IMG/VR virus record: IMGVR_UViG_3300030109_003951
Location: 22,601 to 86,600 of that record
Source of the DNA: a virus
Direction: 5' to 3' (one strand)
Length of the DNA stretch: 64,000 bases
Under the pieces are notes generated by a model. That model was given only the letters and a program-made list of their open reading frames with translations, made no database searches and was not told where the DNA came from. Shown in pieces: positions 1 through 64,000 of the stretch. The position numbers were made by a program, and so were the translations under genes. The stretch's first letter is position 1; each line of letters begins with the position of its first letter.

Positions 1-26
1 GAATGAGAGTATATGGTTTAATCTAA
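1..26 (+). CDS. 3' end of an upstream gene (partial)
   Basis: The only frame that stays open from the left edge and then closes just before the next gene reads to a TAA at 24-26. It looks like the last few codons of a gene that lies outside the window. The spacing and strand fit the late structural operon that follows. Too little is left to say what it encodes. Confidence 0.35.
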
Positions 27-36
27 GGTGGTTTAC

Positions 37-372
37 TTGGTTAAAGTTACCAACTATAGTGGGCGAAGATTCAGAACTAGAAATATGACTCTGATGCCAG
101 AAGAAACTAAATCCATAGATGTTGAAACAGGAATTCAACTTATGGGTTTATCTGGTGTTAAAGTTATTTTTGAGGCTGGCGACAACCTATCCAACATAAC
201 TGAGTACCGCTTAATAAAAGCAGCAAAGTTCGTAGGATTAACTGCTACATCTAAAGATGATGCAATCAAACAACTAGTACCTAAGAGAACAAGAACCAAG
301 CAATTAAAGTCAGTAGTGACCAAAGCAAAAGAAGCAGTATTACCTGCGGAAGAAGAAACTACTGAGGAATAA
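37..372 (+). CDS. small uncharacterised late-operon protein
   Basis: About 112 residues, first complete gene of the structural operon. I chose the TTG at 37 because an AAGGTGG ribosome binding site lies a few bases upstream; a GTG at 28 is the alternative. The N-terminal half is polar and predicted beta-rich; the C-terminal 40 residues are Lys/Glu-rich and end in a run of Glu and Thr. The family is not recognised. Position just ahead of connector and tail genes suggests a minor head or virion protein, which is inference from context only. Confidence 0.6.
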   Translation: MVKVTNYSGRRFRTRNMTLMPEETKSIDVETGIQLMGLSGVKVIFEAGDNLSNITEYRLIKAAKFVGLTATSKDDAIKQLVPKRTRTKQLKSVVTKAKEAVLPAEEETTEE

Positions 373-374
373 CT

Positions 375-668
375 TTGTCTTGGGAAGATATACTCAAAGT
401 AAGAGTTCCAGTAGGCAGAGCGCAAGGCTCTGATGAACGACCAGATATTACAATGGATGTATCTGAAAAAGTATTAGCGGGTGCTGATATTTTATATGCT
501 GTTGAGAAAGCAAACTTGAGAGATAAAACTGGTAAAGGTATAGGAGAAACACTTTTAGAAATGTTAGATTTTACATCTAAAGAAATGACTTTAGCCAATG
601 CATTATATCGTGATAAATCAGTACCAAGTCTTTATATTGACTATAAATTTCAAGAAATGTATGAATGA
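375..668 (+). CDS. small uncharacterised late-operon protein
   Basis: A 97-residue protein with a TTG start two bases after the previous stop, so translation is probably coupled. It is acidic and mostly helical, with no signal peptide, membrane segment or metal-binding cysteines. Family not recognised. Placement between two probable virion genes suggests a head or neck accessory role, by context alone. Confidence 0.6.
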   Translation: MSWEDILKVRVPVGRAQGSDERPDITMDVSEKVLAGADILYAVEKANLRDKTGKGIGETLLEMLDFTSKEMTLANALYRDKSVPSLYIDYKFQEMYE

Positions 669-717
669 CCGATATTATTAATAGACAGGTGTATTTTGGG
701 GTAAATGAGGAGATACT

Positions 718-993
718 ATGCCAGCATGTAGAAGTAGTGGAAAATTAACAGCAGATGCTTTAGTCGTGACTGGGAAAGTTAGGGTTGCTAGTCTTTTTGT
801 ACAAGAAACTGGCGGAAGCACAGCAGAGATTGCAATATATGATAATACTGCGGCAAGTGGTGATGAAATAGCAAGAGTAAAATTAAGTGCGGGTTTAGGC
901 CACGATGTTGATTTACATGGTGTTATGGTTACTAATGGTGTCTACTTTAAAAAAGTTAGTGGGGCTGCAACATGCTTCATTAATTATTACTAA
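718..993 (+). CDS. putative small beta-sandwich virion protein
   Basis: A 91-residue protein preceded by a GAGGAGA ribosome binding site. It is Gly/Ala/Thr/Val-rich and almost all predicted strand, with a central IYDNTAASGDEIARV stretch. Short proteins of this composition are common near the capsid and neck genes of marine tailed phages. A decoration or minor virion protein is the best guess. This rests on composition and position, not on a recognised family. Confidence 0.55.
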   Translation: MPACRSSGKLTADALVVTGKVRVASLFVQETGGSTAEIAIYDNTAASGDEIARVKLSAGLGHDVDLHGVMVTNGVYFKKVSGAATCFINYY

Positions 994-1004
994 GAGGCGT
1001 TAAG

Positions 1005-1391
1005 ATGGCAGCAATGGATAAAGACACAAGGCTTGTAATGACGATACTGTTCGTAGGGGCGGTATCTGGAACGAATGTATATTTTTATAGTGCGTATGGT
1101 TCAGAATTACCATTTACAAATTTTGCACACGCAGTACTATTTGGATTTTTAACTGTTGGAGGAATCATGGGACTAAAAGCATGTTTTGATTTAGCAGTTA
1201 ATGATAGAATGGAACTTTGGTTATTAGACCGTAAGATTAAAATTTACTGGGAAAAGAAACAAAGAGAAACTCAACAAAAACAAAAAATTAGAGAGTCGAT
1301 GAATACTTATGGTTCATATATTCCCCCACAAAAACAAACTACCCAAGATAATGAGGTTCCAAACACATTCCTAGCATCAATAGAGCAGTAG
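1005..1391 (+). CDS. two-pass membrane protein with basic cytoplasmic tail
   Basis: A 128-residue protein with two hydrophobic segments at about residues 9-31 and 38-60. A basic, Gln/Lys-rich helix and a Pro/Gln-rich tail follow. The second segment carries the GFLTVGGIMGLKA pattern of a membrane helix. It is the first of three consecutive genes with hydrophobic helices, ending in the GTPase. A membrane step in assembly or exit is possible, but no family is recognised. Confidence 0.65.
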   Translation: MAAMDKDTRLVMTILFVGAVSGTNVYFYSAYGSELPFTNFAHAVLFGFLTVGGIMGLKACFDLAVNDRMELWLLDRKIKIYWEKKQRETQQKQKIRESMNTYGSYIPPQKQTTQDNEVPNTFLASIEQ

Positions 1392-1400
1392 GTGTGTTAG

Positions 1401-1607
1401 ATGCCTTTTCTCCCATCAATTACTGGCAACGAACAAGTAGCCTATGATATGAGTAGAGCGCATTCTGCTGATTTATTTTTTATCAAGATGAGAGCATGGT
1501 TTTGGGGAGTAACTGCTAGTGTTGCTTGTTTCTTATTAGGTCATATGATTGGCGTACTTGGTATCAATCTATATGAAATGGTGTGGGGTTGGTTTGGTGG
1601 TCATTAA
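1401..1607 (+). CDS. single-pass membrane protein
   Basis: A 68-residue protein with a 30-residue polar N terminus and a strongly hydrophobic Trp-rich segment at about residues 33-58. Its stop codon overlaps the next start as TAATG, so it is translationally coupled to the GTPase. A holin-like role cannot be excluded because it is small and hydrophobic. The position between virion genes and the coupling to a GTPase make a membrane adaptor equally likely. Confidence 0.6.
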   Translation: MPFLPSITGNEQVAYDMSRAHSADLFFIKMRAWFWGVTASVACFLLGHMIGVLGINLYEMVWGWFGGH

Positions 1608-2272
1608 TGTCATTAATGGCTGGATTTGCCGTAGTCGCTGCTGATATTGCTTTAGGGATATATCATAAATTAAACACTATACCTTTTGGTGTATATGGTG
1701 CTACTAGAGTTGGTAAAACAACACTACACAATCAATTAAGAACAAGGGGCGAGGTTGCCGAAATTAAAAAAAGAACAGTGGGTTTACAACGGGCTACTAG
1801 AAAATCAGTTAAGATAGATGGCGATGCTAGAACTTTAAAAACTGCCGATATAGGTGGAGAGTCAAAGTATTGGGATTTATGGAAAAAAGATATGAAAGAT
1901 AGAAAAGTAGATTATATTATTTTTGTAATTGATGATAGGCACTTAGAACAAACTTACAATTTAGAAAATCAATTAGCATGGACTTATCTTGTAGATTTAG
2001 TTTGTGACGATTATTGGCACATAGGTAAAAAAAGAAAAAAGAAAAAAAAGTTTCCTAAAGCAGTTGGCTTGTGGGCAAACAAATATGATAAGTGGGGAAA
2101 GGAACATAATTACGAAGGGCCAATAGAAGAACACCCTATATTTCAGTCATTTAAGTATGGGATGCAGCGATTACATGATAAAGGAATACCCACTCACAAG
2201 TACATCGTGAGTGCAAAATCCGACCCAGAAATGGTATATCGTGGAGTAATGACAATGATAAAAGACTATTGA
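1607..2272 (+). CDS. membrane-anchored small Ras/Arf-like GTPase
   Basis: A P-loop GTPase of about 221 residues. Visible motifs are a hydrophobic N-terminal anchor (residues 1-20), G1 GATRVGKTT (31-39), G3 ADIGGE as the DxGG switch II, G4 ANKYD for guanine specificity and G5 VSAKS near the C terminus. A run of lysines lies between switch II and G4. I chose the ATG at 1607, which overlaps the preceding stop as TAATG; an in-frame GTG at 1583 is possible. The NKxD motif separates it from packaging or tail ATPases. Small GTPases of the Ras/Arf type are not a standard part of a tailed-virus late operon. The two preceding membrane proteins suggest action at the host membrane or a virion membrane interaction. 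The function is unknown. Confidence 0.85.
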   Translation: MSLMAGFAVVAADIALGIYHKLNTIPFGVYGATRVGKTTLHNQLRTRGEVAEIKKRTVGLQRATRKSVKIDGDARTLKTADIGGESKYWDLWKKDMKDRKVDYIIFVIDDRHLEQTYNLENQLAWTYLVDLVCDDYWHIGKKRKKKKKFPKAVGLWANKYDKWGKEHNYEGPIEEHPIFQSFKYGMQRLHDKGIPTHKYIVSAKSDPEMVYRGVMTMIKDY

Positions 2273-2273
2273 G

Positions 2274-2918
2274 ATGATAAAAATGATGCAAGGAAATTAT
2301 AATGGAGGGTTAATTGGTAATACACAACATAACCCATTTGACAAACCTAGTAAAATCGCAAGATTAGCAGGGCCGATGATGGAATATAAATTTGAAAATA
2401 CAGCCCCCAAAAAAAAGTTAAAAGAATTAAGAAAAGTTTTGTTACCAGAAAAAAGAAAATTTTTACTTTTGAAGTTTGGCTACAAGTATAACATCCGTAA
2501 TAGATGTTTAGTGTGTGGCTCATGGCATGAGTGGGAAGCATCTGACCCATTAAGGGCTGGTATCATATTATCAGAAGTAACTAAAGGAAGACCGCTCCAA
2601 GGAACTTATTGTCCTAGACATGCTAACATGTATAAACAATTTGAAATGCTTCAAGATGAAGTTTTGGCTGACAAACATGGCTTAGAATTTAAAAGATATA
2701 TCCCTAAACCGAGAATCCCGTTAATGTCACAAGGGCCAATGACTAACCTAAATCAAGCGCAAGTTTCAAGTCTGATAGCCGCAGGGTGGTTAATACAGCC
2801 GCCCAAAGGCACCAAGGAGATTCCGAAAGAACAATACGTTAGATTGATGTCGGAGATACAAGGCAAACTAAAACAAATAGAAAATTTAGTAGGAGTGATA
2901 GACAATGGTGAGGAGTAG
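2274..2918 (+). CDS. zinc-finger protein of the late operon
   Basis: A 214-residue basic protein starting one base after the GTPase stop. A Cys-x2-Cys pair (CLVCGSWHEWE) is followed about 40 residues later by YCPRHANMY, giving a plausible CCCH zinc site. The last 50 residues are helical. Family not recognised. Tight linkage to the GTPase suggests the two act together, which is inference. Confidence 0.6.
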   Translation: MIKMMQGNYNGGLIGNTQHNPFDKPSKIARLAGPMMEYKFENTAPKKKLKELRKVLLPEKRKFLLLKFGYKYNIRNRCLVCGSWHEWEASDPLRAGIILSEVTKGRPLQGTYCPRHANMYKQFEMLQDEVLADKHGLEFKRYIPKPRIPLMSQGPMTNLNQAQVSSLIAAGWLIQPPKGTKEIPKEQYVRLMSEIQGKLKQIENLVGVIDNGEE

Positions 2919-3594
2919 TACATTAAATACAGCGTTACAAGGTCAACAAACAAACACATTCAAAACAATGAATAATCTGTTAACATTACAAGATAATCAT
3001 GTTGAAGAATTTTTACAGTATCACGGTCATGAATTTTTCTTAGGTATAGAGAAGTTCTTAGAAGATATTGTAGAGAGAGTCATGAGTCAAATGTTATCTA
3101 AGTTAGAATTCAATGTAGATAATACCAGTGGCTCAATGAAATTAAATGAATATTGTCTAAAGGAATATGAACGAATTACACAAGAAAATATCGAACTAGA
3201 TATTCAAACCATTCTTGCTGCTTCTCTAAACATGGAAGTAGTTAATCAAAGAAGGTTAGCAAAAAACAGTTATTTAGAATCTCAAGGATTTAATCCTCAA
3301 AGCCCTGCTTCTCCAGCAGGACAAGGAATGCCAGCAAATCAAGGAATGATGCAAGGCCAGATACAAGGTCAACCAATGGGCGGTCAAATGAATCAACAAA
3401 TGGCTATGCAACAAAATAATCAATCTGGTTATCCTGTTCCGCCAGCAGGTTACGATAATTACGGCAATCCATACTGGGTAGACCCTAATAATGGACAAGT
3501 CACTTACACTGCCCCATCTAGTGGGTTAGGTATTGGTCGTGCGGCTATGCAAGGAATTGGTAAAGCGGCTGCATGGGCCAAGTGGTTAGCATGA
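2905..3594 (+). CDS. late protein with Gln/Met/Gly-rich linker
   Basis: A 229-residue protein overlapping the previous gene by 14 bases, with a ribosome binding site before the ATG. Residues 1-120 are helical. Residues about 130-175 are a low-complexity Gly/Gln/Met/Pro stretch. A YDNYGNPYWVDPNNGQ motif then precedes a hydrophobic, Gly/Ala-rich tail. No family recognised. The extended linker suggests a flexible virion or scaffolding component. Confidence 0.6.
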   Translation: MVRSSTLNTALQGQQTNTFKTMNNLLTLQDNHVEEFLQYHGHEFFLGIEKFLEDIVERVMSQMLSKLEFNVDNTSGSMKLNEYCLKEYERITQENIELDIQTILAASLNMEVVNQRRLAKNSYLESQGFNPQSPASPAGQGMPANQGMMQGQIQGQPMGGQMNQQMAMQQNNQSGYPVPPAGYDNYGNPYWVDPNNGQVTYTAPSSGLGIGRAAMQGIGKAAAWAKWLA

Positions 3595-4559
3595 GTATAA
3601 CAATAAACATCCCGTTCCCAGATAAAAAGGGGTTCGTTGAAAGTAAATTAAATGTAGATGATATTACAAATCATTTCTTAGATTGGCTTATTGGGTGTTA
3701 TGATGGTGGAGAAGAAATATGTGGTCTGTTACCATATTATATGTCAAACATTGAAGAAGTTTTTTCAGATAAAGAAAATACTAATTTAGATATGACTCAA
3801 GATTATTTTAAAAAGGCACTTGATGAATTAAGAAATACTAGAATTGATGAAGCAGTTCAAGAAAGAATAAATAATAAAAAATTAAATTTAGACCTTAATT
3901 TAGAAAATCCTAATTTAGAAAATTGGACTTTCCAAGATGTAGATAGTTACAAAGAAGAATTCGTAGGGGCAAAAGATGATGGTGGCCAAATTTTTAATGA
4001 ACATAGATTTGATAAATCTTTATGGTCTAATGTAGAATATACTAACTCTGATTCTAAATATGAAGATGGTATTTTTTCATACACTGCACAAGCAAAAAGT
4101 TCAACTAAAAATTTCTTAACAAAACAAATAGAAAACTCAAAATCTTATTCGAGAGTTAAGTGGGTAAGGACACAAGAAAAACCAGTTATACTAACTATGA
4201 AAAAATTATCTAAAGACTTTCTTAAAGATTTAGGTGAGGCCACACTAGATACTGATACCCTTGATGATGTGTTTAGAGGAATTAGTTGGTTTGAAAAAAT
4301 GGACGATAGTTTTTGGAAATCTAAAGCAGGGTTTAGGTCTAACTCAGATTATTTATTGAACCCTAATATTCTTCTTGAATATGATATAAAGATACCAATT
4401 ACTAAAAACTCAATAGGAAAACCCACAATTGTAGCAAAACCAATACAAGAAGTTTCTTTACAAGGCGAACAACGTAAAGGAGTAAAAGATGATTTGTGGC
4501 GACACCTAAAAGGTAAAATGAAAGTATTAGAAAGATATGTTACGGAGGCAACTACATGA
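3591..4559 (+). CDS. uncharacterised late-operon protein
   Basis: A 322-residue acidic and lysine-rich protein. The start is the ATG that overlaps the previous stop as ATGA. There are no membrane segments and no recognised catalytic motif. It lies directly before the head-tail connector and overlaps it by four bases, so a neck or head-completion role is a reasonable guess by position. Confidence 0.6.
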   Translation: MSITINIPFPDKKGFVESKLNVDDITNHFLDWLIGCYDGGEEICGLLPYYMSNIEEVFSDKENTNLDMTQDYFKKALDELRNTRIDEAVQERINNKKLNLDLNLENPNLENWTFQDVDSYKEEFVGAKDDGGQIFNEHRFDKSLWSNVEYTNSDSKYEDGIFSYTAQAKSSTKNFLTKQIENSKSYSRVKWVRTQEKPVILTMKKLSKDFLKDLGEATLDTDTLDDVFRGISWFEKMDDSFWKSKAGFRSNSDYLLNPNILLEYDIKIPITKNSIGKPTIVAKPIQEVSLQGEQRKGVKDDLWRHLKGKMKVLERYVTEATT

Positions 4560-5674
4560 AATATATATCACCATCAGATAGAACAGCAATAGCCCCTAAT
4601 TACACTAATGGGGATGGTTATTACACAACAGATACTCTCATAGCCTCGATGTTACAAATACCTGCCTTTAGTTCTTCTACTAACCCCACATCAGCAGAAG
4701 TGGGCACAATAATAAGAAATGTAGAAGATAGAATAGATAGCATCACAGGAACATCTTGGCGACCTATAATTTACAGAGACGAGTACCACAACTTTTCATT
4801 CACAAGTAATGTAGTTGCGATACCCACTGATTTTGTAGATTATGTTGGGTTTGTTCAGTTAGATAATCCACACATTCGTAAACTCATAAGATTAGAAATC
4901 TATCAAGGAAATAATTATTTAGATTTAGCATCTGCTACTGCCACAGTTAACTTTGATGATTTTACTGCTATTCAAAGTAATACCACACAAATCAATCTTA
5001 AATTGCCTAACAGTGGTTTAGTGTTTAATTTATTAGCAGGAACTACTGATTCTAGATTTGACTCAACTTATGGTAATCAAACTGCGGCAGAAGAACTTGT
5101 AGCATTAATCAATGAAACATTCCCTGCTAACACATCTACACTAACTGGTGCAACTCAAGCAAAAGCACAAACTGATAGTACAGGTGCTAAACAAGTATCA
5201 GACTTTTTCTATGCAACATTAGATTCTGAAAATAATAATAAAGTAATAATATCATCTTTATTGCCTAGTGATGATGGGGCTAATTGTTCAATTTATCTTA
5301 ATGGCAGTTCATCTACAACAACTGCTCATGGTATAACAGTTACAGGTTTTACAGATAAAGAACAGTTAGGTAGGTTAAGTAACTTCTGGACAATAGGGCA
5401 TGAAGGAAGAATCTTCTTTAGAAAACAATTCCCATATTCATTATCTAATTCAATAAGAGTAACTTATATCGCAGGTAATCAAAGAGTGCCAGCAAGTATT
5501 GCAGAAGCCGCTACAAAATTAGCGTGTTGTGAAATATTGCGTCATGATGATTCAACAGTGTTGATTGGCGAAAGTGGCAATCAAATTAGTCCTAGAGAAA
5601 AATATGATTTATTAACTTTAGAAGCAAATGAAACATTGAATGCATACAAGAGTACGGTGGTGTTGGTAGATTGA
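4556..5674 (+). CDS. head-tail connector (adaptor) protein
   Basis: A 372-residue protein. The N-terminal region IIRNVEDRIDSITGTSWRP and the C-terminal RVTYIAGNQRVPASIAEAATKL with a following helix resemble the helical gp6/gp15-type adaptors that sit under the portal. A Thr/Ser/Asn-rich beta insertion of roughly 200 residues separates the two helical parts, so the protein is far longer than the usual 100-150 residues. It joins the capsid portal to the tail. The next gene starts within its stop codon. The family call rests on pattern and position. Confidence 0.6.
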   Translation: MKYISPSDRTAIAPNYTNGDGYYTTDTLIASMLQIPAFSSSTNPTSAEVGTIIRNVEDRIDSITGTSWRPIIYRDEYHNFSFTSNVVAIPTDFVDYVGFVQLDNPHIRKLIRLEIYQGNNYLDLASATATVNFDDFTAIQSNTTQINLKLPNSGLVFNLLAGTTDSRFDSTYGNQTAAEELVALINETFPANTSTLTGATQAKAQTDSTGAKQVSDFFYATLDSENNNKVIISSLLPSDDGANCSIYLNGSSSTTTAHGITVTGFTDKEQLGRLSNFWTIGHEGRIFFRKQFPYSLSNSIRVTYIAGNQRVPASIAEAATKLACCEILRHDDSTVLIGESGNQISPREKYDLLTLEANETLNAYKSTVVLVD

Positions 5675-5826
5675 AGTCTTTGAAACAATACATGAAAGAT
5701 GTCCAAGATTTAGAGGCTATGTTTGCTGAGGCAGGTTTTGGCGCATTTGCTAGAAGATTAAGCCAAGAAGATATACTATCTGAGGCATTAGATTTATGGG
5801 CTAAAGATTTGAAGGAAGGTAAGTAA
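5671..5826 (+). CDS. 51-residue helical protein between neck genes
   Basis: A short open frame fills the gap between the connector and the next gene exactly. It starts at a TTG that overlaps the connector stop as TTGA and ends one base before the next ATG. The product is helical and charged, with FAEAGFGAFARRLSQEDI in the middle. Coupling at both ends supports it as a real gene. Function unknown. Confidence 0.6.
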   Translation: MKSLKQYMKDVQDLEAMFAEAGFGAFARRLSQEDILSEALDLWAKDLKEGK

Positions 5827-5827
5827 T

Positions 5828-6391
5828 ATGGATGAAGTGACTTATGTAGTTGAGTTGTTAAAAGGCACTAATATTGCCACTAGTCAATATGGTGGGACTA
5901 ATACATGGGCAGGTTCAATTTCTTCATTGTCTATACCTGCGGCACATCAAGTAACTCCAACAATCATAGACATTCGCAACATGACAAAAAATAAAGGTAG
6001 GGCTTACGATTTATCTACTGCGGCTTCTGGAGAATCTTCTTCTGACCTTATAGTAGTTTTTGAGGATTCTCAAACAATAACACATCCTACAGTAGCCTAT
6101 GATGTTAGGAATGAAACCTACACATTAACATTACATATTCGCACAATACAAGACGATAGGGGGGCAAGTGATGCAAATTTCGCTAGAGATAGATTAGAAA
6201 ATTTGTATAAAATTGTCCGTCATAGACTTGAAGCGAACCGTAAAGGAGCAAAGGTGACAGTTAGTGGTGACTCTAATTCTTTCGACCTTATATATTTAAG
6301 GGGTAGAACGGAGTCGAATGACCGAGCCAAAAGGCTGTTTGGGTACAAAGTTCAGATAGAATTACAAAAGTATGCAGTGGCCTTACCGTAA
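5828..6391 (+). CDS. putative tail-completion / neck protein
   Basis: A 187-residue protein located between the connector and the tail tube. This is where tail-terminator or tail-completion proteins are normally encoded. The core pattern alternates strands with a helix carrying FARDRLENLYKIVRHRLEANRKG, followed by two strands, which fits the alpha/beta tail-completion fold. The assignment is by gene order and predicted fold. Confidence 0.45.
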   Translation: MDEVTYVVELLKGTNIATSQYGGTNTWAGSISSLSIPAAHQVTPTIIDIRNMTKNKGRAYDLSTAASGESSSDLIVVFEDSQTITHPTVAYDVRNETYTLTLHIRTIQDDRGASDANFARDRLENLYKIVRHRLEANRKGAKVTVSGDSNSFDLIYLRGRTESNDRAKRLFGYKVQIELQKYAVALP

Positions 6392-6413
6392 GTAAGTAAG
6401 TAGGTGAAAAGAA

Positions 6414-8171
6414 ATGGTAACGAATAGTGAAGTATGGATGGGGTCTGGTGCATCAGTAACATTAGTCCCAGAGAGTGATTTATTTTTAGGATTTAAAGAT
6501 GGTGCATTTAGCAGTTCAACCACGTCCACAGATAAAACTAGAGGACAATATGAAATTGATTTAGCCAACCTTAAATCTCAATTTAATAACAGTGGAGATG
6601 CATTTACTGATAAATATTTGTTAACAGATAGTGTCTATAGCGGTTGTATTGCTGATTTTATTAAAGATGATGGAACTCTCGTACACAGTAGAGTTATTTC
6701 TGGTAACAGTTATAATAAACTTTATTTCAATGAAGAATACCATAGTGGAACTGGTGATAATACTTATATCATTATAAGAAAGTTTGGTGCGCCAGTTTTC
6801 GGCCCTAAAACAAATGATGCTGGTGGTCAAGCCCAACCTACATTGCTCGCAGATAATTGGTTAGGAATAGTAAACACTATTACTTTCCCTAATCCATCAG
6901 TAGAAGTATTACAAAAGAATCTTGCTCTTGGAGGAAGTAGAAATTTTACTCTTCAATTCAAGGGATTGGAAAATGCCGAAGGTGGAACTTTTGAAGTTAG
7001 TGCTAATCAAGGAACATGGTTGTATTATGCGTTAGGTAAATGTACTAATATAAATGCTACATTTACAGATGTTGATAATTATACTGATATGTTCACTACC
7101 ACAACTACCACTGGATTTTACTTAGATGATGGTTCTACTGGAAATAATTCTGGGATGTTAGAACAAGGCCCATTCTTTTACCGAAGCGTTGTTAATGTTT
7201 CATGTCCACCACCAATACCTTCTGATTTAGGGATAACTGCGGAAGCACATGTAGCAAGTGCAACCGCAACTTTAGAAAAGTTAACACATTCAACTGTTGG
7301 GGCAGATGGTGAAATAGATGATGCAATCACCTATACTTTTGGAGAAGCCAATGGTAGCGATTTACCTTCCTTCACATTAGAACATGTAATCAACAAAGGT
7401 TCACCTACACAATCAATGTTATCAGACGGTACAAATAAAAATTATTCTACTACTGCCAATGATGGAGAATCAAAAACATTAACAGTGAGTGATGAAGTTT
7501 TTACAAGAATAGCAACAGGTAATACAGTCAACACTTTAACTTTAATGGCTAATGAAGGTGAAGAACTTAAAATGAGCATGGATTTAATGACAAAGCAAAT
7601 TATAAAACCACAAGGTAATGATACATCTTCTGTCGCTGCGGCTTATTTGGCAAGAAGAGGAGTAACAGATGATAGAAGTTTAATCAACTTCGGTTCTGGT
7701 GCTGGAGGGGCAAATGCTAGTGTAGAAGAGTTCCTAAAACCATTCTTTTTCCATGATGGTAGTTTAAGTATATTTGGCCAACAATTTTTGAAAATATCAA
7801 ACTTTACATTAACAATAAATAATAACTTACAGGAAAAAAGATTTGTTGGTAATTACAAGAAAGGCTCAAAATCAATTTTACCAGCACAAAGAATGTATGA
7901 GATTACATTAAGTGGTTTAGTTACAGATTCATTATTGTTTGACCAATTATTGAATGATGCAGAAAATCCAAGTACAAGCGCACAAATGATTGAGTTAACA
8001 TTTACTAAAGAAAATGGTGAAAACATTACATTGAAATTTACAGATTATTTTGTTAGTGTGGCTAACTTCCCAATACCAGAAGATAACAGTCCTTTCATTG
8101 TAGATGCTACAATTATGCCAAGAACTTTGAATACATGTACAGTGAAAACACACTGGGTATTACAAGGGTGA
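6414..8171 (+). CDS. major tail tube protein
   Basis: A 585-residue, beta-rich, Asn/Thr/Gly-rich protein. The C-terminal part contains ISNFTLTINNNLQEKRFVG and ends with an ITLSG...IELTFTKENGENI...FPIPED pattern. This resembles tail tube subunits with a beta-barrel and inner loop. Following genes are the tail assembly chaperone and tape measure, which is the classical order. It is larger than usual and may carry an extra surface domain in its N-terminal 250 residues. Confidence 0.7.
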   Translation: MVTNSEVWMGSGASVTLVPESDLFLGFKDGAFSSSTTSTDKTRGQYEIDLANLKSQFNNSGDAFTDKYLLTDSVYSGCIADFIKDDGTLVHSRVISGNSYNKLYFNEEYHSGTGDNTYIIIRKFGAPVFGPKTNDAGGQAQPTLLADNWLGIVNTITFPNPSVEVLQKNLALGGSRNFTLQFKGLENAEGGTFEVSANQGTWLYYALGKCTNINATFTDVDNYTDMFTTTTTTGFYLDDGSTGNNSGMLEQGPFFYRSVVNVSCPPPIPSDLGITAEAHVASATATLEKLTHSTVGADGEIDDAITYTFGEANGSDLPSFTLEHVINKGSPTQSMLSDGTNKNYSTTANDGESKTLTVSDEVFTRIATGNTVNTLTLMANEGEELKMSMDLMTKQIIKPQGNDTSSVAAAYLARRGVTDDRSLINFGSGAGGANASVEEFLKPFFFHDGSLSIFGQQFLKISNFTLTINNNLQEKRFVGNYKKGSKSILPAQRMYEITLSGLVTDSLLFDQLLNDAENPSTSAQMIELTFTKENGENITLKFTDYFVSVANFPIPEDNSPFIVDATIMPRTLNTCTVKTHWVLQG

Positions 8172-8176
8172 TTTAG

Positions 8177-8317
8177 ATGGAAAAAACAATTAATTTAAAA
8201 TCTCATCGTAGAGAAGCAATTCCTAAATTAAGAGCATTAGAGGTTAAGAAAAACCCTCCTAAGCCAAAGAAACAACGCAAACCTAGAAAGAAAAAAGTGG
8301 TAGAGGAAGATGAGTGA
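8177..8317 (+). CDS. 46-residue basic protein
   Basis: A small ATG-start frame six bases after the tube gene, overlapping the following start by eight bases. The product is very basic, with a KKNPPKPKKQRKPRKKK stretch and an acidic end. Tight packing in the operon supports translation. The function is unknown; a nucleic-acid-binding or chaperone helper role is possible. Confidence 0.5.
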   Translation: MEKTINLKSHRREAIPKLRALEVKKNPPKPKKQRKPRKKKVVEEDE

Positions 8318-9095
8318 ATGGCAATCTGTGTTGAAATCTACTTCTATTGAAAAACAAACTTCTAATGAAGTAATGGATAAATTCGTAGAAAATTTAGGAA
8401 AAGTTATAGCAGATTACCAAAAAGAACAACAAACCAATCAATCCACAACAGCAACACAACCAACTCAACCAACTCAAGCACCCTCGGTTGCGGGTAGAGC
8501 AGATACTATAACTGTTGGAGGAAATAAACCAGCAAGTGGTTATAAAACTTATACTTCTGAAGAAATCCAAGCATTAAGAGGAGCAGGAGTTAGCACTAGC
8601 GAAATAAAACGATTAGATACTGCTAGAGCAAAAAATATGCAAAAACCACCATCATTAGCCGCACCAGCAGCAGGAGTGGCACCAACAAGCGTTGCGGGTA
8701 ATATAGCACCACAAAAACCACTTTCAGCAAGAACAACACCTCCAACATATACTGCTTCGCAAGCAAATATAGATAGAGCGATGCGCAGATTACCACCTTG
8801 GGCAGAGAAACTTAGAGAACGTCAAGCAACTGCTCAAGTGACTCAACAAGAAGGTCAACCTGCTACTTCTCAAGTGAGGCGGGACTCTTATGATAGAGGA
8901 GAAGACGACTCTAGAACAAGAGGACTTGGGCCAGCAAAGCCAGTTGGTGGTCAAGGTAGAGTTAAACGTACTCCAACACAAAAAGATAAAACTATGGCTC
9001 AACAAGGATTATCTCTAGCCCAGCAACGTGAGTTAGAAGTTGATACACTTCTAGGAGAAACACTACAGGATAGGAGAGAAAGACAACGAAAATAA
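8310..9095 (+). CDS. low-complexity Pro/Thr/Gln-rich tail-region protein
   Basis: A 261-residue protein. The first 40 residues form a helix. A long disordered Thr/Gln/Pro/Ala-rich region follows, and the C terminus is Arg/Gln/Glu-rich and helical. It is encoded between the tail tube and the tail assembly chaperone. No family is recognised. Disorder and position suggest an assembly factor or a tail-tube-associated protein. Confidence 0.55.
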   Translation: MSEWQSVLKSTSIEKQTSNEVMDKFVENLGKVIADYQKEQQTNQSTTATQPTQPTQAPSVAGRADTITVGGNKPASGYKTYTSEEIQALRGAGVSTSEIKRLDTARAKNMQKPPSLAAPAAGVAPTSVAGNIAPQKPLSARTTPPTYTASQANIDRAMRRLPPWAEKLRERQATAQVTQQEGQPATSQVRRDSYDRGEDDSRTRGLGPAKPVGGQGRVKRTPTQKDKTMAQQGLSLAQQRELEVDTLLGETLQDRRERQRK

Positions 9096-9138
9096 TATTC
9101 ACACCAAAACAATGTATGTAAGTAAAAAGGTGAAAAAA

Positions 9139-9507
9139 ATGAAAAAAGTAATAACAGATAAATCAGCATTATTTGCTGGTGGAGCAAGAGAGCATTATAT
9201 TCGAGTCGCTCCCGATTCGGATGAATACCTAAAAGTTTGGGTAAAACAACCAACATGGCTACAAGTAGAACAAGCAATGGCCTCTATTATGAAAATAGAT
9301 AATAGAACAGGAAACATGGATTTAGATTTAAATGCCATGTATAAATACATGCTTGAAAATTTTATTGAAAAAACTGAGCCGCAATTATCAGCAATTGATA
9401 TTATAAGATTAACACCTTATGTTGGAAACCAAATAAAAGAAATTCTTCCTAACCCAATGGATATGTCGGGGGATGAAGAAAAAAAAGGACTTTCCGAGAT
9501 GGTCTAA
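9139..9507 (+). CDS. tail assembly chaperone, short form (gpG-like)
   Basis: About 122 residues from the ATG at 9139, which has an AAGGTG ribosome binding site at the right distance; an ATG at 9112 is also in frame. The sequence YLKVWVKQPTWLQVEQAMAS with a following acidic helical region resembles the gpG class of tail assembly chaperones. It sits directly before the tape measure gene. A run of eight A at 9479-9486 near its 3' end is the likely -1 frameshift site that makes the longer GT-like form. Confidence 0.7.
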   Translation: MKKVITDKSALFAGGAREHYIRVAPDSDEYLKVWVKQPTWLQVEQAMASIMKIDNRTGNMDLDLNAMYKYMLENFIEKTEPQLSAIDIIRLTPYVGNQIKEILPNPMDMSGDEEKKGLSEMV

Positions 9508-9695
9508 AGGGTAAGCAGGTAGATATAAAATCCATGTCTAGGATTATGGTCTACATGTTGTCCCAAGCACTATCTATAAGTCCATTAGAAGTTTACAATT
9601 TACCAAGTGATTTATTCAAAGATATGTTAATAATATATGGAGAAGTGGAAAAGATTAAAAGTGAAGAAATGGAGAAGGCGTTGAGGAAGAAATGA
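9139..9695 (+). CDS. tail assembly chaperone, -1 frameshift form (gpGT-like)
   Basis: In the zero frame the codons at the slip site read A AAA AAA. A -1 slip there moves ribosomes into a frame that stays open from 9486 to the TGA at 9693-9695, which overlaps the tape measure start. It adds about 69 residues, including VYMLSQALSISPLEVYNLPS, to the 116 encoded before the slip. The extension has no good start codon and helix ratio of its own, so fusion is more likely than a separate gene. Frameshifted G/GT pairs ahead of the tape measure are conserved in long-tailed phages. Here the slip itself is predicted from sequence. Confidence 0.65.
9479..9487 (+). promoter_or_regulatory. programmed -1 ribosomal frameshift site
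   Basis: Eight consecutive A followed by GG give the in-frame slippery heptamer A AAA AAA. It lies seven codons before the stop of the short chaperone form. The -1 frame is open to the tape measure gene. No downstream pseudoknot was searched for. Confidence 0.6.
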
Positions 9696-10993
9696 GTTTT
9701 GTAGATTTTGAAAATACGGTTAAATCGCTTCGTGCTGAACTTCGAGGAGGTTCAGAAGACGCAGGAGGTTTTTTAAATAAACTTTCTGATAATAGGGCGA
9801 TTGCTGGTTTATCTCGTTTCGATAATAGTGTTGGTCAATTACTTTTTAAATTTAGAGGTCTTGTTGACACTTTTGCATCAGTCAAAGGTAGAATTGGAAG
9901 TGTAATCAATGCCTTCAATGTTTTTTCGAGTGCTAGTGCAAAAGAAAATAAAATAATCCAAGATAAACTTGGTGGTTATAAAAAATTAATACGTGATTTT
10001 AAAAATATAAAAAAAGCACATAAGGAAGGCACTGTTGGTGCGATGGAATATGCTGATGCTATTCAAGGGTTAAAAGATGCTGGAGTTTTAGATAGTAAAG
10101 GAAAACCTACGGGTGGTTTCTTTGGTAATTTAAAAGCATTCATTAAAACTGGATTAAAATTATTCAAGAACTTTTTGATATTTGGAAGTTTACTTGTTAT
10201 TGGGTTTGCTTTATTATTCCCAATACTAAAAGAAAATTTACCAAAAATAAAAGGTTTATTTGCAATAGTAAAAGAAAAATTCAATCAAGTTGTTGATACT
10301 CTCAGACCAGTGTTTGAGGCAATCAAAGTATTTTTCAAAGTGTTACTTGACCCTAACGCTACTTGGATAGAAAAGGTAGGTGCTTATGTTATTGTACTTG
10401 GTAAACTAGCAGAAGCGTTGATTAAATTAGCACTTGCTGCTTTAGCAGGTTTAGCCAAACTATTATTAGCAAGTGTAACAAAACTCTTAGTTCCAATGAT
10501 TGTTGAATTCTTTACAAATATACCTACCTTTTTAGGAAAATTTTATGAAGATTTTTTGAAACCAAAATTAGGCGAACTTCTAGAGGCTTTGAAGGGATTC
10601 GTAGATAAAAACAAAGGAAAAATTAAACAAGTAGGAGGAGGCGCACTTATTGGTGGAGCAGTAGGAGGTATAGTTGGCTCAATCGTCCCAATAATTGGAA
10701 CTGGTGCTGGTGCAGTAATAGGTGGTACTATTGGTGGAGCGATTGCTGCCAGAGCAGATGGTGGCCCAGTTATGGCTGGTAGACCTTACATGGTCGGAGA
10801 ACGAGGCCCAGAATTATTTATGCCAAACTCTAGTGGGATGATAATACCCAATGGTGCAGGAAATACAATCAATGTTCACGTTAATGGTAGAGTTGGTGCA
10901 AGTGACCACGAACTAAGAGACATTGCTAGAAGAGTAGGACAAATGGTTAGTAAAGAAATTAATAGAACTACTAGTTTTGGGGTGAGATTATGA
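9692..10993 (+). CDS. tail tape measure protein
   Basis: A 433-residue protein. Residues about 1-145 are helical. Hydrophobic helical segments follow at about 150-175 and 230-265. Gly-rich membrane-like stretches lie at about 310-355 (GGALIGGAVGGIVGSIV). The C-terminal ADGGPVMAGRPYMVGERGPE signature is typical of tape measure proteins. The frameshifted chaperone gene runs directly into it. At 433 residues the tail would be short for a long-tailed virus, if length scales as in known tape measures. Confidence 0.85.
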   Translation: MSFVDFENTVKSLRAELRGGSEDAGGFLNKLSDNRAIAGLSRFDNSVGQLLFKFRGLVDTFASVKGRIGSVINAFNVFSSASAKENKIIQDKLGGYKKLIRDFKNIKKAHKEGTVGAMEYADAIQGLKDAGVLDSKGKPTGGFFGNLKAFIKTGLKLFKNFLIFGSLLVIGFALLFPILKENLPKIKGLFAIVKEKFNQVVDTLRPVFEAIKVFFKVLLDPNATWIEKVGAYVIVLGKLAEALIKLALAALAGLAKLLLASVTKLLVPMIVEFFTNIPTFLGKFYEDFLKPKLGELLEALKGFVDKNKGKIKQVGGGALIGGAVGGIVGSIVPIIGTGAGAVIGGTIGGAIAARADGGPVMAGRPYMVGERGPELFMPNSSGMIIPNGAGNTINVHVNGRVGASDHELRDIARRVGQMVSKEINRTTSFGVRL

Positions 10994-11805
10994 GTACAGC
11001 AACACCAAGCGCAGGTCTAAGTGGCCACCATGTATTTTTACAGTTGGCCGCTAGAGAATCGGCTTTTGGTGGAGCAGTAGAAGCCATAGGTAGTGATATG
11101 CAAAACAGAATTGCACTTAAAGCAGATAACATTACAATATCTACTAGTAAAGTAGTTCCTTCTATGCCTATTCCATTTTCTGGTATTGTTACTGGTGAAT
11201 CAACTAATGTTGGTGTAGATTTAGGAATGTGTACAAAAACAATTAGTTTATCTGGGGTGATAACAGAACAAACTATCGTTAAGGCTTATCCATTAAATTC
11301 TATTGATACTGTTACTGCTTCATTAGCAACTGAATTAAATAGAAGTTCTACGCCAGAAAAAACTACATCTACAAATAATAATTTTGATGTTGTGACTGTT
11401 GACATGACAGCACATGAAGTCGCACAACTAATCCATTCTTATGTTGATTCTTCTATGGTTCAACGACAACAAAACCTTAATGAATTAATCATTTTGATTC
11501 CATCTTTTGTATCTAAATATTGGTTGTATCATAACGATACGATTGCAGCAGATGCTACTAGAAATGTCGATAGTGCTGTTATGGTTCCTTTTAGTTTTGC
11601 AGTTAGAGGTGAGGGAAAAGAGGGTGCTAGATTAGATAATTTTATGACCACAGGCACAACTGCTTTCCCAGACGAATTTTCATCTACTGGTAACTCTGCT
11701 GGTTTAACTGGTTTCATTAGAAATTTTTCTACTCCGTTTATAGGTGGACAACCACATGTAGAGTTCAGCATGGATTTTGAAGTGGCTTTTATTCCTATGG
11801 GGTGA
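10990..11805 (+). CDS. distal tail protein
   Basis: A 271-residue beta-rich protein overlapping the tape measure stop as ATGA. The segment TNVGVDLGMCTKTISLSG and the C-terminal VEFSMDFEVAFIPMG resemble tube-like or distal tail domains. Its place straight after the tape measure is where the distal tail protein is normally encoded. The exact family was not established. Confidence 0.5.
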   Translation: MSTATPSAGLSGHHVFLQLAARESAFGGAVEAIGSDMQNRIALKADNITISTSKVVPSMPIPFSGIVTGESTNVGVDLGMCTKTISLSGVITEQTIVKAYPLNSIDTVTASLATELNRSSTPEKTTSTNNNFDVVTVDMTAHEVAQLIHSYVDSSMVQRQQNLNELIILIPSFVSKYWLYHNDTIAADATRNVDSAVMVPFSFAVRGEGKEGARLDNFMTTGTTAFPDEFSSTGNSAGLTGFIRNFSTPFIGGQPHVEFSMDFEVAFIPMG

Positions 11806-11821
11806 TATTATTCCAATAAAC

Positions 11822-12997
11822 ATGTACGTTTCAAATAGGAAAGCATTAGTATTTCCTGTGATGTGCAACGGACATATAAAAATTCCAGAAGTTTCTGGAG
11901 AAGGGTTTGGATTATTTGGACATGAAGGTAGTTTTACAATTGAAACTATTATTACCCCATATGATGTAAATGGTTGGGGGTTTGATTTTGAATTACAATC
12001 TAGTGGTATTGCATCTCCTGTGGGCGATGCTGGTGTTTTGTCTAGTAGAAGAACGATGCCTTCTAATTGTGATGGTACACATACCAATTTTGAAGATTTT
12101 TTATACTCTCCTTCTCATGGTGGGACTGGTAACATACAAGTTGGTGGAGTAGATTTACGCTATCTTCAAGAGATGACATTATTTTATAATGGGAATGTTA
12201 GTTTGAGTTTAGTTAACAACACAAACCATAACACAAATCAGCCCGCAGAATATCAAGTTAAATTCCAAGTACACAATAATGGCACAACCAAATCTATAAC
12301 TTCAGACTCAGTGATAACTGCTGACCACACCCATACTGGAACTAAGACCACAAGAGCATATGCAACAACTGATTATAATGAAAATGTGTATGAAGGGGAT
12401 AATAAAATAAGATATAGAAAAGCAGGAACTACAGTAAACGGGGCTACATCAAGTGCTGCTAATTTTACTGCTACTACACAATATAGAGTTTACAAAGGTC
12501 AAAGATTATACACTTTGAGTGGGACTACGTTCACTTCTATTGGAACTGTAACTGGGATAAGTGGCACAACAATTACTATGAGTCAATCTAACTCTTTATC
12601 AGATACAGCAGTTCTTTATACTGATGCTTACAAAGAAGCATTTTACATGTTTAACTCATTTCATATAGCAGCAGTTTACAATGATATGACTAAAGTTATG
12701 ACATTATATGTCAATGGCAAAAAAGTAAAAAGAGACGTTATTAATGTTAGTGGTGTTTTTTCATTTCAACAGGCAGATAGTTATATTGGACAAGTTCCTG
12801 CGACTGGATTAGGTAATCTTAACAACACTATTGGCCCAACTGGTTATCAATTTGGGACACCCACACAATTTATGGGAGAATTACATGAGTTTGCTATATT
12901 GAATGATTCTAAAGAACATTTTGATGTTGTTGATACTTTGGCTCCTAGTATTAGAAGTGTATTATTATATTATAGATTTGAGGAGGCGAACTTGTAA
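11822..12997 (+). CDS. tail protein with concanavalin/LamG-like lectin domain
   Basis: About 391 residues from the ATG at 11822; a TTG at 11777 is an alternative. The C-terminal half carries a LamG-like pattern: FNSFHIAAVYNDMTKVMTLYVNGKKV, then SYIGQ, then FMGELHEFAILN and LLYYRFEEANL. These are typical strands of a carbohydrate-binding jelly roll. Together with the following tip and fibre genes it may contribute to receptor or glycan binding. Specificity cannot be read from sequence. Confidence 0.6.
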   Translation: MYVSNRKALVFPVMCNGHIKIPEVSGEGFGLFGHEGSFTIETIITPYDVNGWGFDFELQSSGIASPVGDAGVLSSRRTMPSNCDGTHTNFEDFLYSPSHGGTGNIQVGGVDLRYLQEMTLFYNGNVSLSLVNNTNHNTNQPAEYQVKFQVHNNGTTKSITSDSVITADHTHTGTKTTRAYATTDYNENVYEGDNKIRYRKAGTTVNGATSSAANFTATTQYRVYKGQRLYTLSGTTFTSIGTVTGISGTTITMSQSNSLSDTAVLYTDAYKEAFYMFNSFHIAAVYNDMTKVMTLYVNGKKVKRDVINVSGVFSFQQADSYIGQVPATGLGNLNNTIGPTGYQFGTPTQFMGELHEFAILNDSKEHFDVVDTLAPSIRSVLLYYRFEEANL

Positions 12998-15900
12998 TGG
13001 CTGGTGTAGGGTTATATCAATTGACTGTTATGAAAGAAGGCTCAACTCCTATGACAACTATAACAGGGTCTAATATTCAATTTTCTGTTCCTACAAACCC
13101 ATTATTAAAAGATAAAAATAGTTTTGCTGTATCTAGTTTTAAATTAGTTTGTTATGAGATTTATAATAGTGCCACTGCACCTACTGCTTCTGGTACATCG
13201 TCTAGTGCTAATGGTGTTTCTAATTCCGATGGTTCGTCAGATGCGACTTTATCTGGTTTAGTAAACAAAGCATATCCAACAGGTATTACTGGTGTGGCAA
13301 TAAACAATGGTGGTGGCTATAGCACTAGCAATGACACTTTTACTGTCGATGGTAGAGATGCAACTTTATATTTTTCAGAAGGCGATGAGGTTTTTGATGA
13401 TGGTGGAAATCTAATAGGAACAATCAACGCTGTTACTTCTACCTCCATTGAACTTAAAGCCAACGCATTAGTTGCTGTTTCAGATGATGAAGTTCTTAGA
13501 AGTAATGCTTCTGATAGTTTTGATGATTATTTATCAAACTTAGGAAGAACAAAACCGTACAGGCTTAGGGTGTTTGATGCGGAACGAGCAATAGGGCAAG
13601 AAATGTCTACTCTAAATACTAACATTGCAACTAATGATTTTTTTGTTGTAATTCATGCAGATAATGCTAACTTACACCATGTAGCCAAAATAACAAATGT
13701 GATAGCCTCTGATGGTGGAACACATGATTTTATTGAGTTTGACCCGCCAATGGCAGCAGATATTCCTATTAATACTAAATTTTCAATTTACAAAGGCCCA
13801 CTAAAAACAAGAACGGATGCTGTTGCAGTTGCTTATGGGTTATTAAATACTGAAACTAATTTCGATAGTAGCGGAGATGGTTCTGATGATATTACTGTAA
13901 ATAAACACATTGAATATACTTATGTGGCTGCCCCTAATTTTTACTTTTATAATGATAGGTTGAGAAAAGATGACCAATTAGACCATGACACTAAATATGC
14001 GATAAGAAGAACTATTCTCAAAAGTGATAATAGTGAAGACCATAGTGTTTCTATTTTTACTACTAAATCGGAATTTGGTAAATTTATATCTGATACAGGA
14101 GAATATAATCATCATGGTCTTTTAGTGGATAATCTTAGGACAGCAGATGAAGTAACTTTAACTGTTGCGGGTCAAACAATTACACAAGATAATGTTACAG
14201 CATATAGAAGATATGTTGACGATAATGATGGTGACGCAACTCCTTTTGGTTTATCTAGCAAAACAGTTTCTTATGACCCAGATACTACTGTTTGGGCAGA
14301 TTTTGCTCTTAATATATCTAGGGAAAGAAGTGGTAAAATTACTACTGCTTTTGGAGATGGGCCAAAACGATATTTGTATTATGATGATAGCGCAATCAAA
14401 AATGAAATTATCCCAAGAGTCATGGATGTTCAATTTTCAGATTCAATTACGGATGCGGGTTCATACGCTGAAATTAAAATAGCAGATACTCAAAACATAA
14501 TGGCAAAAAAAATAAAAATATATGACCCTATAGAATTAAAACAACTTGTAAGTAGAGGAGAAATAACTCATTTAGAAAATTCTAAATTATTTGGTACTAT
14601 TACTTCTCAATCTTCTGGTGATACGGTTTTGGTTTTTGACGGTTTAGAAGAAGGGCAAGATTTGAGAACTTTACTTGCATTTGGTAGTCTGTTTGAAACA
14701 ATTAGAATAAATTCACATCGTTATAGAATAAGTGCCATTGGTGCCCCTTCTAATGGCTCGCAACAAGTTACAATTTCACATCATAGAGCATCCGATGCTT
14801 CTAGTTTTTCTTCTGGAGGACTTCAAGAAAATTTAACTTCTGCCGTAGCGCATAGAAGAACTTGGTCAAAATTAACCTCTACTCTCATGGTAGATTTCAC
14901 AATAGATACTCAAATAAGTTATAATTCACTTCCTTTATCTGCTGATATAGTTATAGGGAGTGATACGCTTTCATATAATGGTGTAGCACTTACTGACTTT
15001 TCTGAATCTAGAATTAATGGTTTAGAATTGACATTACTGGGCAACAATAATTTTAGGGGACAAAGAGTAAAAGTAAAATATGGAGATGCTAAAAATGGCT
15101 ATGTTAAGTTGCAAGATTTTACTAGAAGTCATTATTCTACCTTATCTCAAGGCACAGGCTTAACTACTAATAACATGGTACAAGGTTATTTTCCTGTAGA
15201 TGTTATGACTAATATTGCAGGAGTTACAACGTATCAATCAGCAGTAAATTTAACAGATACTTCACTAAAAACTCCTAGTTTATTAGATTATTTTTCTGGT
15301 GGTTTTGTAGTAGAAAAAACAATATTCAAAGGTAAAGTAGAAACTTTAGAAGAAAAAACAGAATTTGGTGGAAGTCAAATTTTAAATATAACTGGTAGAA
15401 GTGATATTTCTAAATTGTTAAATCCTGTATTAAATAAAGGTTTTAAGTTTTCAGAGGACTGGGTTTATTCTACTTTATCTCCTTACCAAGAAATAACCGA
15501 CAGTACTAAGAATACAGCAGAAACAGTAGAAATAGGTGAAGTGGCTATTGATGCAAGTGCAAGTGGTATTCTCACTGGAGATATTATTTTTAATAGTAGT
15601 GGGAGATTCATGGGTGTTTGCGGAGATAGTGGAAGCACTTTTAAATTAGAAGACGGTAGTTTATCTTATTCTGGTAATAGTAAAGATATATTTAAGTCAA
15701 CATATAATTTATTAGATTCTAATATTACTGGTTCTAGTGCTTCTAGTAGTTCAAATCATATACTATTTGGTAAAGCAATAACTTCTAATCCCTTATTAAT
15801 TAATACACCTACACCATTGAAAGGGGTATCAGATAAGGGATTTTTCTTCACTGGTGGTAATAGGTTAACATTTAAAATTACTTCTGAGTTATTGGATTCT

Positions 15901-18900
15901 ACAGAAGGCTCAACTCTTATTGGTACTAGTTCTTCCTCAGATGGTAGGGCTAGAGGATATTTCTTAGATGAAATTAGAGATGTTGGAGATTTAGATATTG
16001 GTTTTTATGCAAAGGCAAGAGATGAAGGAATACACACAATAAATTCTTTATCACATTACACTGTTGTAAATATAGAAAGTGGAGAAGGTGAAGTGGCTAT
16101 TGAATTAGCCCCTAATTGTCCTGCCATTCTAGCAAGAGTAGATAGGAATGCAAACGATATAAGATTTGAAACTGTAACTGTAACCACTACACAAATAGAT
16201 GCTGCTAGTGATGATGATAGTTCTCAAACTTTTTTTGATGGTACTACTTATGCAGTAGGGCATAGAAACTCAATAACAGTAGATACTGGTAGTCCTAACG
16301 TCAATATTGGTGAAGGAAACCCTGTTTACAAAAGTGATGGAACATTCGTAGGTATTATTTGGAAAATTCTTGCCGTCACTGGGGCCACTACTCCAAGTGA
16401 ATGGCAAGTTCTTTTTTATTCGGCTCTACCAGTTAGTTTAACTGAAAATGAACAATTGTATGTTTGTAATACTAAATATACACATGGAATGTATTTTATA
16501 AATACTCAAGGATTAAATGATGGGGGTTTATTAATGCACGTCCATCCAAGTTTAGGTAACAGTAGAAAACCAATAAGATTTACTGGTAATTTTACAACTG
16601 CATATAAATCCATAACCCCGACAATAGAAAATAAGTCAACCAGTGACAGATATGGTGAGCCAATATATCGTTATATTGATTTACAAAGAGGTACAAAAGG
16701 CGGTCTTAGGAGAACTACTAATAATAGAGTAACAGGTCAAAAACATTTAGAGTATAAAGTGCAAAGTGGAAATATTCATGCTTATGCTCCAGCGTTTAAA
16801 GCAAAACAAGGAATAGTTGGGACTTTCCACCAACCTGTCCCCATCACAAAAGATAGTAAATCTGACGACTTTAATGGTGGTGGGATAGGCAGACCAGAAT
16901 CTAGAGGAGTTGGGCCAGCACATGGTAGTAATACATTAGACGAATCTATAAAAAATAAAGGGTATTCCCATTTTAGTAGAATTGCAAAAATAGCAGCCGT
17001 TTCTGGAAATGCTTGGGCAATAGATGCTGCTACAGGAACAGGCTTTGGTGACGGTGCGTCACATGGAGCAAGTGTAACAAATATTTACGGCAAAGTAGAT
17101 AATTGGAGATGGGGAAATCCTTTAGAAAAATTAAAAAATATAGTAGAAAGATTAGACCCTAAAACTATAAGTTATCATTTATTTTCCCCTTGTGATTTAT
17201 TTCCAGAATCCATGTCTAGACCAAATCATTTAGGATATGCTGCTAGAGATTTAACTGATTATAATTTAGTATTACACGATAGGGGGGCTTATAGAAGGTC
17301 TGATGTATTACATGAAAGTTATGCAGGTTCATTATCTTCACATGAAATGACAGACGAATCTTTTGAAACTGTACCAATTACTTCATCTTCTATTACTGGC
17401 GACCAAATTAAAAGATTTGGTTTGATGAGATTAATTGAATTAACATTTGATTGGCATTTTAATGTAATTGATGCTGAGAACCCTCCCGAAGATGATACTA
17501 GTATAGATGGTGATGATGAATACCAATTTTTCCCATCAAGGGCTATGAATACTTATACTCCTGCTGGTTCTTATAAAATCACAAGTTGGGATAGTATCAC
17601 AGTTGCTAATGTTCAAAAATATACTAGTGGTTCTTGGGGTACTCCTAATGAAGCGACTATTGATGCTGATTTTGCAAATCAAACTAATGAAGCGGGCGCA
17701 GGTATTCTTTATACTGAGACTGGGGATTTAATTGGGTATGTTGGTAGCAGTGGGTCAGCATCTTCCGCAGACGGCAAATTGACAATAACAGGAGGAGGAA
17801 GTCCTGTAACTCAATTTCCAACAGGTTCAGATTCATTATATACTGGGGTTGTTTTTCAATTTAGACATATAAAAACTAATATAAATCAAGGTAAATTTAG
17901 TAATGTTCTAAGAGGGGTAGGAGAAGCAGACTCTACTGTAGCCACAAGTACATCCAAATATCATCAATTAAAAGGTGCAGTATTTTCTGGAAGATATTTT
18001 GGTGGTGCAAATTATGATGACAATGCCAAAGATACCACTCTCAATTTTAGTACGGCTTCTGGTTCTATTGGGTTTGCTAAAACAGGAGATAACGCAACCA
18101 CAATACAATCTGAATTTGCTACAGGTAGTTTCACTGGAAATCCTGCTTCAACAGGCAGTGGGGTAATAACAAATATTAGTATAAACACATCTAATTTAGC
18201 AGTAGGAGATTATGTTTTTAGTAGTGAAGTTTCTGGAGCAATCGCTAGTATAGATGCTTCTGACGAAATTACTCTTGATGTTAATAACACTGGAACTACT
18301 GCTGGCCAAACAATTTTTTATGTTAGAGATGATAATTTAGCACTATTAAGATTGCCTCCAGTATTTGATAATATAAGTGGCACTTGGACTGGAAATCCGT
18401 TTTTGTTTGAAGACCCAGACAGTGTATATGCAACTCAAACTCATCATGCTCAAGGAGATATGTTTTTTACTTCTAGAGTTATGTATTATTTATCACAAGG
18501 TCTTCATATTTATAGGGGAACTAAAGCCGTTGTTCTTGATAGATTTAGTATTGAAGATACTACCTCTGAAACATTATCTAAAGGGATGGTTTTCCCTGTC
18601 TCTGATATGTTTTACAAACATTATCAAAGTGGTTCAAGCAACCAACACGTAGAACTTTTTTTAAAAATGTCTAGTAAGAAATTCCAGTCTAATGCTTCTG
18701 ATGCTACAGAATATCCCACTACTGGCCCATACATACAATTCGCTAACAAAAATTCTAATGGAGTAGTTAATACTAATGTTACAACTGAAAATGCTGCTAA
18801 TAATGTTGGGGATGGGGCGAAAGTTGTATTCAAACCTTTATTACATTTAAATCAAGGAGGGTATAGTAGCGATACTCCTGTACAAAATGAATTTTGTGTT

Positions 18901-20886
18901 ATTGATTTTGGTGAAGACGATGGTGATGATATTCTACCAAGTGGGTATTCTACTTCTGCAAACACTGGCTCTGTAGGAAAAATTACTATCACTTTAGATG
19001 GTTCTACAGGGGATGCTGATGAAAACAGTTGGCTATTGTTCTCTCCCAATTTAACTGGGTATTACTTAGTTTCAACAGAAGGTTATGACCAAGACGGGAA
19101 TAGAAATTCCAATGATAATGCTGCTTACCCTACTGGTACTTGGAGTAATGGCACTGCTAATGCTGATAACGCTCATTTACCTTTTTTGGCAAGTCCAGAA
19201 GGATTAATCCCAAAACATATAATGCATGTTATCAGTCATGAAATTGTATTAGGTAATGAGTCTGATGGAGATGCAGGAACAGCAGGTAACGATGGTACGC
19301 CATATAACACAACACAAAAACACATATTGATAGTAGATAATTTAAACACAAGTTCTACTTTTATTTCTAATTATTATATGATTATGAGGCCAGCAGAAAC
19401 TTGTATATATCCTAATACCCCTCATAATAAAATTGATTTATACAAGTGTAGTTCTAAATATACAAAACAAGCATACAGTGACGAAATGTATTCGACTACT
19501 GCTCACATAAATATTTGGAACGGAGAAAATGTTGGAGGATTTAAAAACCGAATCGGATTTAATGAGGCAGTTCAATCTATGTACGTTTTAGTAAATACTG
19601 ATTCAACATCTAGTGATATTCAATTAGTTCCTAGAGGTGTCGAAAACATCGCTAATACAGGCTCAACATATGGAACATCTAGCCCGACCTTTAATTATTA
19701 TTCTACACTGTTTGGAAAAGACAAAAGATTTGAAGACGGTATTTCTTATGACGTGTTGTTAAATGATGGCGATGTTAATGAAAGAAAACAAATGGGTGTA
19801 TCTGTTAGTGCTATTGCTAATGAGTTAAAATGTAGATTAAATTTCGGTTCTAAATTTTCTAATAAAATGGCAGGTATAGTTTCTGTTGGGGAAATATTTA
19901 CAGTAAAAACCCCATTACCCTCTAAAATAAGAAACCCAGTCAAAGCAAATATTGCATCTACAGTTACTATTGCATCTGAGGCAGAAGATATAGTTAAAAA
20001 TATAATGAAAACACATGATATTGATTTTACAGAAACGGCTTTAGAATATCCTTATTTCACAGGGCCAGAATTTAATGGCACTGATTTATATAATTCTATA
20101 AAATATTTATTAGACTTTAAAGATAAAAGGTTGATTGTAAAGCCTAGCGGTATTACTTTAAGACCAGATACTTCTGATTTAGATTATTCTCCAATAAGAA
20201 TATCAGAAAAAGATAGCACAGTTCAAGTAATAGATGTCCATAAAGAAGATTCACGTTACGATTTTTATAACGAAATAATAGTATATGGTAGAGATGTAAA
20301 ATCAATTAGAAGATTAAATAGAAGTGTAAAAGAGATAGGAAGAAAAACATTAGAACATGTGGACGAAACCATAGTTACTCAAACCGAGGCGGATTCTAAA
20401 GCATTAAAATTATTAAATTTACATAGTAAAAGTACTTTTAGGATAACTGTAAAAATACCAATAACTAATGTCGAATTACTTAGAGTTGGTGACATTATTA
20501 CTATGCATTTCCCGAATAAAAATATACCCAATGGGGAATATTTAATTTTTGAAATAAGATATAATAATATGGGTATTATGGAATTAGAAGTTGGCGCATA
20601 CAATAAAGGTTTAACAGATAGCATCGCTGAACTTATGGTCAAAAATAAAAAGACTCTTTCGTTCTTGAGGTCAACCAGATTTAAGGCTGTAGACGAAAGT
20701 TCTAACTTTTTTGATACTGTTAAAATTAGAGATATTAAGTTAACAGTTAGTAAAACTGGGGTGTTTGGAACCCCATTTACCATTGGATTTAATTATGCAG
20801 TTAATGTAGCGAGTAACAGCGTGGGATTCAACCCAAGTTTAGGTTCAGTTGGTACAGAGATAATTTTAGAGGAGGAACTAGTATGA
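12997..20886 (+). CDS. giant tail hub / tip protein
   Basis: A 2629-residue protein, the largest in the window. The N terminus is beta-rich. The long middle is rich in Ser, Thr, Asn, Gly and Asp, as in tail tip and fibre proteins. Near residues 2330-2550 a hub-like module is visible: LRPDTSDLDYSPIRI, IIVYGRD, LRVGDIITMHFPNKNIPNG and EVGAYNKGL. This resembles baseplate hub proteins that close the tube. Gene order after distal tail and lectin genes supports it. The start overlaps the previous stop as TAATG. No protease or peptidoglycan hydrolase motif was seen. Receptor binding and tail closure are the likely roles. Confidence 0.65.
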   Translation: MAGVGLYQLTVMKEGSTPMTTITGSNIQFSVPTNPLLKDKNSFAVSSFKLVCYEIYNSATAPTASGTSSSANGVSNSDGSSDATLSGLVNKAYPTGITGVAINNGGGYSTSNDTFTVDGRDATLYFSEGDEVFDDGGNLIGTINAVTSTSIELKANALVAVSDDEVLRSNASDSFDDYLSNLGRTKPYRLRVFDAERAIGQEMSTLNTNIATNDFFVVIHADNANLHHVAKITNVIASDGGTHDFIEFDPPMAADIPINTKFSIYKGPLKTRTDAVAVAYGLLNTETNFDSSGDGSDDITVNKHIEYTYVAAPNFYFYNDRLRKDDQLDHDTKYAIRRTILKSDNSEDHSVSIFTTKSEFGKFISDTGEYNHHGLLVDNLRTADEVTLTVAGQTITQDNVTAYRRYVDDNDGDATPFGLSSKTVSYDPDTTVWADFALNISRERSGKITTAFGDGPKRYLYYDDSAIKNEIIPRVMDVQFSDSITDAGSYAEIKIADTQNIMAKKIKIYDPIELKQLVSRGEITHLENSKLFGTITSQSSGDTVLVFDGLEEGQDLRTLLAFGSLFETIRINSHRYRISAIGAPSNGSQQVTISHHRASDASSFSSGGLQENLTSAVAHRRTWSKLTSTLMVDFTIDTQISYNSLPLSADIVIGSDTLSYNGVALTDFSESRINGLELTLLGNNNFRGQRVKVKYGDAKNGYVKLQDFTRSHYSTLSQGTGLTTNNMVQGYFPVDVMTNIAGVTTYQSAVNLTDTSLKTPSLLDYFSGGFVVEKTIFKGKVETLEEKTEFGGSQILNITGRSDISKLLNPVLNKGFKFSEDWVYSTLSPYQEITDSTKNTAETVEIGEVAIDASASGILTGDIIFNSSGRFMGVCGDSGSTFKLEDGSLSYSGNSKDIFKSTYNLLDSNITGSSASSSSNHILFGKAITSNPLLINTPTPLKGVSDKGFFFTGGNRLTFKITSELLDSTEGSTLIGTSSSSDGRARGYFLDEIRDVGDLDIGFYAKARDEGIHTINSLSHYTVVNIESGEGEVAIELAPNCPAILARVDRNANDIRFETVTVTTTQIDAASDDDSSQTFFDGTTYAVGHRNSITVDTGSPNVNIGEGNPVYKSDGTFVGIIWKILAVTGATTPSEWQVLFYSALPVSLTENEQLYVCNTKYTHGMYFINTQGLNDGGLLMHVHPSLGNSRKPIRFTGNFTTAYKSITPTIENKSTSDRYGEPIYRYIDLQRGTKGGLRRTTNNRVTGQKHLEYKVQSGNIHAYAPAFKAKQGIVGTFHQPVPITKDSKSDDFNGGGIGRPESRGVGPAHGSNTLDESIKNKGYSHFSRIAKIAAVSGNAWAIDAATGTGFGDGASHGASVTNIYGKVDNWRWGNPLEKLKNIVERLDPKTISYHLFSPCDLFPESMSRPNHLGYAARDLTDYNLVLHDRGAYRRSDVLHESYAGSLSSHEMTDESFETVPITSSSITGDQIKRFGLMRLIELTFDWHFNVIDAENPPEDDTSIDGDDEYQFFPSRAMNTYTPAGSYKITSWDSITVANVQKYTSGSWGTPNEATIDADFANQTNEAGAGILYTETGDLIGYVGSSGSASSADGKLTITGGGSPVTQFPTGSDSLYTGVVFQFRHIKTNINQGKFSNVLRGVGEADSTVATSTSKYHQLKGAVFSGRYFGGANYDDNAKDTTLNFSTASGSIGFAKTGDNATTIQSEFATGSFTGNPASTGSGVITNISINTSNLAVGDYVFSSEVSGAIASIDASDEITLDVNNTGTTAGQTIFYVRDDNLALLRLPPVFDNISGTWTGNPFLFEDPDSVYATQTHHAQGDMFFTSRVMYYLSQGLHIYRGTKAVVLDRFSIEDTTSETLSKGMVFPVSDMFYKHYQSGSSNQHVELFLKMSSKKFQSNASDATEYPTTGPYIQFANKNSNGVVNTNVTTENAANNVGDGAKVVFKPLLHLNQGGYSSDTPVQNEFCVIDFGEDDGDDILPSGYSTSANTGSVGKITITLDGSTGDADENSWLLFSPNLTGYYLVSTEGYDQDGNRNSNDNAAYPTGTWSNGTANADNAHLPFLASPEGLIPKHIMHVISHEIVLGNESDGDAGTAGNDGTPYNTTQKHILIVDNLNTSSTFISNYYMIMRPAETCIYPNTPHNKIDLYKCSSKYTKQAYSDEMYSTTAHINIWNGENVGGFKNRIGFNEAVQSMYVLVNTDSTSSDIQLVPRGVENIANTGSTYGTSSPTFNYYSTLFGKDKRFEDGISYDVLLNDGDVNERKQMGVSVSAIANELKCRLNFGSKFSNKMAGIVSVGEIFTVKTPLPSKIRNPVKANIASTVTIASEAEDIVKNIMKTHDIDFTETALEYPYFTGPEFNGTDLYNSIKYLLDFKDKRLIVKPSGITLRPDTSDLDYSPIRISEKDSTVQVIDVHKEDSRYDFYNEIIVYGRDVKSIRRLNRSVKEIGRKTLEHVDETIVTQTEADSKALKLLNLHSKSTFRITVKIPITNVELLRVGDIITMHFPNKNIPNGEYLIFEIRYNNMGIMELEVGAYNKGLTDSIAELMVKNKKTLSFLRSTRFKAVDESSNFFDTVKIRDIKLTVSKTGVFGTPFTIGFNYAVNVASNSVGFNPSLGSVGTEIILEEELV

Positions 20887-21302
20887 TAACAGAAGAGGCA
20901 AAGAAAAAAATTAATTTGTTTTTACAAAATTTTTTTACAACGGGTAATGTAGGAACTGGTAGCGATTCAACTAATCCGAATTCAAATAGTTTAGATGTCC
21001 CTATATTAGCATCTAATAGTAGTTTGACGGTTACAAATACTGGTGATACTAGCACAGATTTTAAAATGGTAGTTTTAGGTAGTCAATTGTCAGCAAGTGT
21101 TGTTAGAGAGTTTGGTATATTTGGTACGTTGCCCCAAGATGATGCATTTGATGAAATGTATGGTGGTACTTCTAATCCTGCAACTGATGGTAGTAATTAT
21201 GCATCAGAAACTACTATGTTATCTAGATTATCTTTTGAAGGTTTAGGCCCATTTAATAATTCAGATGAAATAACATTTACACTTTCAGTGGAGGTAGAAT
21301 AA
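20883..21302 (+). CDS. small tail or baseplate protein
   Basis: A 139-residue beta-rich protein coupled to the giant tail gene by an ATGA overlap and to the fibre gene by TAATG. An N-terminal helix (EEAKKKINLFLQNFF) is followed by strands and LSASVVREFGIFG. Proteins of this type link hub and fibre in several tailed viruses. That role is inferred from position. Confidence 0.5.
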   Translation: MITEEAKKKINLFLQNFFTTGNVGTGSDSTNPNSNSLDVPILASNSSLTVTNTGDTSTDFKMVVLGSQLSASVVREFGIFGTLPQDDAFDEMYGGTSNPATDGSNYASETTMLSRLSFEGLGPFNNSDEITFTLSVEVE

Positions 21303-23851
21303 TGACATTAATAGTTAACAATGACGGAGTAGGAATAAGCCAATTGGTAACACCAGCAAATACTGGTGACGAAACAGCAAGTTTACAAATTAGAGATGGG
21401 CTAGATTTCCCACACTCTGGGGTTTTCAAAGCATTGTATTCTGCGGCTACAGGAAATTACGCATTGAAAAATGGTGCGGCTGGAAGTATGGGATTCAATT
21501 TCACTTATGCTGGTGGAACATCCCCAACAGTAGCAGTTGCAGCAGGTAAAATATTTAGAGACGGGAAATATGTTTCAATAAGTGCTTTAAGCGCACACGC
21601 ATTAACTAGACCAAGTTCTGGTCACTTCTACCATCTAGTAGTAGTCAAAGCAGATAATTCAATGGATGTTAGGGAATCTTCTGCTAATGATGACATCCCA
21701 GAATTAACAGATGGAGATATTCCTATTGGTTTAGTTAAAGTTGCTCACGATGCTAATACTGCAACTGCAAGTTTACCAACACAGTTTTTTACATCACACA
21801 AAACAGACAATAATTTATCAGTAGGTTATGTAAATTCAAATGCATATACTCCGATAGGTGAACTAAGTGCTAGTGCAAGTGGTTTAGCGATTGATGGAAC
21901 AACTGCTACTATAGTTACTACTCCATTTATGTCATTAGGAAATGGTGCTACAAATGCGGGAGCATTAAGATTATTAGAAGATACAGATAATGGCGCACAT
22001 TATACTGGTTTTCAAGCACCTGCGGCAGTTACCGCAAATACACTTTATACTTTACCTGCCGATTATCCAGCAAGTAACAAGGTATTACAATCTACAGATG
22101 CGGGTATCTTAAGTTGGGAAACTATGTCTAGTGGAGCGGCTTTAACTGGTTCAACTGATAATACAATAGTAACTGTTACTGGTGCAAACGCTATTGCTGG
22201 TGAAGCCAATTTAACTTTTGATGGAACAGATTTAAAATTATTAAAAGATGCTAACAACGCAGATGTTTCATTAACTTTAGGTACATCTGACACTGAGGCA
22301 CTTAATCTACAAGTTCTTAACGGCAGTTCTAACAAAACAGCAGAGGAAATTAGAATTACTACAAAAACTGCATCGGGTACAGCAAATCATTCTAAAATAT
22401 CTGTTTACATAGATGAAGTAGAAATCTTAGATATTGATGACGGTGGTATAGATTTAGCATCGGGCAAAACATTTGCAATTGATGGAACTGATTTAGTATC
22501 AAGTCCTATTACTGCATTAAATAATGCAACCGCAAATGAACTTGTTACTGTTGGCTCTACTACAACTGAGTTAGATGCTGAATCCAATTTAACTTTTGAT
22601 GGTAAATCTATGGTGGTTAACACAGATACTTCGGGGGATGGTGCAGAAGATTTAGTAGGGCTTCACGTTGATTTTGATAGAACAGTTGCGGGTTCTGGAA
22701 CAGCCGCACATAACGATATTGGAATTAACTTAGATGTTAACTCTGCTAGTTTAGGAACATCATCTGTTATAGGTATGGACATTGATGTTGTTGGGGCGAC
22801 CAGTGGAACTTCGACAGCAACAGGTCTTACGGTTAATGTGGGTTCAGCAGATACGAATTATGCAGCACTTTTGAATGGTGGTAATGTTGGTATTGGGACT
22901 AGTACTCCTACTGCTCCTTTACATGTATTTACAACTAGTACTGCTGATACATTAAGATTAGAGGTAGATGATGATGGTACTGATACTGCACCCGATTTAG
23001 TTTTCAAAAGAACTAGTGCCGACCCTGCATCGGGAGATACACTTGGTAATATTATTTGGCAAGGTATGAATGATAATGGTAGTGGAACAATAGCAGAACA
23101 TGAATACGCAGATATGTATGCTAGAATAAATACCACTACTGCTGGTTCTGAATCGGGAGAACTATACTTTAGAACTCTTTTATCTGGTACTAGTAGAAGA
23201 AGATTGGATATGTCTTTGACAAAAACTGTAATAAATGAAGACGGTCAAAACATTGATACTAGAATCGAAAGTACTGGTGATATTAATTGTTTTGTTGTTG
23301 ATGCTGGTTTAGATAAAGTAGGAATTGGTCTTGCTACACCTAAAACAAAGTTAACAGTTGAGGGTGCTTTCACACTAAAAGAACAAGCAGATGCCGATGG
23401 TGATACTGCGGCTTACGGTCAATTATGGGTTCATGATGACACACCTAATACATTATATTTTACAAATGATGCAGGTAATGATATACTATTATCAGAAGAA
23501 GTTTTCATAATTTCTTTATCTGATGAAACTACAGACTTAACAACTGGAAATGGTAAAGCAAGTTTCAATATGCCTTTTGCTATGACACTAACTGGTGTAA
23601 AAGCAACTGTTAATACTGCACCAGTAGGCTCAACTATTACAGTAGATATAAATGAAGCAGGGTCAACAATACTTTCTACTAAATTAACAATAGATGCTAG
23701 TGAACTTACTTCTTCATCTGCTGCTGCTGCGCCAGTAATCAGTGATGCTTCTTTAGCGAATGATGCTTTGATAACTTTTGACATAGACCAAATAGGTTCT
23801 TCTACTGCTGGTAAAGGATTAAAGGTTACACTTTATGGATATAGGACATGA
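21302..23851 (+). CDS. tail fibre / receptor-binding protein
   Basis: An 849-residue, Ala/Thr/Gly/Asp-rich protein. The N-terminal 150 residues form a compact attachment region. The centre has repeats with LTFDGTDLKLLKDA, LTFDGKSMVVNTD and GNVGIGTSTPTAPLHV, which are typical of phage tail fibres. Residues 730-849 form a beta domain rather than an S74 peptidase, since no catalytic Ser-Lys pair is apparent. Likely trimeric and likely to contact the host cell surface. Confidence 0.7.
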   Translation: MTLIVNNDGVGISQLVTPANTGDETASLQIRDGLDFPHSGVFKALYSAATGNYALKNGAAGSMGFNFTYAGGTSPTVAVAAGKIFRDGKYVSISALSAHALTRPSSGHFYHLVVVKADNSMDVRESSANDDIPELTDGDIPIGLVKVAHDANTATASLPTQFFTSHKTDNNLSVGYVNSNAYTPIGELSASASGLAIDGTTATIVTTPFMSLGNGATNAGALRLLEDTDNGAHYTGFQAPAAVTANTLYTLPADYPASNKVLQSTDAGILSWETMSSGAALTGSTDNTIVTVTGANAIAGEANLTFDGTDLKLLKDANNADVSLTLGTSDTEALNLQVLNGSSNKTAEEIRITTKTASGTANHSKISVYIDEVEILDIDDGGIDLASGKTFAIDGTDLVSSPITALNNATANELVTVGSTTTELDAESNLTFDGKSMVVNTDTSGDGAEDLVGLHVDFDRTVAGSGTAAHNDIGINLDVNSASLGTSSVIGMDIDVVGATSGTSTATGLTVNVGSADTNYAALLNGGNVGIGTSTPTAPLHVFTTSTADTLRLEVDDDGTDTAPDLVFKRTSADPASGDTLGNIIWQGMNDNGSGTIAEHEYADMYARINTTTAGSESGELYFRTLLSGTSRRRLDMSLTKTVINEDGQNIDTRIESTGDINCFVVDAGLDKVGIGLATPKTKLTVEGAFTLKEQADADGDTAAYGQLWVHDDTPNTLYFTNDAGNDILLSEEVFIISLSDETTDLTTGNGKASFNMPFAMTLTGVKATVNTAPVGSTITVDINEAGSTILSTKLTIDASELTSSSAAAAPVISDASLANDALITFDIDQIGSSTAGKGLKVTLYGYRT

Positions 23852-24348
23852 TTGATATGGGTATTATTGTTATTAATTCTTATGCTTTTGGTGCTGCTTC
23901 TGCTACTGCTGGAATTACTGCATCTATAGTATCTGATGATGGGGATGGGGATTTACAAGGGGTTTCTAGTAATAATTTTAATGATGGTGAAGTTCTACAA
24001 GTACAATATTCTGGTAGTGGAGGAAGTTCCGTAGCATACACATTTGCTAGAGGTTCTTCAGTAATGGATGTAGGAACTTTAAGTGATGGTCCCGCAGGTG
24101 GTAGACAATCAATGCAAGTTATAGCATGGAAAGGTAATGCTAACCCTGCCAGTGGTAGTGATGTCACTTTATCGGGAACTGGTAGTAGCAATTCTAATGT
24201 TCATACAACTGTTGAAGAAACAGGAACTATTTATGTTATGATTAAAGCCAACTATGGTTCTGATTTTACATTAACTATATCCCAAAACGTAGATAGTGGA
24301 ACTGCTACCGCTTCTGATACTTCCATAACCGTTTTAGATAATACATGA
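23848..24348 (+). CDS. small fibre-associated beta-rich protein
   Basis: A 166-residue Gly/Ser/Asn-rich protein overlapping the fibre stop as ATGA. It is predicted all-beta with no cysteines. Position after the fibre gene suggests a fibre tip or fibre chaperone. No family recognised. Confidence 0.55.
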   Translation: MIDMGIIVINSYAFGAASATAGITASIVSDDGDGDLQGVSSNNFNDGEVLQVQYSGSGGSSVAYTFARGSSVMDVGTLSDGPAGGRQSMQVIAWKGNANPASGSDVTLSGTGSSNSNVHTTVEETGTIYVMIKANYGSDFTLTISQNVDSGTATASDTSITVLDNT

Positions 24349-24355
24349 GGTAAAC

Positions 24356-24475
24356 ATGTCAGAAAAATTATCTCTTACCGTTTTAGAAACATGTGGTTTA
24401 TTTTTGATAGGAATATCTATGATTTCTAGTTTTTTTCTATTCATGTATGTTGTAGTTGAAAAACTGAAAAAGTAA
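24356..24475 (+). CDS. 39-residue single-span membrane peptide
   Basis: The last plus-strand gene of the late operon, with GAGGT seven bases before the ATG. Residues 13-35 form one hydrophobic helix (GLFLIGISMISSFFLFMYVV), followed by a Lys-rich tail. Size and position fit a holin-like or other lysis peptide, but a minor membrane protein is equally possible. Confidence 0.5.
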   Translation: MSEKLSLTVLETCGLFLIGISMISSFFLFMYVVVEKLKK

Positions 24476-24532
24476 AAGTGCAATTTTACCCAAACATACC
24501 CCTTCTACCCCTACCTTTGCGTTGCCACTTTT

Positions 24533-24552
24533 TTTAGTTGTAACATGTTACA
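24533..24552. repeat. 14-bp perfect palindrome after late operon
   Basis: TGTAACATGTTACA at 24539-24552 is self-complementary and follows a T7 tract that could end late-operon transcripts. GTTACAAAAAT recurs at 24547 and 24589, 42 bases apart. The region lies between the convergent late and replication operons, so bidirectional termination or a protein binding site are both possible. Confidence 0.4.
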
Positions 24553-24631
24553 AAAATAAATTGTGTTCACTTTCATTTACAAATACACGTTACAAAAATT
24601 TAACAAAAGAATATTTTAAAAAAAATTAGTT

Positions 24632-24835
24632 TTATGTATTTTCAAACTTCTTCTCTATCTGGAACACTTCTGGTTTTGGCGGACTTCGAGGTTTGATGCT
24701 TACGATAGTTTTCGACTTGGAAGGCTTACTCACAATTAATCCAAAAATAAAAGTCCAAAAGTAAAAAGATAAAGTTAGCATCAAATCATACGACATGACG
24801 CAAGTAAGTTTAATCGAATTATATTTTTTTCCCAA
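24632..24835 (-). CDS. small membrane protein at 3' end of replication operon
   Basis: A 67-residue protein with TTG start at 24835, chosen because GGAGGG lies five bases upstream. One hydrophobic helix (about residues 17-38) precedes a basic Pro-rich tail with KPRSPPKPE. Family not recognised. It is the last minus-strand gene and points at the late operon. Confidence 0.45.
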   Translation of the reverse strand: MGKKYNSIKLTCVMSYDLMLTLSFYFWTFIFGLIVSKPSKSKTIVSIKPRSPPKPEVFQIEKKFENT

Positions 24836-24874
24836 AATCCCTCCGCCTAAGCATCATTGGGAGGGGGGAAATAG

Positions 24875-25015
24875 TTAAGCGTTATTCCAAAAGTAAGAAC
24901 ATTCACTACAGTTCCACAATTTTACATCTGGCCTATTTGATACATATTTTCCTATCAGTCTCAAAGGAATGATTGACTTTTTACAATTAGGACAGTATTG
25001 CCTAATTGAAGCCAT
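24875..25015 (-). CDS. 46-residue zinc-ribbon protein
   Basis: A short frame with two CxxC pairs: CPNC near residue 8 and CSEC near residue 38. They are spaced as in a zinc ribbon (MASIRQYCPNCKK... LWNCSECSYFWNNA). It lies between two other small genes on the same strand. Probably a small nucleic-acid-binding or adaptor protein. Confidence 0.6.
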   Translation of the reverse strand: MASIRQYCPNCKKSIIPLRLIGKYVSNRPDVKLWNCSECSYFWNNA

Positions 25016-25017
25016 CG

Positions 25018-25173
25018 TTACCGTCTTCCACCGTCTTTTTCTTGTTCCATTAATCTTGCCATATATTCTTCGATAGTTGCTTCATCAATATTGCTTGAGC
25101 CGAAGGCTGCGAAGAACAATATAGATATTACCACTAAGAAGAAAAACCAAGCCATTACTTCTGCTGTTTCCAT
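25018..25173 (-). CDS. 51-residue single-span membrane protein
   Basis: ATG at 25173 with GGAG eight bases upstream. Residues 8-27 (AWFFFLVVISILFFAAF) form one membrane helix, followed by an acidic helical tail. It ends two bases before the zinc-ribbon gene. Function unknown. Confidence 0.5.
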   Translation of the reverse strand: METAEVMAWFFFLVVISILFFAAFGSSNIDEATIEEYMARLMEQEKDGGRR

Positions 25174-25192
25174 TCTTTTTCATCTCCTTTTT

Positions 25193-25474
25193 TTAATCGT
25201 GGGGCATTGCTTCTAAATAATTTTTTAATTGTATTAATAATTTTGTTATTTCTTGATACTCTTTTTCTTGTTTTGTGTCATATTGTTTATATTCGCTGCT
25301 GCTTTTATCTCTCGTAAAATATCCCTTCGTTGCCTGTGACGAACCAAAACTAATAATCTCTCCACCCAACTCACCAATTGCATTTATTGCATCTCTTTTA
25401 CTTTTGATTTGTTTAACAATATCTTCTTTTTTAATTTCCTCATTACTAAATCCTGTTCCTGTAAAATTTTGCAT
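25193..25474 (-). CDS. uncharacterised replication-operon protein
   Basis: A 93-residue helical, charged protein whose ATG overlaps the exonuclease stop as TAATG. It carries a Lys/Glu-rich core and a GGEIISFGSSQATKG segment. Translational coupling suggests an accessory of the exonuclease, which is inference. Confidence 0.55.
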   Translation of the reverse strand: MQNFTGTGFSNEEIKKEDIVKQIKSKRDAINAIGELGGEIISFGSSQATKGYFTRDKSSSEYKQYDTKQEKEYQEITKLLIQLKNYLEAMPHD

Positions 25475-26061
25475 TACCAATCAACCCCGATTTCAATTAC
25501 GCTATCTTGCACTTGACTATAAGCCTTTACCATGTTTTCTTTACCATGCTTCCACAAATCATATACTAATTTAGTATCTTTTGCACAATAATCCATAACA
25601 GTGTCATATTCTCCAGATTTCCACAATGCTGGTGCTTGGACACTTTCTAAAGATTTTTTCTCTCCTAAATTATAGTGAACTAGATTTTCTAAATGGAATC
25701 TTTCTCCTTGAGTCTTATTCAAGATAGTGCTAGTATCAATATATCTTTTTTCTGTTAAGTATTTGTGAATGCAACCAATGTGTGTCGTTGGTGAATCTCT
25801 TAATACTGGTAAATCAAATCCACGAATGTTATGGCCCAATAAGAAACCACCTTTCTCAAAATGGTCATCTAAATCAAACTTTAATTGTCTAAGAGGAAAT
25901 ACCCCTTCTTTTTGAATATCATTTTCATCTGCGTAAGTTTTCATTGTTGTGCCATCATATGTGCAAACTGTAGAAACTACAAACATGTGAGTGTTGCCCC
26001 AACCACCTATTTCATTGGAAAGATTTTTTGTTTCCAAATCTAAGGCCATTACATTACTCAA
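25474..26061 (-). CDS. DEDD-type 3'-5' exonuclease (RNase H fold)
   Basis: A 195-residue exonuclease. Motif I is ALDLET with Asp8 and Glu10. Motif II is LLGHNIRGFDLPVL, with the NxxxFD pattern. Motif III is YCAKDTKLVYDL, giving Tyr-x3-Asp, so it belongs to the DEDDy class used for proofreading and DNA or RNA end trimming. It is a free-standing protein, while the viral polymerase also keeps exonuclease motifs. It may process replication or recombination ends. Located at the 3' end of the replication operon. Confidence 0.8.
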   Translation of the reverse strand: MSNVMALDLETKNLSNEIGGWGNTHMFVVSTVCTYDGTTMKTYADENDIQKEGVFPLRQLKFDLDDHFEKGGFLLGHNIRGFDLPVLRDSPTTHIGCIHKYLTEKRYIDTSTILNKTQGERFHLENLVHYNLGEKKSLESVQAPALWKSGEYDTVMDYCAKDTKLVYDLWKHGKENMVKAYSQVQDSVIEIGVDW

Positions 26062-26117
26062 TTAATACCACCTACTACAAGACGCTATTTCATAAATCGA
26101 AAGCCAAGTAGTAGTGT

Positions 26118-26348
26118 TCATTGTTTATCGCTCCAAAGATTTAGTAGTTCTTTTTTCTTCTCATCTTCTTTGCCTTCTGGTTCTTCTGGCTCAACTGCTC
26201 TTTTCATATAAGCACATAATTTTACACCAGCAACAGGTAACAAGGAACACAATTCCCAACCATCTGCACCATGAGTATTCAAGACCTCTTGAATAATTTT
26301 TGGCCCCTTCTCTATATCAAATACTATGAAATCGTATTCCCAATTCAT
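26118..26348 (-). CDS. DUF4177-like small protein
   Basis: A 76-residue protein with GGAGG upstream of its ATG at 26348. The N-terminal NWEYDFIVFD...LNTHGADGWELCSLLP pattern is the DUF4177 signature (WEY...LN..G..GWEL), with a charged Glu/Lys tail added. The domain's role is not known. It overlaps the helicase gene by four bases. Confidence 0.6.
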   Translation of the reverse strand: MNWEYDFIVFDIEKGPKIIQEVLNTHGADGWELCSLLPVAGVKLCAYMKRAVEPEEPEGKEDEKKKELLNLWSDKQ

Positions 26349-27934
26349 TCTTGTTTCCTCCATTTTATGTAGTAAGTACGTCCTACTTGTTTCTCCTCAA
26401 AGTATTCTGATACTTTATCTTTATTCCAATATCGCCATATTGTGACTGTTCCTTTACCCATTTGGGATGCAACCTTGTCTAAACATGTCTTTTTGTGGAC
26501 AAATCCTTCTGAGTCCTTAGAGCATGAATCAAATGCCTCTTTGAAACATTTTAATCTAATAGATTGTTCCAATAATACATTTGCCCCATCTCCCCTTATA
26601 CTATTTTGTAACCATTCTATCAAATAATCATAACATGGTTCTACAATTTTTCTTGCTTGATGCATATTTTTAGCAGTGACTATAAATTTACCTTGTGTTC
26701 TGTTAACTGATTCAATAGCACAAATCAAAGTAGAAAATATCATTTCATATTGTATTAGATTGATTTGGAATGACCTTGCAAGTTTTCTTATTTTAGGTGA
26801 GTGGTGAATAATTGCATTTTCCATTTGATTGTAAGATATTCTCAACACTTCCTTAGCATTAGGGTCAAAATTAAAAACTCTAGATTTAACCTTAACATCA
26901 TTATATCTTTTTTCTACTTCTTCATAGATTCTAACCATAGCCTTTGCGAATCTCTCACAATCTGGGAAACCATCGAATTCTTCCCCTAACCCATCAATGA
27001 ATGTATCTCTTTGTAAATAAAGCATGTCTTCATCTACTTCTCTAACATAAACTAATGCCCTTTGCAATGCACCACTGTTAAACAATATTTCTAAAAAATT
27101 GTTAGGAACATATGTCGTTGCGTACATTGAACGCTGACAATCACAAACTATTTCCTTGTCCCCTCCTGCCAATCTTTTACGAATGACATTAGAAGAACTT
27201 TCTAAACCATTCATGAATTTTTGAAGATATACTAACACGTTGTCATTGTTTGCTTTTTTCTTGAATATACCACTTGATTCAAATTCATCCCATTGTGCAA
27301 GACCGCTCCCTTCTAAACCACCTTGTATGAAAATTTGTCTGTTTATTCTTACGTCATTTGGGCCTAAGAAGTCGTTTGGTAAAGTGGGTACATCGTCAAA
27401 CATTTGTGTCAAATCTTCATCAGATAGGTCTTCTAGTTCCATGTTGTTATTATCTAACCAATTCATTACTCTTTGTCTAAGGGTGTTGTCAAATGAACCA
27501 TTAGTCCCGAAAGAACCTATCATTGCAGCATCAGTTGCTTCAACTATTTCAAACACATCGAATTTACTTGCTTCATCGTTATCTTCATTTTTAGTGTTAA
27601 GGTCTTCAAATACCATATCACAAACAGACTCTAACATTTTCCATATTGCGGTTTTACCAGTCCTTGCTGTTTGAAACCAAGCAAAATGAACTCTGGGGTC
27701 GATACGTTGTGCTTTTACTGGAATGGTATAGAAGTCTTTCAAAATTTGCCCAAGTATCATAAAGAAAGATATTGTAGCAGGAAATTCATTTTGAATAGAA
27801 AACTGACTTGCCGTTTCTACATAATCCTTTACCAACTTAGGTAATTCGTAATCTTGTCCTTCTGGCATGGGTATGTTTAAATTTGGAACCTCGTCCATAA
27901 AGTCTCTAAAGTCATCTTCAAATCCGTCAATCAT
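26345..27934 (-). CDS. P-loop replicative helicase-like ATPase
   Basis: A 529-residue protein. A helical N terminus is followed by Walker A TARTGKTAIWK near residue 90 and a Walker B-like LAQWDEFES near residue 225. An arginine-rich RKRLAGG...DCQRSMYATTYVPN stretch follows. The C-terminal 80 residues look like a winged helix (MGKGTVTIWRYWNKDKVSEYF). The arrangement resembles primase-associated DUF3987-type helicases. It is encoded next to the nuclease and primase, and no other replicative helicase is visible in the window, so it is the best candidate. Confidence 0.6.
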   Translation of the reverse strand: MIDGFEDDFRDFMDEVPNLNIPMPEGQDYELPKLVKDYVETASQFSIQNEFPATISFFMILGQILKDFYTIPVKAQRIDPRVHFAWFQTARTGKTAIWKMLESVCDMVFEDLNTKNEDNDEASKFDVFEIVEATDAAMIGSFGTNGSFDNTLRQRVMNWLDNNNMELEDLSDEDLTQMFDDVPTLPNDFLGPNDVRINRQIFIQGGLEGSGLAQWDEFESSGIFKKKANNDNVLVYLQKFMNGLESSSNVIRKRLAGGDKEIVCDCQRSMYATTYVPNNFLEILFNSGALQRALVYVREVDEDMLYLQRDTFIDGLGEEFDGFPDCERFAKAMVRIYEEVEKRYNDVKVKSRVFNFDPNAKEVLRISYNQMENAIIHHSPKIRKLARSFQINLIQYEMIFSTLICAIESVNRTQGKFIVTAKNMHQARKIVEPCYDYLIEWLQNSIRGDGANVLLEQSIRLKCFKEAFDSCSKDSEGFVHKKTCLDKVASQMGKGTVTIWRYWNKDKVSEYFEEKQVGRTYYIKWRKQE

Positions 27935-28626
27935 TGTCTCACCTTTTCTTCTGAATTTAATATATTTAATAGTCTTTCGGCAGTTACTTTGCCTATGCCT
28001 TTGATTTTAAGAATATCCGAAACTTCGTTTTCCCCTATCTCCATAATACAACCAAAATGTTCTAACAACAATCTTGCTTTTGGCCTAGTAAGACCTTTTA
28101 ACATTGCCAACATATCTACTCTGATGTCCTCTGTTGTTATCTTTTTAATTATTGTGGGTTCAATGACCGCTCTTTTATTTGGAGCCATTTTTATAATAGT
28201 CATTAATTCATCAATAACATTTACTTCGCTATCTTTCCAAATAACATCTACATCATAATCTAGCCTTATCCTACCAACTGCACCCATAAATTTTTGTTTT
28301 AACCAAATAGATTTTGAGCGGTAATCAGAACTACCTCCTGTACTGTGAGTCATGAATTTATCTACTGCTTCTAATACTGTCCCATGAATAACAACAAAAT
28401 TTCTTTGATAGTTTCTATCCATGTTATCTATTTGATTCCAAATTCTTTTGTTTAATACAGACTGCAAAAAATCTTGAGAAGATTTTATTTCAAAACAGAT
28501 GTCACCAAATACATAGTCGCCAACCTTTAATCTTTTTCTCTCAGTTAATATTCCCATCTTACCCGCTTTCTCTTGCACTACATTTGTAAAGGAAGATTTT
28601 TCTCTATCATCAATAATTAAAGCCAC
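27931..28626 (-). CDS. XPF/ERCC4-family structure-specific nuclease
   Basis: A 231-residue protein. The nuclease core shows IIDDREKSSF, then LKVGDYVFGDICFEIKSSQDF. This matches the GDxnERKx3D motif with Ile in place of Arg. The C-terminal 70 residues contain tandem helix-hairpin-helix motifs (MLKGLTRPKARLLLEHFG and ILKIKGIGKVTAERLL). Such nucleases cut 3' flaps, forks or Holliday-like junctions. Here it probably resolves replication or packaging intermediates. It overlaps the helicase start by four bases. Confidence 0.85.
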   Translation of the reverse strand: MALIIDDREKSSFTNVVQEKAGKMGILTERKRLKVGDYVFGDICFEIKSSQDFLQSVLNKRIWNQIDNMDRNYQRNFVVIHGTVLEAVDKFMTHSTGGSSDYRSKSIWLKQKFMGAVGRIRLDYDVDVIWKDSEVNVIDELMTIIKMAPNKRAVIEPTIIKKITTEDIRVDMLAMLKGLTRPKARLLLEHFGCIMEIGENEVSDILKIKGIGKVTAERLLNILNSEEKVRQ

Positions 28627-28862
28627 TAATCTTCCCTCCTAAATAAAGTGTGTTGTTTCGGTTTATGATAAATATATACTGGATTACTCCTAAGATATTT
28701 ACTCAACCTAACCGATTGAGGTACATATAGAGTTCCCTTTCTAACAATGAGGTCTTCTATAATACCTTTCAAACTTCTTTCTTTCCCGTCTTTCATAATT
28801 TCATCTACCCAGTCTTGCCAATAAGACCTTCTTTTTCTCTCTATCCTTGGTGCTTTTTTCAT
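28626..28862 (-). CDS. winged-helix-like small protein
   Basis: A 78-residue basic protein whose ATG overlaps the primase stop as ATGA. After an Arg/Lys-rich N terminus it shows RSLKGIIEDLI...YVPQSVRLSKYLRSNPVYI. This resembles the DNA-binding small proteins at 32489-32713 and 51957-52289. Likely DNA-binding. Confidence 0.5.
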   Translation of the reverse strand: MKKAPRIERKRRSYWQDWVDEIMKDGKERSLKGIIEDLIVRKGTLYVPQSVRLSKYLRSNPVYIYHKPKQHTLFRRED

Positions 28863-29869
28863 TCTGGAAACCTCCAACATTTTCCGATACAGTAACCTTC
28901 TGGTATTAATATTTCAGAACAACTGGGCGCATTATAACCCTTCTTCACAATACCTGTTACATATTTTCTAGTAAGGGTTTCATTCCAATCTAGCCAAATA
29001 TTTTGACCTAAACCCTCTATTGATTTTAATTCATTCATAATTTTTTCAATGACTACTGGTTGGTCTTCCATTGCTATTTTAGCAGTAGTTGACCCACCAC
29101 CCAATATAGTTCTCCACCAAGATATAAGATATACTCTTGCAGCATGAGAGGGATTTTGAACCATAATTGCGTTATATAAACAAGGCAATACTGATAGTTT
29201 TCCCAACTTTCTCACTTCCGCAATTTCCTTCGGTGCTGCCGATAGTACTTGAACTTCTGGCCAATTAACTAATTTTTCACCATAAGTTTTTCTTGTGTGA
29301 CTTTTAGATTTAGCCATGTCCATTGTGAATTTTTCTAACTGCTCTGTAGTCAATGGAATACAATATAGTTGAGATGCCATGTTCATAGTATTAACAATTC
29401 TTCTATGCCTTCCTATTTGAACACCACAATCATCTAAAGTTTCATACTTCCATTGTTTGAACCAAGATTGTATTTGTCTAATATCTGTCGCTCTTTCACC
29501 ATACACATGAATGTGAAATCCTCGACCACTAAACACAATGTCATGTTTAATGTTGTTATTTAGCAACACCCTAGCACAATGCAAAGTGTCTTTTCTAGCC
29601 TGTTCAAGTTGGTCATCATGAGCATCAAAATCTAAAAACACCCTATCTAATATGACAGTTCTTTGTATAGGAACACCTGTCGTCCTACCCCAAGTATCTA
29701 CCTTATCTGTAAATTGTTCATAGTCATATACATTAGTGTAACAATTTCTCCTGCCACTATTTATCTTTACCAAGTCTGCATATTCTTCTTTATTCCAAAC
29801 AACAATCCTTGGTGATTGCCCATCAGTAGAAAGATGTGACCCAAACCAAACTTCTCTAGGAAACCTCAT
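28859..29869 (-). CDS. fused archaeal primase (PriS-PriL)
   Basis: A 336-residue protein. The N-terminal half has the archaeo-eukaryotic primase motifs FLDFDAHD (catalytic DxD, near residues 80-82) and SGRGFHIHV (near 114-122). The C-terminal half looks like the iron-sulfur domain of the large subunit. It begins LPCLYNAIMVQNPSHAARVYL and ends with SCSEI, GYC and GKC, giving four cysteines for a 4Fe-4S cluster. Both subunits are thus compressed into one chain, roughly half the combined host length. It would make RNA or DNA primers for the viral polymerase. ATG at 29869 overlaps the stop of the preceding small gene. Confidence 0.85.
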   Translation of the reverse strand: MRFPREVWFGSHLSTDGQSPRIVVWNKEEYADLVKINSGRRNCYTNVYDYEQFTDKVDTWGRTTGVPIQRTVILDRVFLDFDAHDDQLEQARKDTLHCARVLLNNNIKHDIVFSGRGFHIHVYGERATDIRQIQSWFKQWKYETLDDCGVQIGRHRRIVNTMNMASQLYCIPLTTEQLEKFTMDMAKSKSHTRKTYGEKLVNWPEVQVLSAAPKEIAEVRKLGKLSVLPCLYNAIMVQNPSHAARVYLISWWRTILGGGSTTAKIAMEDQPVVIEKIMNELKSIEGLGQNIWLDWNETLTRKYVTGIVKKGYNAPSCSEILIPEGYCIGKCWRFPE

Positions 29870-30018
29870 CAAAACACCAAAACAAATATTGTGATAATTG
29901 TTGCGATGTTGACACCATTAACCATCATCAATATTCGATTACTGAATTGTAAAGTTTTATGGATTTCTTCCAACGTCTCATTTAACTTATCTTGTCCCTC
30001 TATTATTTTATCATACAT
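29869..30018 (-). CDS. 49-residue coiled-coil plus membrane-helix protein
   Basis: An ATG at 30018 opens a frame that ends in TGATG over the primase start. Residues 1-28 are amphipathic (DKIIEGQDKLNETLEEIHKT). Residues 31-49 are hydrophobic (VNGVNIATIITIFVLVF). A small membrane-anchored peptide within the replication operon. Function unknown. Confidence 0.5.
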   Translation of the reverse strand: MYDKIIEGQDKLNETLEEIHKTLQFSNRILMMVNGVNIATIITIFVLVF

Positions 30019-30019
30019 A

Positions 30020-30424
30020 TTATACCCTCTTTACTTTTACGTTACCGCCTCTTGTTTTTATCTCGCCTTCCTTTGGCGGCTCTGATTCCTTTATAGGTTC
30101 TTCTACTGGTTCTGGTGGTAGCGGTGGTATTTCTTCCACAACTGGAAACGACACATGGTCGCCAAAAGAAACAGTAGCCGACTCAAATTTATTTTGAAAT
30201 ACAACCATTATTTCCTTTGTTAACTGCCCTTTGACTAATGGTGGGAACACCATAGCAAAAGTTCCTTGTGGAATATTACATTCCCACACTAATTTTATTT
30301 TTTCAGTATTAGTCATTTCCATGTATAGTTCTTCTGCCAATTGGTTGGCGACCTCTTTTAATTTCAATAAGTCTGAAAACTTCCATTCTTGCTTTTCTAT
30401 TTTTTTTATTATTTTATCTTTCAT
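30020..30424 (-). CDS. uncharacterised protein with Pro/Glu-rich tail
   Basis: A 134-residue protein starting at an ATG that overlaps the nuclease stop as TAATG. Residues 1-45 are helical, 45-95 beta-rich, and the rest is a disordered Pro/Glu/Lys tail (IPPLPPEPVEEPIKE). Family not recognised. Coupling to the Cas4/RecB-like nuclease suggests a partner protein. Confidence 0.5.
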   Translation of the reverse strand: MKDKIIKKIEKQEWKFSDLLKLKEVANQLAEELYMEMTNTEKIKLVWECNIPQGTFAMVFPPLVKGQLTKEIMVVFQNKFESATVSFGDHVSFPVVEEIPPLPPEPVEEPIKESEPPKEGEIKTRGGNVKVKRV

Positions 30425-31284
30425 TACCAATCCTCCAATCCTGTTTCTCCTGCTGTTTCACATAGTCCTAAGAAAGAGCAGTGTTGACATTTTTTATAAT
30501 AAAAAGATGCTGGAAACTGATTGTTCTCATAAGCCCATATCAACTTAGCAAATCTTTTCTTTAGTGCTGTCGAAGAAGAATTTTTGACCTCCTCTAAATA
30601 GCAGTAATTACTTTCTGGATAATACCAACCCCATTTTGTTATAGGGCCAAATAAATTTTCTCCGTTTTCATCTACGGCTAATTCCATTAGCAATTTGTAA
30701 AAAGCCATCTCCCCTCTCATGTGACTGAGTTTAGTATCTTTCCAAAGTCCTGTTTTTAATTCCATAGGAAAGCAGTGACCGTCTTCGATAAAAACCCTAT
30801 CAATGATTCCTTGTAAATGTACAATGTAACTTCTTTTTAATTCGTATTTAGGGTCAGCATCAAAAGGAATAAGTAATTGTGCATCTAATCGTATTTCATT
30901 TTCAACGGGGATAAAAGAACTTAGTGCATCGTTTTCTTTAGATTGTAAAAACCTTTGAGTTTCAAAAGCAACTACATTGTCATAGACATCACCATAATCA
31001 TCTATAGGAAATAATGCTGTAAAATAATCATACAATTCATCTTCATTCATATTTTCTGCTTTCTTAATATCGAATTCATCCCATAAATTTTCATAAGCAT
31101 TGTGTACAGTAGAACCTTTAATCATTGCAGGAGAAGAATCTTGAGGCAACCTTTCTATGTATTGGTGTAGATATTGTCTATTACACCATTTAAAAGTGCT
31201 TAAAGACGATTTAGTAACCTTCAATATAGGTTTAGTGTCATCATCAAAATTTTCTGGGTTCCATTGGTATGTGTATTCTTGCAT
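30424..31284 (-). CDS. Cas4/RecB-like PD-(D/E)XK nuclease with iron-sulfur cysteines
   Basis: A 286-residue protein with GGAGG before the ATG at 31284. One cysteine lies in the N-terminal KWCNRQY. Three more lie near the C terminus in KKCQHCSFLGLC, the Cas4/AddB-type layout for a 4Fe-4S cluster. The catalytic core reads LQGIIDRVF...HCFPMELKTG, giving the D...ExK signature. The C-terminal ETGLEDW resembles a PCNA-interacting peptide. No CRISPR array is present, so end resection or recombination is more likely than spacer acquisition. Confidence 0.8.
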   Translation of the reverse strand: MQEYTYQWNPENFDDDTKPILKVTKSSLSTFKWCNRQYLHQYIERLPQDSSPAMIKGSTVHNAYENLWDEFDIKKAENMNEDELYDYFTALFPIDDYGDVYDNVVAFETQRFLQSKENDALSSFIPVENEIRLDAQLLIPFDADPKYELKRSYIVHLQGIIDRVFIEDGHCFPMELKTGLWKDTKLSHMRGEMAFYKLLMELAVDENGENLFGPITKWGWYYPESNYCYLEEVKNSSSTALKKRFAKLIWAYENNQFPASFYYKKCQHCSFLGLCETAGETGLEDW

Positions 31285-31451
31285 TATAATTCCTCCTTCC
31301 ATTCTTCAATTACTTGTTCTATTTTTGAAATTAAATTAATTATTTTTTTTTGATTGTTTGTTAAGACATTTACTTGTCCCTGTAAAGATTCTATTTTAAT
31401 TTGCATTCTAGTTACTTTTTTATCATCTCTAACTTCTTTCTTCCAAAACAT
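31284..31451 (-). CDS. 55-residue coiled-coil protein
   Basis: A frame from the ATG at 31451 to a TAA that overlaps the nuclease start as TAATG. The product is an almost uninterrupted helix with heptad leucine and isoleucine (IESLQGQVNVLTNNQKKI). It contains the ribosome binding site of the nuclease near its end. Function unknown. Confidence 0.5.
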   Translation of the reverse strand: MFWKKEVRDDKKVTRMQIKIESLQGQVNVLTNNQKKIINLISKIEQVIEEWKEEL

Positions 31452-32254
31452 CAAAACCAATCCTCCAATGTTTTTTGTTTAGGGTCAGCATAAATATGAT
31501 ACATATCCCAACCCATTGCTTTGTATATAGGTTCGGCTTTGTTTATACAGTAACCTGCGTAATATTCGTAATCTATTTCTATTTTACCTTCATCTAATAA
31601 AGGTAATAATTCATTTTTTTCTTTGACTGAAATATAAGTAGCAACTCTAGAAGTCCCATCATTTAATGGGATTGTCTTAGGGCCAGATAATATGTTACAT
31701 TTGATTGTGATAAAAGAATCAGTTATGGGGTCGGACGAGTTCAAGTGTGTGTTATAATAAACTGCACCAGCAACTCCACCCGCTAATGTTGCATAATCAT
31801 TAATAGATTTCCTAAGCCTTGACCTCTTAAGAAAACTATCCATTTCTATTTTACCTTTCTTAATATTTTGATATGCTTGTTTTAAATACTTAGTAACTTC
31901 TTTTTCAGTTTTACCATTAGCCCACATTTTTAAAACCATCTCTTGTATAATTTTTGCAATGTGTATTTCAGTAGATTTCTTTACTGCAAATCCTGTAACT
32001 ACAAATTCTGGTTCATCTAAATGTTCACCATCTTTCCAAGATATAAAACCAGCATTACGGTTTTTAGTAATACCTATACCGAGAGAAGAATAAAACTTTT
32101 CAAACTCTAAAGTTACAGGGTGTTGGTCTAACCCAAGTATATTAGGAAATATTTCCCTAACCTGTTGATTAAGATAATTACACGTATCTTTAGCATGGTC
32201 TATCGACTCAACAGGACAAAACAAAGAATCAGTATGAGCGTATATTACTTTCAT
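31451..32254 (-). CDS. polB: family B DNA polymerase, C-terminal part (motif C, thumb, PIP box)
   Basis: A 267-residue protein beginning VIYAHTDSLF within its first ten residues. This is motif C of family B polymerases, with His at the first Asp of the usual DTD and the catalytic second Asp kept. The rest is thumb-like. It ends in QKTLEDWF, a canonical PCNA-interacting peptide. The N-terminal two-thirds of the enzyme is encoded at 32713-34353, two small genes upstream. The two chains must associate to make an active polymerase. ATG overlaps the preceding stop as ATGA, with GGAG upstream. Confidence 0.85.
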   Translation of the reverse strand: MKVIYAHTDSLFCPVESIDHAKDTCNYLNQQVREIFPNILGLDQHPVTLEFEKFYSSLGIGITKNRNAGFISWKDGEHLDEPEFVVTGFAVKKSTEIHIAKIIQEMVLKMWANGKTEKEVTKYLKQAYQNIKKGKIEMDSFLKRSRLRKSINDYATLAGGVAGAVYYNTHLNSSDPITDSFITIKCNILSGPKTIPLNDGTSRVATYISVKEKNELLPLLDEGKIEIDYEYYAGYCINKAEPIYKAMGWDMYHIYADPKQKTLEDWF

Positions 32255-32496
32255 AAATTCAACTCCTTCCAGCATTTTTTATGATATTTTCTAGATGCCC
32301 AATCCTTGTGTGGTGCGCCTCCTCTACGGGCGAAACCAATGGGTTGTAATGCCCCACGACAATGTAAACAATAACCATGTGGAACCCACTCATAATCACA
32401 TTCTACACACACAACTAATCCCTTACCTTTTATTACTGTTTTATAAGCCTCAGTTCCTTTACATCTTCTACATATGTGTGTGGCCTCGTCACTCAT
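32251..32496 (-). CDS. multi-cysteine zinc protein inside the split polymerase locus
   Basis: An 81-residue protein with CRRC, CVEC and CLHC pairs and a terminal KYHKKCWKEL, enough for two zinc sites. ATG at 32496 overlaps the preceding stop. The C-terminal CxxC...HKKCW pattern resembles the small protein at 47411-47581. It lies between the two halves of the polymerase. Possibly a DNA-binding or polymerase accessory factor. Confidence 0.6.
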   Translation of the reverse strand: MSDEATHICRRCKGTEAYKTVIKGKGLVVCVECDYEWVPHGYCLHCRGALQPIGFARRGGAPHKDWASRKYHKKCWKELNL

Positions 32497-32713
32497 CCCA
32501 AACCCTCCATCTTGCAGGATAATCATATTTATTTAATCTGACAAATTCTTTGTGTCTTTTTAGAATGTTACTCAATCCTTGAATTGTAGGGCATGTCCTA
32601 AAATGCCTATCAACATAAATATCATAAATTTCTCTGGTGGTCATTTCACCATCACCTAATATATTTATTGCTTGTTGAATAATTCTCTGATATTTATTTT
32701 TTGCACTGGGCAT
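32489..32713 (-). CDS. winged-helix protein inside the split polymerase locus
   Basis: A 74-residue protein with EMTTREIYDIYVDRHF followed by PTIQGLSNILKRHKEF and a terminal ARWRVW strand. This reads as a compact winged-helix DNA-binding domain. Its start overlaps the stop of the polymerase N-terminal gene. It is similar in layout to the proteins at 28626-28862 and 51957-52289. Confidence 0.6.
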   Translation of the reverse strand: MPSAKNKYQRIIQQAINILGDGEMTTREIYDIYVDRHFRTCPTIQGLSNILKRHKEFVRLNKYDYPARWRVWDE

Positions 32714-34353
32714 TATAATCCCTCCGCAACTTTAGCAGCATGTCTGATTGCTTCTCTAGCACTAGCAGTGATGCTGTTCGCTAAATCTGGGTCATACCAA
32801 CCAAACTTAGGAAACGCAGTTACCCCATAGAAACTCGCCATGAGTCTCTTTACAGCCATTTGATTGTTAAACCATTTTTGATGTTCTTCCTTAGTGTCTG
32901 CTTTTTTCATTTTAGACTTGTATTCATCTCTAAGTTGTTTAAGATTAAGAACAGACCTTGGTAATAAACCAAGTTTGTCTGTTTTGTAATATCGCATGTT
33001 CTTTTTAATTACAGGGCTAAAGTCCTGTGGTGTTGCCAAATTACAAGCAAACTCTGTAGGTGTGCGAGACTTAGTTTCCCAACTAATATTCCTAGCCATC
33101 ATCATAGAAGGATATAGTTGTGCAAAATCAAAAGCCGCAACATTACTATGCCTACCATGCGTTTTGTTTACTTCTGGGTCAAATATCATGGCCCCAGTAA
33201 CTTCTACTCTCTCAGCATCTTTATTACCTGTCGGCACTTTCCAATCAGCATGTCTCATGAAGTAAATGCCTCCCATGTGAGAAGCATAAAAACACGCACT
33301 AAATGGTGCAACTAGTAATCTTTGTAATGCTAATATAGATTCTGATATTGCATTATCTTCATCTATGCGTTTTAGTAAAGCAACATCTTGAATATTATAA
33401 TCTAAATAATTTTGAGTATCTTCTAACCAAGCCCTTCTAAAGAATTCGTTTTTGTCTGTGAATTTAGAATCTTTCTTTTTACCTTCCCCGAATAAAAGAT
33501 TACCAACAAAATCTAAAGCAGTAGATGGAAGTGTGCCACGTTGAGCATCGTTCCATTGTCTTTCAAATGCATGGTCTAAGTTTAAACACAATCTACCATA
33601 GATAGGTTGAGATATAGGTGATATTTGATTCCATGCCTTTTTGTTGGGTTTGACCAACCCTATAGGAGATAGTCTACTAATATCAATATTATTTTCTTCT
33701 AACCTTTCAAACAACTTAGGAATATCTGCTTGTAATCCAAACCATGCAATCAACATGTCTGGGTCTTGTTCTTCCATATCAGAAACGAAAGCCTCAAGCA
33801 TATCTTCTTCTGAATTAAAATGATATTCCGCAGCATCGACTACAATCATATCTAGTTTAGCATCTTTGGGAGTCCAATAGTATAAGTTTATGCAATCTGC
33901 ATAATTATCGTAAACTGCAATAGTTGTTATCGCCCCATCATATTTACCTGTGTTCATCCATTCCATATCCCAATACCACTTACGTAAATCATACTCTGGT
34001 ATTTCAGTCATTTTATCAATACAATAACGATGTGTAAAATTAACATCTGCTTCATACGTTTTGTCAAAGTATTTTCTAGCGGTTCTAATATCATTATATT
34101 TAGTAACCATAACTTTAGTCAAAGGTTGGTTTTCCAAATTAACATGGCTAGTTCTTTCATAAATAAACTCTTGAGGTAGTTTCATCTTTCTACCTTGAGA
34201 ATTAGTAACACTGATGTTATATGCTTGCGGCATTCTTTCGTCAGAACCAACATAAAAATACGGTCTAAAATCAGTGACTTCTTTTTCTAATCTATTACCA
34301 TTTTCATCACGCCATCTAAGATAAATAGTGTTATCTTTATGTGTGATAATCAT
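32713..34353 (-). CDS. polB: family B DNA polymerase, N-terminal part (exonuclease, motifs A and B)
   Basis: About 546 residues from the ATG at 34353; a TTG at 34362 is possible. Exonuclease motif I is WYWDMEW near residue 130. Motif II is degenerate (WFGLQADIP, Asp kept, Asn lost). Motif III is YNIQDVALL. Polymerase motif A is DFAQLYPSMM and motif B is KRLMASFYGVT, with Ala where Asn is usual. The chain stops at KVAEGL, just before motif C, which is encoded separately at 31451-32254. The break point is like that of the two-gene PolB of Methanothermobacter. No intein residues are visible at the edges. Confidence 0.9.
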   Translation of the reverse strand: MIITHKDNTIYLRWRDENGNRLEKEVTDFRPYFYVGSDERMPQAYNISVTNSQGRKMKLPQEFIYERTSHVNLENQPLTKVMVTKYNDIRTARKYFDKTYEADVNFTHRYCIDKMTEIPEYDLRKWYWDMEWMNTGKYDGAITTIAVYDNYADCINLYYWTPKDAKLDMIVVDAAEYHFNSEEDMLEAFVSDMEEQDPDMLIAWFGLQADIPKLFERLEENNIDISRLSPIGLVKPNKKAWNQISPISQPIYGRLCLNLDHAFERQWNDAQRGTLPSTALDFVGNLLFGEGKKKDSKFTDKNEFFRRAWLEDTQNYLDYNIQDVALLKRIDEDNAISESILALQRLLVAPFSACFYASHMGGIYFMRHADWKVPTGNKDAERVEVTGAMIFDPEVNKTHGRHSNVAAFDFAQLYPSMMMARNISWETKSRTPTEFACNLATPQDFSPVIKKNMRYYKTDKLGLLPRSVLNLKQLRDEYKSKMKKADTKEEHQKWFNNQMAVKRLMASFYGVTAFPKFGWYDPDLANSITASAREAIRHAAKVAEGL

Positions 34354-34358
34354 GTGTC

Positions 34359-35114
34359 TCAACTCATGTACGGTGCTACAACAATAGCAGCGAAATCTGT
34401 GCTTGCAAATAACGGCATGTCATCATGTAATCTCAAATTGATTCTATTATTCCATTCGTTTTCACTTTGAAATAAAACATGAATAGGTGCTGCAAAAGGA
34501 ACAGTAGCAGCATTACCACTATGTTCTCTCATTTGTAATTCGTTAGATATTTTTCTTTGGCCTTTAGATGCCTGTAAATATAGTCTTTCATTGGGGTGAA
34601 AGTTCAAAACATAATTAGATGCTCCCACTGTGTCACAAGCCTTAATAGATTGAGTTAAACTATCGACATCTAAATTTACTGTTAAGTCATATTTAGTTGA
34701 ACCGAATGTAAAGTCTGGCCCAAAACCCTCATCAATCCAATTAATCAACTTAGGGCTAAACCTATCAATAGCCGATTCATTTTCATGATGTGCAACTAAA
34801 GGAACTGTTGCAGAATCACTATCTTGTAATATTGTCAAAACACTACCAACCTCAAACTCAACTTCTCCAGAAAAGGTTTTCAACATCGGTAATATTTCTA
34901 AATCTAAAACAAACTGAACATCTTCTGCGTTGTCTAAAACTATCTTATATGCTACAGCGACAGAGTTTGCCCTATTAGCACTAAGTAAATATAAATTGTT
35001 ATCTTCAATTTTACAAGTTATTTGAGAAGACAACTCACCATTTTTATCGCCCCATTTACCTTTCATGGTACAATACTTGATTCCCTTTAGAAAACTATCC
35101 ATGTTTATTATCAT
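34359..35114 (-). CDS. sliding clamp (PCNA-like)
   Basis: A 251-residue protein with GGAGGGG upstream of the ATG at 35114. Length and the alternating strand pattern fit a PCNA monomer. Visible features include FLKGIKYCTMKG at the N terminus and LRLHDDMPLFASTDFAAIVVAPYM at the C terminus, the position of the conserved last strands. It would tether the polymerase and other PIP-box proteins of this virus to DNA. It lies directly upstream of the polymerase gene. Confidence 0.75.
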   Translation of the reverse strand: MIINMDSFLKGIKYCTMKGKWGDKNGELSSQITCKIEDNNLYLLSANRANSVAVAYKIVLDNAEDVQFVLDLEILPMLKTFSGEVEFEVGSVLTILQDSDSATVPLVAHHENESAIDRFSPKLINWIDEGFGPDFTFGSTKYDLTVNLDVDSLTQSIKACDTVGASNYVLNFHPNERLYLQASKGQRKISNELQMREHSGNAATVPFAAPIHVLFQSENEWNNRINLRLHDDMPLFASTDFAAIVVAPYMS

Positions 35115-35947
35115 ATAGTCCCCTCCTTCAATGGCGGGATTCCTTCCCACTTAACTTCATTCTTTTGATGGTCAACTGCTAAAACTTTGAATGTTTTACC
35201 AACACTTAATGTATTAGATTTAGATGAAAGTATTTCTGCTGAATATTCTACACTGTTTAATTTTTTAGTTTTAGTCATCCTAATTTCGTGGCTAAATCTA
35301 GCAGGAGTGCTTTTATGCCAATCTGCTTCTTTACCAACTGGATTAGGATTGTTTATTCCTTCATATACATCTTTCATGTGTGTAATGAAAAACACATCAC
35401 ATTCTAAAGCATCAACCTTGTCTAATAATAAATTATAATGTCTGTTTCTTTTACCGTACAAAATAGGTAGAAACTTAAAGTCTGTTTCTTTTTTACCTTT
35501 AGTTAAAGTATCAAAACATCTGACTAACCATTTATCTACACCATCAAATACAAATTTGTATTTATCACCGAAGTCACCATTCTTAACTCTACGAACAAAA
35601 GCCTCAGCCAACTTTTCACTTTGAGCAAAATTTGGCGAGCCATCTTCATTAAAGCAATGGGGGTCAAACACAATTATGTGGTCACTAGAATCCCAGTTGT
35701 TTCTCCACGTAGGTTCACAACCATTATCCCAATCTAATGCTATTACTTTCCAACCATCTTTAATTTCTTGTTCTGTCAAACAATCCAAGGCTACACCAGA
35801 CTTTCCAGACTTAGGCTCACCGTGAATTCCAACTCTCAGAAAAGACCTGTTTCTTTTATTCATAGCCTTTAATCTTCTATCTATTTCATCACATTGTTTT
35901 TTAAATTCTTCTTCAGAATTAGTTCCTAATTTAAACGCACTTTGCAT
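35111..35947 (-). CDS. RecA/RadA-like (Sak4-type) ATPase
   Basis: About 278 residues from the ATG at 35947, which has AGGAGA upstream; an upstream GTG at 36004 is possible. Walker A is GEPKSGKSG and Walker B is KFVFDGVDKW. The chain lacks the long N-terminal domain of host RadA and resembles short phage annealase-type or Sak4 ATPases. A role in recombination or replication restart is likely. Coupled to PCNA by an ATGA overlap. Confidence 0.7.
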   Translation of the reverse strand: MQSAFKLGTNSEEEFKKQCDEIDRRLKAMNKRNRSFLRVGIHGEPKSGKSGVALDCLTEQEIKDGWKVIALDWDNGCEPTWRNNWDSSDHIIVFDPHCFNEDGSPNFAQSEKLAEAFVRRVKNGDFGDKYKFVFDGVDKWLVRCFDTLTKGKKETDFKFLPILYGKRNRHYNLLLDKVDALECDVFFITHMKDVYEGINNPNPVGKEADWHKSTPARFSHEIRMTKTKKLNSVEYSAEILSSKSNTLSVGKTFKVLAVDHQKNEVKWEGIPPLKEGTI

Positions 35948-36007
35948 ATTTATTTCTCCTGTAATTTTTGTCGAAGGAAACAAGTTCATGGGGTCGTAAT
36001 CCACTAT

Positions 36008-36020
36008 TTCCGAAACGGAA
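36008..36020. repeat. 13-bp dyad upstream of RecA-like gene
   Basis: TTCCGAAACGGAA is a perfect inverted repeat with a 3-base centre. It lies in the only sizeable gap between the SSB-like and RecA-like genes, so an operator or a weak hairpin is possible. Confidence 0.3.
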
Positions 36021-36053
36021 GTGTTTTCTTGTTATTCACGGATAAACCTTCTA

Positions 36054-36085
36054 TCAAAGGGGTTGCGAGGGTGCCCCCCTTTTGA
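36054..36085 (-). terminator. G-C-rich hairpin between SSB and RecA-like genes
   Basis: TCAAAGGGG at 36054-36062 can pair with CCCCTTTTGA at 36076-36085 with one bulge. It lies directly after the SSB-like stop on the transcribed strand. There is no T tract on the downstream side, so it may be a processing or attenuation site rather than a strong terminator. Confidence 0.35.
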
Positions 36086-36092
36086 CTTTAAA

Positions 36093-37406
36093 TCACCACC
36101 AGTCATCATCAGTGCTTTCTACACTGACTACAATAGGTTCTCCCTTTCTTTCTTGTACTAATAATCCATAAACATTAATTGTTACTGGGTTGACAATAGT
36201 TTCACCTGTATCTTCATCAATAGTTTCTCTTTGTGATGTTCTACCAATAATTAAGATTTGACTGCCTACACCAAAGTCTAAATCAATGTGAGGCGGTAGC
36301 CAACAAACTGTGTCTTCATATTGATTAACATCATAATTATAATTGTCTAAAGATGCAAGCCAAATAGTTCTGTTACCAACTTTGTTTGGAGATGGTTGCA
36401 TATTTGTAACCATACCATCAGTGATAACCAATCTTTCAGCATAAGGTCTTGTTAAAGAATTATTATGATACATGTCTATATTCACTAAGTTTGTAGTCAT
36501 ACCACCCATACAATTTTGAATAAGTTCCATAACATTTGGAGTTACTGCAATTTTATCATCATGTTCATCTGGTAATTGGCTATTAATCATTAAAGAATCT
36601 AATGACCTAACTGTACCATAAACAACATTTCTTTCTTCATTCCAAACACCTGTAAAGTATAATGGTTCATACAACGGAACTTTTTCTGCAAATTCTGTTG
36701 CTACTAAACTACCACCTTTGTCTCTAAGTTGAACTGGCCAATATTTAGGGCTTTCATCATTTGGCCCTTGACCAATAAAGTGTGCTTTACGTGTATTGTC
36801 AGTTAATGGTAATGGTTTACAATATGATGGGTTTTTATCACCATTTTGGAATTTTTCTGTTAAATCAATTGGTGTAGCCCAACCAAGTTCAAATTCCCAA
36901 GATGCATCTTTAATTCTATTGAACCAATTCTCATCTAATGGTTTACCAGCAATCGTAGTGTTACGAACTGTTTCTTCACCATTTGCAATGTAACTGTTTT
37001 GATAACCTGCTTCTGTTTTAGTAGTAAGTGAAATACCATATGGTCTACTATTAACTTCTATACCATTACGATAAACACCTTCTAAATCATGCTCACAAGC
37101 AGCCTTAATCATATCTCTAGGATATTGCATGTTATTACGAACATCTTCCATACCTACAAATACACCAAAACCTCTTTTGATAAAAGAGCCACCTGTGTTT
37201 GAAACATTAACTGTGTTTCTTTGCATTGCCCTTCTACGCCCAGATACCCAATTTCTAAACAAGGCTCTTATTTGCAAAGAGTCTGTCTCTTTATTGAAAT
37301 TGTGTTTTTGCACTATCTCTTCTATTTTTTCTGTCACCGCACTAGCATCCATTTCAAACATTCGTGCTGTATTCTCTATCTCTTCTATATCGTTTTCCCA
37401 ATACAT
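36093..37406 (-). CDS. single-strand DNA-binding protein candidate (RPA/SSB-like)
   Basis: A 437-residue beta-rich protein. The N-terminal 50 residues are helical. The central region alternates strands as expected for OB folds (VPLYEPLYFTGVWNEERNVVYGTVRSL and DFGVGSQILIIGRTSQRE). The C terminus ends in an acidic aromatic tip, STDDDWW. Such tips are typical of viral and bacterial SSBs that recruit replication partners. Position between the clamp loader and the RecA-like ATPase supports the role. No zinc finger was seen. The family was assigned by features, not by a close match. Confidence 0.55.
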   Translation of the reverse strand: MYWENDIEEIENTARMFEMDASAVTEKIEEIVQKHNFNKETDSLQIRALFRNWVSGRRRAMQRNTVNVSNTGGSFIKRGFGVFVGMEDVRNNMQYPRDMIKAACEHDLEGVYRNGIEVNSRPYGISLTTKTEAGYQNSYIANGEETVRNTTIAGKPLDENWFNRIKDASWEFELGWATPIDLTEKFQNGDKNPSYCKPLPLTDNTRKAHFIGQGPNDESPKYWPVQLRDKGGSLVATEFAEKVPLYEPLYFTGVWNEERNVVYGTVRSLDSLMINSQLPDEHDDKIAVTPNVMELIQNCMGGMTTNLVNIDMYHNNSLTRPYAERLVITDGMVTNMQPSPNKVGNRTIWLASLDNYNYDVNQYEDTVCWLPPHIDLDFGVGSQILIIGRTSQRETIDEDTGETIVNPVTINVYGLLVQERKGEPIVVSVESTDDDWW

Positions 37407-37418
37407 ATTTTTTCCTCC

Positions 37419-38339
37419 TTATATTTTTATTGATGCTACTAACCAAGACAACAAAACTCTTGGTGTCATGTTAGTGCTTCTCCATTCTGCTTCACCTATG
37501 GCTCGCAAGAAAATGAATTTCTTATTGTAATCAATCTCATCTCTCATCACAACTTCATGTAAACCAGAGCAAATCTCTTGTAGAGATTGACCTTCTCTAT
37601 TCATGTCCGATAATAGTTCTAACGCATCAATCCTATTACCGTCAATTATCTTGTGTACTACTTCTGAATATCCTTTCAGACTTTGAACAACTTGAACCCC
37701 TAAAGGTCTACCAGAAATCAAAGCCGCTTGCAATTCAGTCAACACCCTACGGACATCCCCATTGTACGCACTTATAAAGTGGAACAAAACTTTTTCCTCA
37801 ATGTTTGGAATTTGCTCGTTTTTCAAACATCGCATAACTAAGTCAAAAATTCTCTGGTCAGTTAATCTTTGGAAAAAGTAGTTAGCACATCTTGATTGAA
37901 TCGGGTGAATAATTTTGTTTCTGTCATTACAGGTAATAATAAATCTAACATTGTTAGAGTATCTTTCCATGACTCTCTTCAATGCATTCTGAGCATCTGT
38001 TGTCATACCATCCATTTCATCTAAATGTATAATCTTAAAAGGAACATCACCAATCTTCATAGTTTGTGCAAACTCTCTTATTTGAGTTCTAACAACTTCT
38101 AACTTTCTATCGTCACTAGCGTTGATTTCTAAAAAGTTATCCATGTATTCCCCTAACAACTCTTTTCCTAACACCATCGCTGCTGCTGTTTTACCAACAC
38201 CTGCTGGCCCAAACAACAAAAGGTGTGGCATGTCTTTATGCTCAATCCACCCTTCGGCATCTAGTCTAAAACTATCTTGTCCTATGATGTCTCCTAATCT
38301 TTCTGGTCTGTATTTTTCTGCCCATAATTCACTTCTCAT
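37419..38339 (-). CDS. rfcS: clamp loader small subunit (RFC-S)
   Basis: A 306-residue AAA+ ATPase. LWAEKYRPERLGDIIGQ at the N terminus, Walker A GPAGVGKTA near residues 44-52, Walker B IIHLDEMDGMT, sensor 1 FIITCNDRNKI and the SRC arginine finger are all present. The C-terminal 100 residues form the collar domain. It loads PCNA at primer ends. The neighbouring gene encodes a second ATPase that could be the large-subunit partner. Their genes overlap by four bases. Confidence 0.92.
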   Translation of the reverse strand: MRSELWAEKYRPERLGDIIGQDSFRLDAEGWIEHKDMPHLLLFGPAGVGKTAAAMVLGKELLGEYMDNFLEINASDDRKLEVVRTQIREFAQTMKIGDVPFKIIHLDEMDGMTTDAQNALKRVMERYSNNVRFIITCNDRNKIIHPIQSRCANYFFQRLTDQRIFDLVMRCLKNEQIPNIEEKVLFHFISAYNGDVRRVLTELQAALISGRPLGVQVVQSLKGYSEVVHKIIDGNRIDALELLSDMNREGQSLQEICSGLHEVVMRDEIDYNKKFIFLRAIGEAEWRSTNMTPRVLLSWLVASIKI

Positions 38340-39172
38340 ATATAATCCTCCAATGTTTTCTTGCTTTTCTTTCGTATTTTCTTTCTAGTAATTGGCTTTT
38401 CACCAATCCCTAATAATCTATATTCTTGATTGTTTAATCTTTTTTGAGTGTAATATTTGAATTCCTCTGACCCTTTTACAATATCCATTAGTAAATGCCA
38501 TTCATTAGTTTTGAACCCTAGCCTTCTTAGTATTCTACGTCTTTCTTTATCTTGGGCAAACTTAGGGAATCTTAACATTCCCGCATGTCCACCATCAAAA
38601 GCATAAGCCAACATTTCATAAAAGTAAGGATATTTCCATCTCCGCTTAACTTTAGCATCCACAAATAATAATCTATTAAAGTGAACATGGTCAGATAATG
38701 CATTCATGAGAAACACATCTGGTGGTCGATTGCTCTTTAAGATTCTGGCAACTTCATCTCTATCACGATTTTTTAAGAACAACTTTACCATCTCGAAAAC
38801 ATCAACCTTTGGATTTAATGCTGGCACACTTCTAGGTGCAATATCTGCAAAAGGTAAATGCACCGTAGCACCAGCCAATTTTATTCTACATAATTTTTTG
38901 ATTGCTGCTGGTATTGATTTTTTATCAACAGAAGTTAAAACAACTTTGGCTTTTGCTTTACGCAAATGTTCAACTATCTCGTCTGTGTTGGCTTTATAGT
39001 GAACATCCTCAATTAACAATTGTAAATCTTTAGGCACTCCTCCCTCAAACTCATTAGCAAAAAATACCAACGGGTCATCTAACAAAGAAAGAGCCATTGT
39101 CGTTTTACCAGTAGATGGTTTACCAACCACAATAATTGGTTGTTCTTTTTTTGACATGCTGGCCCAACTCAT
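38336..39172 (-). CDS. P-loop ATPase, candidate clamp-loader large subunit with PIP box
   Basis: A 278-residue protein. Walker A is VVGKPSTGKTTMA near residue 17. No clear Walker B Asp-Glu pair or arginine finger is visible. The C-terminal half (LKSNRPPDVFLMNAL, KRRWKYPYFYEMLAYAF) resembles a collar domain. It ends in RKKSKKTLEDYI, like the PIP box that ends archaeal RFC-L. It overlaps the RFC-S gene and probably works with it. It is only about half the size of a typical RFC-L. Confidence 0.55.
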   Translation of the reverse strand: MSWASMSKKEQPIIVVGKPSTGKTTMALSLLDDPLVFFANEFEGGVPKDLQLLIEDVHYKANTDEIVEHLRKAKAKVVLTSVDKKSIPAAIKKLCRIKLAGATVHLPFADIAPRSVPALNPKVDVFEMVKLFLKNRDRDEVARILKSNRPPDVFLMNALSDHVHFNRLLFVDAKVKRRWKYPYFYEMLAYAFDGGHAGMLRFPKFAQDKERRRILRRLGFKTNEWHLLMDIVKGSEEFKYYTQKRLNNQEYRLLGIGEKPITRKKIRKKSKKTLEDYI

Positions 39173-39570
39173 TTATTTCCCTCCTTCAAGTCTATGATGT
39201 CCTGTATTCCATCTTGATTCAAATGTTCACCAAATTCTACTATTTCTAAAGCCTGTAAGAAATTGTCCCACTGACCTAAAGCATCTGGAATAACAGGAAT
39301 TAAATCACCTAACTTTAACAACGATTCAAGTTTTCTAACAGACAATATTGGTTGCTTTCTAGTTTTACTTTCATGTAATCTTAGATTACTTTCTATTTGA
39401 TATTGTAAAAATGTTCTTTGCAACGCCTCAATAAATTCAAGATTCTTCGCTCGAAAATGAACGGCTAACCTCACAGCAAAACCTACATCCCTACTTTCTT
39501 GACGTTGGACAGTGATTTCAGTTTTAGCCAATGATAATAATATCCCTTGTAATTGCTCTTTAGTAAACAT
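39169..39570 (-). CDS. LAGLIDADG-like DNA-binding protein, catalytic motif lost
   Basis: A 133-residue protein. After LQGILLSLAKTEIT, which matches the LAGLIDADG helix position without its acidic residue, come FAVRLAVHFRAKNLEFIEAL, then LSVRKLESLLKL. It closes with FLQALEIVEFGEHLNQDGIQDI. This order is typical of single-motif LAGLIDADG homing endonucleases. Loss of the catalytic Asp suggests it no longer cuts DNA. It overlaps the clamp-loader gene, so it is settled within the operon rather than inserted in a gene. Confidence 0.55.
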   Translation of the reverse strand: MFTKEQLQGILLSLAKTEITVQRQESRDVGFAVRLAVHFRAKNLEFIEALQRTFLQYQIESNLRLHESKTRKQPILSVRKLESLLKLGDLIPVIPDALGQWDNFLQALEIVEFGEHLNQDGIQDIIDLKEGNK

Positions 39571-39574
39571 AGTA

Positions 39575-41005
39575 TCATCTCACATAACTTATAACATCTT
39601 CAAGTGTGCTAATATCTGCAACTGGTTTATCATATCTTATTGCTACCATTCTAGGAAATCTTAGTGTCCAACCATATTCTGTTTTGGTGATTAAATCTGC
39701 ACACACAGATAATACAATTCTTGGTAAAAATTCATATGTACCATTATGGAATTTGATAACAGTTCTTTTTAATTTGTTAGTTATTAACTTGCGTTCTTCA
39801 TTACTAAACCCAACACCAACTGAACCTACATTGGCAAAACCACCTTCATCTTTAACAGAAATATCAAATGAAGTAAAGACAGATTGGTGTTTTCCTTTGC
39901 CATGTCTAGCAGAAGTAATCACAACATCCAAGTCTATCTTAGCAGGTTTGAATTTTAACCATGACCTTTTTGCAGGTTCGTATATTCCGTTAGCATCTTT
40001 TAACATGATTCCTTCAAAACCATCAGAAATCGCTTGAGCATAAAATAAATTTTTGTGCTTTTCAAATGAATTATAATCTGGGAAGTTCGTATATTTTATT
40101 GACCTGTATTCTTCTGGGACAATATCTTCTATAAATTTTAATCTCTCACGCAACGGTGTATTTTCAAAAAGATAATCAAACACTGCTAACTTCACAGGAC
40201 ATTTTTCTATAGCCTGTTTTATATCATTAGAATGTATTCTAGAATTTATATTTTTGAGAGGGGCTGGTTTACCTTTCTCTACTGGATAAATCTCACCGTC
40301 TAAAATATAATTACCGTTGTCCCAATTCTTTATTATGTCAACAACATCTGGAAACTTTTTAGTTATGTCTTTACCTATCCTATTGAATAATAATACGATG
40401 TCACCTTGCCTATGTATTTGTACTCTAACCCCATTATACTTGTATTCCATAATCAAGGGCCAAGTATCTGGTATTCCCTTGAGAGGTTTTGCTAACTGTG
40501 GTGGGACGGCAACACCCACTTGAAATTTTATTTTAAGTTCTCCAAACATTTTTCTCACAACACCATCATCTATTCCATTTCTAGGTTTTCGCAACCAGTA
40601 ACGAATAAACCATTTGATTTCATTATTCTTCATTTTATGAAAAGCCTCTTTAATTAAAACAAACGCATTAGATTCTGTTTTGCTACAATCTAATTCTAAA
40701 AGGTGTTTTATTTGTTTTACCGTATAATCTGATTCATTACTATTTTCAACATACCATTTTATGCCTTCACCAATATCACCATGTATTTTTATTTGTTGAG
40801 ATATATCATCTTCCAACACTTCATAAATTTTAGCAAGCCAAACAATTGCTTTTTTCTCTCCCATAAAATTAGCATCTAAATTAAGGCCGAGTATTTCTTT
40901 GGCCTCATTTGTCAAATTAGATGTTTTAACTATACCTTCTTTTTCATTGAGAGATTTTCTATTTTGAATTGCTTCGCACATTCTGGCGAAATCAGACCAG
41001 AGCAA
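39575..41005 (-). CDS. lig: ATP-dependent DNA ligase
   Basis: A 476-residue ligase. The N-terminal helical DNA-binding domain is shortened. Motif I is EYKYNGVRVQ with the nucleotide-accepting Lys189. The usual KxDG reads KYNG, with Asn in place of Asp. Motif III is VFDYLFEN, motif IV EGIMLKD and motif V SWLKFKP. The C-terminal OB domain runs to RFPRMVAIRYDKP. It would seal Okazaki fragments. TTG start at 41005 with AGGTGA five bases upstream. Overlapped by the small coiled-coil gene. Confidence 0.92.
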   Translation of the reverse strand: MLWSDFARMCEAIQNRKSLNEKEGIVKTSNLTNEAKEILGLNLDANFMGEKKAIVWLAKIYEVLEDDISQQIKIHGDIGEGIKWYVENSNESDYTVKQIKHLLELDCSKTESNAFVLIKEAFHKMKNNEIKWFIRYWLRKPRNGIDDGVVRKMFGELKIKFQVGVAVPPQLAKPLKGIPDTWPLIMEYKYNGVRVQIHRQGDIVLLFNRIGKDITKKFPDVVDIIKNWDNGNYILDGEIYPVEKGKPAPLKNINSRIHSNDIKQAIEKCPVKLAVFDYLFENTPLRERLKFIEDIVPEEYRSIKYTNFPDYNSFEKHKNLFYAQAISDGFEGIMLKDANGIYEPAKRSWLKFKPAKIDLDVVITSARHGKGKHQSVFTSFDISVKDEGGFANVGSVGVGFSNEERKLITNKLKRTVIKFHNGTYEFLPRIVLSVCADLITKTEYGWTLRFPRMVAIRYDKPVADISTLEDVISYVR

Positions 41006-41009
41006 AAAA

Positions 41010-41174
41010 TCACCTAAATTTAAATTCGGGTTCTCCTGTTAAATCACTAAGGACTTTCACCATAGCATCCAAATCATAATCATATTTTTTCTTTAACCAA
41101 TCAAACCTTTCTTCCAACTCTTGCACTCTTGATTCTAGTTCTTTCATTTTATCTATTTCTTCTTCATCTTCCAT
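41010..41174 (-). CDS. 54-residue coiled-coil protein
   Basis: A frame with AGGAGG before the ATG at 41174, ending after the ligase's ribosome binding site. It is Glu/Lys-rich with KELESRVQELEERFDWLKK, a clear coiled coil. The short overlap with its neighbour is like that of the other operon genes. Function unknown. Confidence 0.5.
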   Translation of the reverse strand: MEDEEEIDKMKELESRVQELEERFDWLKKKYDYDLDAMVKVLSDLTGEPEFKFR

Positions 41175-41176
41175 TT

Positions 41177-41377
41177 TTATTCCTCCTCTAATAAGTCTGG
41201 GAATAAAGTTATAAGTTGTTCTGCAACCATACTCATCCCTAAAAACACACCCACTTGAAATTCTTTTGTTCCCATATTAGTATCAGTGATTAAATCTTCA
41301 ACTTCACCATATAGAGTTTCTACTTGGTCCCTAAACTGTTGTATTCTTACTAATATTAATTTAATTCCTAAATCCAT
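41177..41377 (-). CDS. small helical protein
   Basis: About 66 residues from the ATG at 41377, placed six bases after a GGTG ribosome binding site. It is helical and acidic, with FQVGVFLGMSMVAEQLITLFPDLL near the C terminus. It overlaps the PC4-like gene by 17 bases. Family not recognised. Confidence 0.45.
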   Translation of the reverse strand: MDLGIKLILVRIQQFRDQVETLYGEVEDLITDTNMGTKEFQVGVFLGMSMVAEQLITLFPDLLEEE

Positions 41378-41585
41378 TTTCATCACCTTCTATTCTTTTC
41401 AGCACTCCCATCAATTGTTTAAACTCATCACGATTACATCTAAACCCTTTGAGTCCTGCTTTCATTTGTCCTGCCTTATCTCTATAAAACCAACGAACAT
41501 CAATTACTTCTATTTTTTGATATTCTCCTACACTAACTCTTATTTCGTTATCTGTATCTCTTGGTATTTCTCCTACTGTTTTCAT
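41361..41585 (-). CDS. PC4-like transcription coactivator / ssDNA-binding protein
   Basis: A 74-residue protein with ATGA overlap at its start. IRVSVGEYQKIEVIDVRWFYR, then LKGFRCNRDEF and an LMGVL helix, follow the PC4 fold. That is a four-strand sheet carrying the R-W/Y motif and a helix for dimerisation. PC4 proteins bind single-stranded DNA and modulate transcription. With the viral TFB in the same block it could help redirect RNA polymerase or support replication. Confidence 0.6.
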   Translation of the reverse strand: MKTVGEIPRDTDNEIRVSVGEYQKIEVIDVRWFYRDKAGQMKAGLKGFRCNRDEFKQLMGVLKRIEGDENGFRN

Positions 41586-41983
41586 ATTTCCATTCCTCCA
41601 CAAAATTTTGTCAACTCTTGATAATTCGTAAAATACTGTGGTGGTGCATATTCATCTATTCTGTTAGCAATCCAACAGGCACCTCCTATACTACTTATCT
41701 GAACTATCTCATATTGACCATCATTAATTTTAATTACTTCTTTTGTATTTATCTGTGGTGTCATTCCATACTTTTTAGTTATCTCTTGAGCAATCGTTTG
41801 TAAATTATCCACAACATACTTTACGATGTGCGCTCTTTGAATAGGAACTTTAGCATCTACAGTAATTGATAATTTACCAGACCATTCACAGGCTATACAT
41901 TTGTTACCATCACATATAGGACACTTTACTTCTGCTCCCACTGGTGCGGGAAACTTGACAGATATTACTTTCTTAGAATCCAT
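41582..41983 (-). CDS. zinc-binding protein next to GroEL
   Basis: A 133-residue protein from the ATG at 41983. CPICDGNKCIACEWSG gives a CxxC...CxxC zinc knuckle close to the N terminus. The remaining alpha/beta part (IVKYVVDNLQTIAQEITKKYG) has no recognised family. It overlaps the GroEL stop by 11 bases. Role unknown. Confidence 0.5.
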   Translation of the reverse strand: MDSKKVISVKFPAPVGAEVKCPICDGNKCIACEWSGKLSITVDAKVPIQRAHIVKYVVDNLQTIAQEITKKYGMTPQINTKEVIKINDGQYEIVQISSIGGACWIANRIDEYAPPQYFTNYQELTKFCGGMEI

Positions 41984-43499
41984 CTCGTTCCTTCTCCGCA
42001 ATAATTACTTCTGTTGATAATATTAAATTTGCAATAGATGCTGCTACTCTCAATGAATTCATAGTAACCAAAACTGGGTCAACAATACCATGTTGTAAAT
42101 CTAAAAAGTCTTTAATCATTCTTTTGTTTTTAGCATCATAACCATAACCGTCAACAATATTTCTTTCATACTGACCATTGATTTTTTGACCTGCATTTCT
42201 AGCAATAATTTTCATAGGGTCTGATAATGCTTTTTTCAATGCTTCACATTTGATGTCACACTCTATAGTAGCAAGATTCAACATAAATCCTCCACCAGCA
42301 ATGATACCATCCTGTAATGCTGCTCTACTTGCATTTAATGCATCATCTAATCTTTCTTTTCTTTCGGTGATTTCTGTTTCTGTCATACCACCTACTTTTA
42401 TTACGGCCACCCCACCAGTTAATCTACCAAGTCTTGTTCTGAGTTTGTCCTTTTCCCAATCCTCTTTTACTTGTTCTAACATAGCATTAAGGTCGCCTAT
42501 TCTCTTTTGATATATTTCTTCGTTTGGCGGTTTACCAATTAAAACAGTACTGTATCTATTTACTACTGCTCTATCTAAAGTCCCTAAATCATCCTTTTTG
42601 ATTTTTCTTAAATCCATATCTAATGTGGACAAGTATGGGTTAGCCCCACAAATAGCAGCCATGTCTCTTAATAGTTCAACTTGTGTCGGCCCCCAATCTG
42701 GCGCACGAACCACACAACAATCTATTCTTTTTTGGACTATGTTTAACAAGATATTAGATAACGCACTACCTTCCATTTCTTTACATATAACAAGAAGTGG
42801 TTGTGAATTAGCATCTGCTATTTTTAATGCTGGTAATATATCTTCAAACTTTTTAATTTCTTTATCCGTTAATAATACTAAAGGATTTTTTAAAATCGCT
42901 TCCCCTGTAGAATCATCATTAATCATAAGATGAGATAAATACCCTTTGTCTATTTCTAATCCTTCTGTCATATTATATGTTGTTTGGTTTGTATCTGATT
43001 TTTCAACAGTGATTACACCATCTTTACCTATTTGTTTGAACACGTCATGAATAAGTTGACCTAACTCAGAATCATTGTTAGCAGCAATAGTAGCCACATT
43101 AGTAACATCTTCTAAATTACAAACACTCTTTTTATTGTATAAGAACTCACATACCTTTTCAATATCCTTTTCTAATAATTCGGTAAAATCTGAAACACGA
43201 CTATAATCATAATTTTGAACAATAGAATTAGCCAACACTGTTGCAGTTGTCGTACCGTCACCAGATTTAGATTGAGCGTTTTCTGCTGCCCCTAAAATTA
43301 AATCAATACCCATTTGTTCATAAGGGTCTTCTGACCAAACCTTCCTTGCAATAGTAACACCATCATTAATCACAATAGTTCTCCCATTACGTTTTAGTGC
43401 AACGGTTCTTGCTGCTGGCCCTAGTGTCGGGGCAACTGCTGTGTGTACTTTGTGTAAACCAGTTTTGAAAACCTCTCTTGCTTCGTCACCAATCAACAT
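41973..43499 (-). CDS. groEL: group I chaperonin (GroEL/Hsp60)
   Basis: A 508-residue bacterial-type chaperonin. VAPTLGPAARTVAL and GDGTTTATVLA carry the ATP-binding and catalytic Asp. GRLTGGVAVIKVGGMTE and DGIIAGGGFMLNLA are group I signatures, and DPVLVTMNSLRVAASIANLIL marks the C-terminal equatorial part. It lacks the Gly-Gly-Met tail and is about 40 residues shorter than E. coli GroEL. The co-chaperonin is the gene upstream. A virus of an archaeon carrying a group I chaperonin points to gene capture from bacteria. It probably folds virion proteins. Overlaps GroES by seven bases. Confidence 0.93.
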   Translation of the reverse strand: MLIGDEAREVFKTGLHKVHTAVAPTLGPAARTVALKRNGRTIVINDGVTIARKVWSEDPYEQMGIDLILGAAENAQSKSGDGTTTATVLANSIVQNYDYSRVSDFTELLEKDIEKVCEFLYNKKSVCNLEDVTNVATIAANNDSELGQLIHDVFKQIGKDGVITVEKSDTNQTTYNMTEGLEIDKGYLSHLMINDDSTGEAILKNPLVLLTDKEIKKFEDILPALKIADANSQPLLVICKEMEGSALSNILLNIVQKRIDCCVVRAPDWGPTQVELLRDMAAICGANPYLSTLDMDLRKIKKDDLGTLDRAVVNRYSTVLIGKPPNEEIYQKRIGDLNAMLEQVKEDWEKDKLRTRLGRLTGGVAVIKVGGMTETEITERKERLDDALNASRAALQDGIIAGGGFMLNLATIECDIKCEALKKALSDPMKIIARNAGQKINGQYERNIVDGYGYDAKNKRMIKDFLDLQHGIVDPVLVTMNSLRVAASIANLILSTEVIIAEKERDGF

Positions 43500-43852
43500 A
43501 AAGTATCACCGCCTACTTCTATTGTTCTAACTAAAGGTATAACACAAAAAACATCTGTGTCTCTTACACATTTTAAACCTTGAACGTCAATTGCATTTCT
43601 AGGACTAAAATAACATTCTGCCCCAATAAAGGGATTTTCTGTTGAACCCTGTATGAACACTTCCTCTGGTGGAGTTTTCCACATCTCACCATTTTCATGC
43701 AAGGCCGTCATTATACCTTCTGCTATGTCTTTCACGAAACAACAATCTGCACCATAAGAAACTATTTTCCCACGATTGCCTTCTTCTACGAGAATGCCAC
43801 TTTCTTCTTGTTGTTCTACTTCTATCAATACCCATTTACCTACTGCTTTCAT
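43493..43852 (-). CDS. groES: co-chaperonin (GroES-like)
   Basis: A 119-residue protein. MKAVGKWVLIEVE, GILVEEGNRGKIVSYG and a C-terminal CVIPLVR strand resemble GroES strands. The middle region (residues about 50-85) may hold an extended mobile loop with ALHENGEMWKTPPEEVFIQG. It is about 20 residues longer than GroES. Adjacent position before GroEL supports the assignment. It would cap the viral chaperonin. Confidence 0.75.
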   Translation of the reverse strand: MKAVGKWVLIEVEQQEESGILVEEGNRGKIVSYGADCCFVKDIAEGIMTALHENGEMWKTPPEEVFIQGSTENPFIGAECYFSPRNAIDVQGLKCVRDTDVFCVIPLVRTIEVGGDTLC

Positions 43853-43964
43853 TTTTATCTCTCCTTTTTTCTAAACATTCTTGACTACAATATATTCTGC
43901 CATTTGTGTCTGGGACTCTTTCTTCCCCCCACAATATAGGATGGCGACACTCAAAACATTTCAT
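43836..43964 (-). CDS. 42-residue zinc-finger protein
   Basis: A frame from the ATG at 43964 with MKCFECRHPILWGEE then RIYCSQECLEKRR. A CxxC and a CxxxC pair suggest a treble-clef zinc finger. It overlaps the GroES start by 17 bases. Probably translated, since similar small zinc proteins fill other gaps in this operon. Confidence 0.55.
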   Translation of the reverse strand: MKCFECRHPILWGEERVPDTNGRIYCSQECLEKRRDKNESSR

Positions 43965-44185
43965 TCTCCAGTGTCCTCCAGTGGGATGATGCCAATCACC
44001 CCATCTTCTTTAAGAGAATGATACATTCTAGCCGCAACGATGAATGCCTCTCCTGCATTTTTTGTCCAGAAGGTAGTTCTAGAAAATTCATCACTTGCCC
44101 AATCGACTTGATGGTTTTCTACTTCATCAACAGTGGCCACTGCTATTTTCCAATGACCATCTACCTTCTTAACAAAGATGAACAT
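43961..44185 (-). CDS. uncharacterised protein beside JAMM protease
   Basis: A 74-residue alpha/beta protein from the ATG at 44185, overlapping the JAMM stop as TAATG. FIFVKKVDGHWKIAVATVDEV is followed by AGEAFIVAARMYHSL and IIPLED. It is not a clear ubiquitin-like fold, since it lacks the Gly-Gly end. Coupling to the JAMM gene makes it a candidate substrate or partner. Confidence 0.5.
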   Translation of the reverse strand: MFIFVKKVDGHWKIAVATVDEVENHQVDWASDEFSRTTFWTKNAGEAFIVAARMYHSLKEDGVIGIIPLEDTGE

Positions 44186-44715
44186 TATTCTTCCTCCCAA
44201 ACACCTGCTACAGTTGCCCCTTTATTAATTGGAACAAAAATTTCAAAGTGGGTATCGGTTTTTCCTTTAATCCAAGTCATCCGTTCTGCCCCACCTAATA
44301 CAATCGCTGAATCCATAATTGGCTCATAGGTATTGATTGTATTCCAATCCGTTCCACTAAAGTAAGCCTTACCAAATGGGTGAGTGTGAATCCAACATTT
44401 GATGGGCATTTTCATACCAGTAACTTCTTCATTATCGTGGAACCAAACAAATGAGCCAGTCCCGAAAGTAATGAATAATTTATTATTGCTGTCTATTACT
44501 ACTTGCACTTCTCTGTCACAATCAAATGCAGTTTTACTCATGTGCCATATAGAATCTAAAACATCTTGACCCGCTTTAGTATGTCTAAGATAATGAGTTA
44601 TTTCTTCTCTAAGATATTTATTTACATAACCCCAATCTAAGAATCGTTGCCATGCACTTTCTATTTCTTGTTTCCATTCTTGGTTAACTACCGTGTCTTC
44701 TAAATTCAAAACCAC
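44185..44715 (-). CDS. JAMM/MPN+ metalloprotease
   Basis: A 176-residue protein. The JAMM signature is complete: His110-Thr-His112-Pro, then Ser120-x2-Asp123 (HTHPFGKAYFSGTDW). An upstream Glu is available for catalysis. These zinc enzymes remove ubiquitin-like proteins from targets or trim their C termini. The E1-like gene lies directly upstream and overlaps it. The ubiquitin-like gene is 3 kb upstream in the same block and ends GGY, so trimming of that Tyr is a natural substrate. TTG at 44709 is an alternative start. Confidence 0.85.
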   Translation of the reverse strand: MVLNLEDTVVNQEWKQEIESAWQRFLDWGYVNKYLREEITHYLRHTKAGQDVLDSIWHMSKTAFDCDREVQVVIDSNNKLFITFGTGSFVWFHDNEEVTGMKMPIKCWIHTHPFGKAYFSGTDWNTINTYEPIMDSAIVLGGAERMTWIKGKTDTHFEIFVPINKGATVAGVWEEE

Positions 44716-45257
44716 ACCACCATTTCATTGTCAACGTGGTCTTTACTAAACCACCGTTGAATCCACTGTGCGCCTAATCCAGCCACAACATAATGCATGC
44801 AGTTGATTCCTTTTGCTTTGCCATCCCAATCATTTCCTTGACAAGAAAAGTTACCATCTGGCCCTGCCAACAATTCATCGTATTTTTCAACTGGTGTTTT
44901 ATATGAGACAAGAATACTTCCTCTACCCTGTGCCCTTAAATCTAACCAAGGTTTATCATAACCATACAACAATCTTCTTGCTGTTAAATTATCAACACAA
45001 CACACAATCAAATCATATCCTTTGAGTTGACTTTTGGTTAATACAGCAAAAGGTTCACCTTTTACTTTGTTATACTTGGCCATTACATTTGCCTTTTTCA
45101 TTCCTACTTCACCTATCTTAAAGTTTTGATATGTGATATTTTTTTCTTCTACTGTGTCTGGGTCATATACTGTAATATCATATGTTCCTATCTTACTAAG
45201 AATAGGAATCAAGTTACTACCGATACCACCTGCACCAATTATCATTACCTTCTTCAT
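44706..45257 (-). CDS. E1/ThiF-like adenylating enzyme
   Basis: A 183-residue protein, short for the family. The Rossmann loop GAGGIGSN lies at residues 8-15. DPDTVEEKNITYQNF at 32-46 matches DxDxVexsNLnRQ, but the conserved Arg is Tyr43. Then come VGMKKANVMAKY and VDNLTARRLL (Asp89-Asn90, Arg94). Candidate catalytic cysteines are Cys139 and Cys153. It would adenylate the C-terminal Gly of a ubiquitin-like protein. Coupled to the JAMM gene by overlap. It could serve sulfur transfer or protein conjugation; the sequence does not decide. Confidence 0.82.
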   Translation of the reverse strand: MKKVMIIGAGGIGSNLIPILSKIGTYDITVYDPDTVEEKNITYQNFKIGEVGMKKANVMAKYNKVKGEPFAVLTKSQLKGYDLIVCCVDNLTARRLLYGYDKPWLDLRAQGRGSILVSYKTPVEKYDELLAGPDGNFSCQGNDWDGKAKGINCMHYVVAGLGAQWIQRWFSKDHVDNEMVVWF

Positions 45258-45258
45258 T

Positions 45259-46140
45259 TTACCATGCTCCTTCTATTAATTGTTCTATTGTTATTTTTTC
45301 TACCATTTGCTTATTTAATCTGATTGCGTTTAATATATCACTGTAACCATAAGATACAGTTGCTTTACTTTTGTTGTTCTTCAATGCCATAGCCAGTGAT
45401 TCCATTGAAACTTTATTTCTACCAGTTTCCCCTCTTATTTGTAGAGTTAACCATATAACTCCTGCCATGAATCTTTTTCTTTTAGTATCTAGTAAGTCAC
45501 CTAAGTTATTTGCTAATGCATAGTAAACCCTTCTAACATCGTTAGCGAAAGCAAAAGATAAATCTAATTCGTGCCTAACTTTATCTATATCTGCCTCTGG
45601 GTTATATTGATATAAAACATGTGATTTACCGAAATGGTTCGCAACCTTTTTGGCCATGCGAATAATTCTCTTTTTGGGGACTTCTGTTATCTTAGAGAGG
45701 GTGCCCACATCTACTCGTATGTTGTTATCCTTTAACGTAAAGTAAGATAATCCTGCACATCTTTCTATGATTGAGTTTCCACGAAATACATGATTTTTTT
45801 GTAGACTATTATAATTTGTTTTAAATTCTAATCTTATGTCTGGGCTACTAGTGAACTCACTTAGAATCATCCAACCTTCATTGATTGCATCGAAGTTTCT
45901 ATTTTTACGATAATTAATAACTGCTCTATTACCCACAAAAGTTCTATTGTTGTTTGACTGGTCTGAGCCTAATCCATAATATTCGTCTTTATTGTGCATT
46001 ACTTCCCCATCATATGTAATCGCCATTACAGTTTCTTCAAGGTTTTCTACTTGGATATAACCACATACATCACAAACCCATTCACCAAGTCTGTCATCAA
46101 AGGTCATCCCTGCATACTTACATTCTTCACAACTTCGCAT
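45259..46140 (-). CDS. tfb: transcription initiation factor TFB (TFIIB-like)
   Basis: A 293-residue protein from the ATG at 46140. The N-terminal zinc ribbon is CEECKYAGMTFDDRLGEW then CDVCGY. A B-reader-like segment follows. Two cyclin-like repeats can be traced: residues about 110-190 (IIERCAGLSYFTLKDNNIRV, PKKRIIRMAKKVANHFG) and 190-290 (FMAGVIWLTLQIRGE). TFB recruits RNA polymerase to TATA-bound TBP. No viral TBP is visible, so it would use the host's. A viral TFB could select the repeated promoters in the 56-63.5 kb region. Confidence 0.85.
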   Translation of the reverse strand: MRSCEECKYAGMTFDDRLGEWVCDVCGYIQVENLEETVMAITYDGEVMHNKDEYYGLGSDQSNNNRTFVGNRAVINYRKNRNFDAINEGWMILSEFTSSPDIRLEFKTNYNSLQKNHVFRGNSIIERCAGLSYFTLKDNNIRVDVGTLSKITEVPKKRIIRMAKKVANHFGKSHVLYQYNPEADIDKVRHELDLSFAFANDVRRVYYALANNLGDLLDTKRKRFMAGVIWLTLQIRGETGRNKVSMESLAMALKNNKSKATVSYGYSDILNAIRLNKQMVEKITIEQLIEGAW

Positions 46141-47411
46141 TACTCTTCCTCCCATACATTTTCATAAGAATCAAAATCTTCTATCATCAACGGTGTCCTA
46201 CCAGATAACTTATTATCCATAGTGCTAATTATTTTTCTAGATTCTGAATCGTTCAAACATAACATAGCCCTAGCATAAACTTGGTCGCCTATAGAACTGC
46301 CACCCATTAGATTATCAATACAAACATTTACACCCCCATACTTAGAATAAAAATTATCATTTAATTTTTTTGTTCTGAGGGCTTCGGGGCTTTCTGGATT
46401 TTGAAGATGTGTAATCATAACAGTAGATACATCTTGTAAGTTACCTTCGTTCTTATTTTTTATTTCACCGAATATAAACCAATACGCTTCCTTTCCTTTT
46501 ACAATTACTTTAAGTTGGGAGCCATGTCTTCTAACTCTAATGTCATCAAACTTCTCTAAACTTCTAACCAACTCTAGGGATTTGTCCACGACAATTTTAT
46601 CTTTCCTGTTGTGTAATAAAAATTGAATCATTGTATTAAGTTGTGATTCTGAGGGATAGTCACCTATTGTATATTTCCAAAGATAGTTTGGGCTTATACC
46701 CCACCACTTACTTCTTCTGTTTTTTCTTTCACCATTGTAAATTTTGATAAAGGCCAACATATCTTTTTCTGACATTTCGCCCCATACATTATCACTTATT
46801 TCCAAAGCATATCTTTTACTGGATATTTTTTGAACATTAAGGAGAACCTTTTCTCTCCTGTGATAAGGTCTTGTTTCGTAAATGTCTTCTAAGGTTTCCA
46901 TGTCCAAACCAACTATTTTTTTAACATAGGTTACGTGATTAAAATAATATTCTATTCTCTCTTCAATTGCTCTTTTGATTAAATTTGGCGTTTCCATATA
47001 CTTATTGAAAAACAAATAAACATCACTACTATCTCTTTTAGAAGTGCCAGCGTACATTGCTGTTTTAGCAATAGTAACCAAAGCATCTTTCTTAGTCATA
47101 ATTTTGCCCATGAGTTTGAATCGACAATCATCCTTTTGTAAAACAAAGGGAAATCCATTGATGTAAAAAGTAACAACATAAGATACAGGGGCATTTGAAT
47201 ACCAATCACCATTAGGTAAATTTTTTTCCAACACCGTACAAAAGTTTTCAATCAAAGGGTCAACTTTAGAATATCTATCCACACTAGTTTCCCAACGGGA
47301 TTCTCTCATGTGACCTTGATACTTTAAACCGTTTCTCTCATCATCGTGTGGATAAGAGTTTACTTCATTGGTTTGTATCTGTATATCTATTTCTACTCCT
47401 CTTACTTCCAT
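46140..47411 (-). CDS. large uncharacterised protein between TFB and Ubl genes
   Basis: A 423-residue alpha/beta protein. It overlaps TFB by one base and starts with TAATG over the upstream gene. There is no membrane segment or recognised catalytic motif. The C terminus is acidic (DSYENVWEEE). It sits inside the block that carries the ubiquitin-like set, so a role as ligase or target is open. Not a recognisable E2 or E3. Confidence 0.5.
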   Translation of the reverse strand: MEVRGVEIDIQIQTNEVNSYPHDDERNGLKYQGHMRESRWETSVDRYSKVDPLIENFCTVLEKNLPNGDWYSNAPVSYVVTFYINGFPFVLQKDDCRFKLMGKIMTKKDALVTIAKTAMYAGTSKRDSSDVYLFFNKYMETPNLIKRAIEERIEYYFNHVTYVKKIVGLDMETLEDIYETRPYHRREKVLLNVQKISSKRYALEISDNVWGEMSEKDMLAFIKIYNGERKNRRSKWWGISPNYLWKYTIGDYPSESQLNTMIQFLLHNRKDKIVVDKSLELVRSLEKFDDIRVRRHGSQLKVIVKGKEAYWFIFGEIKNKNEGNLQDVSTVMITHLQNPESPEALRTKKLNDNFYSKYGGVNVCIDNLMGGSSIGDQVYARAMLCLNDSESRKIISTMDNKLSGRTPLMIEDFDSYENVWEEE

Positions 47412-47581
47412 TATTTAGCACCATATGTTTTCGATTTGTAATTCTTTAAACACTTATCATGGAATCCTTTTCTTGCCTCTAAAGGATGCGTTAACTGTCC
47501 CCCGCATATCCTACATTTAGTTGCAATAACCTTGTCTGTTGAGCGTCTGCTCGTAACATACTCTGGGTCAAAGTCATCCAT
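47411..47581 (-). CDS. 56-residue zinc-knuckle protein
   Basis: ATG at 47581, with AAAGGTGA upstream. CRICGGQLTHPLEARKGFHDKCLKNY gives a CxxC...H...C zinc site like the C-terminal part of the protein at 32251-32496. Its stop overlaps the following gene. Function unknown, probably nucleic-acid-binding. Confidence 0.55.
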   Translation of the reverse strand: MDDFDPEYVTSRRSTDKVIATKCRICGGQLTHPLEARKGFHDKCLKNYKSKTYGAK

Positions 47582-47595
47582 AAATATCACCTTTT

Positions 47596-47681
47596 AGGTA
47601 GGAAGAGAGCAAGACACGCACCGACAGAATTAACGTCACGACAAGACTGAAACATCTCTCTATTACTGTGTCAACCTACCT
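47596..47681 (-). ncRNA. inverted-repeat-bounded intergenic element, possible structured RNA
   Basis: AGGTAGG at 47596-47602 is the exact reverse complement of CCTACCT at 47675-47681. Inside, AGAGAG and CTCTCT can extend the stem. The 86-base element fills the gap upstream of the zinc-knuckle gene. It lacks a T-loop sequence and so is not a tRNA. A leader structure, processing site or small RNA are all possible. Confidence 0.3.
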
Positions 47682-47694
47682 CAATGTTTTGAGT

Positions 47695-47895
47695 TTAATA
47701 TCCCCCTACTAATGACGGCATCAAGTCAACAGTCTCTACTCCATCCCAATCATAATCTGAAAGGTTTTGTCTGCTGACGATTGTTCCATCAACGCAAACC
47801 CAATGTGTTGGGTAGTCACTGATGTAATCAATTATTTCTTCTGATGTCACCTCAATAGGTGTGTGTCCACTTGCATTTAATATTCTAAGTTGCAT
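47695..47895 (-). CDS. ubiquitin-like (ThiS/MoaD/SAMP-type) beta-grasp protein ending GGY
   Basis: A 66-residue protein with GAGGAGA before the ATG at 47895. The strand-helix-strand order fits a beta-grasp fold: MQLRILNASG, then TPIEVTSEEIIDYISD, then HWVCVDGTIVSRQNL, then VETVDLMPSLVGGY. VDG-x-IVSRQ and a final Pro-x3-Gly-Gly are as in ThiS and MoaD. A single Tyr follows the Gly-Gly, so the protein would need trimming before activation. An E1-like enzyme and a JAMM protease lie about 3 kb downstream in the same block. The viral Ubl could be conjugated to proteins or could carry sulfur. Confidence 0.7.
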   Translation of the reverse strand: MQLRILNASGHTPIEVTSEEIIDYISDYPTHWVCVDGTIVSRQNLSDYDWDGVETVDLMPSLVGGY

Positions 47896-47896
47896 A

Positions 47897-48151
47897 TTAT
47901 ATCTCCTCTGTGTTGTTGGTACTGCCACTAGTATATAAAGTGGAACGTTCATTTAACCTTGAGAATGCTATTCCTAGAGTCTTTTCATAGTGCAGAACTA
48001 ATTTACTTAAGTTCTCAACTTGTGCATTACCCTCTAATACCATCTGTGTTAATTTTTGGTTGTTCTGTACAGCAGTCTCTAATTGCGTAGTAGCAGTTAG
48101 TAACTTCTGGCTCGTCTCTTGTAATTGTTTTTCCATTTCTTTTTTGTTCAT
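47897..48151 (-). CDS. coiled-coil protein
   Basis: An 84-residue protein whose ATG overlaps the HNH stop as ATGA. It is a long helix with heptads (LQETSQKLLTATTQLETAVQ), then a short Ser/Thr-rich tail. It contains the ribosome binding site of the ubiquitin-like gene. It may be a structural or adaptor partner. Family not recognised. Confidence 0.5.
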   Translation of the reverse strand: MNKKEMEKQLQETSQKLLTATTQLETAVQNNQKLTQMVLEGNAQVENLSKLVLHYEKTLGIAFSRLNERSTLYTSGSTNNTEEI

Positions 48152-48933
48152 GTTTTCACTCTCCATCTTTTTCCTTTCCATAATGAGCCTTTACTTAGAT
48201 TATCTTTAGCCCATAATGGTTGTAAGTTAGTATAATGAAATGCTATTCTTTGTTCTTCTATTTTACTTAAATCAAAGGAACTCAAAGGAATGATGTGGTC
48301 TATATGCCAACCTGTTCTTGACCAATTATCCCAAGTCATCCCTTCTTCCCATAGACTCTCTATATGTTTTTTAAGAACTGGTATATCTACTCCCACTAAT
48401 TTAATTGCTGATTCGGATTTTTTAACCCTTGATTTCCTAAGTAACCTACCTAAACTATTTCTTAAACTTACTCTTAATTTATGTTCGGGATTATTATGAT
48501 ACCTTTCATTAATTTTTTTATTGAGTTTTTCTTTATGTTTTTCACGATAGTTTTTATCCCATCCACTTTTTTGTTTTTTATATAATGTGGTTTTTTGCTT
48601 AGGCACTCTCCATGTATTATGAGCGCATGGTTTACAATAACTTTTTTTATTATAGAAAACTTTTCCACTATTATCATTTGGAAAATCATCAAGGATTTTT
48701 ATTGTGTCACAAATTCTACATCTTCGTTTTCCTATTTTTTGGAGTTGATGAAGTTCTTCTCTATAGGCCATTTCTTTTTTATATTTTTTATAATGTTCCT
48801 CACCTTTCGATTTGGCTTTATGCTCACTTCGACAACTCTTACATTCACCTCGCCTACTACCATACTTATCACCCACCAAATCAAAATTTTCTATGGGAAA
48901 AGTTTCCTTACATATCCTACAATTCTTTTTCAT
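48148..48933 (-). CDS. HNH endonuclease with zinc motifs
   Basis: A 261-residue protein. Two N-terminal CxxC...CxxC modules (CRICKETFP...CKSC and CRICDTIKI...CKPC) precede a Lys-rich linker. The HNH core follows: WHIDHIIPLSSFD then FHYTNLQPLWAKDNLSKG. Free-standing HNH genes of this type are common mobile elements in viruses. It overlaps both neighbours, so it is integrated in the operon. Roles as a homing enzyme or genome processing nuclease are both open. Confidence 0.85.
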   Translation of the reverse strand: MKKNCRICKETFPIENFDLVGDKYGSRRGECKSCRSEHKAKSKGEEHYKKYKKEMAYREELHQLQKIGKRRCRICDTIKILDDFPNDNSGKVFYNKKSYCKPCAHNTWRVPKQKTTLYKKQKSGWDKNYREKHKEKLNKKINERYHNNPEHKLRVSLRNSLGRLLRKSRVKKSESAIKLVGVDIPVLKKHIESLWEEGMTWDNWSRTGWHIDHIIPLSSFDLSKIEEQRIAFHYTNLQPLWAKDNLSKGSLWKGKRWRVKT

Positions 48934-49193
48934 TGCTCATCAAACTCTTTCATCCTTAATTGTTCTTCTAAATACCCATTGAGTATGCTATCTATCTGAG
49001 CAAACATTTGCTTGTTAGCCCCTGCGATAGATTTGCGCTTTAGACTCAACCATATCTTGTGATGTAGATTAATCATGATTACCACTGTCATTTCATGCTC
49101 ATGTTGCTTGATGATAACTGGTGGCATATCCACATCTTCTATCAATCTAAATTCTACTATGTCACTTGATTCATCATTAAGTTCAAATCTCAT
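48930..49193 (-). CDS. uncharacterised protein
   Basis: An 87-residue protein. The N-terminal half is beta-rich (VEFRLIEDVDMPPVIIKQ), the C-terminal half helical. The stop overlaps the HNH start as ATGA. Family not recognised. Confidence 0.5.
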   Translation of the reverse strand: MRFELNDESSDIVEFRLIEDVDMPPVIIKQHEHEMTVVIMINLHHKIWLSLKRKSIAGANKQMFAQIDSILNGYLEEQLRMKEFDEQ

Positions 49194-49279
49194 TCCTCAA
49201 TCACCTCACTATCACACATTGAACAAAACCAATCTTGATTCATTGGGAAACTTGGGTGGCAAACACACAAATATCTCAT
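49190..49279 (-). CDS. 29-residue cysteine-rich mini-protein
   Basis: A frame with CVCHPS and CSMCD, enough for a zinc site, from the ATG at 49279. It overlaps genes on both sides by four bases, which supports translation despite its size. Confidence 0.4.
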   Translation of the reverse strand: MRYLCVCHPSFPMNQDWFCSMCDSEVIEE

Positions 49280-49692
49280 TTTTTCACCTTGTATTTTTGA
49301 TTTCTACATTCAGCAGAACAGTATTTAATTTTAGGATTCCTTGTCTTTGGTGTAAACATTTTGTTACACGCTGGACATAGTTTCTGTTGAATAGGATTCT
49401 TATCTTTCCATTCGTTTCTTCTTGCTAAATCATACTCTTGTTTTTTTGACAACGCATTACCAGTTTTTCTTTTAGCAACAACATAATCTCTTTTAGCATA
49501 ATCTTTTTGTCTGAGGTATCTTCTCTTTTTCAAACATGCATCACAAAATCTTTTTTGCGGTTTGTATGGAAATACATCATCACACATTTCACACAATGTT
49601 AATTCTTTGTTCTCTATTTTACGATAGAGTTCATCTTCGTATTCCTCTACCTTCTTTACTAGTTTTTCATCTATCTCTATCATTTCTATCAC
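49276..49692 (-). CDS. double zinc-finger protein
   Basis: A 138-residue protein with GTG start at 49692 overlapping the previous stop; ATG at 49683 is possible. CEMCDDVFPYKPQKRFCDAC and CPACNKMFTPKTRNPK then YCSAEC form two zinc fingers separated by a very basic helix. The second finger type is often seen in HNH-associated and mobile-element proteins. Likely nucleic-acid-binding. Confidence 0.6.
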   Translation of the reverse strand: MIEMIEIDEKLVKKVEEYEDELYRKIENKELTLCEMCDDVFPYKPQKRFCDACLKKRRYLRQKDYAKRDYVVAKRKTGNALSKKQEYDLARRNEWKDKNPIQQKLCPACNKMFTPKTRNPKIKYCSAECRNQKYKVKK

Positions 49693-49907
49693 TCTAACGG
49701 GTGTTTAATATTTTTATCCCCTAACACCCAACGTAAGGATTTAATTACTCCTTCCAATGCTTTGAATTGTCGCATGTGGAATATTCGTTCTTTCTTAGGT
49801 AACTCCTTGCTCATCTCCACTGAATGAAAGTTTTGCTTCCTCTCAGCCTTGTCGAGCATTGCCTCTATCTGCTCCCAACTTCTATCATAAGTAAAATGCC
49901 CATTCAT
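49689..49907 (-). CDS. small helical protein
   Basis: A 72-residue helical, charged protein (QIEAMLDKAERKQNF, MRQFKALEGVIKSLRW). Overlaps both neighbours by four bases. Family not recognised. Confidence 0.5.
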   Translation of the reverse strand: MNGHFTYDRSWEQIEAMLDKAERKQNFHSVEMSKELPKKERIFHMRQFKALEGVIKSLRWVLGDKNIKHPLE

Positions 49908-50029
49908 TTCAATAACCTCAATCCACCCATTTTCTTTGGGGAAGATTTTGCCAACCTTGTAGGTTTAACTAATCTGTTTGTAGGTCTATCATATTTCATT
50001 ACTTCTCTCTTGTATTTTCTCTTTACCAT
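49904..50029 (-). CDS. 41-residue basic protein
   Basis: A short, very basic frame (VKRKYKREVMKY, RLVKPTRLAKSSPKK) from the ATG at 50029 with its stop overlapping the next start. Probably nucleic-acid-binding if translated. Confidence 0.45.
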   Translation of the reverse strand: MVKRKYKREVMKYDRPTNRLVKPTRLAKSSPKKMGGLRLLK

Positions 50030-50031
50030 TC

Positions 50032-50256
50032 TTATCTCTCCTCGAATATTATAACACATGGAACTGGCAATCCTTTCTTCCTAGAAGATTCTGATTGCAT
50101 CAATATTCCTCTATGCCTTTTTGTTCCTTTTAAGCCATCATCTAGCACCTTTAACATGTCTTGTACTGTCTTACCCGCATCTGGGAAAAACTGAACGCAT
50201 TGCCTACCTTTTAGTTCGTGTATTTTCATACGACCTAATCCTGTAAAATCAATCAT
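50032..50256 (-). CDS. small uncharacterised protein
   Basis: A 74-residue alpha/beta protein with FFPDAGKTVQDMLKVLDDGL and a terminal PVPCVIIFEE strand. It overlaps the upstream gene by eight bases. The GKT is not in a P-loop context. Family not recognised. Confidence 0.5.
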   Translation of the reverse strand: MIDFTGLGRMKIHELKGRQCVQFFPDAGKTVQDMLKVLDDGLKGTKRHRGILMQSESSRKKGLPVPCVIIFEER

Positions 50257-50461
50257 TCAAAAACGCCTCCCACATATCTTTTTTCATGTCTGGCCACATT
50301 TTATTAAACTCACTCATTTCTTTGCTATATGATTTTAATATAAGTGTTGATTCGCCATTTTCTATTTTATAAAGATTATAATTAGTACTAAGGTGGTTCG
50401 GGATGGTAATACCATAATAGTAGTTTCCTTTATGAGAATACACGTCATTTGATTCAATCAT
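50249..50461 (-). CDS. small uncharacterised protein
   Basis: A 70-residue Tyr/Asn-rich protein, beta at the N terminus and helical at the C terminus (FNKMWPDMKKDMWEAFL). Start overlaps the previous stop as ATGA. Family not recognised. Confidence 0.5.
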   Translation of the reverse strand: MIESNDVYSHKGNYYYGITIPNHLSTNYNLYKIENGESTLILKSYSKEMSEFNKMWPDMKKDMWEAFLND

Positions 50462-50754
50462 TCTTCTTCACCTCTCAATGGGCAAACCCACATACCCTCA
50501 TCATCATCATAAATCTCAATCTCATTATGACATTCACAGCGAATCTTTCTCCATCGTTTTGTGTCGTGATTCCATTCCAGATTGTAGTAATTCTGGAAGC
50601 AACAAGCACACCACCATTCATCGGATTTATTTGGATATTCAAACAAGGTGTCTCTGTCGTCATCTTCACATTCACACATCACACATACGAGAGGTCTATG
50701 ACCAACTCCCAACCATCTCTCAAACGCATCGGATTTGAAATATAGTGGATTCAT
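50458..50754 (-). CDS. multi-cysteine zinc protein
   Basis: A 98-residue protein from the ATG at 50754. CVMCEC, CACC and CECH plus WVCPL give enough ligands for two zinc ions. Acidic overall with many Trp. Role unknown; a small adaptor is plausible. Confidence 0.55.
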   Translation of the reverse strand: MNPLYFKSDAFERWLGVGHRPLVCVMCECEDDDRDTLFEYPNKSDEWWCACCFQNYYNLEWNHDTKRWRKIRCECHNEIEIYDDDEGMWVCPLRGEEE

Positions 50755-50834
50755 TCTTCTTCCACCTCTATACAATCTAACCACTTATCACAACTCATAA
50801 TTGGTCGCAATTTCCCTAAACAATTACACTTCAT
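50751..50834 (-). CDS. 27-residue cysteine-containing mini-protein
   Basis: ATG at 50834, with MKCNCLGKL then MSCDKWLDC. It overlaps both neighbours by four bases. Very short, so translation is uncertain. Confidence 0.3.
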   Translation of the reverse strand: MKCNCLGKLRPIMSCDKWLDCIEVEEE

Positions 50835-50932
50835 TCTTGTTCACATCCTTGACTACAAACTGTTGAACCATAATAACATAGTTCGTTACAACCACTTACT
50901 TCACATTCTACTACATGTAAATTTTTACCCAT
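50831..50932 (-). CDS. 33-residue cysteine-rich mini-protein
   Basis: ATG at 50932, with VECEVSGCNELCYYG and VCSQGCEQ. The five cysteines suggest a zinc finger. Start and stop overlap neighbours, consistent with the tight packing of this operon. Confidence 0.4.
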   Translation of the reverse strand: MGKNLHVVECEVSGCNELCYYGSTVCSQGCEQE

Positions 50933-51183
50933 TAGGCCACCCCCATATATGTTGCAACTGGTAAGACTATACTCACTACCAATCCAACTACTTTCAACAT
51001 TGGATAAATTGAATCTGGCACACCCTCATAATCGCACTTTAATATAAAATCAAATGCTTCTTGATATGCTGTACAATAGTCAGTATTTCTTCCACTTCCA
51101 CTTCTTCCTAATGGCCCGTTTACTGATACCGACCAGCACCATTGACCATCTATATTATTCATTTTAATTTTACTGTTTGTCAT
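50932..51183 (-). CDS. small protein with C-terminal membrane helix
   Basis: An 83-residue protein. The soluble part includes WCWSVSVNGPLGRSGSGRN and an AYQEAFDFILK helix. The C terminus (MLKVVGLVVSIVLPVATYMGVA) is hydrophobic and probably membrane-inserted. Family not recognised. Confidence 0.5.
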   Translation of the reverse strand: MTNSKIKMNNIDGQWCWSVSVNGPLGRSGSGRNTDYCTAYQEAFDFILKCDYEGVPDSIYPMLKVVGLVVSIVLPVATYMGVA

Positions 51184-51320
51184 TTTAATTTCCTCCTAAT
51201 TTGTTTAGGTGTTTGAAGAACACCCTTTACATAAATTAAATCATTCACAGATAATTTACAGTGAGTGCAATTTTTTAAATTGTGCGAATAGCACCATCTT
51301 GCATCAAACCATTGTGTCAT
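51180..51320 (-). CDS. 46-residue zinc-ligand protein
   Basis: From the ATG at 51320: WCYSHNLKNCTHCKLS gives a Cys/His cluster, followed by a basic tail. Overlaps the previous gene by 17 bases. Role unknown. Confidence 0.45.
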   Translation of the reverse strand: MTQWFDARWCYSHNLKNCTHCKLSVNDLIYVKGVLQTPKQIRRKLK

Positions 51321-51816
51321 TCTCAAACCCCCAATCAATATTGTTAACTTTTTCTTGAAGATTGTATTCAAAATCAATTACTTCCATTTCTGTTTTGAAA
51401 AGAGAGTCATCGAATCCAGAACAATGAGCATTGTTATCATACCATCCCGACCCCTCGCCAACACATTCTTCTAAAACCCAATAACCAGCATGGCGTAAAC
51501 CATCTGTATTGAAAAGAGAAACATCAAGTGTTGCTCCCTTTCCACTACCGTATTCATCTTTACAAAATACATCATAAAGTAAACTTTCGGCCTTACCCAT
51601 ATTATCATAAATTTCACGTAATATTTTTGGCGTGTATTCCATATTATTCTCATATCGTGAATCAATTGTTTCAAAAATTGGCTCACCATTTTCATCGTAT
51701 TTCCCATCTGTATTATATGTTTCTTCAAATATATCCATACCTGTACCTTCACATAAAATCACAAGTCTATCATATATACAATCCACTTGTTTTTTTCCAA
51801 ATCTAACTTTCATCAT
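51304..51816 (-). CDS. uncharacterised acidic protein
   Basis: About 170 residues from the ATG pair at 51816. It is acidic and rich in Asp, Glu, Tyr and Asn. The C-terminal half includes GYWVLEECVGEGSGWYDNNAHCSG. A TATATA box at 51855-51860 lies upstream. Family not recognised. Confidence 0.5.
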   Translation of the reverse strand: MMKVRFGKKQVDCIYDRLVILCEGTGMDIFEETYNTDGKYDENGEPIFETIDSRYENNMEYTPKILREIYDNMGKAESLLYDVFCKDEYGSGKGATLDVSLFNTDGLRHAGYWVLEECVGEGSGWYDNNAHCSGFDDSLFKTEMEVIDFEYNLQEKVNNIDWGFENDTMV

Positions 51817-51853
51817 TGTTCCCTCGCATATTGTTAACGAGAATACATCCCAT

Positions 51854-51861
51854 ATATAAGC
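51854..51861 (-). promoter_or_regulatory. TATA box of the 51.8 kb gene
   Basis: TATATA about 26 bases upstream of the predicted start site near 51831, with the start codon about 15 bases further and GAGGG in the leader. Confidence 0.4.
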
Positions 51862-51956
51862 ATTGTTCCTCACTAGAAAAAACAATCCAAGTTTGGCCCC
51901 AACATATTTACTTGCACAAATTTTCTATAGAACGTGTTATATCGGTAAAGTAAGCA

Positions 51957-52289
51957 TTAAGCGACTTGTTCAAAATTTAAACAAGACATATCTAAACTCC
52001 ACTTCATTACTCTATTGCACCTACTCCCTATATATGCAACGGTTGTCTTCTCTGTTGACTTGAACAAATCATAACCACGCAAGATATTTCCCAGTTGATT
52101 AGAGGTGGGAATATGGGTGGATGTGTCTGCAATCTTATCTCTTATACCATTCACTGTCAACCCTTCTTTTTCTTTCCAAAGTGCCTTAATCATTTTCCCT
52201 TTTATTCTGGAAGCGTTCTTTTTGGATTCGTATTGTATTCTCCATTTTCCTTCTTTATCAGTGATGTGGAAGGAATAGGTTTTTTGCAT
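51957..52289 (-). CDS. winged-helix DNA-binding protein
   Basis: A 110-residue protein. After a beta-hairpin start it shows IKALWKEKEGLTVNGIRDKI then IPTSNQLGNILRGYDLFKS and a terminal strand. This is a winged-helix layout shared with the proteins at 28626-28862 and 32489-32713. It is the first minus-strand gene of the block, reads from a predicted leaderless promoter and faces a divergent promoter. A regulator of that divergent region is plausible. Confidence 0.6.
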   Translation of the reverse strand: MQKTYSFHITDKEGKWRIQYESKKNASRIKGKMIKALWKEKEGLTVNGIRDKIADTSTHIPTSNQLGNILRGYDLFKSTEKTTVAYIGSRCNRVMKWSLDMSCLNFEQVA

Positions 52290-52307
52290 GTAAGGTTCGC
52301 TGGCAAA

Positions 52308-52320
52308 TCATACATAAATA
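52308..52320 (-). promoter_or_regulatory. TATA box for leaderless winged-helix gene
   Basis: TATTTATG on the minus strand is centred about 26 bases before the ATG at 52289, the spacing of a leaderless archaeal promoter. Confidence 0.5.
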
Positions 52321-52357
52321 ACTAATGGATGTTTTCACACACAATCCTACCTACTAG

Positions 52358-52365
52358 TTTATTTT
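52358..52365 (+). promoter_or_regulatory. TATA box for leaderless plus-strand operon
   Basis: TTTATTTT centred about 26 bases before the ATG at 52387. With the opposing box at 52308-52320 it forms a compact divergent control region of about 98 bases. Confidence 0.5.
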
Positions 52366-52386
52366 CTACACCGACTTGCGCTGGTC

Positions 52387-52563
52387 ATGTCAACACTATT
52401 TATAGCGGGAGCAACAGCAATAATTCTACTGTCTTTGACTTGGTATTTCTTATTGAATATCATAACTTTTGAAATAGGTGAGATACCATTCAATGAAGTA
52501 GAGAAAGAACAACTGAATAATGATTTTAAAGGAGGATTAAGGAATGTTGGGAGGGATAATTAA
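52387..52563 (+). CDS. 58-residue single-span membrane protein
   Basis: First gene of a four-gene plus-strand operon, leaderless by the promoter spacing. Residues 4-28 (LFIAGATAIILLSLTWYFLL) form one membrane helix, followed by an acidic tail. It overlaps the next gene by 20 bases. Function unknown. Confidence 0.55.
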   Translation: MSTLFIAGATAIILLSLTWYFLLNIITFEIGEIPFNEVEKEQLNNDFKGGLRNVGRDN

Positions 52564-52825
52564 ATCCTTTCTTAGACTCATGGGATGGGTTTATGTTTTC
52601 ATAGAACAATTCGTATCTTATCCAAATGATGGTAACATTTTAGGTCTAGACATTGATGAAGATTTCCAAAAGATGTCACGTAAGGAACTATGTGCTTACA
52701 TAGATTCAGTCAATGATAAAAACAAATCTAATGTTACCTTTTGGGATTTAGACTCTACAACTAAAATAAGATACGGTTGTCAAATAGCACGTCTAAATGG
52801 ATTGGTAAAAGATGGACGTAAATAA
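52544..52825 (+). CDS. uncharacterised small protein
   Basis: A 93-residue protein with AGGAGG upstream. The first 25 residues are moderately hydrophobic (IIKSFLRLMGWVYVFIEQF). The rest is soluble with DEDFQKMSRKELCAYIDSV. Overlaps both neighbours. Possibly membrane-associated. Confidence 0.55.
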   Translation: MLGGIIKSFLRLMGWVYVFIEQFVSYPNDGNILGLDIDEDFQKMSRKELCAYIDSVNDKNKSNVTFWDLDSTTKIRYGCQIARLNGLVKDGRK

Positions 52826-53006
52826 TATCCCACACATTGACGGCCCCAGAATGTCTGATGTATGTGAGCAAGTGAAAGGTTGCCTCAACGGAGACATATT
52901 CAAATTTGGCCCAATCGTAGCAGGTATTCTAATTGCAGCAGAAGTTTTGTTTTGGGTATCGCTATCAACATTAATTGTAAAGAGAGTGAAGAAATGGAAA
53001 AAATAA
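52812..53006 (+). CDS. single-span membrane protein
   Basis: A 64-residue protein. Residues about 34-57 (IVAGILIAAEVLFWVSLSTLIV) form a membrane helix, followed by a Lys-rich end. Two cysteines lie in the exposed N terminus. Overlaps the lyase gene by 13 bases, so the two are co-translated. Confidence 0.55.
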   Translation: MDVNNIPHIDGPRMSDVCEQVKGCLNGDIFKFGPIVAGILIAAEVLFWVSLSTLIVKRVKKWKK

Positions 53007-53839
53007 CTATTTACGAAGTTGGCCCTAGAGATGGTTTACAAGGAATCAAATCTGTAATCCCTCTAGAAGACAAAGTAACTATGGTTAATTTATTATACAA
53101 TGCTGGTCTGAAAAATATAGAAGTTGGAAGTTTTGTACATCCGAAGAAAGTTCCTAACATGGCTAACAGTGATGTACTCTATAGAAAAGTTTCGCACCTC
53201 GATTGTAATCTAGGAGTTCTTGTACCTAATGAAAAAGGACTCCAACGTGCAATTTCAGTAGGTGCTAAAAAATTCAATGTATGTCTTTCTCCTTCTGAAA
53301 CATTCAATAAAAATAACTTTGGCATAAGCCTAGAACAACTCTTTTCACAATACAGAAGTATGCTCTATGGCATCCCTAAAGATGATATTCGTGTCTATGT
53401 TTCTAATGCATTCGGTTGTCCAGTCGAAGGAAAGTTTGACCCAGAACATCTCAAGCGTACATTACAATCTTCTGCAATATTAGGCTCAACAGTTGTCCTA
53501 TCTGATACATCTGGCCTAGCCAATAAAGAATCCATTTCAGAACTTTCGCCCCTAATAAAAAACATAGGAACTACATGGGCTATTCATTTCCACCACAATG
53601 AAAAATCTGAACCCATCTTAGATAATGTCCAACATGCCTATGACTTGGGCATCAGACAATTTGATTCAAGTATTGGTGGTTTAGGTGGCTGTCCTTTTGC
53701 TAAAGATTCTGGTGCTAATCTAGCCACAGAAGACTTGGTAACTTGGGCCATTGACAATAATATCCCAATAGACCCGATTAACAATTTATCCCAAGTTAGT
53801 TTATTTGTAAATAAATTCAAATCTAATTACACATCATAG
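52994..53839 (+). CDS. HMG-CoA lyase-like enzyme
   Basis: A 281-residue TIM-barrel enzyme from the ATG at 52994. It carries EVGPRDGLQG (Arg12, Asp13), then VGSFVHPKKVPNMAN. The metal-binding His pair is IHFHHNE. The class signature GGLGGCPFAKDSG...NLATEDLV contains the active-site Cys. These residues match HMG-CoA lyase rather than isopropylmalate or homocitrate synthases. The reaction splits HMG-CoA to acetyl-CoA and acetoacetate. HMG-CoA is also the precursor of archaeal isoprenoid lipids, so the enzyme might divert host lipid synthesis or feed energy metabolism. Both are inference. It ends convergent with and overlapping the next gene. Confidence 0.85.
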   Translation: MEKITIYEVGPRDGLQGIKSVIPLEDKVTMVNLLYNAGLKNIEVGSFVHPKKVPNMANSDVLYRKVSHLDCNLGVLVPNEKGLQRAISVGAKKFNVCLSPSETFNKNNFGISLEQLFSQYRSMLYGIPKDDIRVYVSNAFGCPVEGKFDPEHLKRTLQSSAILGSTVVLSDTSGLANKESISELSPLIKNIGTTWAIHFHHNEKSEPILDNVQHAYDLGIRQFDSSIGGLGGCPFAKDSGANLATEDLVTWAIDNNIPIDPINNLSQVSLFVNKFKSNYTS

Positions 53840-54167
53840 GTGAATCATCTTTATTTAAATCTCTTTTCATATTCATTAAATGTTGTTTTCTTTCTAACTC
53901 ATGCATTTCTTCCATTTCTTCTATTTCTTCAACAGGCATTAAATATGTTTTTGGTATTATAGTTTTAATATTTATTATGCCCATTCTTGGAATACAAGTG
54001 ATTTCTTTTTCTCCAGTATCTACAGCCCAAAAATCATTAAATAATCCACCAGCAGTTACTATATTTCCTTCAACTGTTTTTGTTTCTTTTAATCCTGTTC
54101 TATATTCAATTTTCACATTTTTTATTATAGTGTACTTACTATATGTCTCCATAATATATCCCATCAT
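53823..54167 (-). CDS. uncharacterised small protein
   Basis: About 114 residues from the ATG at 54167; ATGs at 54164 and 54152 are alternatives. It is beta-rich in the first 70 residues and highly acidic, then basic helical (EEIEEMEEMHELERKQ). Its 3' end overlaps the lyase gene tail by 17 bases. Family not recognised. Confidence 0.5.
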   Translation of the reverse strand: MMGYIMETYSKYTIIKNVKIEYRTGLKETKTVEGNIVTAGGLFNDFWAVDTGEKEITCIPRMGIINIKTIIPKTYLMPVEEIEEMEEMHELERKQHLMNMKRDLNKDDSPMMCN

Positions 54168-54368
54168 CTTTTCATACTTAAGGTAGGTATGTGATGTGAA
54201 CACAATTTAATGACCCTGTGACAATATACAATTTTCGCCACTTCCAAAAAACACCCTTCCTAAATACACTCCCCGAATTTTAAATAAAAGCCCCTCTTCC
54301 AATATATTTGTGGGATAGGGCATTGTCTCTTGCATTATACCTTCTTATGTCTTATCTCACTCCTTAAT

Positions 54369-54589
54369 ACATTTCATGTGAAATGTAAATGAAATGTAAA
54401 AAACGCTGTACTGCTCTTCATATTTCATATTTCATGAAAAATGGGAAATATAGGGGGTGCCCCCTAACTACCCCCCTATTATTCACCTGTACACATGAGT
54501 GAAATGTATGTAATATGAAATGTATATAATCCTATACAACGTTTTTAATTAAATATTATATGAAATATATATGAAATGTATGAAATGTA
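54369..54589. repeat. TGAAATGTA iterons
   Basis: Nine-base direct repeats listed under the origin region. The first is part of ACATTTCA-TG-TGAAATGT, an inverted repeat with eight-base arms. Spacing is irregular (9 to 102 bases), with the last two in tandem. Confidence 0.6.
54451..54466. repeat. G-C-rich inverted repeat in origin region
   Basis: TAGGGGG and CCCCCTA separated by two bases, standing out in the AT-rich surroundings. Confidence 0.45.
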
Positions 54590-54795
54590 TTTTTTGCCCC
54601 TTGATATAATATATAATATATAATATAATATAACTATACTAATATTATCTATTAATATAATATACAACACTACTTTCGACCCCTCGAATGGTAGGCTAAA
54701 ATAATAACAATATATTGTTCGTATTAGGAGAGAGGAACTATAGGTTTAGTTTGGTTAAATGCGTTTAAGCATTGGTACTCTCGGAAAATTTCCTA

Positions 54796-54820
54796 GCATA
54801 TGGTTAAGTCTTTGGAACCC
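54796..54820 (-). promoter_or_regulatory. half copy of the palindromic operator
   Basis: GCATATGGTTAAGTCTTTGG followed by AACCC matches the right half of the six full operators. The left half is absent. No TATA box lies at the usual distance. It may be a remnant or a single-site binding element at the edge of the origin. Confidence 0.5.
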
Positions 54821-54836
54821 TATAAAAAACGGTATA

Positions 54837-55094
54837 TTACCAAAAGTCAACCTCTCCGCTTTCGTCCATATACATTTTTAAATCATCCTCGTACCATATC
54901 AAGTCCCAACTATAACCACCGTAGGCTATCTCTTTAGTATAACCTTCAAGCCCTTCCTCGGCATTATCCCTTAATTCTTTAGCGTGTTCTATTGCTTCTT
55001 TCTCTGTGCCTGTGAATTTTTCTAATATATCCCAAGAAGGGCAAGGTAAACCACTTTTACAATAAAACGATAAGAGAATTGTGTATTCTGTCAT
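54837..55094 (-). CDS. uncharacterised small acidic protein
   Basis: An 85-residue acidic protein. KEAIEHAKELRDNAEEGLEG is helical and the flanks are beta (YTILLSFYCKSG, YSWDLIWYEDD). Family not recognised. Last gene of the operon that begins at 56340. Confidence 0.5.
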   Translation of the reverse strand: MTEYTILLSFYCKSGLPCPSWDILEKFTGTEKEAIEHAKELRDNAEEGLEGYTKEIAYGGYSWDLIWYEDDLKMYMDESGEVDFW

Positions 55095-55098
55095 AATA

Positions 55099-55467
55099 TC
55101 ACCACCCGTTTGATAAAAACCATTTTAAAAGTTTTAAAAGTTCTATTTCTTCACTATTCATTAAAGAAGATATATTATCAGTAGTTATTTTTAAATTACC
55201 TGCTAGTGTCCTCCTACCCTCAAAAACTGTGCATTTATTACTTAATATCACCATAGTATAACTCACGGGTGAAGGGTTCCATTCTTGCAACCTTTTAGCC
55301 AAATAATTAGGCCGAATATCTAAATTAAAATTTATATCATCTATTCCTCCCCAAAAATCTGTTTTTGGGATTTCTAAAATTTCATCTATTTTGTTTATTA
55401 TCTCTTGTCTCATGTTTCTCAATCCTATATATTTCTCAAGTCTATTTTTCTTGTAACATGTTACCAA
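55099..55467 (-). CDS. uncharacterised small protein
   Basis: A 122-residue protein if the TTG at 55467 is used; the ATG at 55413 gives 104 residues. INKIDEILEIPKTDFWGG is followed by strands and a helical end (LLKLLKWFLSNGW). Family not recognised. Confidence 0.5.
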   Translation of the reverse strand: MVTCYKKNRLEKYIGLRNMRQEIINKIDEILEIPKTDFWGGIDDINFNLDIRPNYLAKRLQEWNPSPVSYTMVILSNKCTVFEGRRTLAGNLKITTDNISSLMNSEEIELLKLLKWFLSNGW

Positions 55468-55790
55468 TCTTGAACGATAAACCCACCGTCTTCATATTTC
55501 ATTGTCTCATGGTTTAATTTGTGTATTTCAATTACTTGGGTATATTCTCTAACTTCTTCTAAATCTTCAAAATTCTTATTATATGCTTGGTTTAGTTCTT
55601 CTAAATTTTCATACTCTGTGAATTCACAACAAATAGCGATAGGGTCAAATTCTATTTGTTCGCCTATGTCATTCTCAAGTTGTTCAAAGTATTCAAAGAG
55701 TGCAAGTCTCCCGTAATAACTAAAATTGTTTTCTCTGTTTATTTTTACAAATGTGTCAACAAATGTACTTTCTGTTACTGTTTCTATCAT
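55461..55790 (-). CDS. small acidic phage-type protein
   Basis: A 109-residue protein whose ATG overlaps the upstream stop as TAATG. FSYYGRLALFEYFEQLENDI then FDPIAICCEFTEYENLEE is a pattern I have seen in small acidic proteins of phages and plasmids of no known function. Strong negative charge could mimic DNA, but this is speculation. Confidence 0.5.
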   Translation of the reverse strand: MIETVTESTFVDTFVKINRENNFSYYGRLALFEYFEQLENDIGEQIEFDPIAICCEFTEYENLEELNQAYNKNFEDLEEVREYTQVIEIHKLNHETMKYEDGGFIVQDW

Positions 55791-55975
55791 TATTGCCACA
55801 CCCCTTGTTCAAATTCTCCGCAGTCATCACAGTCACCATCATAAGAAGTATTTTTTTTAGTTGCCATAGGATAAGCACAAGCGCACTTATCACATACGTT
55901 CAATACTTCGGTGTCTATTACTATTTCATTTCCGTTTACGTCTATATCTGTTTCTTCTATTGTTATTATTTTCAT
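55790..55975 (-). CDS. zinc-ligand small protein
   Basis: A 61-residue protein with CDKCACAYP and CDDCGEF, two CxxC pairs for one zinc. Very acidic N terminus. Stop overlaps the next start. Confidence 0.55.
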   Translation of the reverse strand: MKIITIEETDIDVNGNEIVIDTEVLNVCDKCACAYPMATKKNTSYDGDCDDCGEFEQGVWQ

Positions 55976-55989
55976 TTTTCATCATCTCC

Positions 55990-56314
55990 TTAAATTTGAA
56001 ATCCCCAATCGTTAAAATTCATAGGTCTTGCTAATTCCCAGTTGTTCTCTAATAAATTCCTAAATGTATTACTTAATTGGTTCTCAAAAATATTACAATA
56101 ATTAGAATCTAAATGGTATCTAGGGTTTCTAGGTGCATATCTATAATGGTACATTTCAAAAGCATCTCTTAAATCTAGTAAATCTCTAGTACTTGGATTA
56201 TCTAAATTTTCTAACCCTGTTTGTAATACCATCATTAAATCATTCGGTCTTGTGTTTCTATTTGTTAGTATATTGTATATACTACTTATTACTTGTTCGT
56301 TATTCATTTTTATC
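55990..56314 (-). CDS. first gene of a palindrome-led operon
   Basis: About 107 residues from the ATG near 56314, or 116 from a TTG at 56340 that coincides with the predicted transcription start. Helical, with VISSIYNILTNRNTRPNDL and YCNIFENQLSNTFRNLLEN. Family not recognised. Confidence 0.5.
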
Positions 56315-56360
56315 ATCTCGTTGTCTGCGTCTCCGCCCAAACTGTCCTATATGGTGTCCC

Positions 56361-56449
56361 CTTATAATAACTGTCATTATTCCTCTGTATATAGTATAGG
56401 GTAGCCAAAGTCTACTACCATATGGGAAGTAACATCTTTGGGTCGACCC
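56361..56449 (-). promoter_or_regulatory. palindromic operator and promoter, copy 1
   Basis: On the transcribed strand the order is palindrome (GGG...CAAAG...CATATG...CTTTG...CCC, centre 56419-56424), then GGAATAATGA, then a TTATAATA-type TATA box at 56361-56370. The predicted start site is near 56340. One of six copies with this layout. Confidence 0.7.
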
Positions 56450-56513
56450 CGTTGAGAAATTATCAATATTTGATATGAGATAACCTCAAGAGTTCATTCT
56501 TAATAATTTCACC

Positions 56514-56858
56514 TTACCCTATTTCATACATTGATAAATTCCAAGCATTTCCTAATTCGTAATAGTAGCCATAACTCTTAATTAAATTAATGAACTCATC
56601 TTCTAAGGTTTCATATCTTTTACTATCACAGGCGTAGTTTAATACTTCATATAGTGGGCCTTCAAATGACATACTAATAGTTTCATCATTAGCATAATCA
56701 AAATAATCTGAGCCTTTAATATCTTCAATTATCTTTTTATTTTTAGAACTGTCATACCAACAAAAACATTTGTTGTTGAAATATATTCTCACACAAGAAG
56801 TTAATCTGTTTTTCTTTAACCAAGATTCAATTTTCCTAACCATTTCTACTTTTTTCAT
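56514..56858 (-). CDS. uncharacterised small protein
   Basis: About 114 residues from the ATG at 56858. Basic at the N terminus, Tyr/Asp/Asn-rich in the middle (GSDYFDYANDETISMSFEG). Several cysteines without a CxxC. Overlaps the upstream gene. Family not recognised. Confidence 0.5.
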   Translation of the reverse strand: MKKVEMVRKIESWLKKNRLTSCVRIYFNNKCFCWYDSSKNKKIIEDIKGSDYFDYANDETISMSFEGPLYEVLNYACDSKRYETLEDEFINLIKSYGYYYELGNAWNLSMYEIG

Positions 56859-56863
56859 TTTAA

Positions 56864-57202
56864 TCACCTTATCCTCATTGAACTCATTAAAATTTCCATC
56901 TTGTCCTTTTTACTTATTCCAATTTCTTCATTTCTTTTGATTACTGATTCTTCAATCGCTTTGTTCATGGCTGTCATATCTAACTTACCATTTTCATCTT
57001 TGTAAGCATTAAAGTAAGCATAATACCAAGGTGCTTGTAGAGGGTCATTTCCTCTCATCGTTCTATATCCTCTCATGTTTTCAACTACCATACAAACAAT
57101 TACTCCATGTTCATCTGCTTCATGTAGATTGACATAACACATTCTGTTTCCATATCTATCTTTTAATACTGCATCTTTTCTCGCTTCCGCTTCTGTCGTC
57201 AT
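56864..57202 (-). CDS. uncharacterised small protein, leaderless
   Basis: A 112-residue protein starting at the predicted transcription start of operator copy 2. GVIVCMVVENMRGYRTMRG and QAPWYYAYFNAYKDENGK stand out. Family not recognised. Confidence 0.5.
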   Translation of the reverse strand: MTTEAEARKDAVLKDRYGNRMCYVNLHEADEHGVIVCMVVENMRGYRTMRGNDPLQAPWYYAYFNAYKDENGKLDMTAMNKAIEESVIKRNEEIGISKKDKMEILMSSMRIR

Positions 57203-57221
57203 ATACCCTCCTGTCTTTTCC

Positions 57222-57320
57222 CCTTAATAAAGGTTGTCATTATTCCACACTATACATGTGGGGCCGTGTTCACTCCCGCTCCAAAGATATGCTCAACCAT
57301 ATGGTGTGGTCTTTGCTACC
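57222..57320 (-). promoter_or_regulatory. palindromic operator and promoter, copy 2
   Basis: Dyad with CATATG at 57297-57302, arms CAAAG and CTTTG, then GGAATAATGA and a TTATTAAGG-type box. The ATG at 57202 is about 26 bases from the box centre. Confidence 0.7.
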
Positions 57321-57372
57321 CTAAAAAGAACTGATAACCCCACCAGTTACTCATTCCACCAATATCTAGGTA

Positions 57373-57507
57373 TCATTCTTGCATCACCCCTGTGCTATAC
57401 AAGAGCGTTTCTATTTTACCAAGCACTTCATCATCGTCAATAATATACCTTTGATACTTTTTCCAAACCACCCTTAGATTCTTCACAAGTCTGTCTGTGT
57501 CAATCAT
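57373..57507 (-). CDS. 44-residue protein
   Basis: ATG at 57507, with VKNLRVVWKKYQRYII then an acidic stretch. Overlaps the upstream gene by four bases. Function unknown. Confidence 0.4.
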   Translation of the reverse strand: MIDTDRLVKNLRVVWKKYQRYIIDDDEVLGKIETLLYSTGVMQE

Positions 57508-57893
57508 TCTTCTTCACCTTCCCATTCTCCATTCTTTCGTAAATGTTCTCTCGCCCTCAACATCAATTCCTCATCAACATGAAGTCCATCGGGCAACTGT
57601 TGATGAAGGGCGATGCAAAGAACGATTCGTTCGTAAATCTGCAACCGCTTGACTTCTTCTCGTAACTCTTTGACTATTTTGGGTGCTAAGTCCCAATAAG
57701 CAAGAGGCTCTTCATATCCTTCAAAAATTAATAACAATAAATCAGTGAACCACTTATGCGACTCTATTCTATCATTACGTATTACATCTGAAACGGTGTG
57801 GTTATCTGTTACCAAATTTGTGATTTCACAATTATAACTTATAACTAACTCTTCATCAGAAATCTTTGGATTAAGTGCATCTAAGGGGTGCAT
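57504..57893 (-). CDS. uncharacterised helical protein
   Basis: A 129-residue protein. The C-terminal part (IVKELREEVKRLQIYERIVL and ELMLRAREHLRKN) is helical; the rest is acidic. Its first codon overlaps the last base of the previous stop. Family not recognised. Confidence 0.5.
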   Translation of the reverse strand: MHPLDALNPKISDEELVISYNCEITNLVTDNHTVSDVIRNDRIESHKWFTDLLLLIFEGYEEPLAYWDLAPKIVKELREEVKRLQIYERIVLCIALHQQLPDGLHVDEELMLRAREHLRKNGEWEGEEE

Positions 57894-58108
57894 TATTCTT
57901 CCTCCTCACTGAAATGCCAATTATATTGCCAATGTGGTGCTTGTGCTTCTTGTCTAGCATACTCCATCAAGTTACCAATGAAATCCCTAACTAATTTCTT
58001 GTGTACTGTCACCGTAAAAGACTGATTCCAAAAACCAATCTCCTCATGATTACTGCTACCACTAGGACATCCTGCTTCTATCTGTATTGTTACCATATCT
58101 TTACTCAT
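57893..58108 (-). CDS. small uncharacterised protein
   Basis: A 71-residue protein with a beta N terminus (VTIQIEAGCPSG) and a helical end (LVRDFIGNLMEYARQEAQ). Overlaps neighbours. Family not recognised. Confidence 0.5.
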   Translation of the reverse strand: MSKDMVTIQIEAGCPSGSSNHEEIGFWNQSFTVTVHKKLVRDFIGNLMEYARQEAQAPHWQYNWHFSEEEE

Positions 58109-58221
58109 GCTATCACCTCATCTAAGATAGTTCCACACTTAGGACAATTGATTTCATATATTCTTATTACTTCACATAACCCATTGGAGTTAATGTAATC
58201 TTCACAACATTGGTAACTCAT
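58105..58221 (-). CDS. 38-residue zinc-binding mini-protein
   Basis: ATG at 58221, with YQCCEDY and NCPKCGTIL, a zinc ribbon half. Stop overlaps the next start as ATGA. Confidence 0.45.
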   Translation of the reverse strand: MSYQCCEDYINSNGLCEVIRIYEINCPKCGTILDEVIA

Positions 58222-58331
58222 TCTTTCAACCCCTTCTTATTAATTTCTTCTTTATTATTTTCATAATGTTTTCTAGCCTTGAATTTACTCAAGTATCTAC
58301 TTCTTGCCGCTTTTCTTTTTACATGATTCAT
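58218..58331 (-). CDS. 37-residue basic protein
   Basis: ATG at 58331. KRKAARSRYLSKFKARKHY is strongly basic and helical. Overlaps both neighbours by four bases. Probably binds nucleic acid if made. Confidence 0.4.
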   Translation of the reverse strand: MNHVKRKAARSRYLSKFKARKHYENNKEEINKKGLKE

Positions 58332-58870
58332 TCTTTCACCTCCTTCGGGTAGCCAAATACTGGAACTCCTTTCACTAACTTACCATCCCATGTTCTCACT
58401 TTAGGTTTGAAACTTGCTGTGCTTATCTTACAGTGGTTCTTATACCAGTCTTGAAGATTCCTTCTCATAGTTCTAACTTCTTTTTCTGCATATTCTTGAG
58501 CAGTAACAGCACTCAAGTTTTTACCCTTAGCCATAACTGACAATATCTTACTAGACTTGTATGCTGTTATACTAACATTGTGTATTTCTTCACAGATAGT
58601 TTGAATGTTTGCTTCTACATCATAAGGAAGTTCACCCATTTTACCTCTACCTACTGGGTTGTCAATTCCATAACTAGATAGTGAGGAACAAGTCCCTACT
58701 ATACCAGCCCAATAGGATTCAAAATTATCCATATCACTTTTTACACTTTTTACCAAAGCCCTCAATGGAGTCTTGATATGTGCTGGTAGTTTCTTTTCAG
58801 TCTTGATAAACATCTCAATTAACTGAACCTTCTTTTCGTTCTTAGTCATCTCCGCATTATTCCCTGCCAT
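58328..58870 (-). CDS. uncharacterised helical protein, leaderless
   Basis: A 180-residue protein that is mostly helical with many Lys and Glu. The ATG coincides with the predicted transcription start of operator copy 3. Family not recognised. Confidence 0.55.
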   Translation of the reverse strand: MAGNNAEMTKNEKKVQLIEMFIKTEKKLPAHIKTPLRALVKSVKSDMDNFESYWAGIVGTCSSLSSYGIDNPVGRGKMGELPYDVEANIQTICEEIHNVSITAYKSSKILSVMAKGKNLSAVTAQEYAEKEVRTMRRNLQDWYKNHCKISTASFKPKVRTWDGKLVKGVPVFGYPKEVKE

Positions 58871-58890
58871 ATTAGTGACACGGTCATAGG

Positions 58891-58966
58891 TTGTATATAT
58901 AGTTAGTCATTATTCCTTACTATGGGGTTGCAAAGACTACACCATATGGTAGTGTCTTTGTTACCC
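58891..58966 (-). promoter_or_regulatory. palindromic operator and promoter, copy 3 (best dyad)
   Basis: The cleanest copy: GGGG, CAAAGAC, ACCATATGGT, GTCTTTG and CCC are arranged symmetrically from 58924 to 58966. Then come GGAATAATGA and TATATA. Box centre to ATG at 58870 is about 26 bases. Confidence 0.75.
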
Positions 58967-59103
58967 TATAAAAAAAGAGAGGGGAAGGAAGATGAGGCCC
59001 GTCTAGGGAACCACCCCTATAAACCCCATTCACGACAGACAACAAATTACCTAACCGAAAATAATTAAAGTTTCTTCCTATTACTGTGATAACCCCATGA
59101 CTC

Positions 59104-59286
59104 TTATTTTATTACTAAATCCTCCCTGTTCCTTTTATTTTTGAAATGTTCTAAGGCTTGTTCGTAAGCATTATCACTCATAAAATATCTAACTAAGTGA
59201 TGACCAAACATATTCATTACCCCACTCATTTGTGTAGTGTAGAATTCATCCCACATATCTAATGTAATTGTGTAAGGTTTTTGCAT
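59104..59286 (-). CDS. small uncharacterised protein
   Basis: A 60-residue protein from the ATG at 59286, which overlaps the upstream stop as TAATG. Helical with VMNMFGHHLVRYFMSDNAYEQ. Family not recognised. Confidence 0.5.
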   Translation of the reverse strand: MQKPYTITLDMWDEFYTTQMSGVMNMFGHHLVRYFMSDNAYEQALEHFKNKRNREDLVIK

Positions 59287-59906
59287 TACCATTCCTCCTT
59301 TGTTTTACTTAACTTCCATTCATCTTCTTTTTCATCCCATACTAGATACAATGGTGTGTTGTTACTATTATGATATATTGGCTTATATTGAAGTTCACCA
59401 TTCATATTGAATACATCTGCTATTTCATTAACCATAGTTTTTACAAAGTCATCATAGTAATATGTTTCCCCAGATAAGTAAATCCCAATGAAACTTTTAA
59501 TCATATCAATTTGTTTTTTCTTATCTTCCCATGTTTGTCTATATGGTCTTTTGATATTGTCATAACCTCTTACTGCTTCATCAAATAATGATTCTTTCAT
59601 TCTGTGTGCAAACGCCTCATCTTTTTCATTACCAACATTAGAACTCCATTCTGCATCAGCCATCTTTTGCACAAATTCTGTTGTGAAAGGAGAATCCCCT
59701 TTACCATACATACTCCATACTAGATTGAATCTATCTGTGGCTACATCAACTGATATTCCATATCTTTCGTCTTCATTCTTTTTTACTCTACCAATTCCAG
59801 CACTCATAGCAATCATTCCCATATTAAATGATGCTAAGAACTTCCTTTCATCTTCAGTAAATATTTCTGCTTTATCTTCATCTTTTATTCCTACTATTAA
59901 TGGCAT
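59286..59906 (-). CDS. uncharacterised protein
   Basis: A 206-residue protein. The N terminus is hydrophobic and beta (MPLIVGIKDEDKAEIF) and the rest mixed. LYLVWDEKEDEWKLSKT ends the chain. Located directly after the 99-residue gene. Family not recognised. Confidence 0.5.
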   Translation of the reverse strand: MPLIVGIKDEDKAEIFTEDERKFLASFNMGMIAMSAGIGRVKKNEDERYGISVDVATDRFNLVWSMYGKGDSPFTTEFVQKMADAEWSSNVGNEKDEAFAHRMKESLFDEAVRGYDNIKRPYRQTWEDKKKQIDMIKSFIGIYLSGETYYYDDFVKTMVNEIADVFNMNGELQYKPIYHNSNNTPLYLVWDEKEDEWKLSKTKEEW

Positions 59907-60206
59907 TTATTGCACCTCCAAATCTACAGTTTTGAATTTTTCGCCATCATCTGATGTATGAATGGTTGTTTGTTTTGATACTTTCTCATCATGTTCTGTG
60001 AAAATACTACATTCACCTTTTAATTTGAAAATACTAATATTTGGTTTAGTTAGTTTTCCATTATATCTTTTGTGCATTTTAATATAAATCGAAGTTTCAC
60101 CCATTCTAACTGTTACTGTATGTATTTCACTTCCAGAATCGTGAAAACTTGTTTGTTCTGTTATCGTTCCTAGTTCTTGTGTTGTTGCCATCTTTGTTAC
60201 TGCCAT
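59907..60206 (-). CDS. uncharacterised beta-rich protein, leaderless
   Basis: A 99-residue protein. The ATG is at the predicted transcription start of operator copy 4. It is mostly strands (IHTVTVRMGETSIYIKMHKR). Family not recognised. Confidence 0.5.
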   Translation of the reverse strand: MAVTKMATTQELGTITEQTSFHDSGSEIHTVTVRMGETSIYIKMHKRYNGKLTKPNISIFKLKGECSIFTEHDEKVSKQTTIHTSDDGEKFKTVDLEVQ

Positions 60207-60228
60207 ATACCCTCCTAGCAGTTCCCCC

Positions 60229-60304
60229 TTATAATACTTATCATTATTCCTTTCTATGGGGTTTACAAAGTTAATACCATATGGTGTGAGTCTTTGGGCA
60301 CCCC
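60229..60304 (-). promoter_or_regulatory. palindromic operator and promoter, copy 4
   Basis: CATATG at 60278-60283 with CAAAG and CTTTG arms. Then come GGAATAATGA and a TTATAA box at 60229-60236, about 26 bases from the ATG at 60206. Confidence 0.7.
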
Positions 60305-60359
60305 AAAAAAAAAGGCGTTCTAGAGGGCAGAGCGGCCCGTTTTTAAGCGGCCCTGCCCC
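60305..60359 (-). terminator. hairpin and T-tract terminator after DUF932 gene
   Basis: On the minus strand, GGGCAG and CTGCCC with GGCC/GGCC inside form a stem with a short loop. After a short spacer a run of nine T follows. It lies between the DUF932 gene and operator copy 4. Confidence 0.55.
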
Positions 60360-60409
60360 AAGAACAATTTTACGATTTCATATCGTCTTAGGTTATTTCT
60401 GTGGTACTA

Positions 60410-61402
60410 TTAGCATACTTCTAAGCATCTTGCTACTGCTCTTTCTCTTTTCCTTCTACCATCATTAAAAATTGCATTTTCTCTACCTTCGGGCTTCAAT
60501 TCACCAGTTGTTGAGTTCAATGTTCTTTGGTGGTCAATGAAGTAAGTATAAGCATTGTAAACAGCCCAAACAGTTCCCCTCATATTATCAACATTGTTAG
60601 ATTCATGGTCTAAATTTTCAATAATTTTGTTTCTCATGTTTTCATGTTTTCCCGAATATTTTAGAACTTTTTCACCATCATCATTATTGTACATTCCCAT
60701 TTTTGAACCAATTAAATAATCAATTAAATCAATTGATTTTTCTCTATCAATTGTAGTATCTAACATTTGATTGTATGATACTTCATAACTTTGGATAGAT
60801 TTTCTAACAGTTTCTAAAACACCATCAACAGTTGAAAATAATTTGTTATTAATTCCACTTGTATGACTTAGTTTAATTTGTGCTTCTCTTGAAAACATTG
60901 GCATTTGATTTTGGCAAAACATTCTGATACTTGTAAAAGTAATTTTTAAACTACCGCTACCATCATGAGAGTTTTGAAAAACCATGTAAACTTGAGCAGG
61001 GTCTTCTTGACCTACCATTACACTATATTCTTGGGGTAATACTGCTACACAAAACATTGAAGCCCCGTTTTTTCTGCTTCCAATTCTTTCAATAGTTGCA
61101 CCAGCATGACCACAGATTTCAATAATTGTGTTTGCTACTGTTTGATTTTGAACAATCCCATAACCTTTTGATAATCCATTACCTAAAACTTGGTCATTAT
61201 CAGTTCTAACAGTATACATATTACCTGCTATTCCATTCATTAGTTTACCATCTTCGGTTTTACATTGTCTTAATTCAACAGTAAAATTTAACCCTGCTTT
61301 ATCAAGTGCTTCATCGGGTGTCATAACACCTCTTGCTTCATTCCCTACATTTAGGAGGTTAGCCCCTCCTCTAGCGTTGTCCGTCAATACTATACCTGAC
61401 AT
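60410..61402 (-). CDS. DUF932 family phage/plasmid protein
   Basis: A 330-residue protein. The pattern NGLSKGYGIVQNQTVANTI with the preceding GNMYTVRTDN, and later SHDGSGSLKITFTSIRMFCQNQMP, matches the DUF932 family common in phages and plasmids. Its role is unknown. It is the largest protein of the region. The ATG coincides with the predicted start of operator copy 5. Confidence 0.75.
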   Translation of the reverse strand: MSGIVLTDNARGGANLLNVGNEARGVMTPDEALDKAGLNFTVELRQCKTEDGKLMNGIAGNMYTVRTDNDQVLGNGLSKGYGIVQNQTVANTIIEICGHAGATIERIGSRKNGASMFCVAVLPQEYSVMVGQEDPAQVYMVFQNSHDGSGSLKITFTSIRMFCQNQMPMFSREAQIKLSHTSGINNKLFSTVDGVLETVRKSIQSYEVSYNQMLDTTIDREKSIDLIDYLIGSKMGMYNNDDGEKVLKYSGKHENMRNKIIENLDHESNNVDNMRGTVWAVYNAYTYFIDHQRTLNSTTGELKPEGRENAIFNDGRRKRERAVARCLEVC

Positions 61403-61420
61403 GAGGTGTCCTCATCTTTA

Positions 61421-61506
61421 TAGTATATATACTTATCATTATTCCACACTATATATTTGAGCGGGGTGACAAAGGCCACACCATATGGTAGCATCTTTGT
61501 GACCCC
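61421..61506 (-). promoter_or_regulatory. palindromic operator and promoter, copy 5
   Basis: CATATG at 61482-61487 between CAAAG- and CTTTG-type arms, with GGGG and CCCC at the ends. GGAATAATGA and a TATATA box follow, about 26 bases from the ATG. Confidence 0.7.
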
Positions 61507-61601
61507 AAAAAGAAATGAGGCATAGGGGCTATGACGAAAAAAACTTCACATAAGAAATAAATGGCATCCCTGCCAACCCCTATCACCTCACTTCAAAGAA
61601 T

Positions 61602-61712
61602 CTATGCTGTCACCTCAACCTTATACCTTTTACAATCTTTATTGACACATACAGGCATCATAGTCCATAGGTATAACATATGTTCTCCACAATCTGAACA
61701 TGGATTACTCAT
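61602..61712 (-). CDS. 36-residue zinc-ribbon mini-protein
   Basis: ATG at 61712: NPCSDCGEHM then VCVNKDCKR, a four-cysteine zinc site. Overlaps the previous gene as ATGA. Confidence 0.5.
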   Translation of the reverse strand: MSNPCSDCGEHMLYLWTMMPVCVNKDCKRYKVEVTA

Positions 61713-61894
61713 GGTATCTCCTCATCTTTCTCATAAGTGGTTTGTTCTTCAAAATACTTTTCTTTAAGATAAGTCTCTATTCTCAAACGCTCCGATACTA
61801 TATTTCCAAGATAACCTATCATTTGACATAATTCTTTATCTGGCAATTCATGTATCAATTTCAAGATTTCTATTTGTTCTTTGGAGTATGTCAT
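61709..61894 (-). CDS. small helical protein
   Basis: A 61-residue protein from the ATG at 61894, which overlaps the upstream stop. Helical and charged (EQIEILKLIHELPDKELC). Family not recognised. Confidence 0.5.
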   Translation of the reverse strand: MTYSKEQIEILKLIHELPDKELCQMIGYLGNIVSERLRIETYLKEKYFEEQTTYEKDEEIP

Positions 61895-62178
61895 GCTGTC
61901 ACCCCACCACATTTCTCTTTCCATACTTTATATCCTAACTCTGTCATGTGTGCTGTGAAAGCCCCATCATAAGGAATACTTCCCATTACATCACCTGTCC
62001 CATCACCACTGTAGTAGCAAATGATTAATCCTTTATCCCTTAGACTTTCAATCACTCTAGCCTCATGGGGTTTGCCCCAACCCTTACTTGTTTCAATATA
62101 GGAATATCCATGTCCGTATTCATGAATCTGTCTTCCTACCCAATCTAAACTAAATATTTGTTGTTTACCTAATCTCAT
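61891..62178 (-). CDS. possible winged-helix small protein
   Basis: A 95-residue protein with HEARVIESLRDKGLIICYYSG and a hairpin rich in Gly, suggestive of a winged helix. The N terminus is RLGKQQIFSLDWVGRQIHEYG. Assignment tentative. Confidence 0.4.
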   Translation of the reverse strand: MRLGKQQIFSLDWVGRQIHEYGHGYSYIETSKGWGKPHEARVIESLRDKGLIICYYSGDGTGDVMGSIPYDGAFTAHMTELGYKVWKEKCGGVTA

Positions 62179-62264
62179 TCTTCCTCATCCCCCTTTTTAC
62201 AACATGGCAATAATTTATATTTACATAATGCACTATAACATCCGAATTTCAACCTTTCTTTCAT
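62175..62264 (-). CDS. 29-residue cysteine mini-protein
   Basis: ATG at 62264, with GCYSALCKYKLLPCCKKG. Overlaps both neighbours by four bases. Very short. Confidence 0.35.
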   Translation of the reverse strand: MKERLKFGCYSALCKYKLLPCCKKGDEEE

Positions 62265-62419
62265 TGTTCTTCATCCTCCCATACAATACAGTCCTCGTAT
62301 TCCCCAACAAGTAACTTCATGTTGAGTTGTATCTCACCCTTCACACCGTCATCACGGACAACTATGAAGTAGAACTCATCTCCTATCCATTGCTCCACTT
62401 TTTCAACATCATAATTCAT
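62261..62419 (-). CDS. 52-residue acidic protein
   Basis: ATG at 62419. Acidic beta-type sequence (DEFYFIVVRDDGVKGEIQL). Coupled at both ends by ATGA overlaps. Function unknown. Confidence 0.45.
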   Translation of the reverse strand: MNYDVEKVEQWIGDEFYFIVVRDDGVKGEIQLNMKLLVGEYEDCIVWEDEEQ

Positions 62420-62577
62420 TCTTCATCATCCTCCACAATCTCTTCAACTTCTATATCATAAACATGGAGTAAATCCATCTGTTCATATTTCCACCCAATT
62501 GCTTCTGCTTCTGCTTCATTTGCCGCCTCAACAACTTTATGAAAATGAACAACAGTAATCACATCATATTCTGGCAT
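62416..62577 (-). CDS. 53-residue acidic protein
   Basis: ATG at 62577. MPEYDVITVVHFHKVVEAAN then an acidic tail with many Glu. Coupled to the next gene by ATGA. Function unknown. Confidence 0.45.
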   Translation of the reverse strand: MPEYDVITVVHFHKVVEAANEAEAEAIGWKYEQMDLLHVYDIEVEEIVEDDEE

Positions 62578-62578
62578 A

Positions 62579-62803
62579 TCACTCAACCTCCTCTACTTCA
62601 GTAACATAACATTCATTTATCATTGCCCATATACAATTAATATCTTCACAAAAGTAATGGTCATATGCATCATGATATAATACTGGATGTTTTAAATCCA
62701 AGATATTGCAACCACAAAATGTACAATTCAAATCTTCTCTGACTTCTTCTTCAGTTGATATACCCCCACCAGTAGTTGAGGACACCTCATATCTTTTACT
62801 CAT
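62579..62803 (-). CDS. small zinc-binding protein
   Basis: A 74-residue acidic protein with CTFCGCN and FCEDINC, a four-cysteine site. Overlaps the previous gene by four bases. Function unknown. Confidence 0.55.
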   Translation of the reverse strand: MSKRYEVSSTTGGGISTEEEVREDLNCTFCGCNILDLKHPVLYHDAYDHYFCEDINCIWAMINECYVTEVEEVE

Positions 62804-63150
62804 TCTTCACCATCTCCGTTTTTTAGTTTGTTTCTGTTCATTGCCCATAATTCTTCTTGCATTTTATTTAATTCTTGCCGATTATTTTCTATGGAATCTT
62901 CACGAAATGCACACCAAGCCTTATCATCAACCCACTTACTATAATCAGTAGGTGTAGGTGTACCTAACCATTTTCTGAACATTGCATACCAACATAACAG
63001 CCTTTCTTTTTCATTTCTTTGTTTTAATAATTCTTTGTCTAGTATATACAAAGGGTTAACCCCAAGTATTGTTTCCCAAGTATCATCACTTGTAACTTTA
63101 GCACTTTCTTGCATTGCATTTACTATTTCCCAATTAGTAAATCTTCTCAT
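62800..63150 (-). CDS. uncharacterised helical protein
   Basis: A 116-residue helical, Trp-rich protein (WYAMFRKWLGTPTPTDYSKW, ENNRQELNKMQEELW). Coupled by ATGA to its neighbour. Family not recognised. Confidence 0.5.
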   Translation of the reverse strand: MRRFTNWEIVNAMQESAKVTSDDTWETILGVNPLYILDKELLKQRNEKERLLCWYAMFRKWLGTPTPTDYSKWVDDKAWCAFREDSIENNRQELNKMQEELWAMNRNKLKNGDGEE

Positions 63151-63479
63151 TCAATCACCTCAGTTATTTCATTTACAGCCCTGTACAACATGTCAAGGAA
63201 ATCACTTTCACCATCACTTAAATCCCAAACTCCACCATGAACACTTGCTTGAAATTGTTGGCGTTCATCTTTGTCCTTAATTCTTCTTATCTCCACCATA
63301 AGTTTCCTAGCCCCTTCTGATAAAAATGATTTCACAAAGGATTCATTTTCAGAGATGTGGTTTAATGGGTCTACCATTTTATCCACAACACTTTGATGTT
63401 TGTCTGTATTGTCTTTCATTACTTTTAACATAGATTTTACTACTATGTCTATTTCTTCTGCCATAACTTGTTTCGTCAT
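63147..63479 (-). CDS. uncharacterised protein, leaderless
   Basis: A 110-residue helical protein. I chose the ATG at 63479 (MTKQVMAEEID) because longer in-frame starts would lie upstream of, or within, the TATA box at 63502-63509. Contains KDERQQFQASVHGGVWDLSD. Family not recognised. Confidence 0.55.
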   Translation of the reverse strand: MTKQVMAEEIDIVVKSMLKVMKDNTDKHQSVVDKMVDPLNHISENESFVKSFLSEGARKLMVEIRRIKDKDERQQFQASVHGGVWDLSDGESDFLDMLYRAVNEITEVIE

Positions 63480-63500
63480 GTACATCCCATTATTCCCTAC

Positions 63501-63570
63501 CTTATAATACCTTTCATTGTTCACCACTATAGGGTTGACAAAGTCACAACCATATGGGCCTTTGCTTCCA
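63501..63570 (-). promoter_or_regulatory. palindromic operator and promoter, copy 6 (diverged)
   Basis: CATATG at 63551-63556, left arm AGGGTTGACAAAG intact, right arm shortened to CCTTTGCTTCC. The spacer motif reads TCATTGTTC on the plus strand rather than TCATTATTCC. TTATAATA box at 63502-63509. Confidence 0.6.
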
Positions 63571-64000
63571 AATTTTTTTTTAAAACCCTTTTTACATCAA
63601 ACTTTTTTTTAAACATTTTTTGTTATTTTTTTTAAAAAACAATTGTTGCGAGTCGATTCTTGATGCCTATGCCCGACCCCATTCTTTTGTGGGGATTTTT
63701 ATCAAAAGATTCTCATCATGCTGGCTTTTGTGGGGATTTTTTTCAAAAGGAATAATGACATGTGATAACCTCAGCACAAACTTGACATGGCCCCACAGGA
63801 AGTTGACAACCCCCCACGCCAAAAATTCCGACAAGAGATTTTATGCTAAGATGTTATGTTGAAAATTTGTTGATTAATTCTTATGTCGCTGGAAATAGAA
63901 TAAAAGGTCTTAAAAAAATTTTGCAAGCGACAAAAAAATTTGACCCCATTTTTTGAAAAGCGATGGATAACATATTGTCCGCCCCAAACTATAAGACCAA
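63571..64000. other. non-coding right end with T-tracts and repeats
   Basis: No gene is supported. T and A homopolymer runs fill 63573-63645. Two 25-base copies of a CTTTTG...CAAAAG element follow at 63684-63708 and 63725-63749, with one mismatch. GGAATAATGACA at 63749-63760 repeats the promoter spacer motif in the opposite orientation. TGTCGCT and AGCGACA (63884-63890, 63926-63932) form an inverted repeat. Confidence 0.5.
63684..63749. repeat. two imperfect 25-base direct repeats, each with inverted ends
   Basis: Period 41 bases. Each begins CTTTTGTGGGGATTTTT and ends TCAAAAG, so each can also form a short hairpin. Confidence 0.6.

Follow-up and report, generated by a model that had tools for sequence, protein, structure and literature searches.

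Six promoter-linked dyads in a viral window

Why does one palindromic element recur between genes in a viral genome, each time ahead of a promoter? The window analysed here, a stretch of 64,000 nucleotides from IMG/VR virus record IMGVR_UViG_3300030109_003951 (positions 22,601 to 86,600), contains six such dyads, and the initial annotation took them for operators of a viral regulon. Our analysis indicates that the dyad is probably the junction of an exchangeable gene cassette array in magroviruses.

All six dyads reported previously are present, with their CATATG centres at 56421, 57300 (previously placed at 57299), 58945, 60280, 61484 and 63553. Specifically, elements 1 to 6 span 56399–56450 (core CCCATATGGT, one change), 57281–57322, 58924–58967, 60257–60303, 61463–61507 and 63532–63572, all on the minus strand. 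The half copy noted at 54797 is likewise real, being a one-armed copy on the minus strand (54784–54824, centre 54799) in which the GGTT..CCAAAG..AACC arm is intact and the second arm is missing. The pattern CAAAG-N3..10-CCATATGG-N4..11-CTTTG occurs only at the listed sites, in agreement with the claim that the window holds no further full dyad. It matches five of the six sites, and the copy at 63553 deviates by a one-letter change or a shorter spacer. Dinucleotide shuffles of the window give an expectation of 0.00 for this pattern, placing six dyads far above chance, and exact ACCATATGGT occurs only five times in the whole 86.6-kb record, one of them outside the cluster and without arms. The exact dyad with a single spacer base, as first written, gives zero matches, the actual spacers being several nucleotides long.

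Between every dyad in the window and the start codon lie GGAATAATGA and a TATA-like box, with a diverged GAACAATGA copy at 63553. The GGAATAATGA boxes are located on the minus strand at 56374–56383 (promoter-proximal, with TATTATAA 4 nt on and a TATA-to-start distance of 29 nt), 57237–57246, 58907–58916, 60241–60250 and 61436–61445. The fixed spacing originally proposed holds inside the promoter unit, where GGAATAATGA and TATA are 4–5 nt apart and TATA and start codon 29–31 nt apart, but not between dyad and TATA: the distances from dyad centre to GGAATAATGA in the window are 29, 30, 38, 39 and 54 nt, and the distance from centre 63553 to the diverged GAACAATGA copy is, by reading, 31 nt. On the gene-end side, an oligo-T run lies ahead of the dyads in the window.

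The elements delimit cassettes, all on the minus strand. Elements 1 and 2 enclose two ORFs (56514–57202), and elements 2 and 3 enclose a gene for a 180-aa protein of array-associated family 0 (58328–58870) together with two more ORFs (57504–58108). The cassette between elements 3 and 4 has three ORFs (59104–60206), one of which, at 59286–59906, has relatives within the arrays of other viruses. A further cassette gene, at 60410–61402, encodes a DUF932 protein whose distant relative (32%) in the array of the sister virus G047 is reversed relative to family 0. Several small ORFs occupy the cassette between elements 5 and 6 (61709–63479), and an ORF beyond the six elements (55461–55799, minus strand) has relatives (52–63%) that are flanked by elements within the arrays of three other viruses. 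The cargo is mostly without assigned function, and includes DUF932, a Kyanoviridae Gp96-like family, DUF3846 and one weak type II restriction-enzyme match. Every gene and cassette of the window array points in the same direction, an arrangement that fits the regulon reading equally well.

The element is widespread in magroviruses

The window virus is a magrovirus, a virus of Poseidoniales archaea. It has the traits of Magrovirales, namely the family B DNA polymerase (PolB) of the group, its own replisome and GroEL, and no integrase; PolB places it and most element carriers in Magrovirales/Aoguangviridae. Its GroEL-type chaperonin, ligase, clamp loader and HMG-CoA-lyase-like gene match the ICTV profile (PMC10768690). 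Neither that profile nor a 2023 magrovirus survey mentions such an element, and our literature searches on magroviruses returned no account of the dyad.

The dyad occurs throughout magroviruses, with 377 copies on 95 IMG/VR contigs or segments, 83 of which carry at least two. The copies are grouped in one region per genome, about 22–30 kb upstream of the PolB gene where checked. Among the sequences examined, the multi-copy element is confined to magrovirus-type contigs; the GTDB host genomes give eight matches, and the only multi-copy match lies on a contig that encodes three family-0 proteins and is apparently viral but misbinned. A control palindrome is found in 19 stretches, at a single site in each, compared with at least 119 stretches for the element. 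Cassettes have a median length of 628 bp and usually contain one ORF, and in most relatives one small gene, in either orientation, lies between successive dyads. With genes called as simple ORFs on metagenomic assemblies, the well-supported gene pairs around elements (n = 98) are tandem in 67 cases, divergent in 17 and convergent in 14.

Potential stem-loops covary within each dyad half

Each half of the dyad can form a small stem-loop, GGTNNN..CTTTG..N'N'N'ACC, a feature that went unnoticed in the initial annotation. The stem letters differ freely between copies, yet covary by Watson–Crick pairing. In a non-redundant set, stem positions 4–6 are paired in 70, 51 and 47% of arms, versus 35, 24 and 32% after shuffling, and all three are paired in 22.3%, versus 2.7% (maximum 5.3% in 1000 shuffles). 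Of these three positions, two have fewer G.T pairs than expected and one has about the expected number. A convincing stem is not present in every arm, as about four in ten have at least 5 bp, and stems are as frequent in gene-start as in gene-end arms. Folding of whole elements with DNA parameters gives a mean of −8.2 kcal/mol, versus −7.5 kcal/mol for shuffled halves; since this difference is small, it is covariation rather than energy that supports hairpins. CTTCGG hairpins lie just within the 3′ arms of 51 of 177 cassettes. One large extended palindrome is not indicated, cross-arm symmetry being no higher than in shuffles. An apparent avoidance of symmetric arms was not significant among tandem elements and was dropped.

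Rearrangements between related viruses break at the element centre

Comparison of related viruses shows that 17.1% of homology breakpoints are no more than 15 bp from the centre of an element, versus 4.8% at random (n = 421). Sixteen shared blocks comprise exactly one cassette, versus 0.06 expected (maximum 3 in 300 permutations); these blocks are partly non-independent, as three contigs have one common arrangement. Ten pairs of occupied and empty sites were found, and each empty site retains one complete element. In G039 and L097, whose flanks are 94–95% alike, the cassette order is swapped and a cassette inverted, and another inverted cassette distinguishes L102 from G020 and L046. In 34 element pairs one arm is common and the other differs, and arms stay with their own cassette or neighbouring genes. 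Between the window and G047 (PolB 94%), only the outer arm at 63553, the element at 58945 and the family-0 cassette are clearly kept. Specifically, both sides of the element at 58945 are orthologous to an element at 7181 in G047, while at 63553, the outer end of the array, the outward arm is kept and the inward cassette differs.

The exchanged elements have in common about 10 contiguous bp (ACCATATGGT) and scattered boxes. Breakpoints are resolved no more finely than the core and about 5 bp beyond it, since every copy conserves the core. Roughly half of them are over 100 bp away from the nearest element, indicating that ordinary recombination acts too.

A protein family follows the arrays

Family 0 (154–227 aa) marks nearly every array, being encoded in 69 of the 70 array segments with at least three elements, and all 152 copies lie in an array or no more than 2.8 kb away. 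In 27 records chosen by PolB alone, family 0 is encoded in all nine that carry exact elements. The family has no convincing relative in Pfam, PHROG, NCBIfam, PDB sequences or GenBank phages. The winged-helix proteins or the viral TFB had been suggested as readers of the dyad; the linked protein belongs instead to this uncharacterised, array-encoded family, and is recognisably neither.

Profile searches detect no tyrosine recombinase (PF00589) in any of 47 records at E ≤ 1, with control genomes positive, no serine recombinase of the resolvase/invertase type (PF00239) in 39 records, and no Y1 (HUH) transposase (PF01797) over the cut-off in 39 records, with one sub-threshold match in G010. Since no recombinase of these three types is recognised, general viral recombination or annealing is possible. 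Two nucleases, one of PD-(D/E)XK and one of ERCC4/HhH type, and an ATP-dependent ligase are encoded in the window. Three of the four genomes scored as element-free hold element variants with one or two changes, so comparison of gene content with element-bearing genomes could single out no gene.

A model for cassette exchange and its alternatives

A cassette consists of a half-element, a gene and a second half-element; those of the window contain one or more genes, together with a TATA promoter of their own and a putative oligo-T terminator. The palindrome ACCAT|ATGGT is the point where two half-elements meet in head-to-head orientation. We propose that this architecture serves cassette exchange. 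The symmetric core would make any cassette end joinable to any other in either orientation, and exchange within it would allow cassettes to be inserted, removed, reordered or flipped while each arm keeps its own cassette. A viral protein, for which family 0 is the best candidate, would recognise the arms as folded DNA hairpins. Joining would be site-specific rather than ordinary long-homology recombination, and could be performed by some kind of recombinase or by cutting of the core and religation by the viral ligase. The fullest version of this model, a dedicated integron-like exchange system lacking tyrosine and serine recombinases, in which family 0 recognises extruded pairs of mini-hairpins and symmetric CATATG joining allows gain, loss, reordering and flipping, is one that we put forward tentatively.

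A less likely alternative to the cassette model is passive shuffling. On this view the main role of the element is to delimit transcription units, and its short repeated homology is used by the homologous or annealing recombination of the virus (exonuclease, RadA-like proteins, ligase), with no dedicated site-specific system. Such shuffling has been proposed for the promoter early stem-loops (PeSLs) of T4-like phages and for the HGTV-1 motif (PMC3950731, PMC4503421), and the two nucleases and ligase of the window and the three negative recombinase profiles are compatible with it. Against it, the contiguous identity between exchanged elements is short, the arms are kept as folded units and not as sequence, and a dedicated protein family follows the arrays. 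We consider it unlikely that the dyad is the operator of a dimeric regulator controlling all right-arm operons jointly. In the window every dyad precedes a strong GGAATAATGA-TATA unit and all array genes run one way, and many early genes of HGTV-1 have a dyad immediately before their TATA box. The operons do have element and promoter in common, and joint expression may occur, but an operator leaves four findings unexplained: convergent placement is about as frequent as divergent, so that elements are not found only beside promoters; dyad-promoter spacing is not constrained; stem letters covary within halves and vary between copies; and insertions, losses, swaps and inversions break at the element centre. 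A secondary regulatory role of the dyad is possible.

Two further explanations have far less in their favour. A selfish mobile hairpin of BIME/REP or MITE type, inserting into intergenic DNA, would produce paired inverted hairpins in many diverged intergenic copies, as seen here, but it is very improbable, given a single array per genome with elements at cassette borders only, arms that remain with neighbouring genes, empty sites that retain one complete element, no observed case of precise insertion into an otherwise conserved intergenic site, and no Y1 transposase above the cut-off. That the element acts as RNA, as a terminator, processing site or leader structure, is hardly credible: stem-loops do lie close to gene ends, and CTTCGG hairpins are common within 3′ arms, but G.T pairs show no enrichment, stems are equally frequent at gene starts and gene ends, and the window element, being upstream of TATA, is not transcribed with the gene that follows it.

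Relation to known systems

Read as a cassette-exchange junction, the dyad is best seen as a variation in its own right on the PeSL concept known from T4-type phages and halovirus HGTV-1. The PeSLs of T4-type phages (Arbiol 2010 and Comeau 2014, cited in PMC4503421 and PMC3950731) resemble the magrovirus element: they are a repeated intergenic motif in which promoter and stem-loop are coupled, they lie in an early region that is hypervariable, and they are linked to modular gene shuffling among related viruses. Magroviruses likewise have a repeated intergenic promoter/stem-loop motif amid intense shuffling, with the promoter adjoining the element. They differ from T4-type phages in having a head-to-head pair of covarying hairpins on either side of a 10-bp palindrome, exchange that breaks at the core, cassettes in both orientations, a protein family linked to the arrays, and an archaeal (TATA) promoter inside the cassette rather than the element. 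We find no sequence relation to T4 PeSLs, whose early promoter is of sigma-70 type.

HGTV-1 (Sencilo 2013, cited in PMC3950731; KC292026) is closer in host domain: it is a haloarchaeal tailed virus with a repeated TATA-plus-inverted-repeat motif before most early genes, for which shuffling has been suggested. Its repeat, TACTCCTCGTG-GC-ACGAGGAGTA followed by TATA, forms a single, sequence-conserved hairpin whose distance from TATA hardly varies; it is seen upstream of genes in a single orientation, and differs in these respects from the magrovirus element. The magrovirus element is not found in the 98.9 kb of HGTV-1 examined, and the motif sequences differ.

Integrons and their attC sites provide another parallel, with arrays of single-gene cassettes of about 0.4–0.7 kb, precise gain and loss, and a possibly comparable site structure, kept by pairing rather than by letters; in the magrovirus arms the fold is conserved and the letters vary. 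In contrast to integrons, magroviruses have no detected tyrosine integrase, their sites are symmetric, and their cassettes run both ways and, at least in the window, carry promoters. Invertible cassette systems based on serine recombinases differ by their resolvase/invertase domain, which was not detected in the 39 magrovirus records searched. BIME/REP and mitochondrial double-hairpin elements are paired hairpins between genes, and are not known to be confined to one cassette array; the Y1 transposase associated with BIME/REP was not detected above the cut-off in the magrovirus records.

The hosts of magroviruses, the Poseidoniales, rank among the most abundant archaea in surface seawater; the viruses are not yet culturable, and the element provides a sequence-level handle on their accessory-gene turnover. 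A fixed locus, a recognisable element at cassette borders and a linked protein family open gene gain and loss in magroviruses to direct tests. Site-specific joining, if confirmed, would mean that cassettes are recombined by a chemistry belonging to neither the integrase nor the resolvase family, with possible use as a genetic tool.

RESULTS

The window contains six dyads with associated promoters

The window covers bases 22601–86600 of a virus record 86,600 bp long. Six dyads centred on CATATG, at 56421, 57300, 58945, 60280, 61484 and 63553, are followed on the minus (coding) strand by promoter boxes, and a one-armed copy lies at 54799. The six sites of the initial annotation are thus correct, with the second dyad at 57300 rather than 57299 and the half copy at 54799 rather than 54797. 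The pattern CAAAG-N3..10-CCATATGG-N4..11-CTTTG is matched exactly by five of the six dyads, and shuffled sequence gives no match. The order after the dyad on the minus strand is GGAATAATGA, 4–5 nt, a TATA-like box, and a start codon 29–31 nt from the start of the box, with a diverged GAACAATGA in place of GGAATAATGA at 63553. The distance from dyad centre to GGAATAATGA is 29, 30, 31, 38, 39 and 54 nt across the sites (31 measured by reading), and the fixed spacing to the TATA box that had been proposed therefore fails. Six exact copies of GGAATAATGA are present in the window, five at dyad sites and one on the opposite strand close to the right end; allowing at most one change, there are 21 copies versus 8.7 expected. 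On the gene-end side, an oligo-T or T-rich run precedes most dyads.

Two neighbouring regions are repetitive. T-rich sequence separating the array from the right end of the record carries, at 63684–63749, a pair of nearly identical 25-nt repeats (CTTTTGTGGGGATTTTTATCAAAAG) as well as GGAATAATGA on the plus strand, and an AT-rich, apparently non-coding region adjoining the half element (54204–54836) carries repeated ATGAAATGTA and TATAATATAATA units and could be a replication origin.

Each half of the element is a small stem-loop

Each dyad half has the form of a small stem-loop, GGTNNN..CTTTG..N'N'N'ACC read outward. In a redundancy-reduced set of 341 arms (single halves), the three positions that follow GGT are complementary to their counterparts preceding ACC in 70, 51 and 47% of arms, versus 35, 24 and 32% after shuffling, and all three positions pair in 22.3% versus 2.7% (maximum 5.3% in 1000 shuffles). 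The fully paired arms use 20 different triplets. G.T combinations are rarer than expected at two stem positions and about as frequent as expected at the third, pointing to a DNA rather than an RNA stem. Furthermore, the bases flanking CTTTG are paired in 324 of 637 cases versus 215 expected, so CTTTG may, judging from this pairing, form a C-TTT-G hairpin tip. Comparison of the two halves of one element revealed no common stem letters, and stems are equally frequent at gene-start and gene-end arms. Since the folding energy of the halves differs little from that of shuffled halves, the case for folding rests on covariation.

The element is widespread among viruses

A dyad scan of IMG/VR identified at least 119 stretches, many with several copies, whereas a control palindrome of equal composition in the same kind of scan identified 19, with one site each. 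Among GTDB genomes there were eight matches, with several copies on only one contig, binned as Altibacter (L124, NZTP01000027.1). This MAG contig carries, in positions 1–8000, six element cores and three genes of family 0, a protein family encoded inside the arrays, and looks like a misbinned magrovirus contig; the element thus belongs to viruses and not to host chromosomes.

The merged set comprises 377 elements on 95 contig segments, 83 of which have at least two. Elements are clustered in a single region per genome, ~22–30 kb on the upstream side of the family B DNA polymerase gene (PolB) in the cases checked with PolB on the same contig. A polymerase related to that of the window is encoded by 39 of 48 element-bearing records, mostly at 43–94% identity (94% in the close sister virus G047; 33% in the record G022), and several of the remaining records are short. 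In the window, this polymerase is split into two genes (31451–32275 and 32713–34362, minus strand); six relatives (43–44% identical) encode it in one open frame, ~800 codons long.

When records were selected only by their PolB, 9 of 27 had exact elements. Variant elements (e.g. CGAAAG for CAAAG) are present in three of four full-length records that lack exact copies; neither kind was found in the full-length record G051. In the viruses G049 and G050, CGAAAG is limited to a single arm, which is on the same side in every case (contig stretches L279, at 12901, 13560 and 14062, and L283, at 1528, 2188 and 2701), which suggests lineage-specific asymmetric elements. A single perfect 32-bp palindrome, CAAAGCCTCGGTCCATATGGACCGAGGCTTTG (G023:C1:55258-55289), in a virus lacking family 0 and a related polymerase is probably a chance match of a different type.

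Elements lie between gene cassettes, and one protein family is linked to the arrays

The cassette between consecutive elements has a median length of 628 bp and typically contains one ORF, occupying ~70% of it. Among genes from families present in at least two viruses, the pair on either side of an element is tandem in 67 cases, divergent in 17 and convergent in 14. A border function fits these counts better than an operator, which is unneeded between convergent genes, or a terminator, which is unneeded between divergent genes. UUCG-type hairpins often lie just inside the arm at the gene end (51 of 177 cassettes, versus 7 at the gene-start arm), as do, more rarely, T-runs (24 versus 4).

Cassette proteins sort into 130 families, among which family 0 (58328–58870 in the window) stands out, with 78 members on 58 contigs beside 61 different neighbour families. 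A profile search detected it in 69 of 70 segments with at least three elements, and all 152 copies lie inside an array or within 2.8 kb of one. All nine PolB-chosen records with exact elements have family 0, 14 have neither, and four have family 0 without exact elements, three of these carrying variants. Co-occurrence is not the whole of this association: the gene sits within the array, so incomplete contigs lose both, and physical linkage contributes too. No convincing relative was found in Pfam, PHROGs, NCBIfam, PDB sequences or GenBank phages. As its members have no invariant set of catalytic residues, we regard family 0 as a candidate factor with a binding or structural role, not as a proven enzyme.

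Homology breakpoints are enriched at element centres

All array segments were compared by BLASTN. Of the homology breakpoints inside arrays (n = 421), 17.1% lie no more than 15 bp from an element centre, versus 4.8% for random positions. Sixteen matches between different contigs span exactly one cassette, starting and stopping at element centres in each of the two contigs. When element positions were permuted, the mean number of such matches was 0.06 and the maximum 3. The 16 are not all independent, as three contigs have the same arrangement. In addition, 34 element pairs have one arm in common and the other unrelated, and in ten occupied/empty pairs one virus has at least one extra cassette, and in the other virus the two outer arms meet in one element. 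In the clearest case, G039 versus L097 (flanks 94–95% identical), two cassette blocks have traded places and a third segment is flipped; the junctions lie at the cores and the arms are kept. Likewise, L102 has a cassette inverted between two elements relative to G020 and L046. Between the window and its sister virus, the outer arm of the element at 63553, the element at 58945 and the family-0 cassette are kept; the other cassettes differ.

DISCUSSION

The best reading of these data is that inverted half-elements bound the cassettes and that joining occurs at the symmetric core, whose symmetry makes cassette ends interchangeable and orientation free. Cassettes with such ends could be joined by a site-specific recombinase of an unrecognised kind, or the DNA could be cut at or near the core and then religated by the viral ligase. 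Searches of the virus records found no tyrosine, serine or Y1 recombinase. This agrees with the ICTV account, which states that aoguangvirids are without identifiable integrase or transposase (PMC10768690). The magrovirus of the window encodes an ERCC4/XPF-like nuclease with HhH motifs (27931–28626, minus strand); action on branched or hairpin DNA, linked to exchange, is a guess.

The main rival is passive shuffling of cassettes by general recombination, already proposed for the promoter early stem-loops (PeSLs) of T4-type phages and for the halovirus HGTV-1 (PMC3950731, PMC4503421). About half of all breakpoints lie away from elements, and ordinary recombination therefore operates too. The HGTV-1 motif consists of one hairpin, conserved in sequence, immediately before TATA and in one gene orientation; its sequence is unrelated to that of the magrovirus element. 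The initial annotation read the dyads as operators of a regulon; it located the sites correctly, and the regulatory role is at best secondary.

In the way it works the element resembles a PeSL or the border of an integron cassette, although by the features tested it is a member of neither. The element is real and widespread, and is apparently new to the literature.
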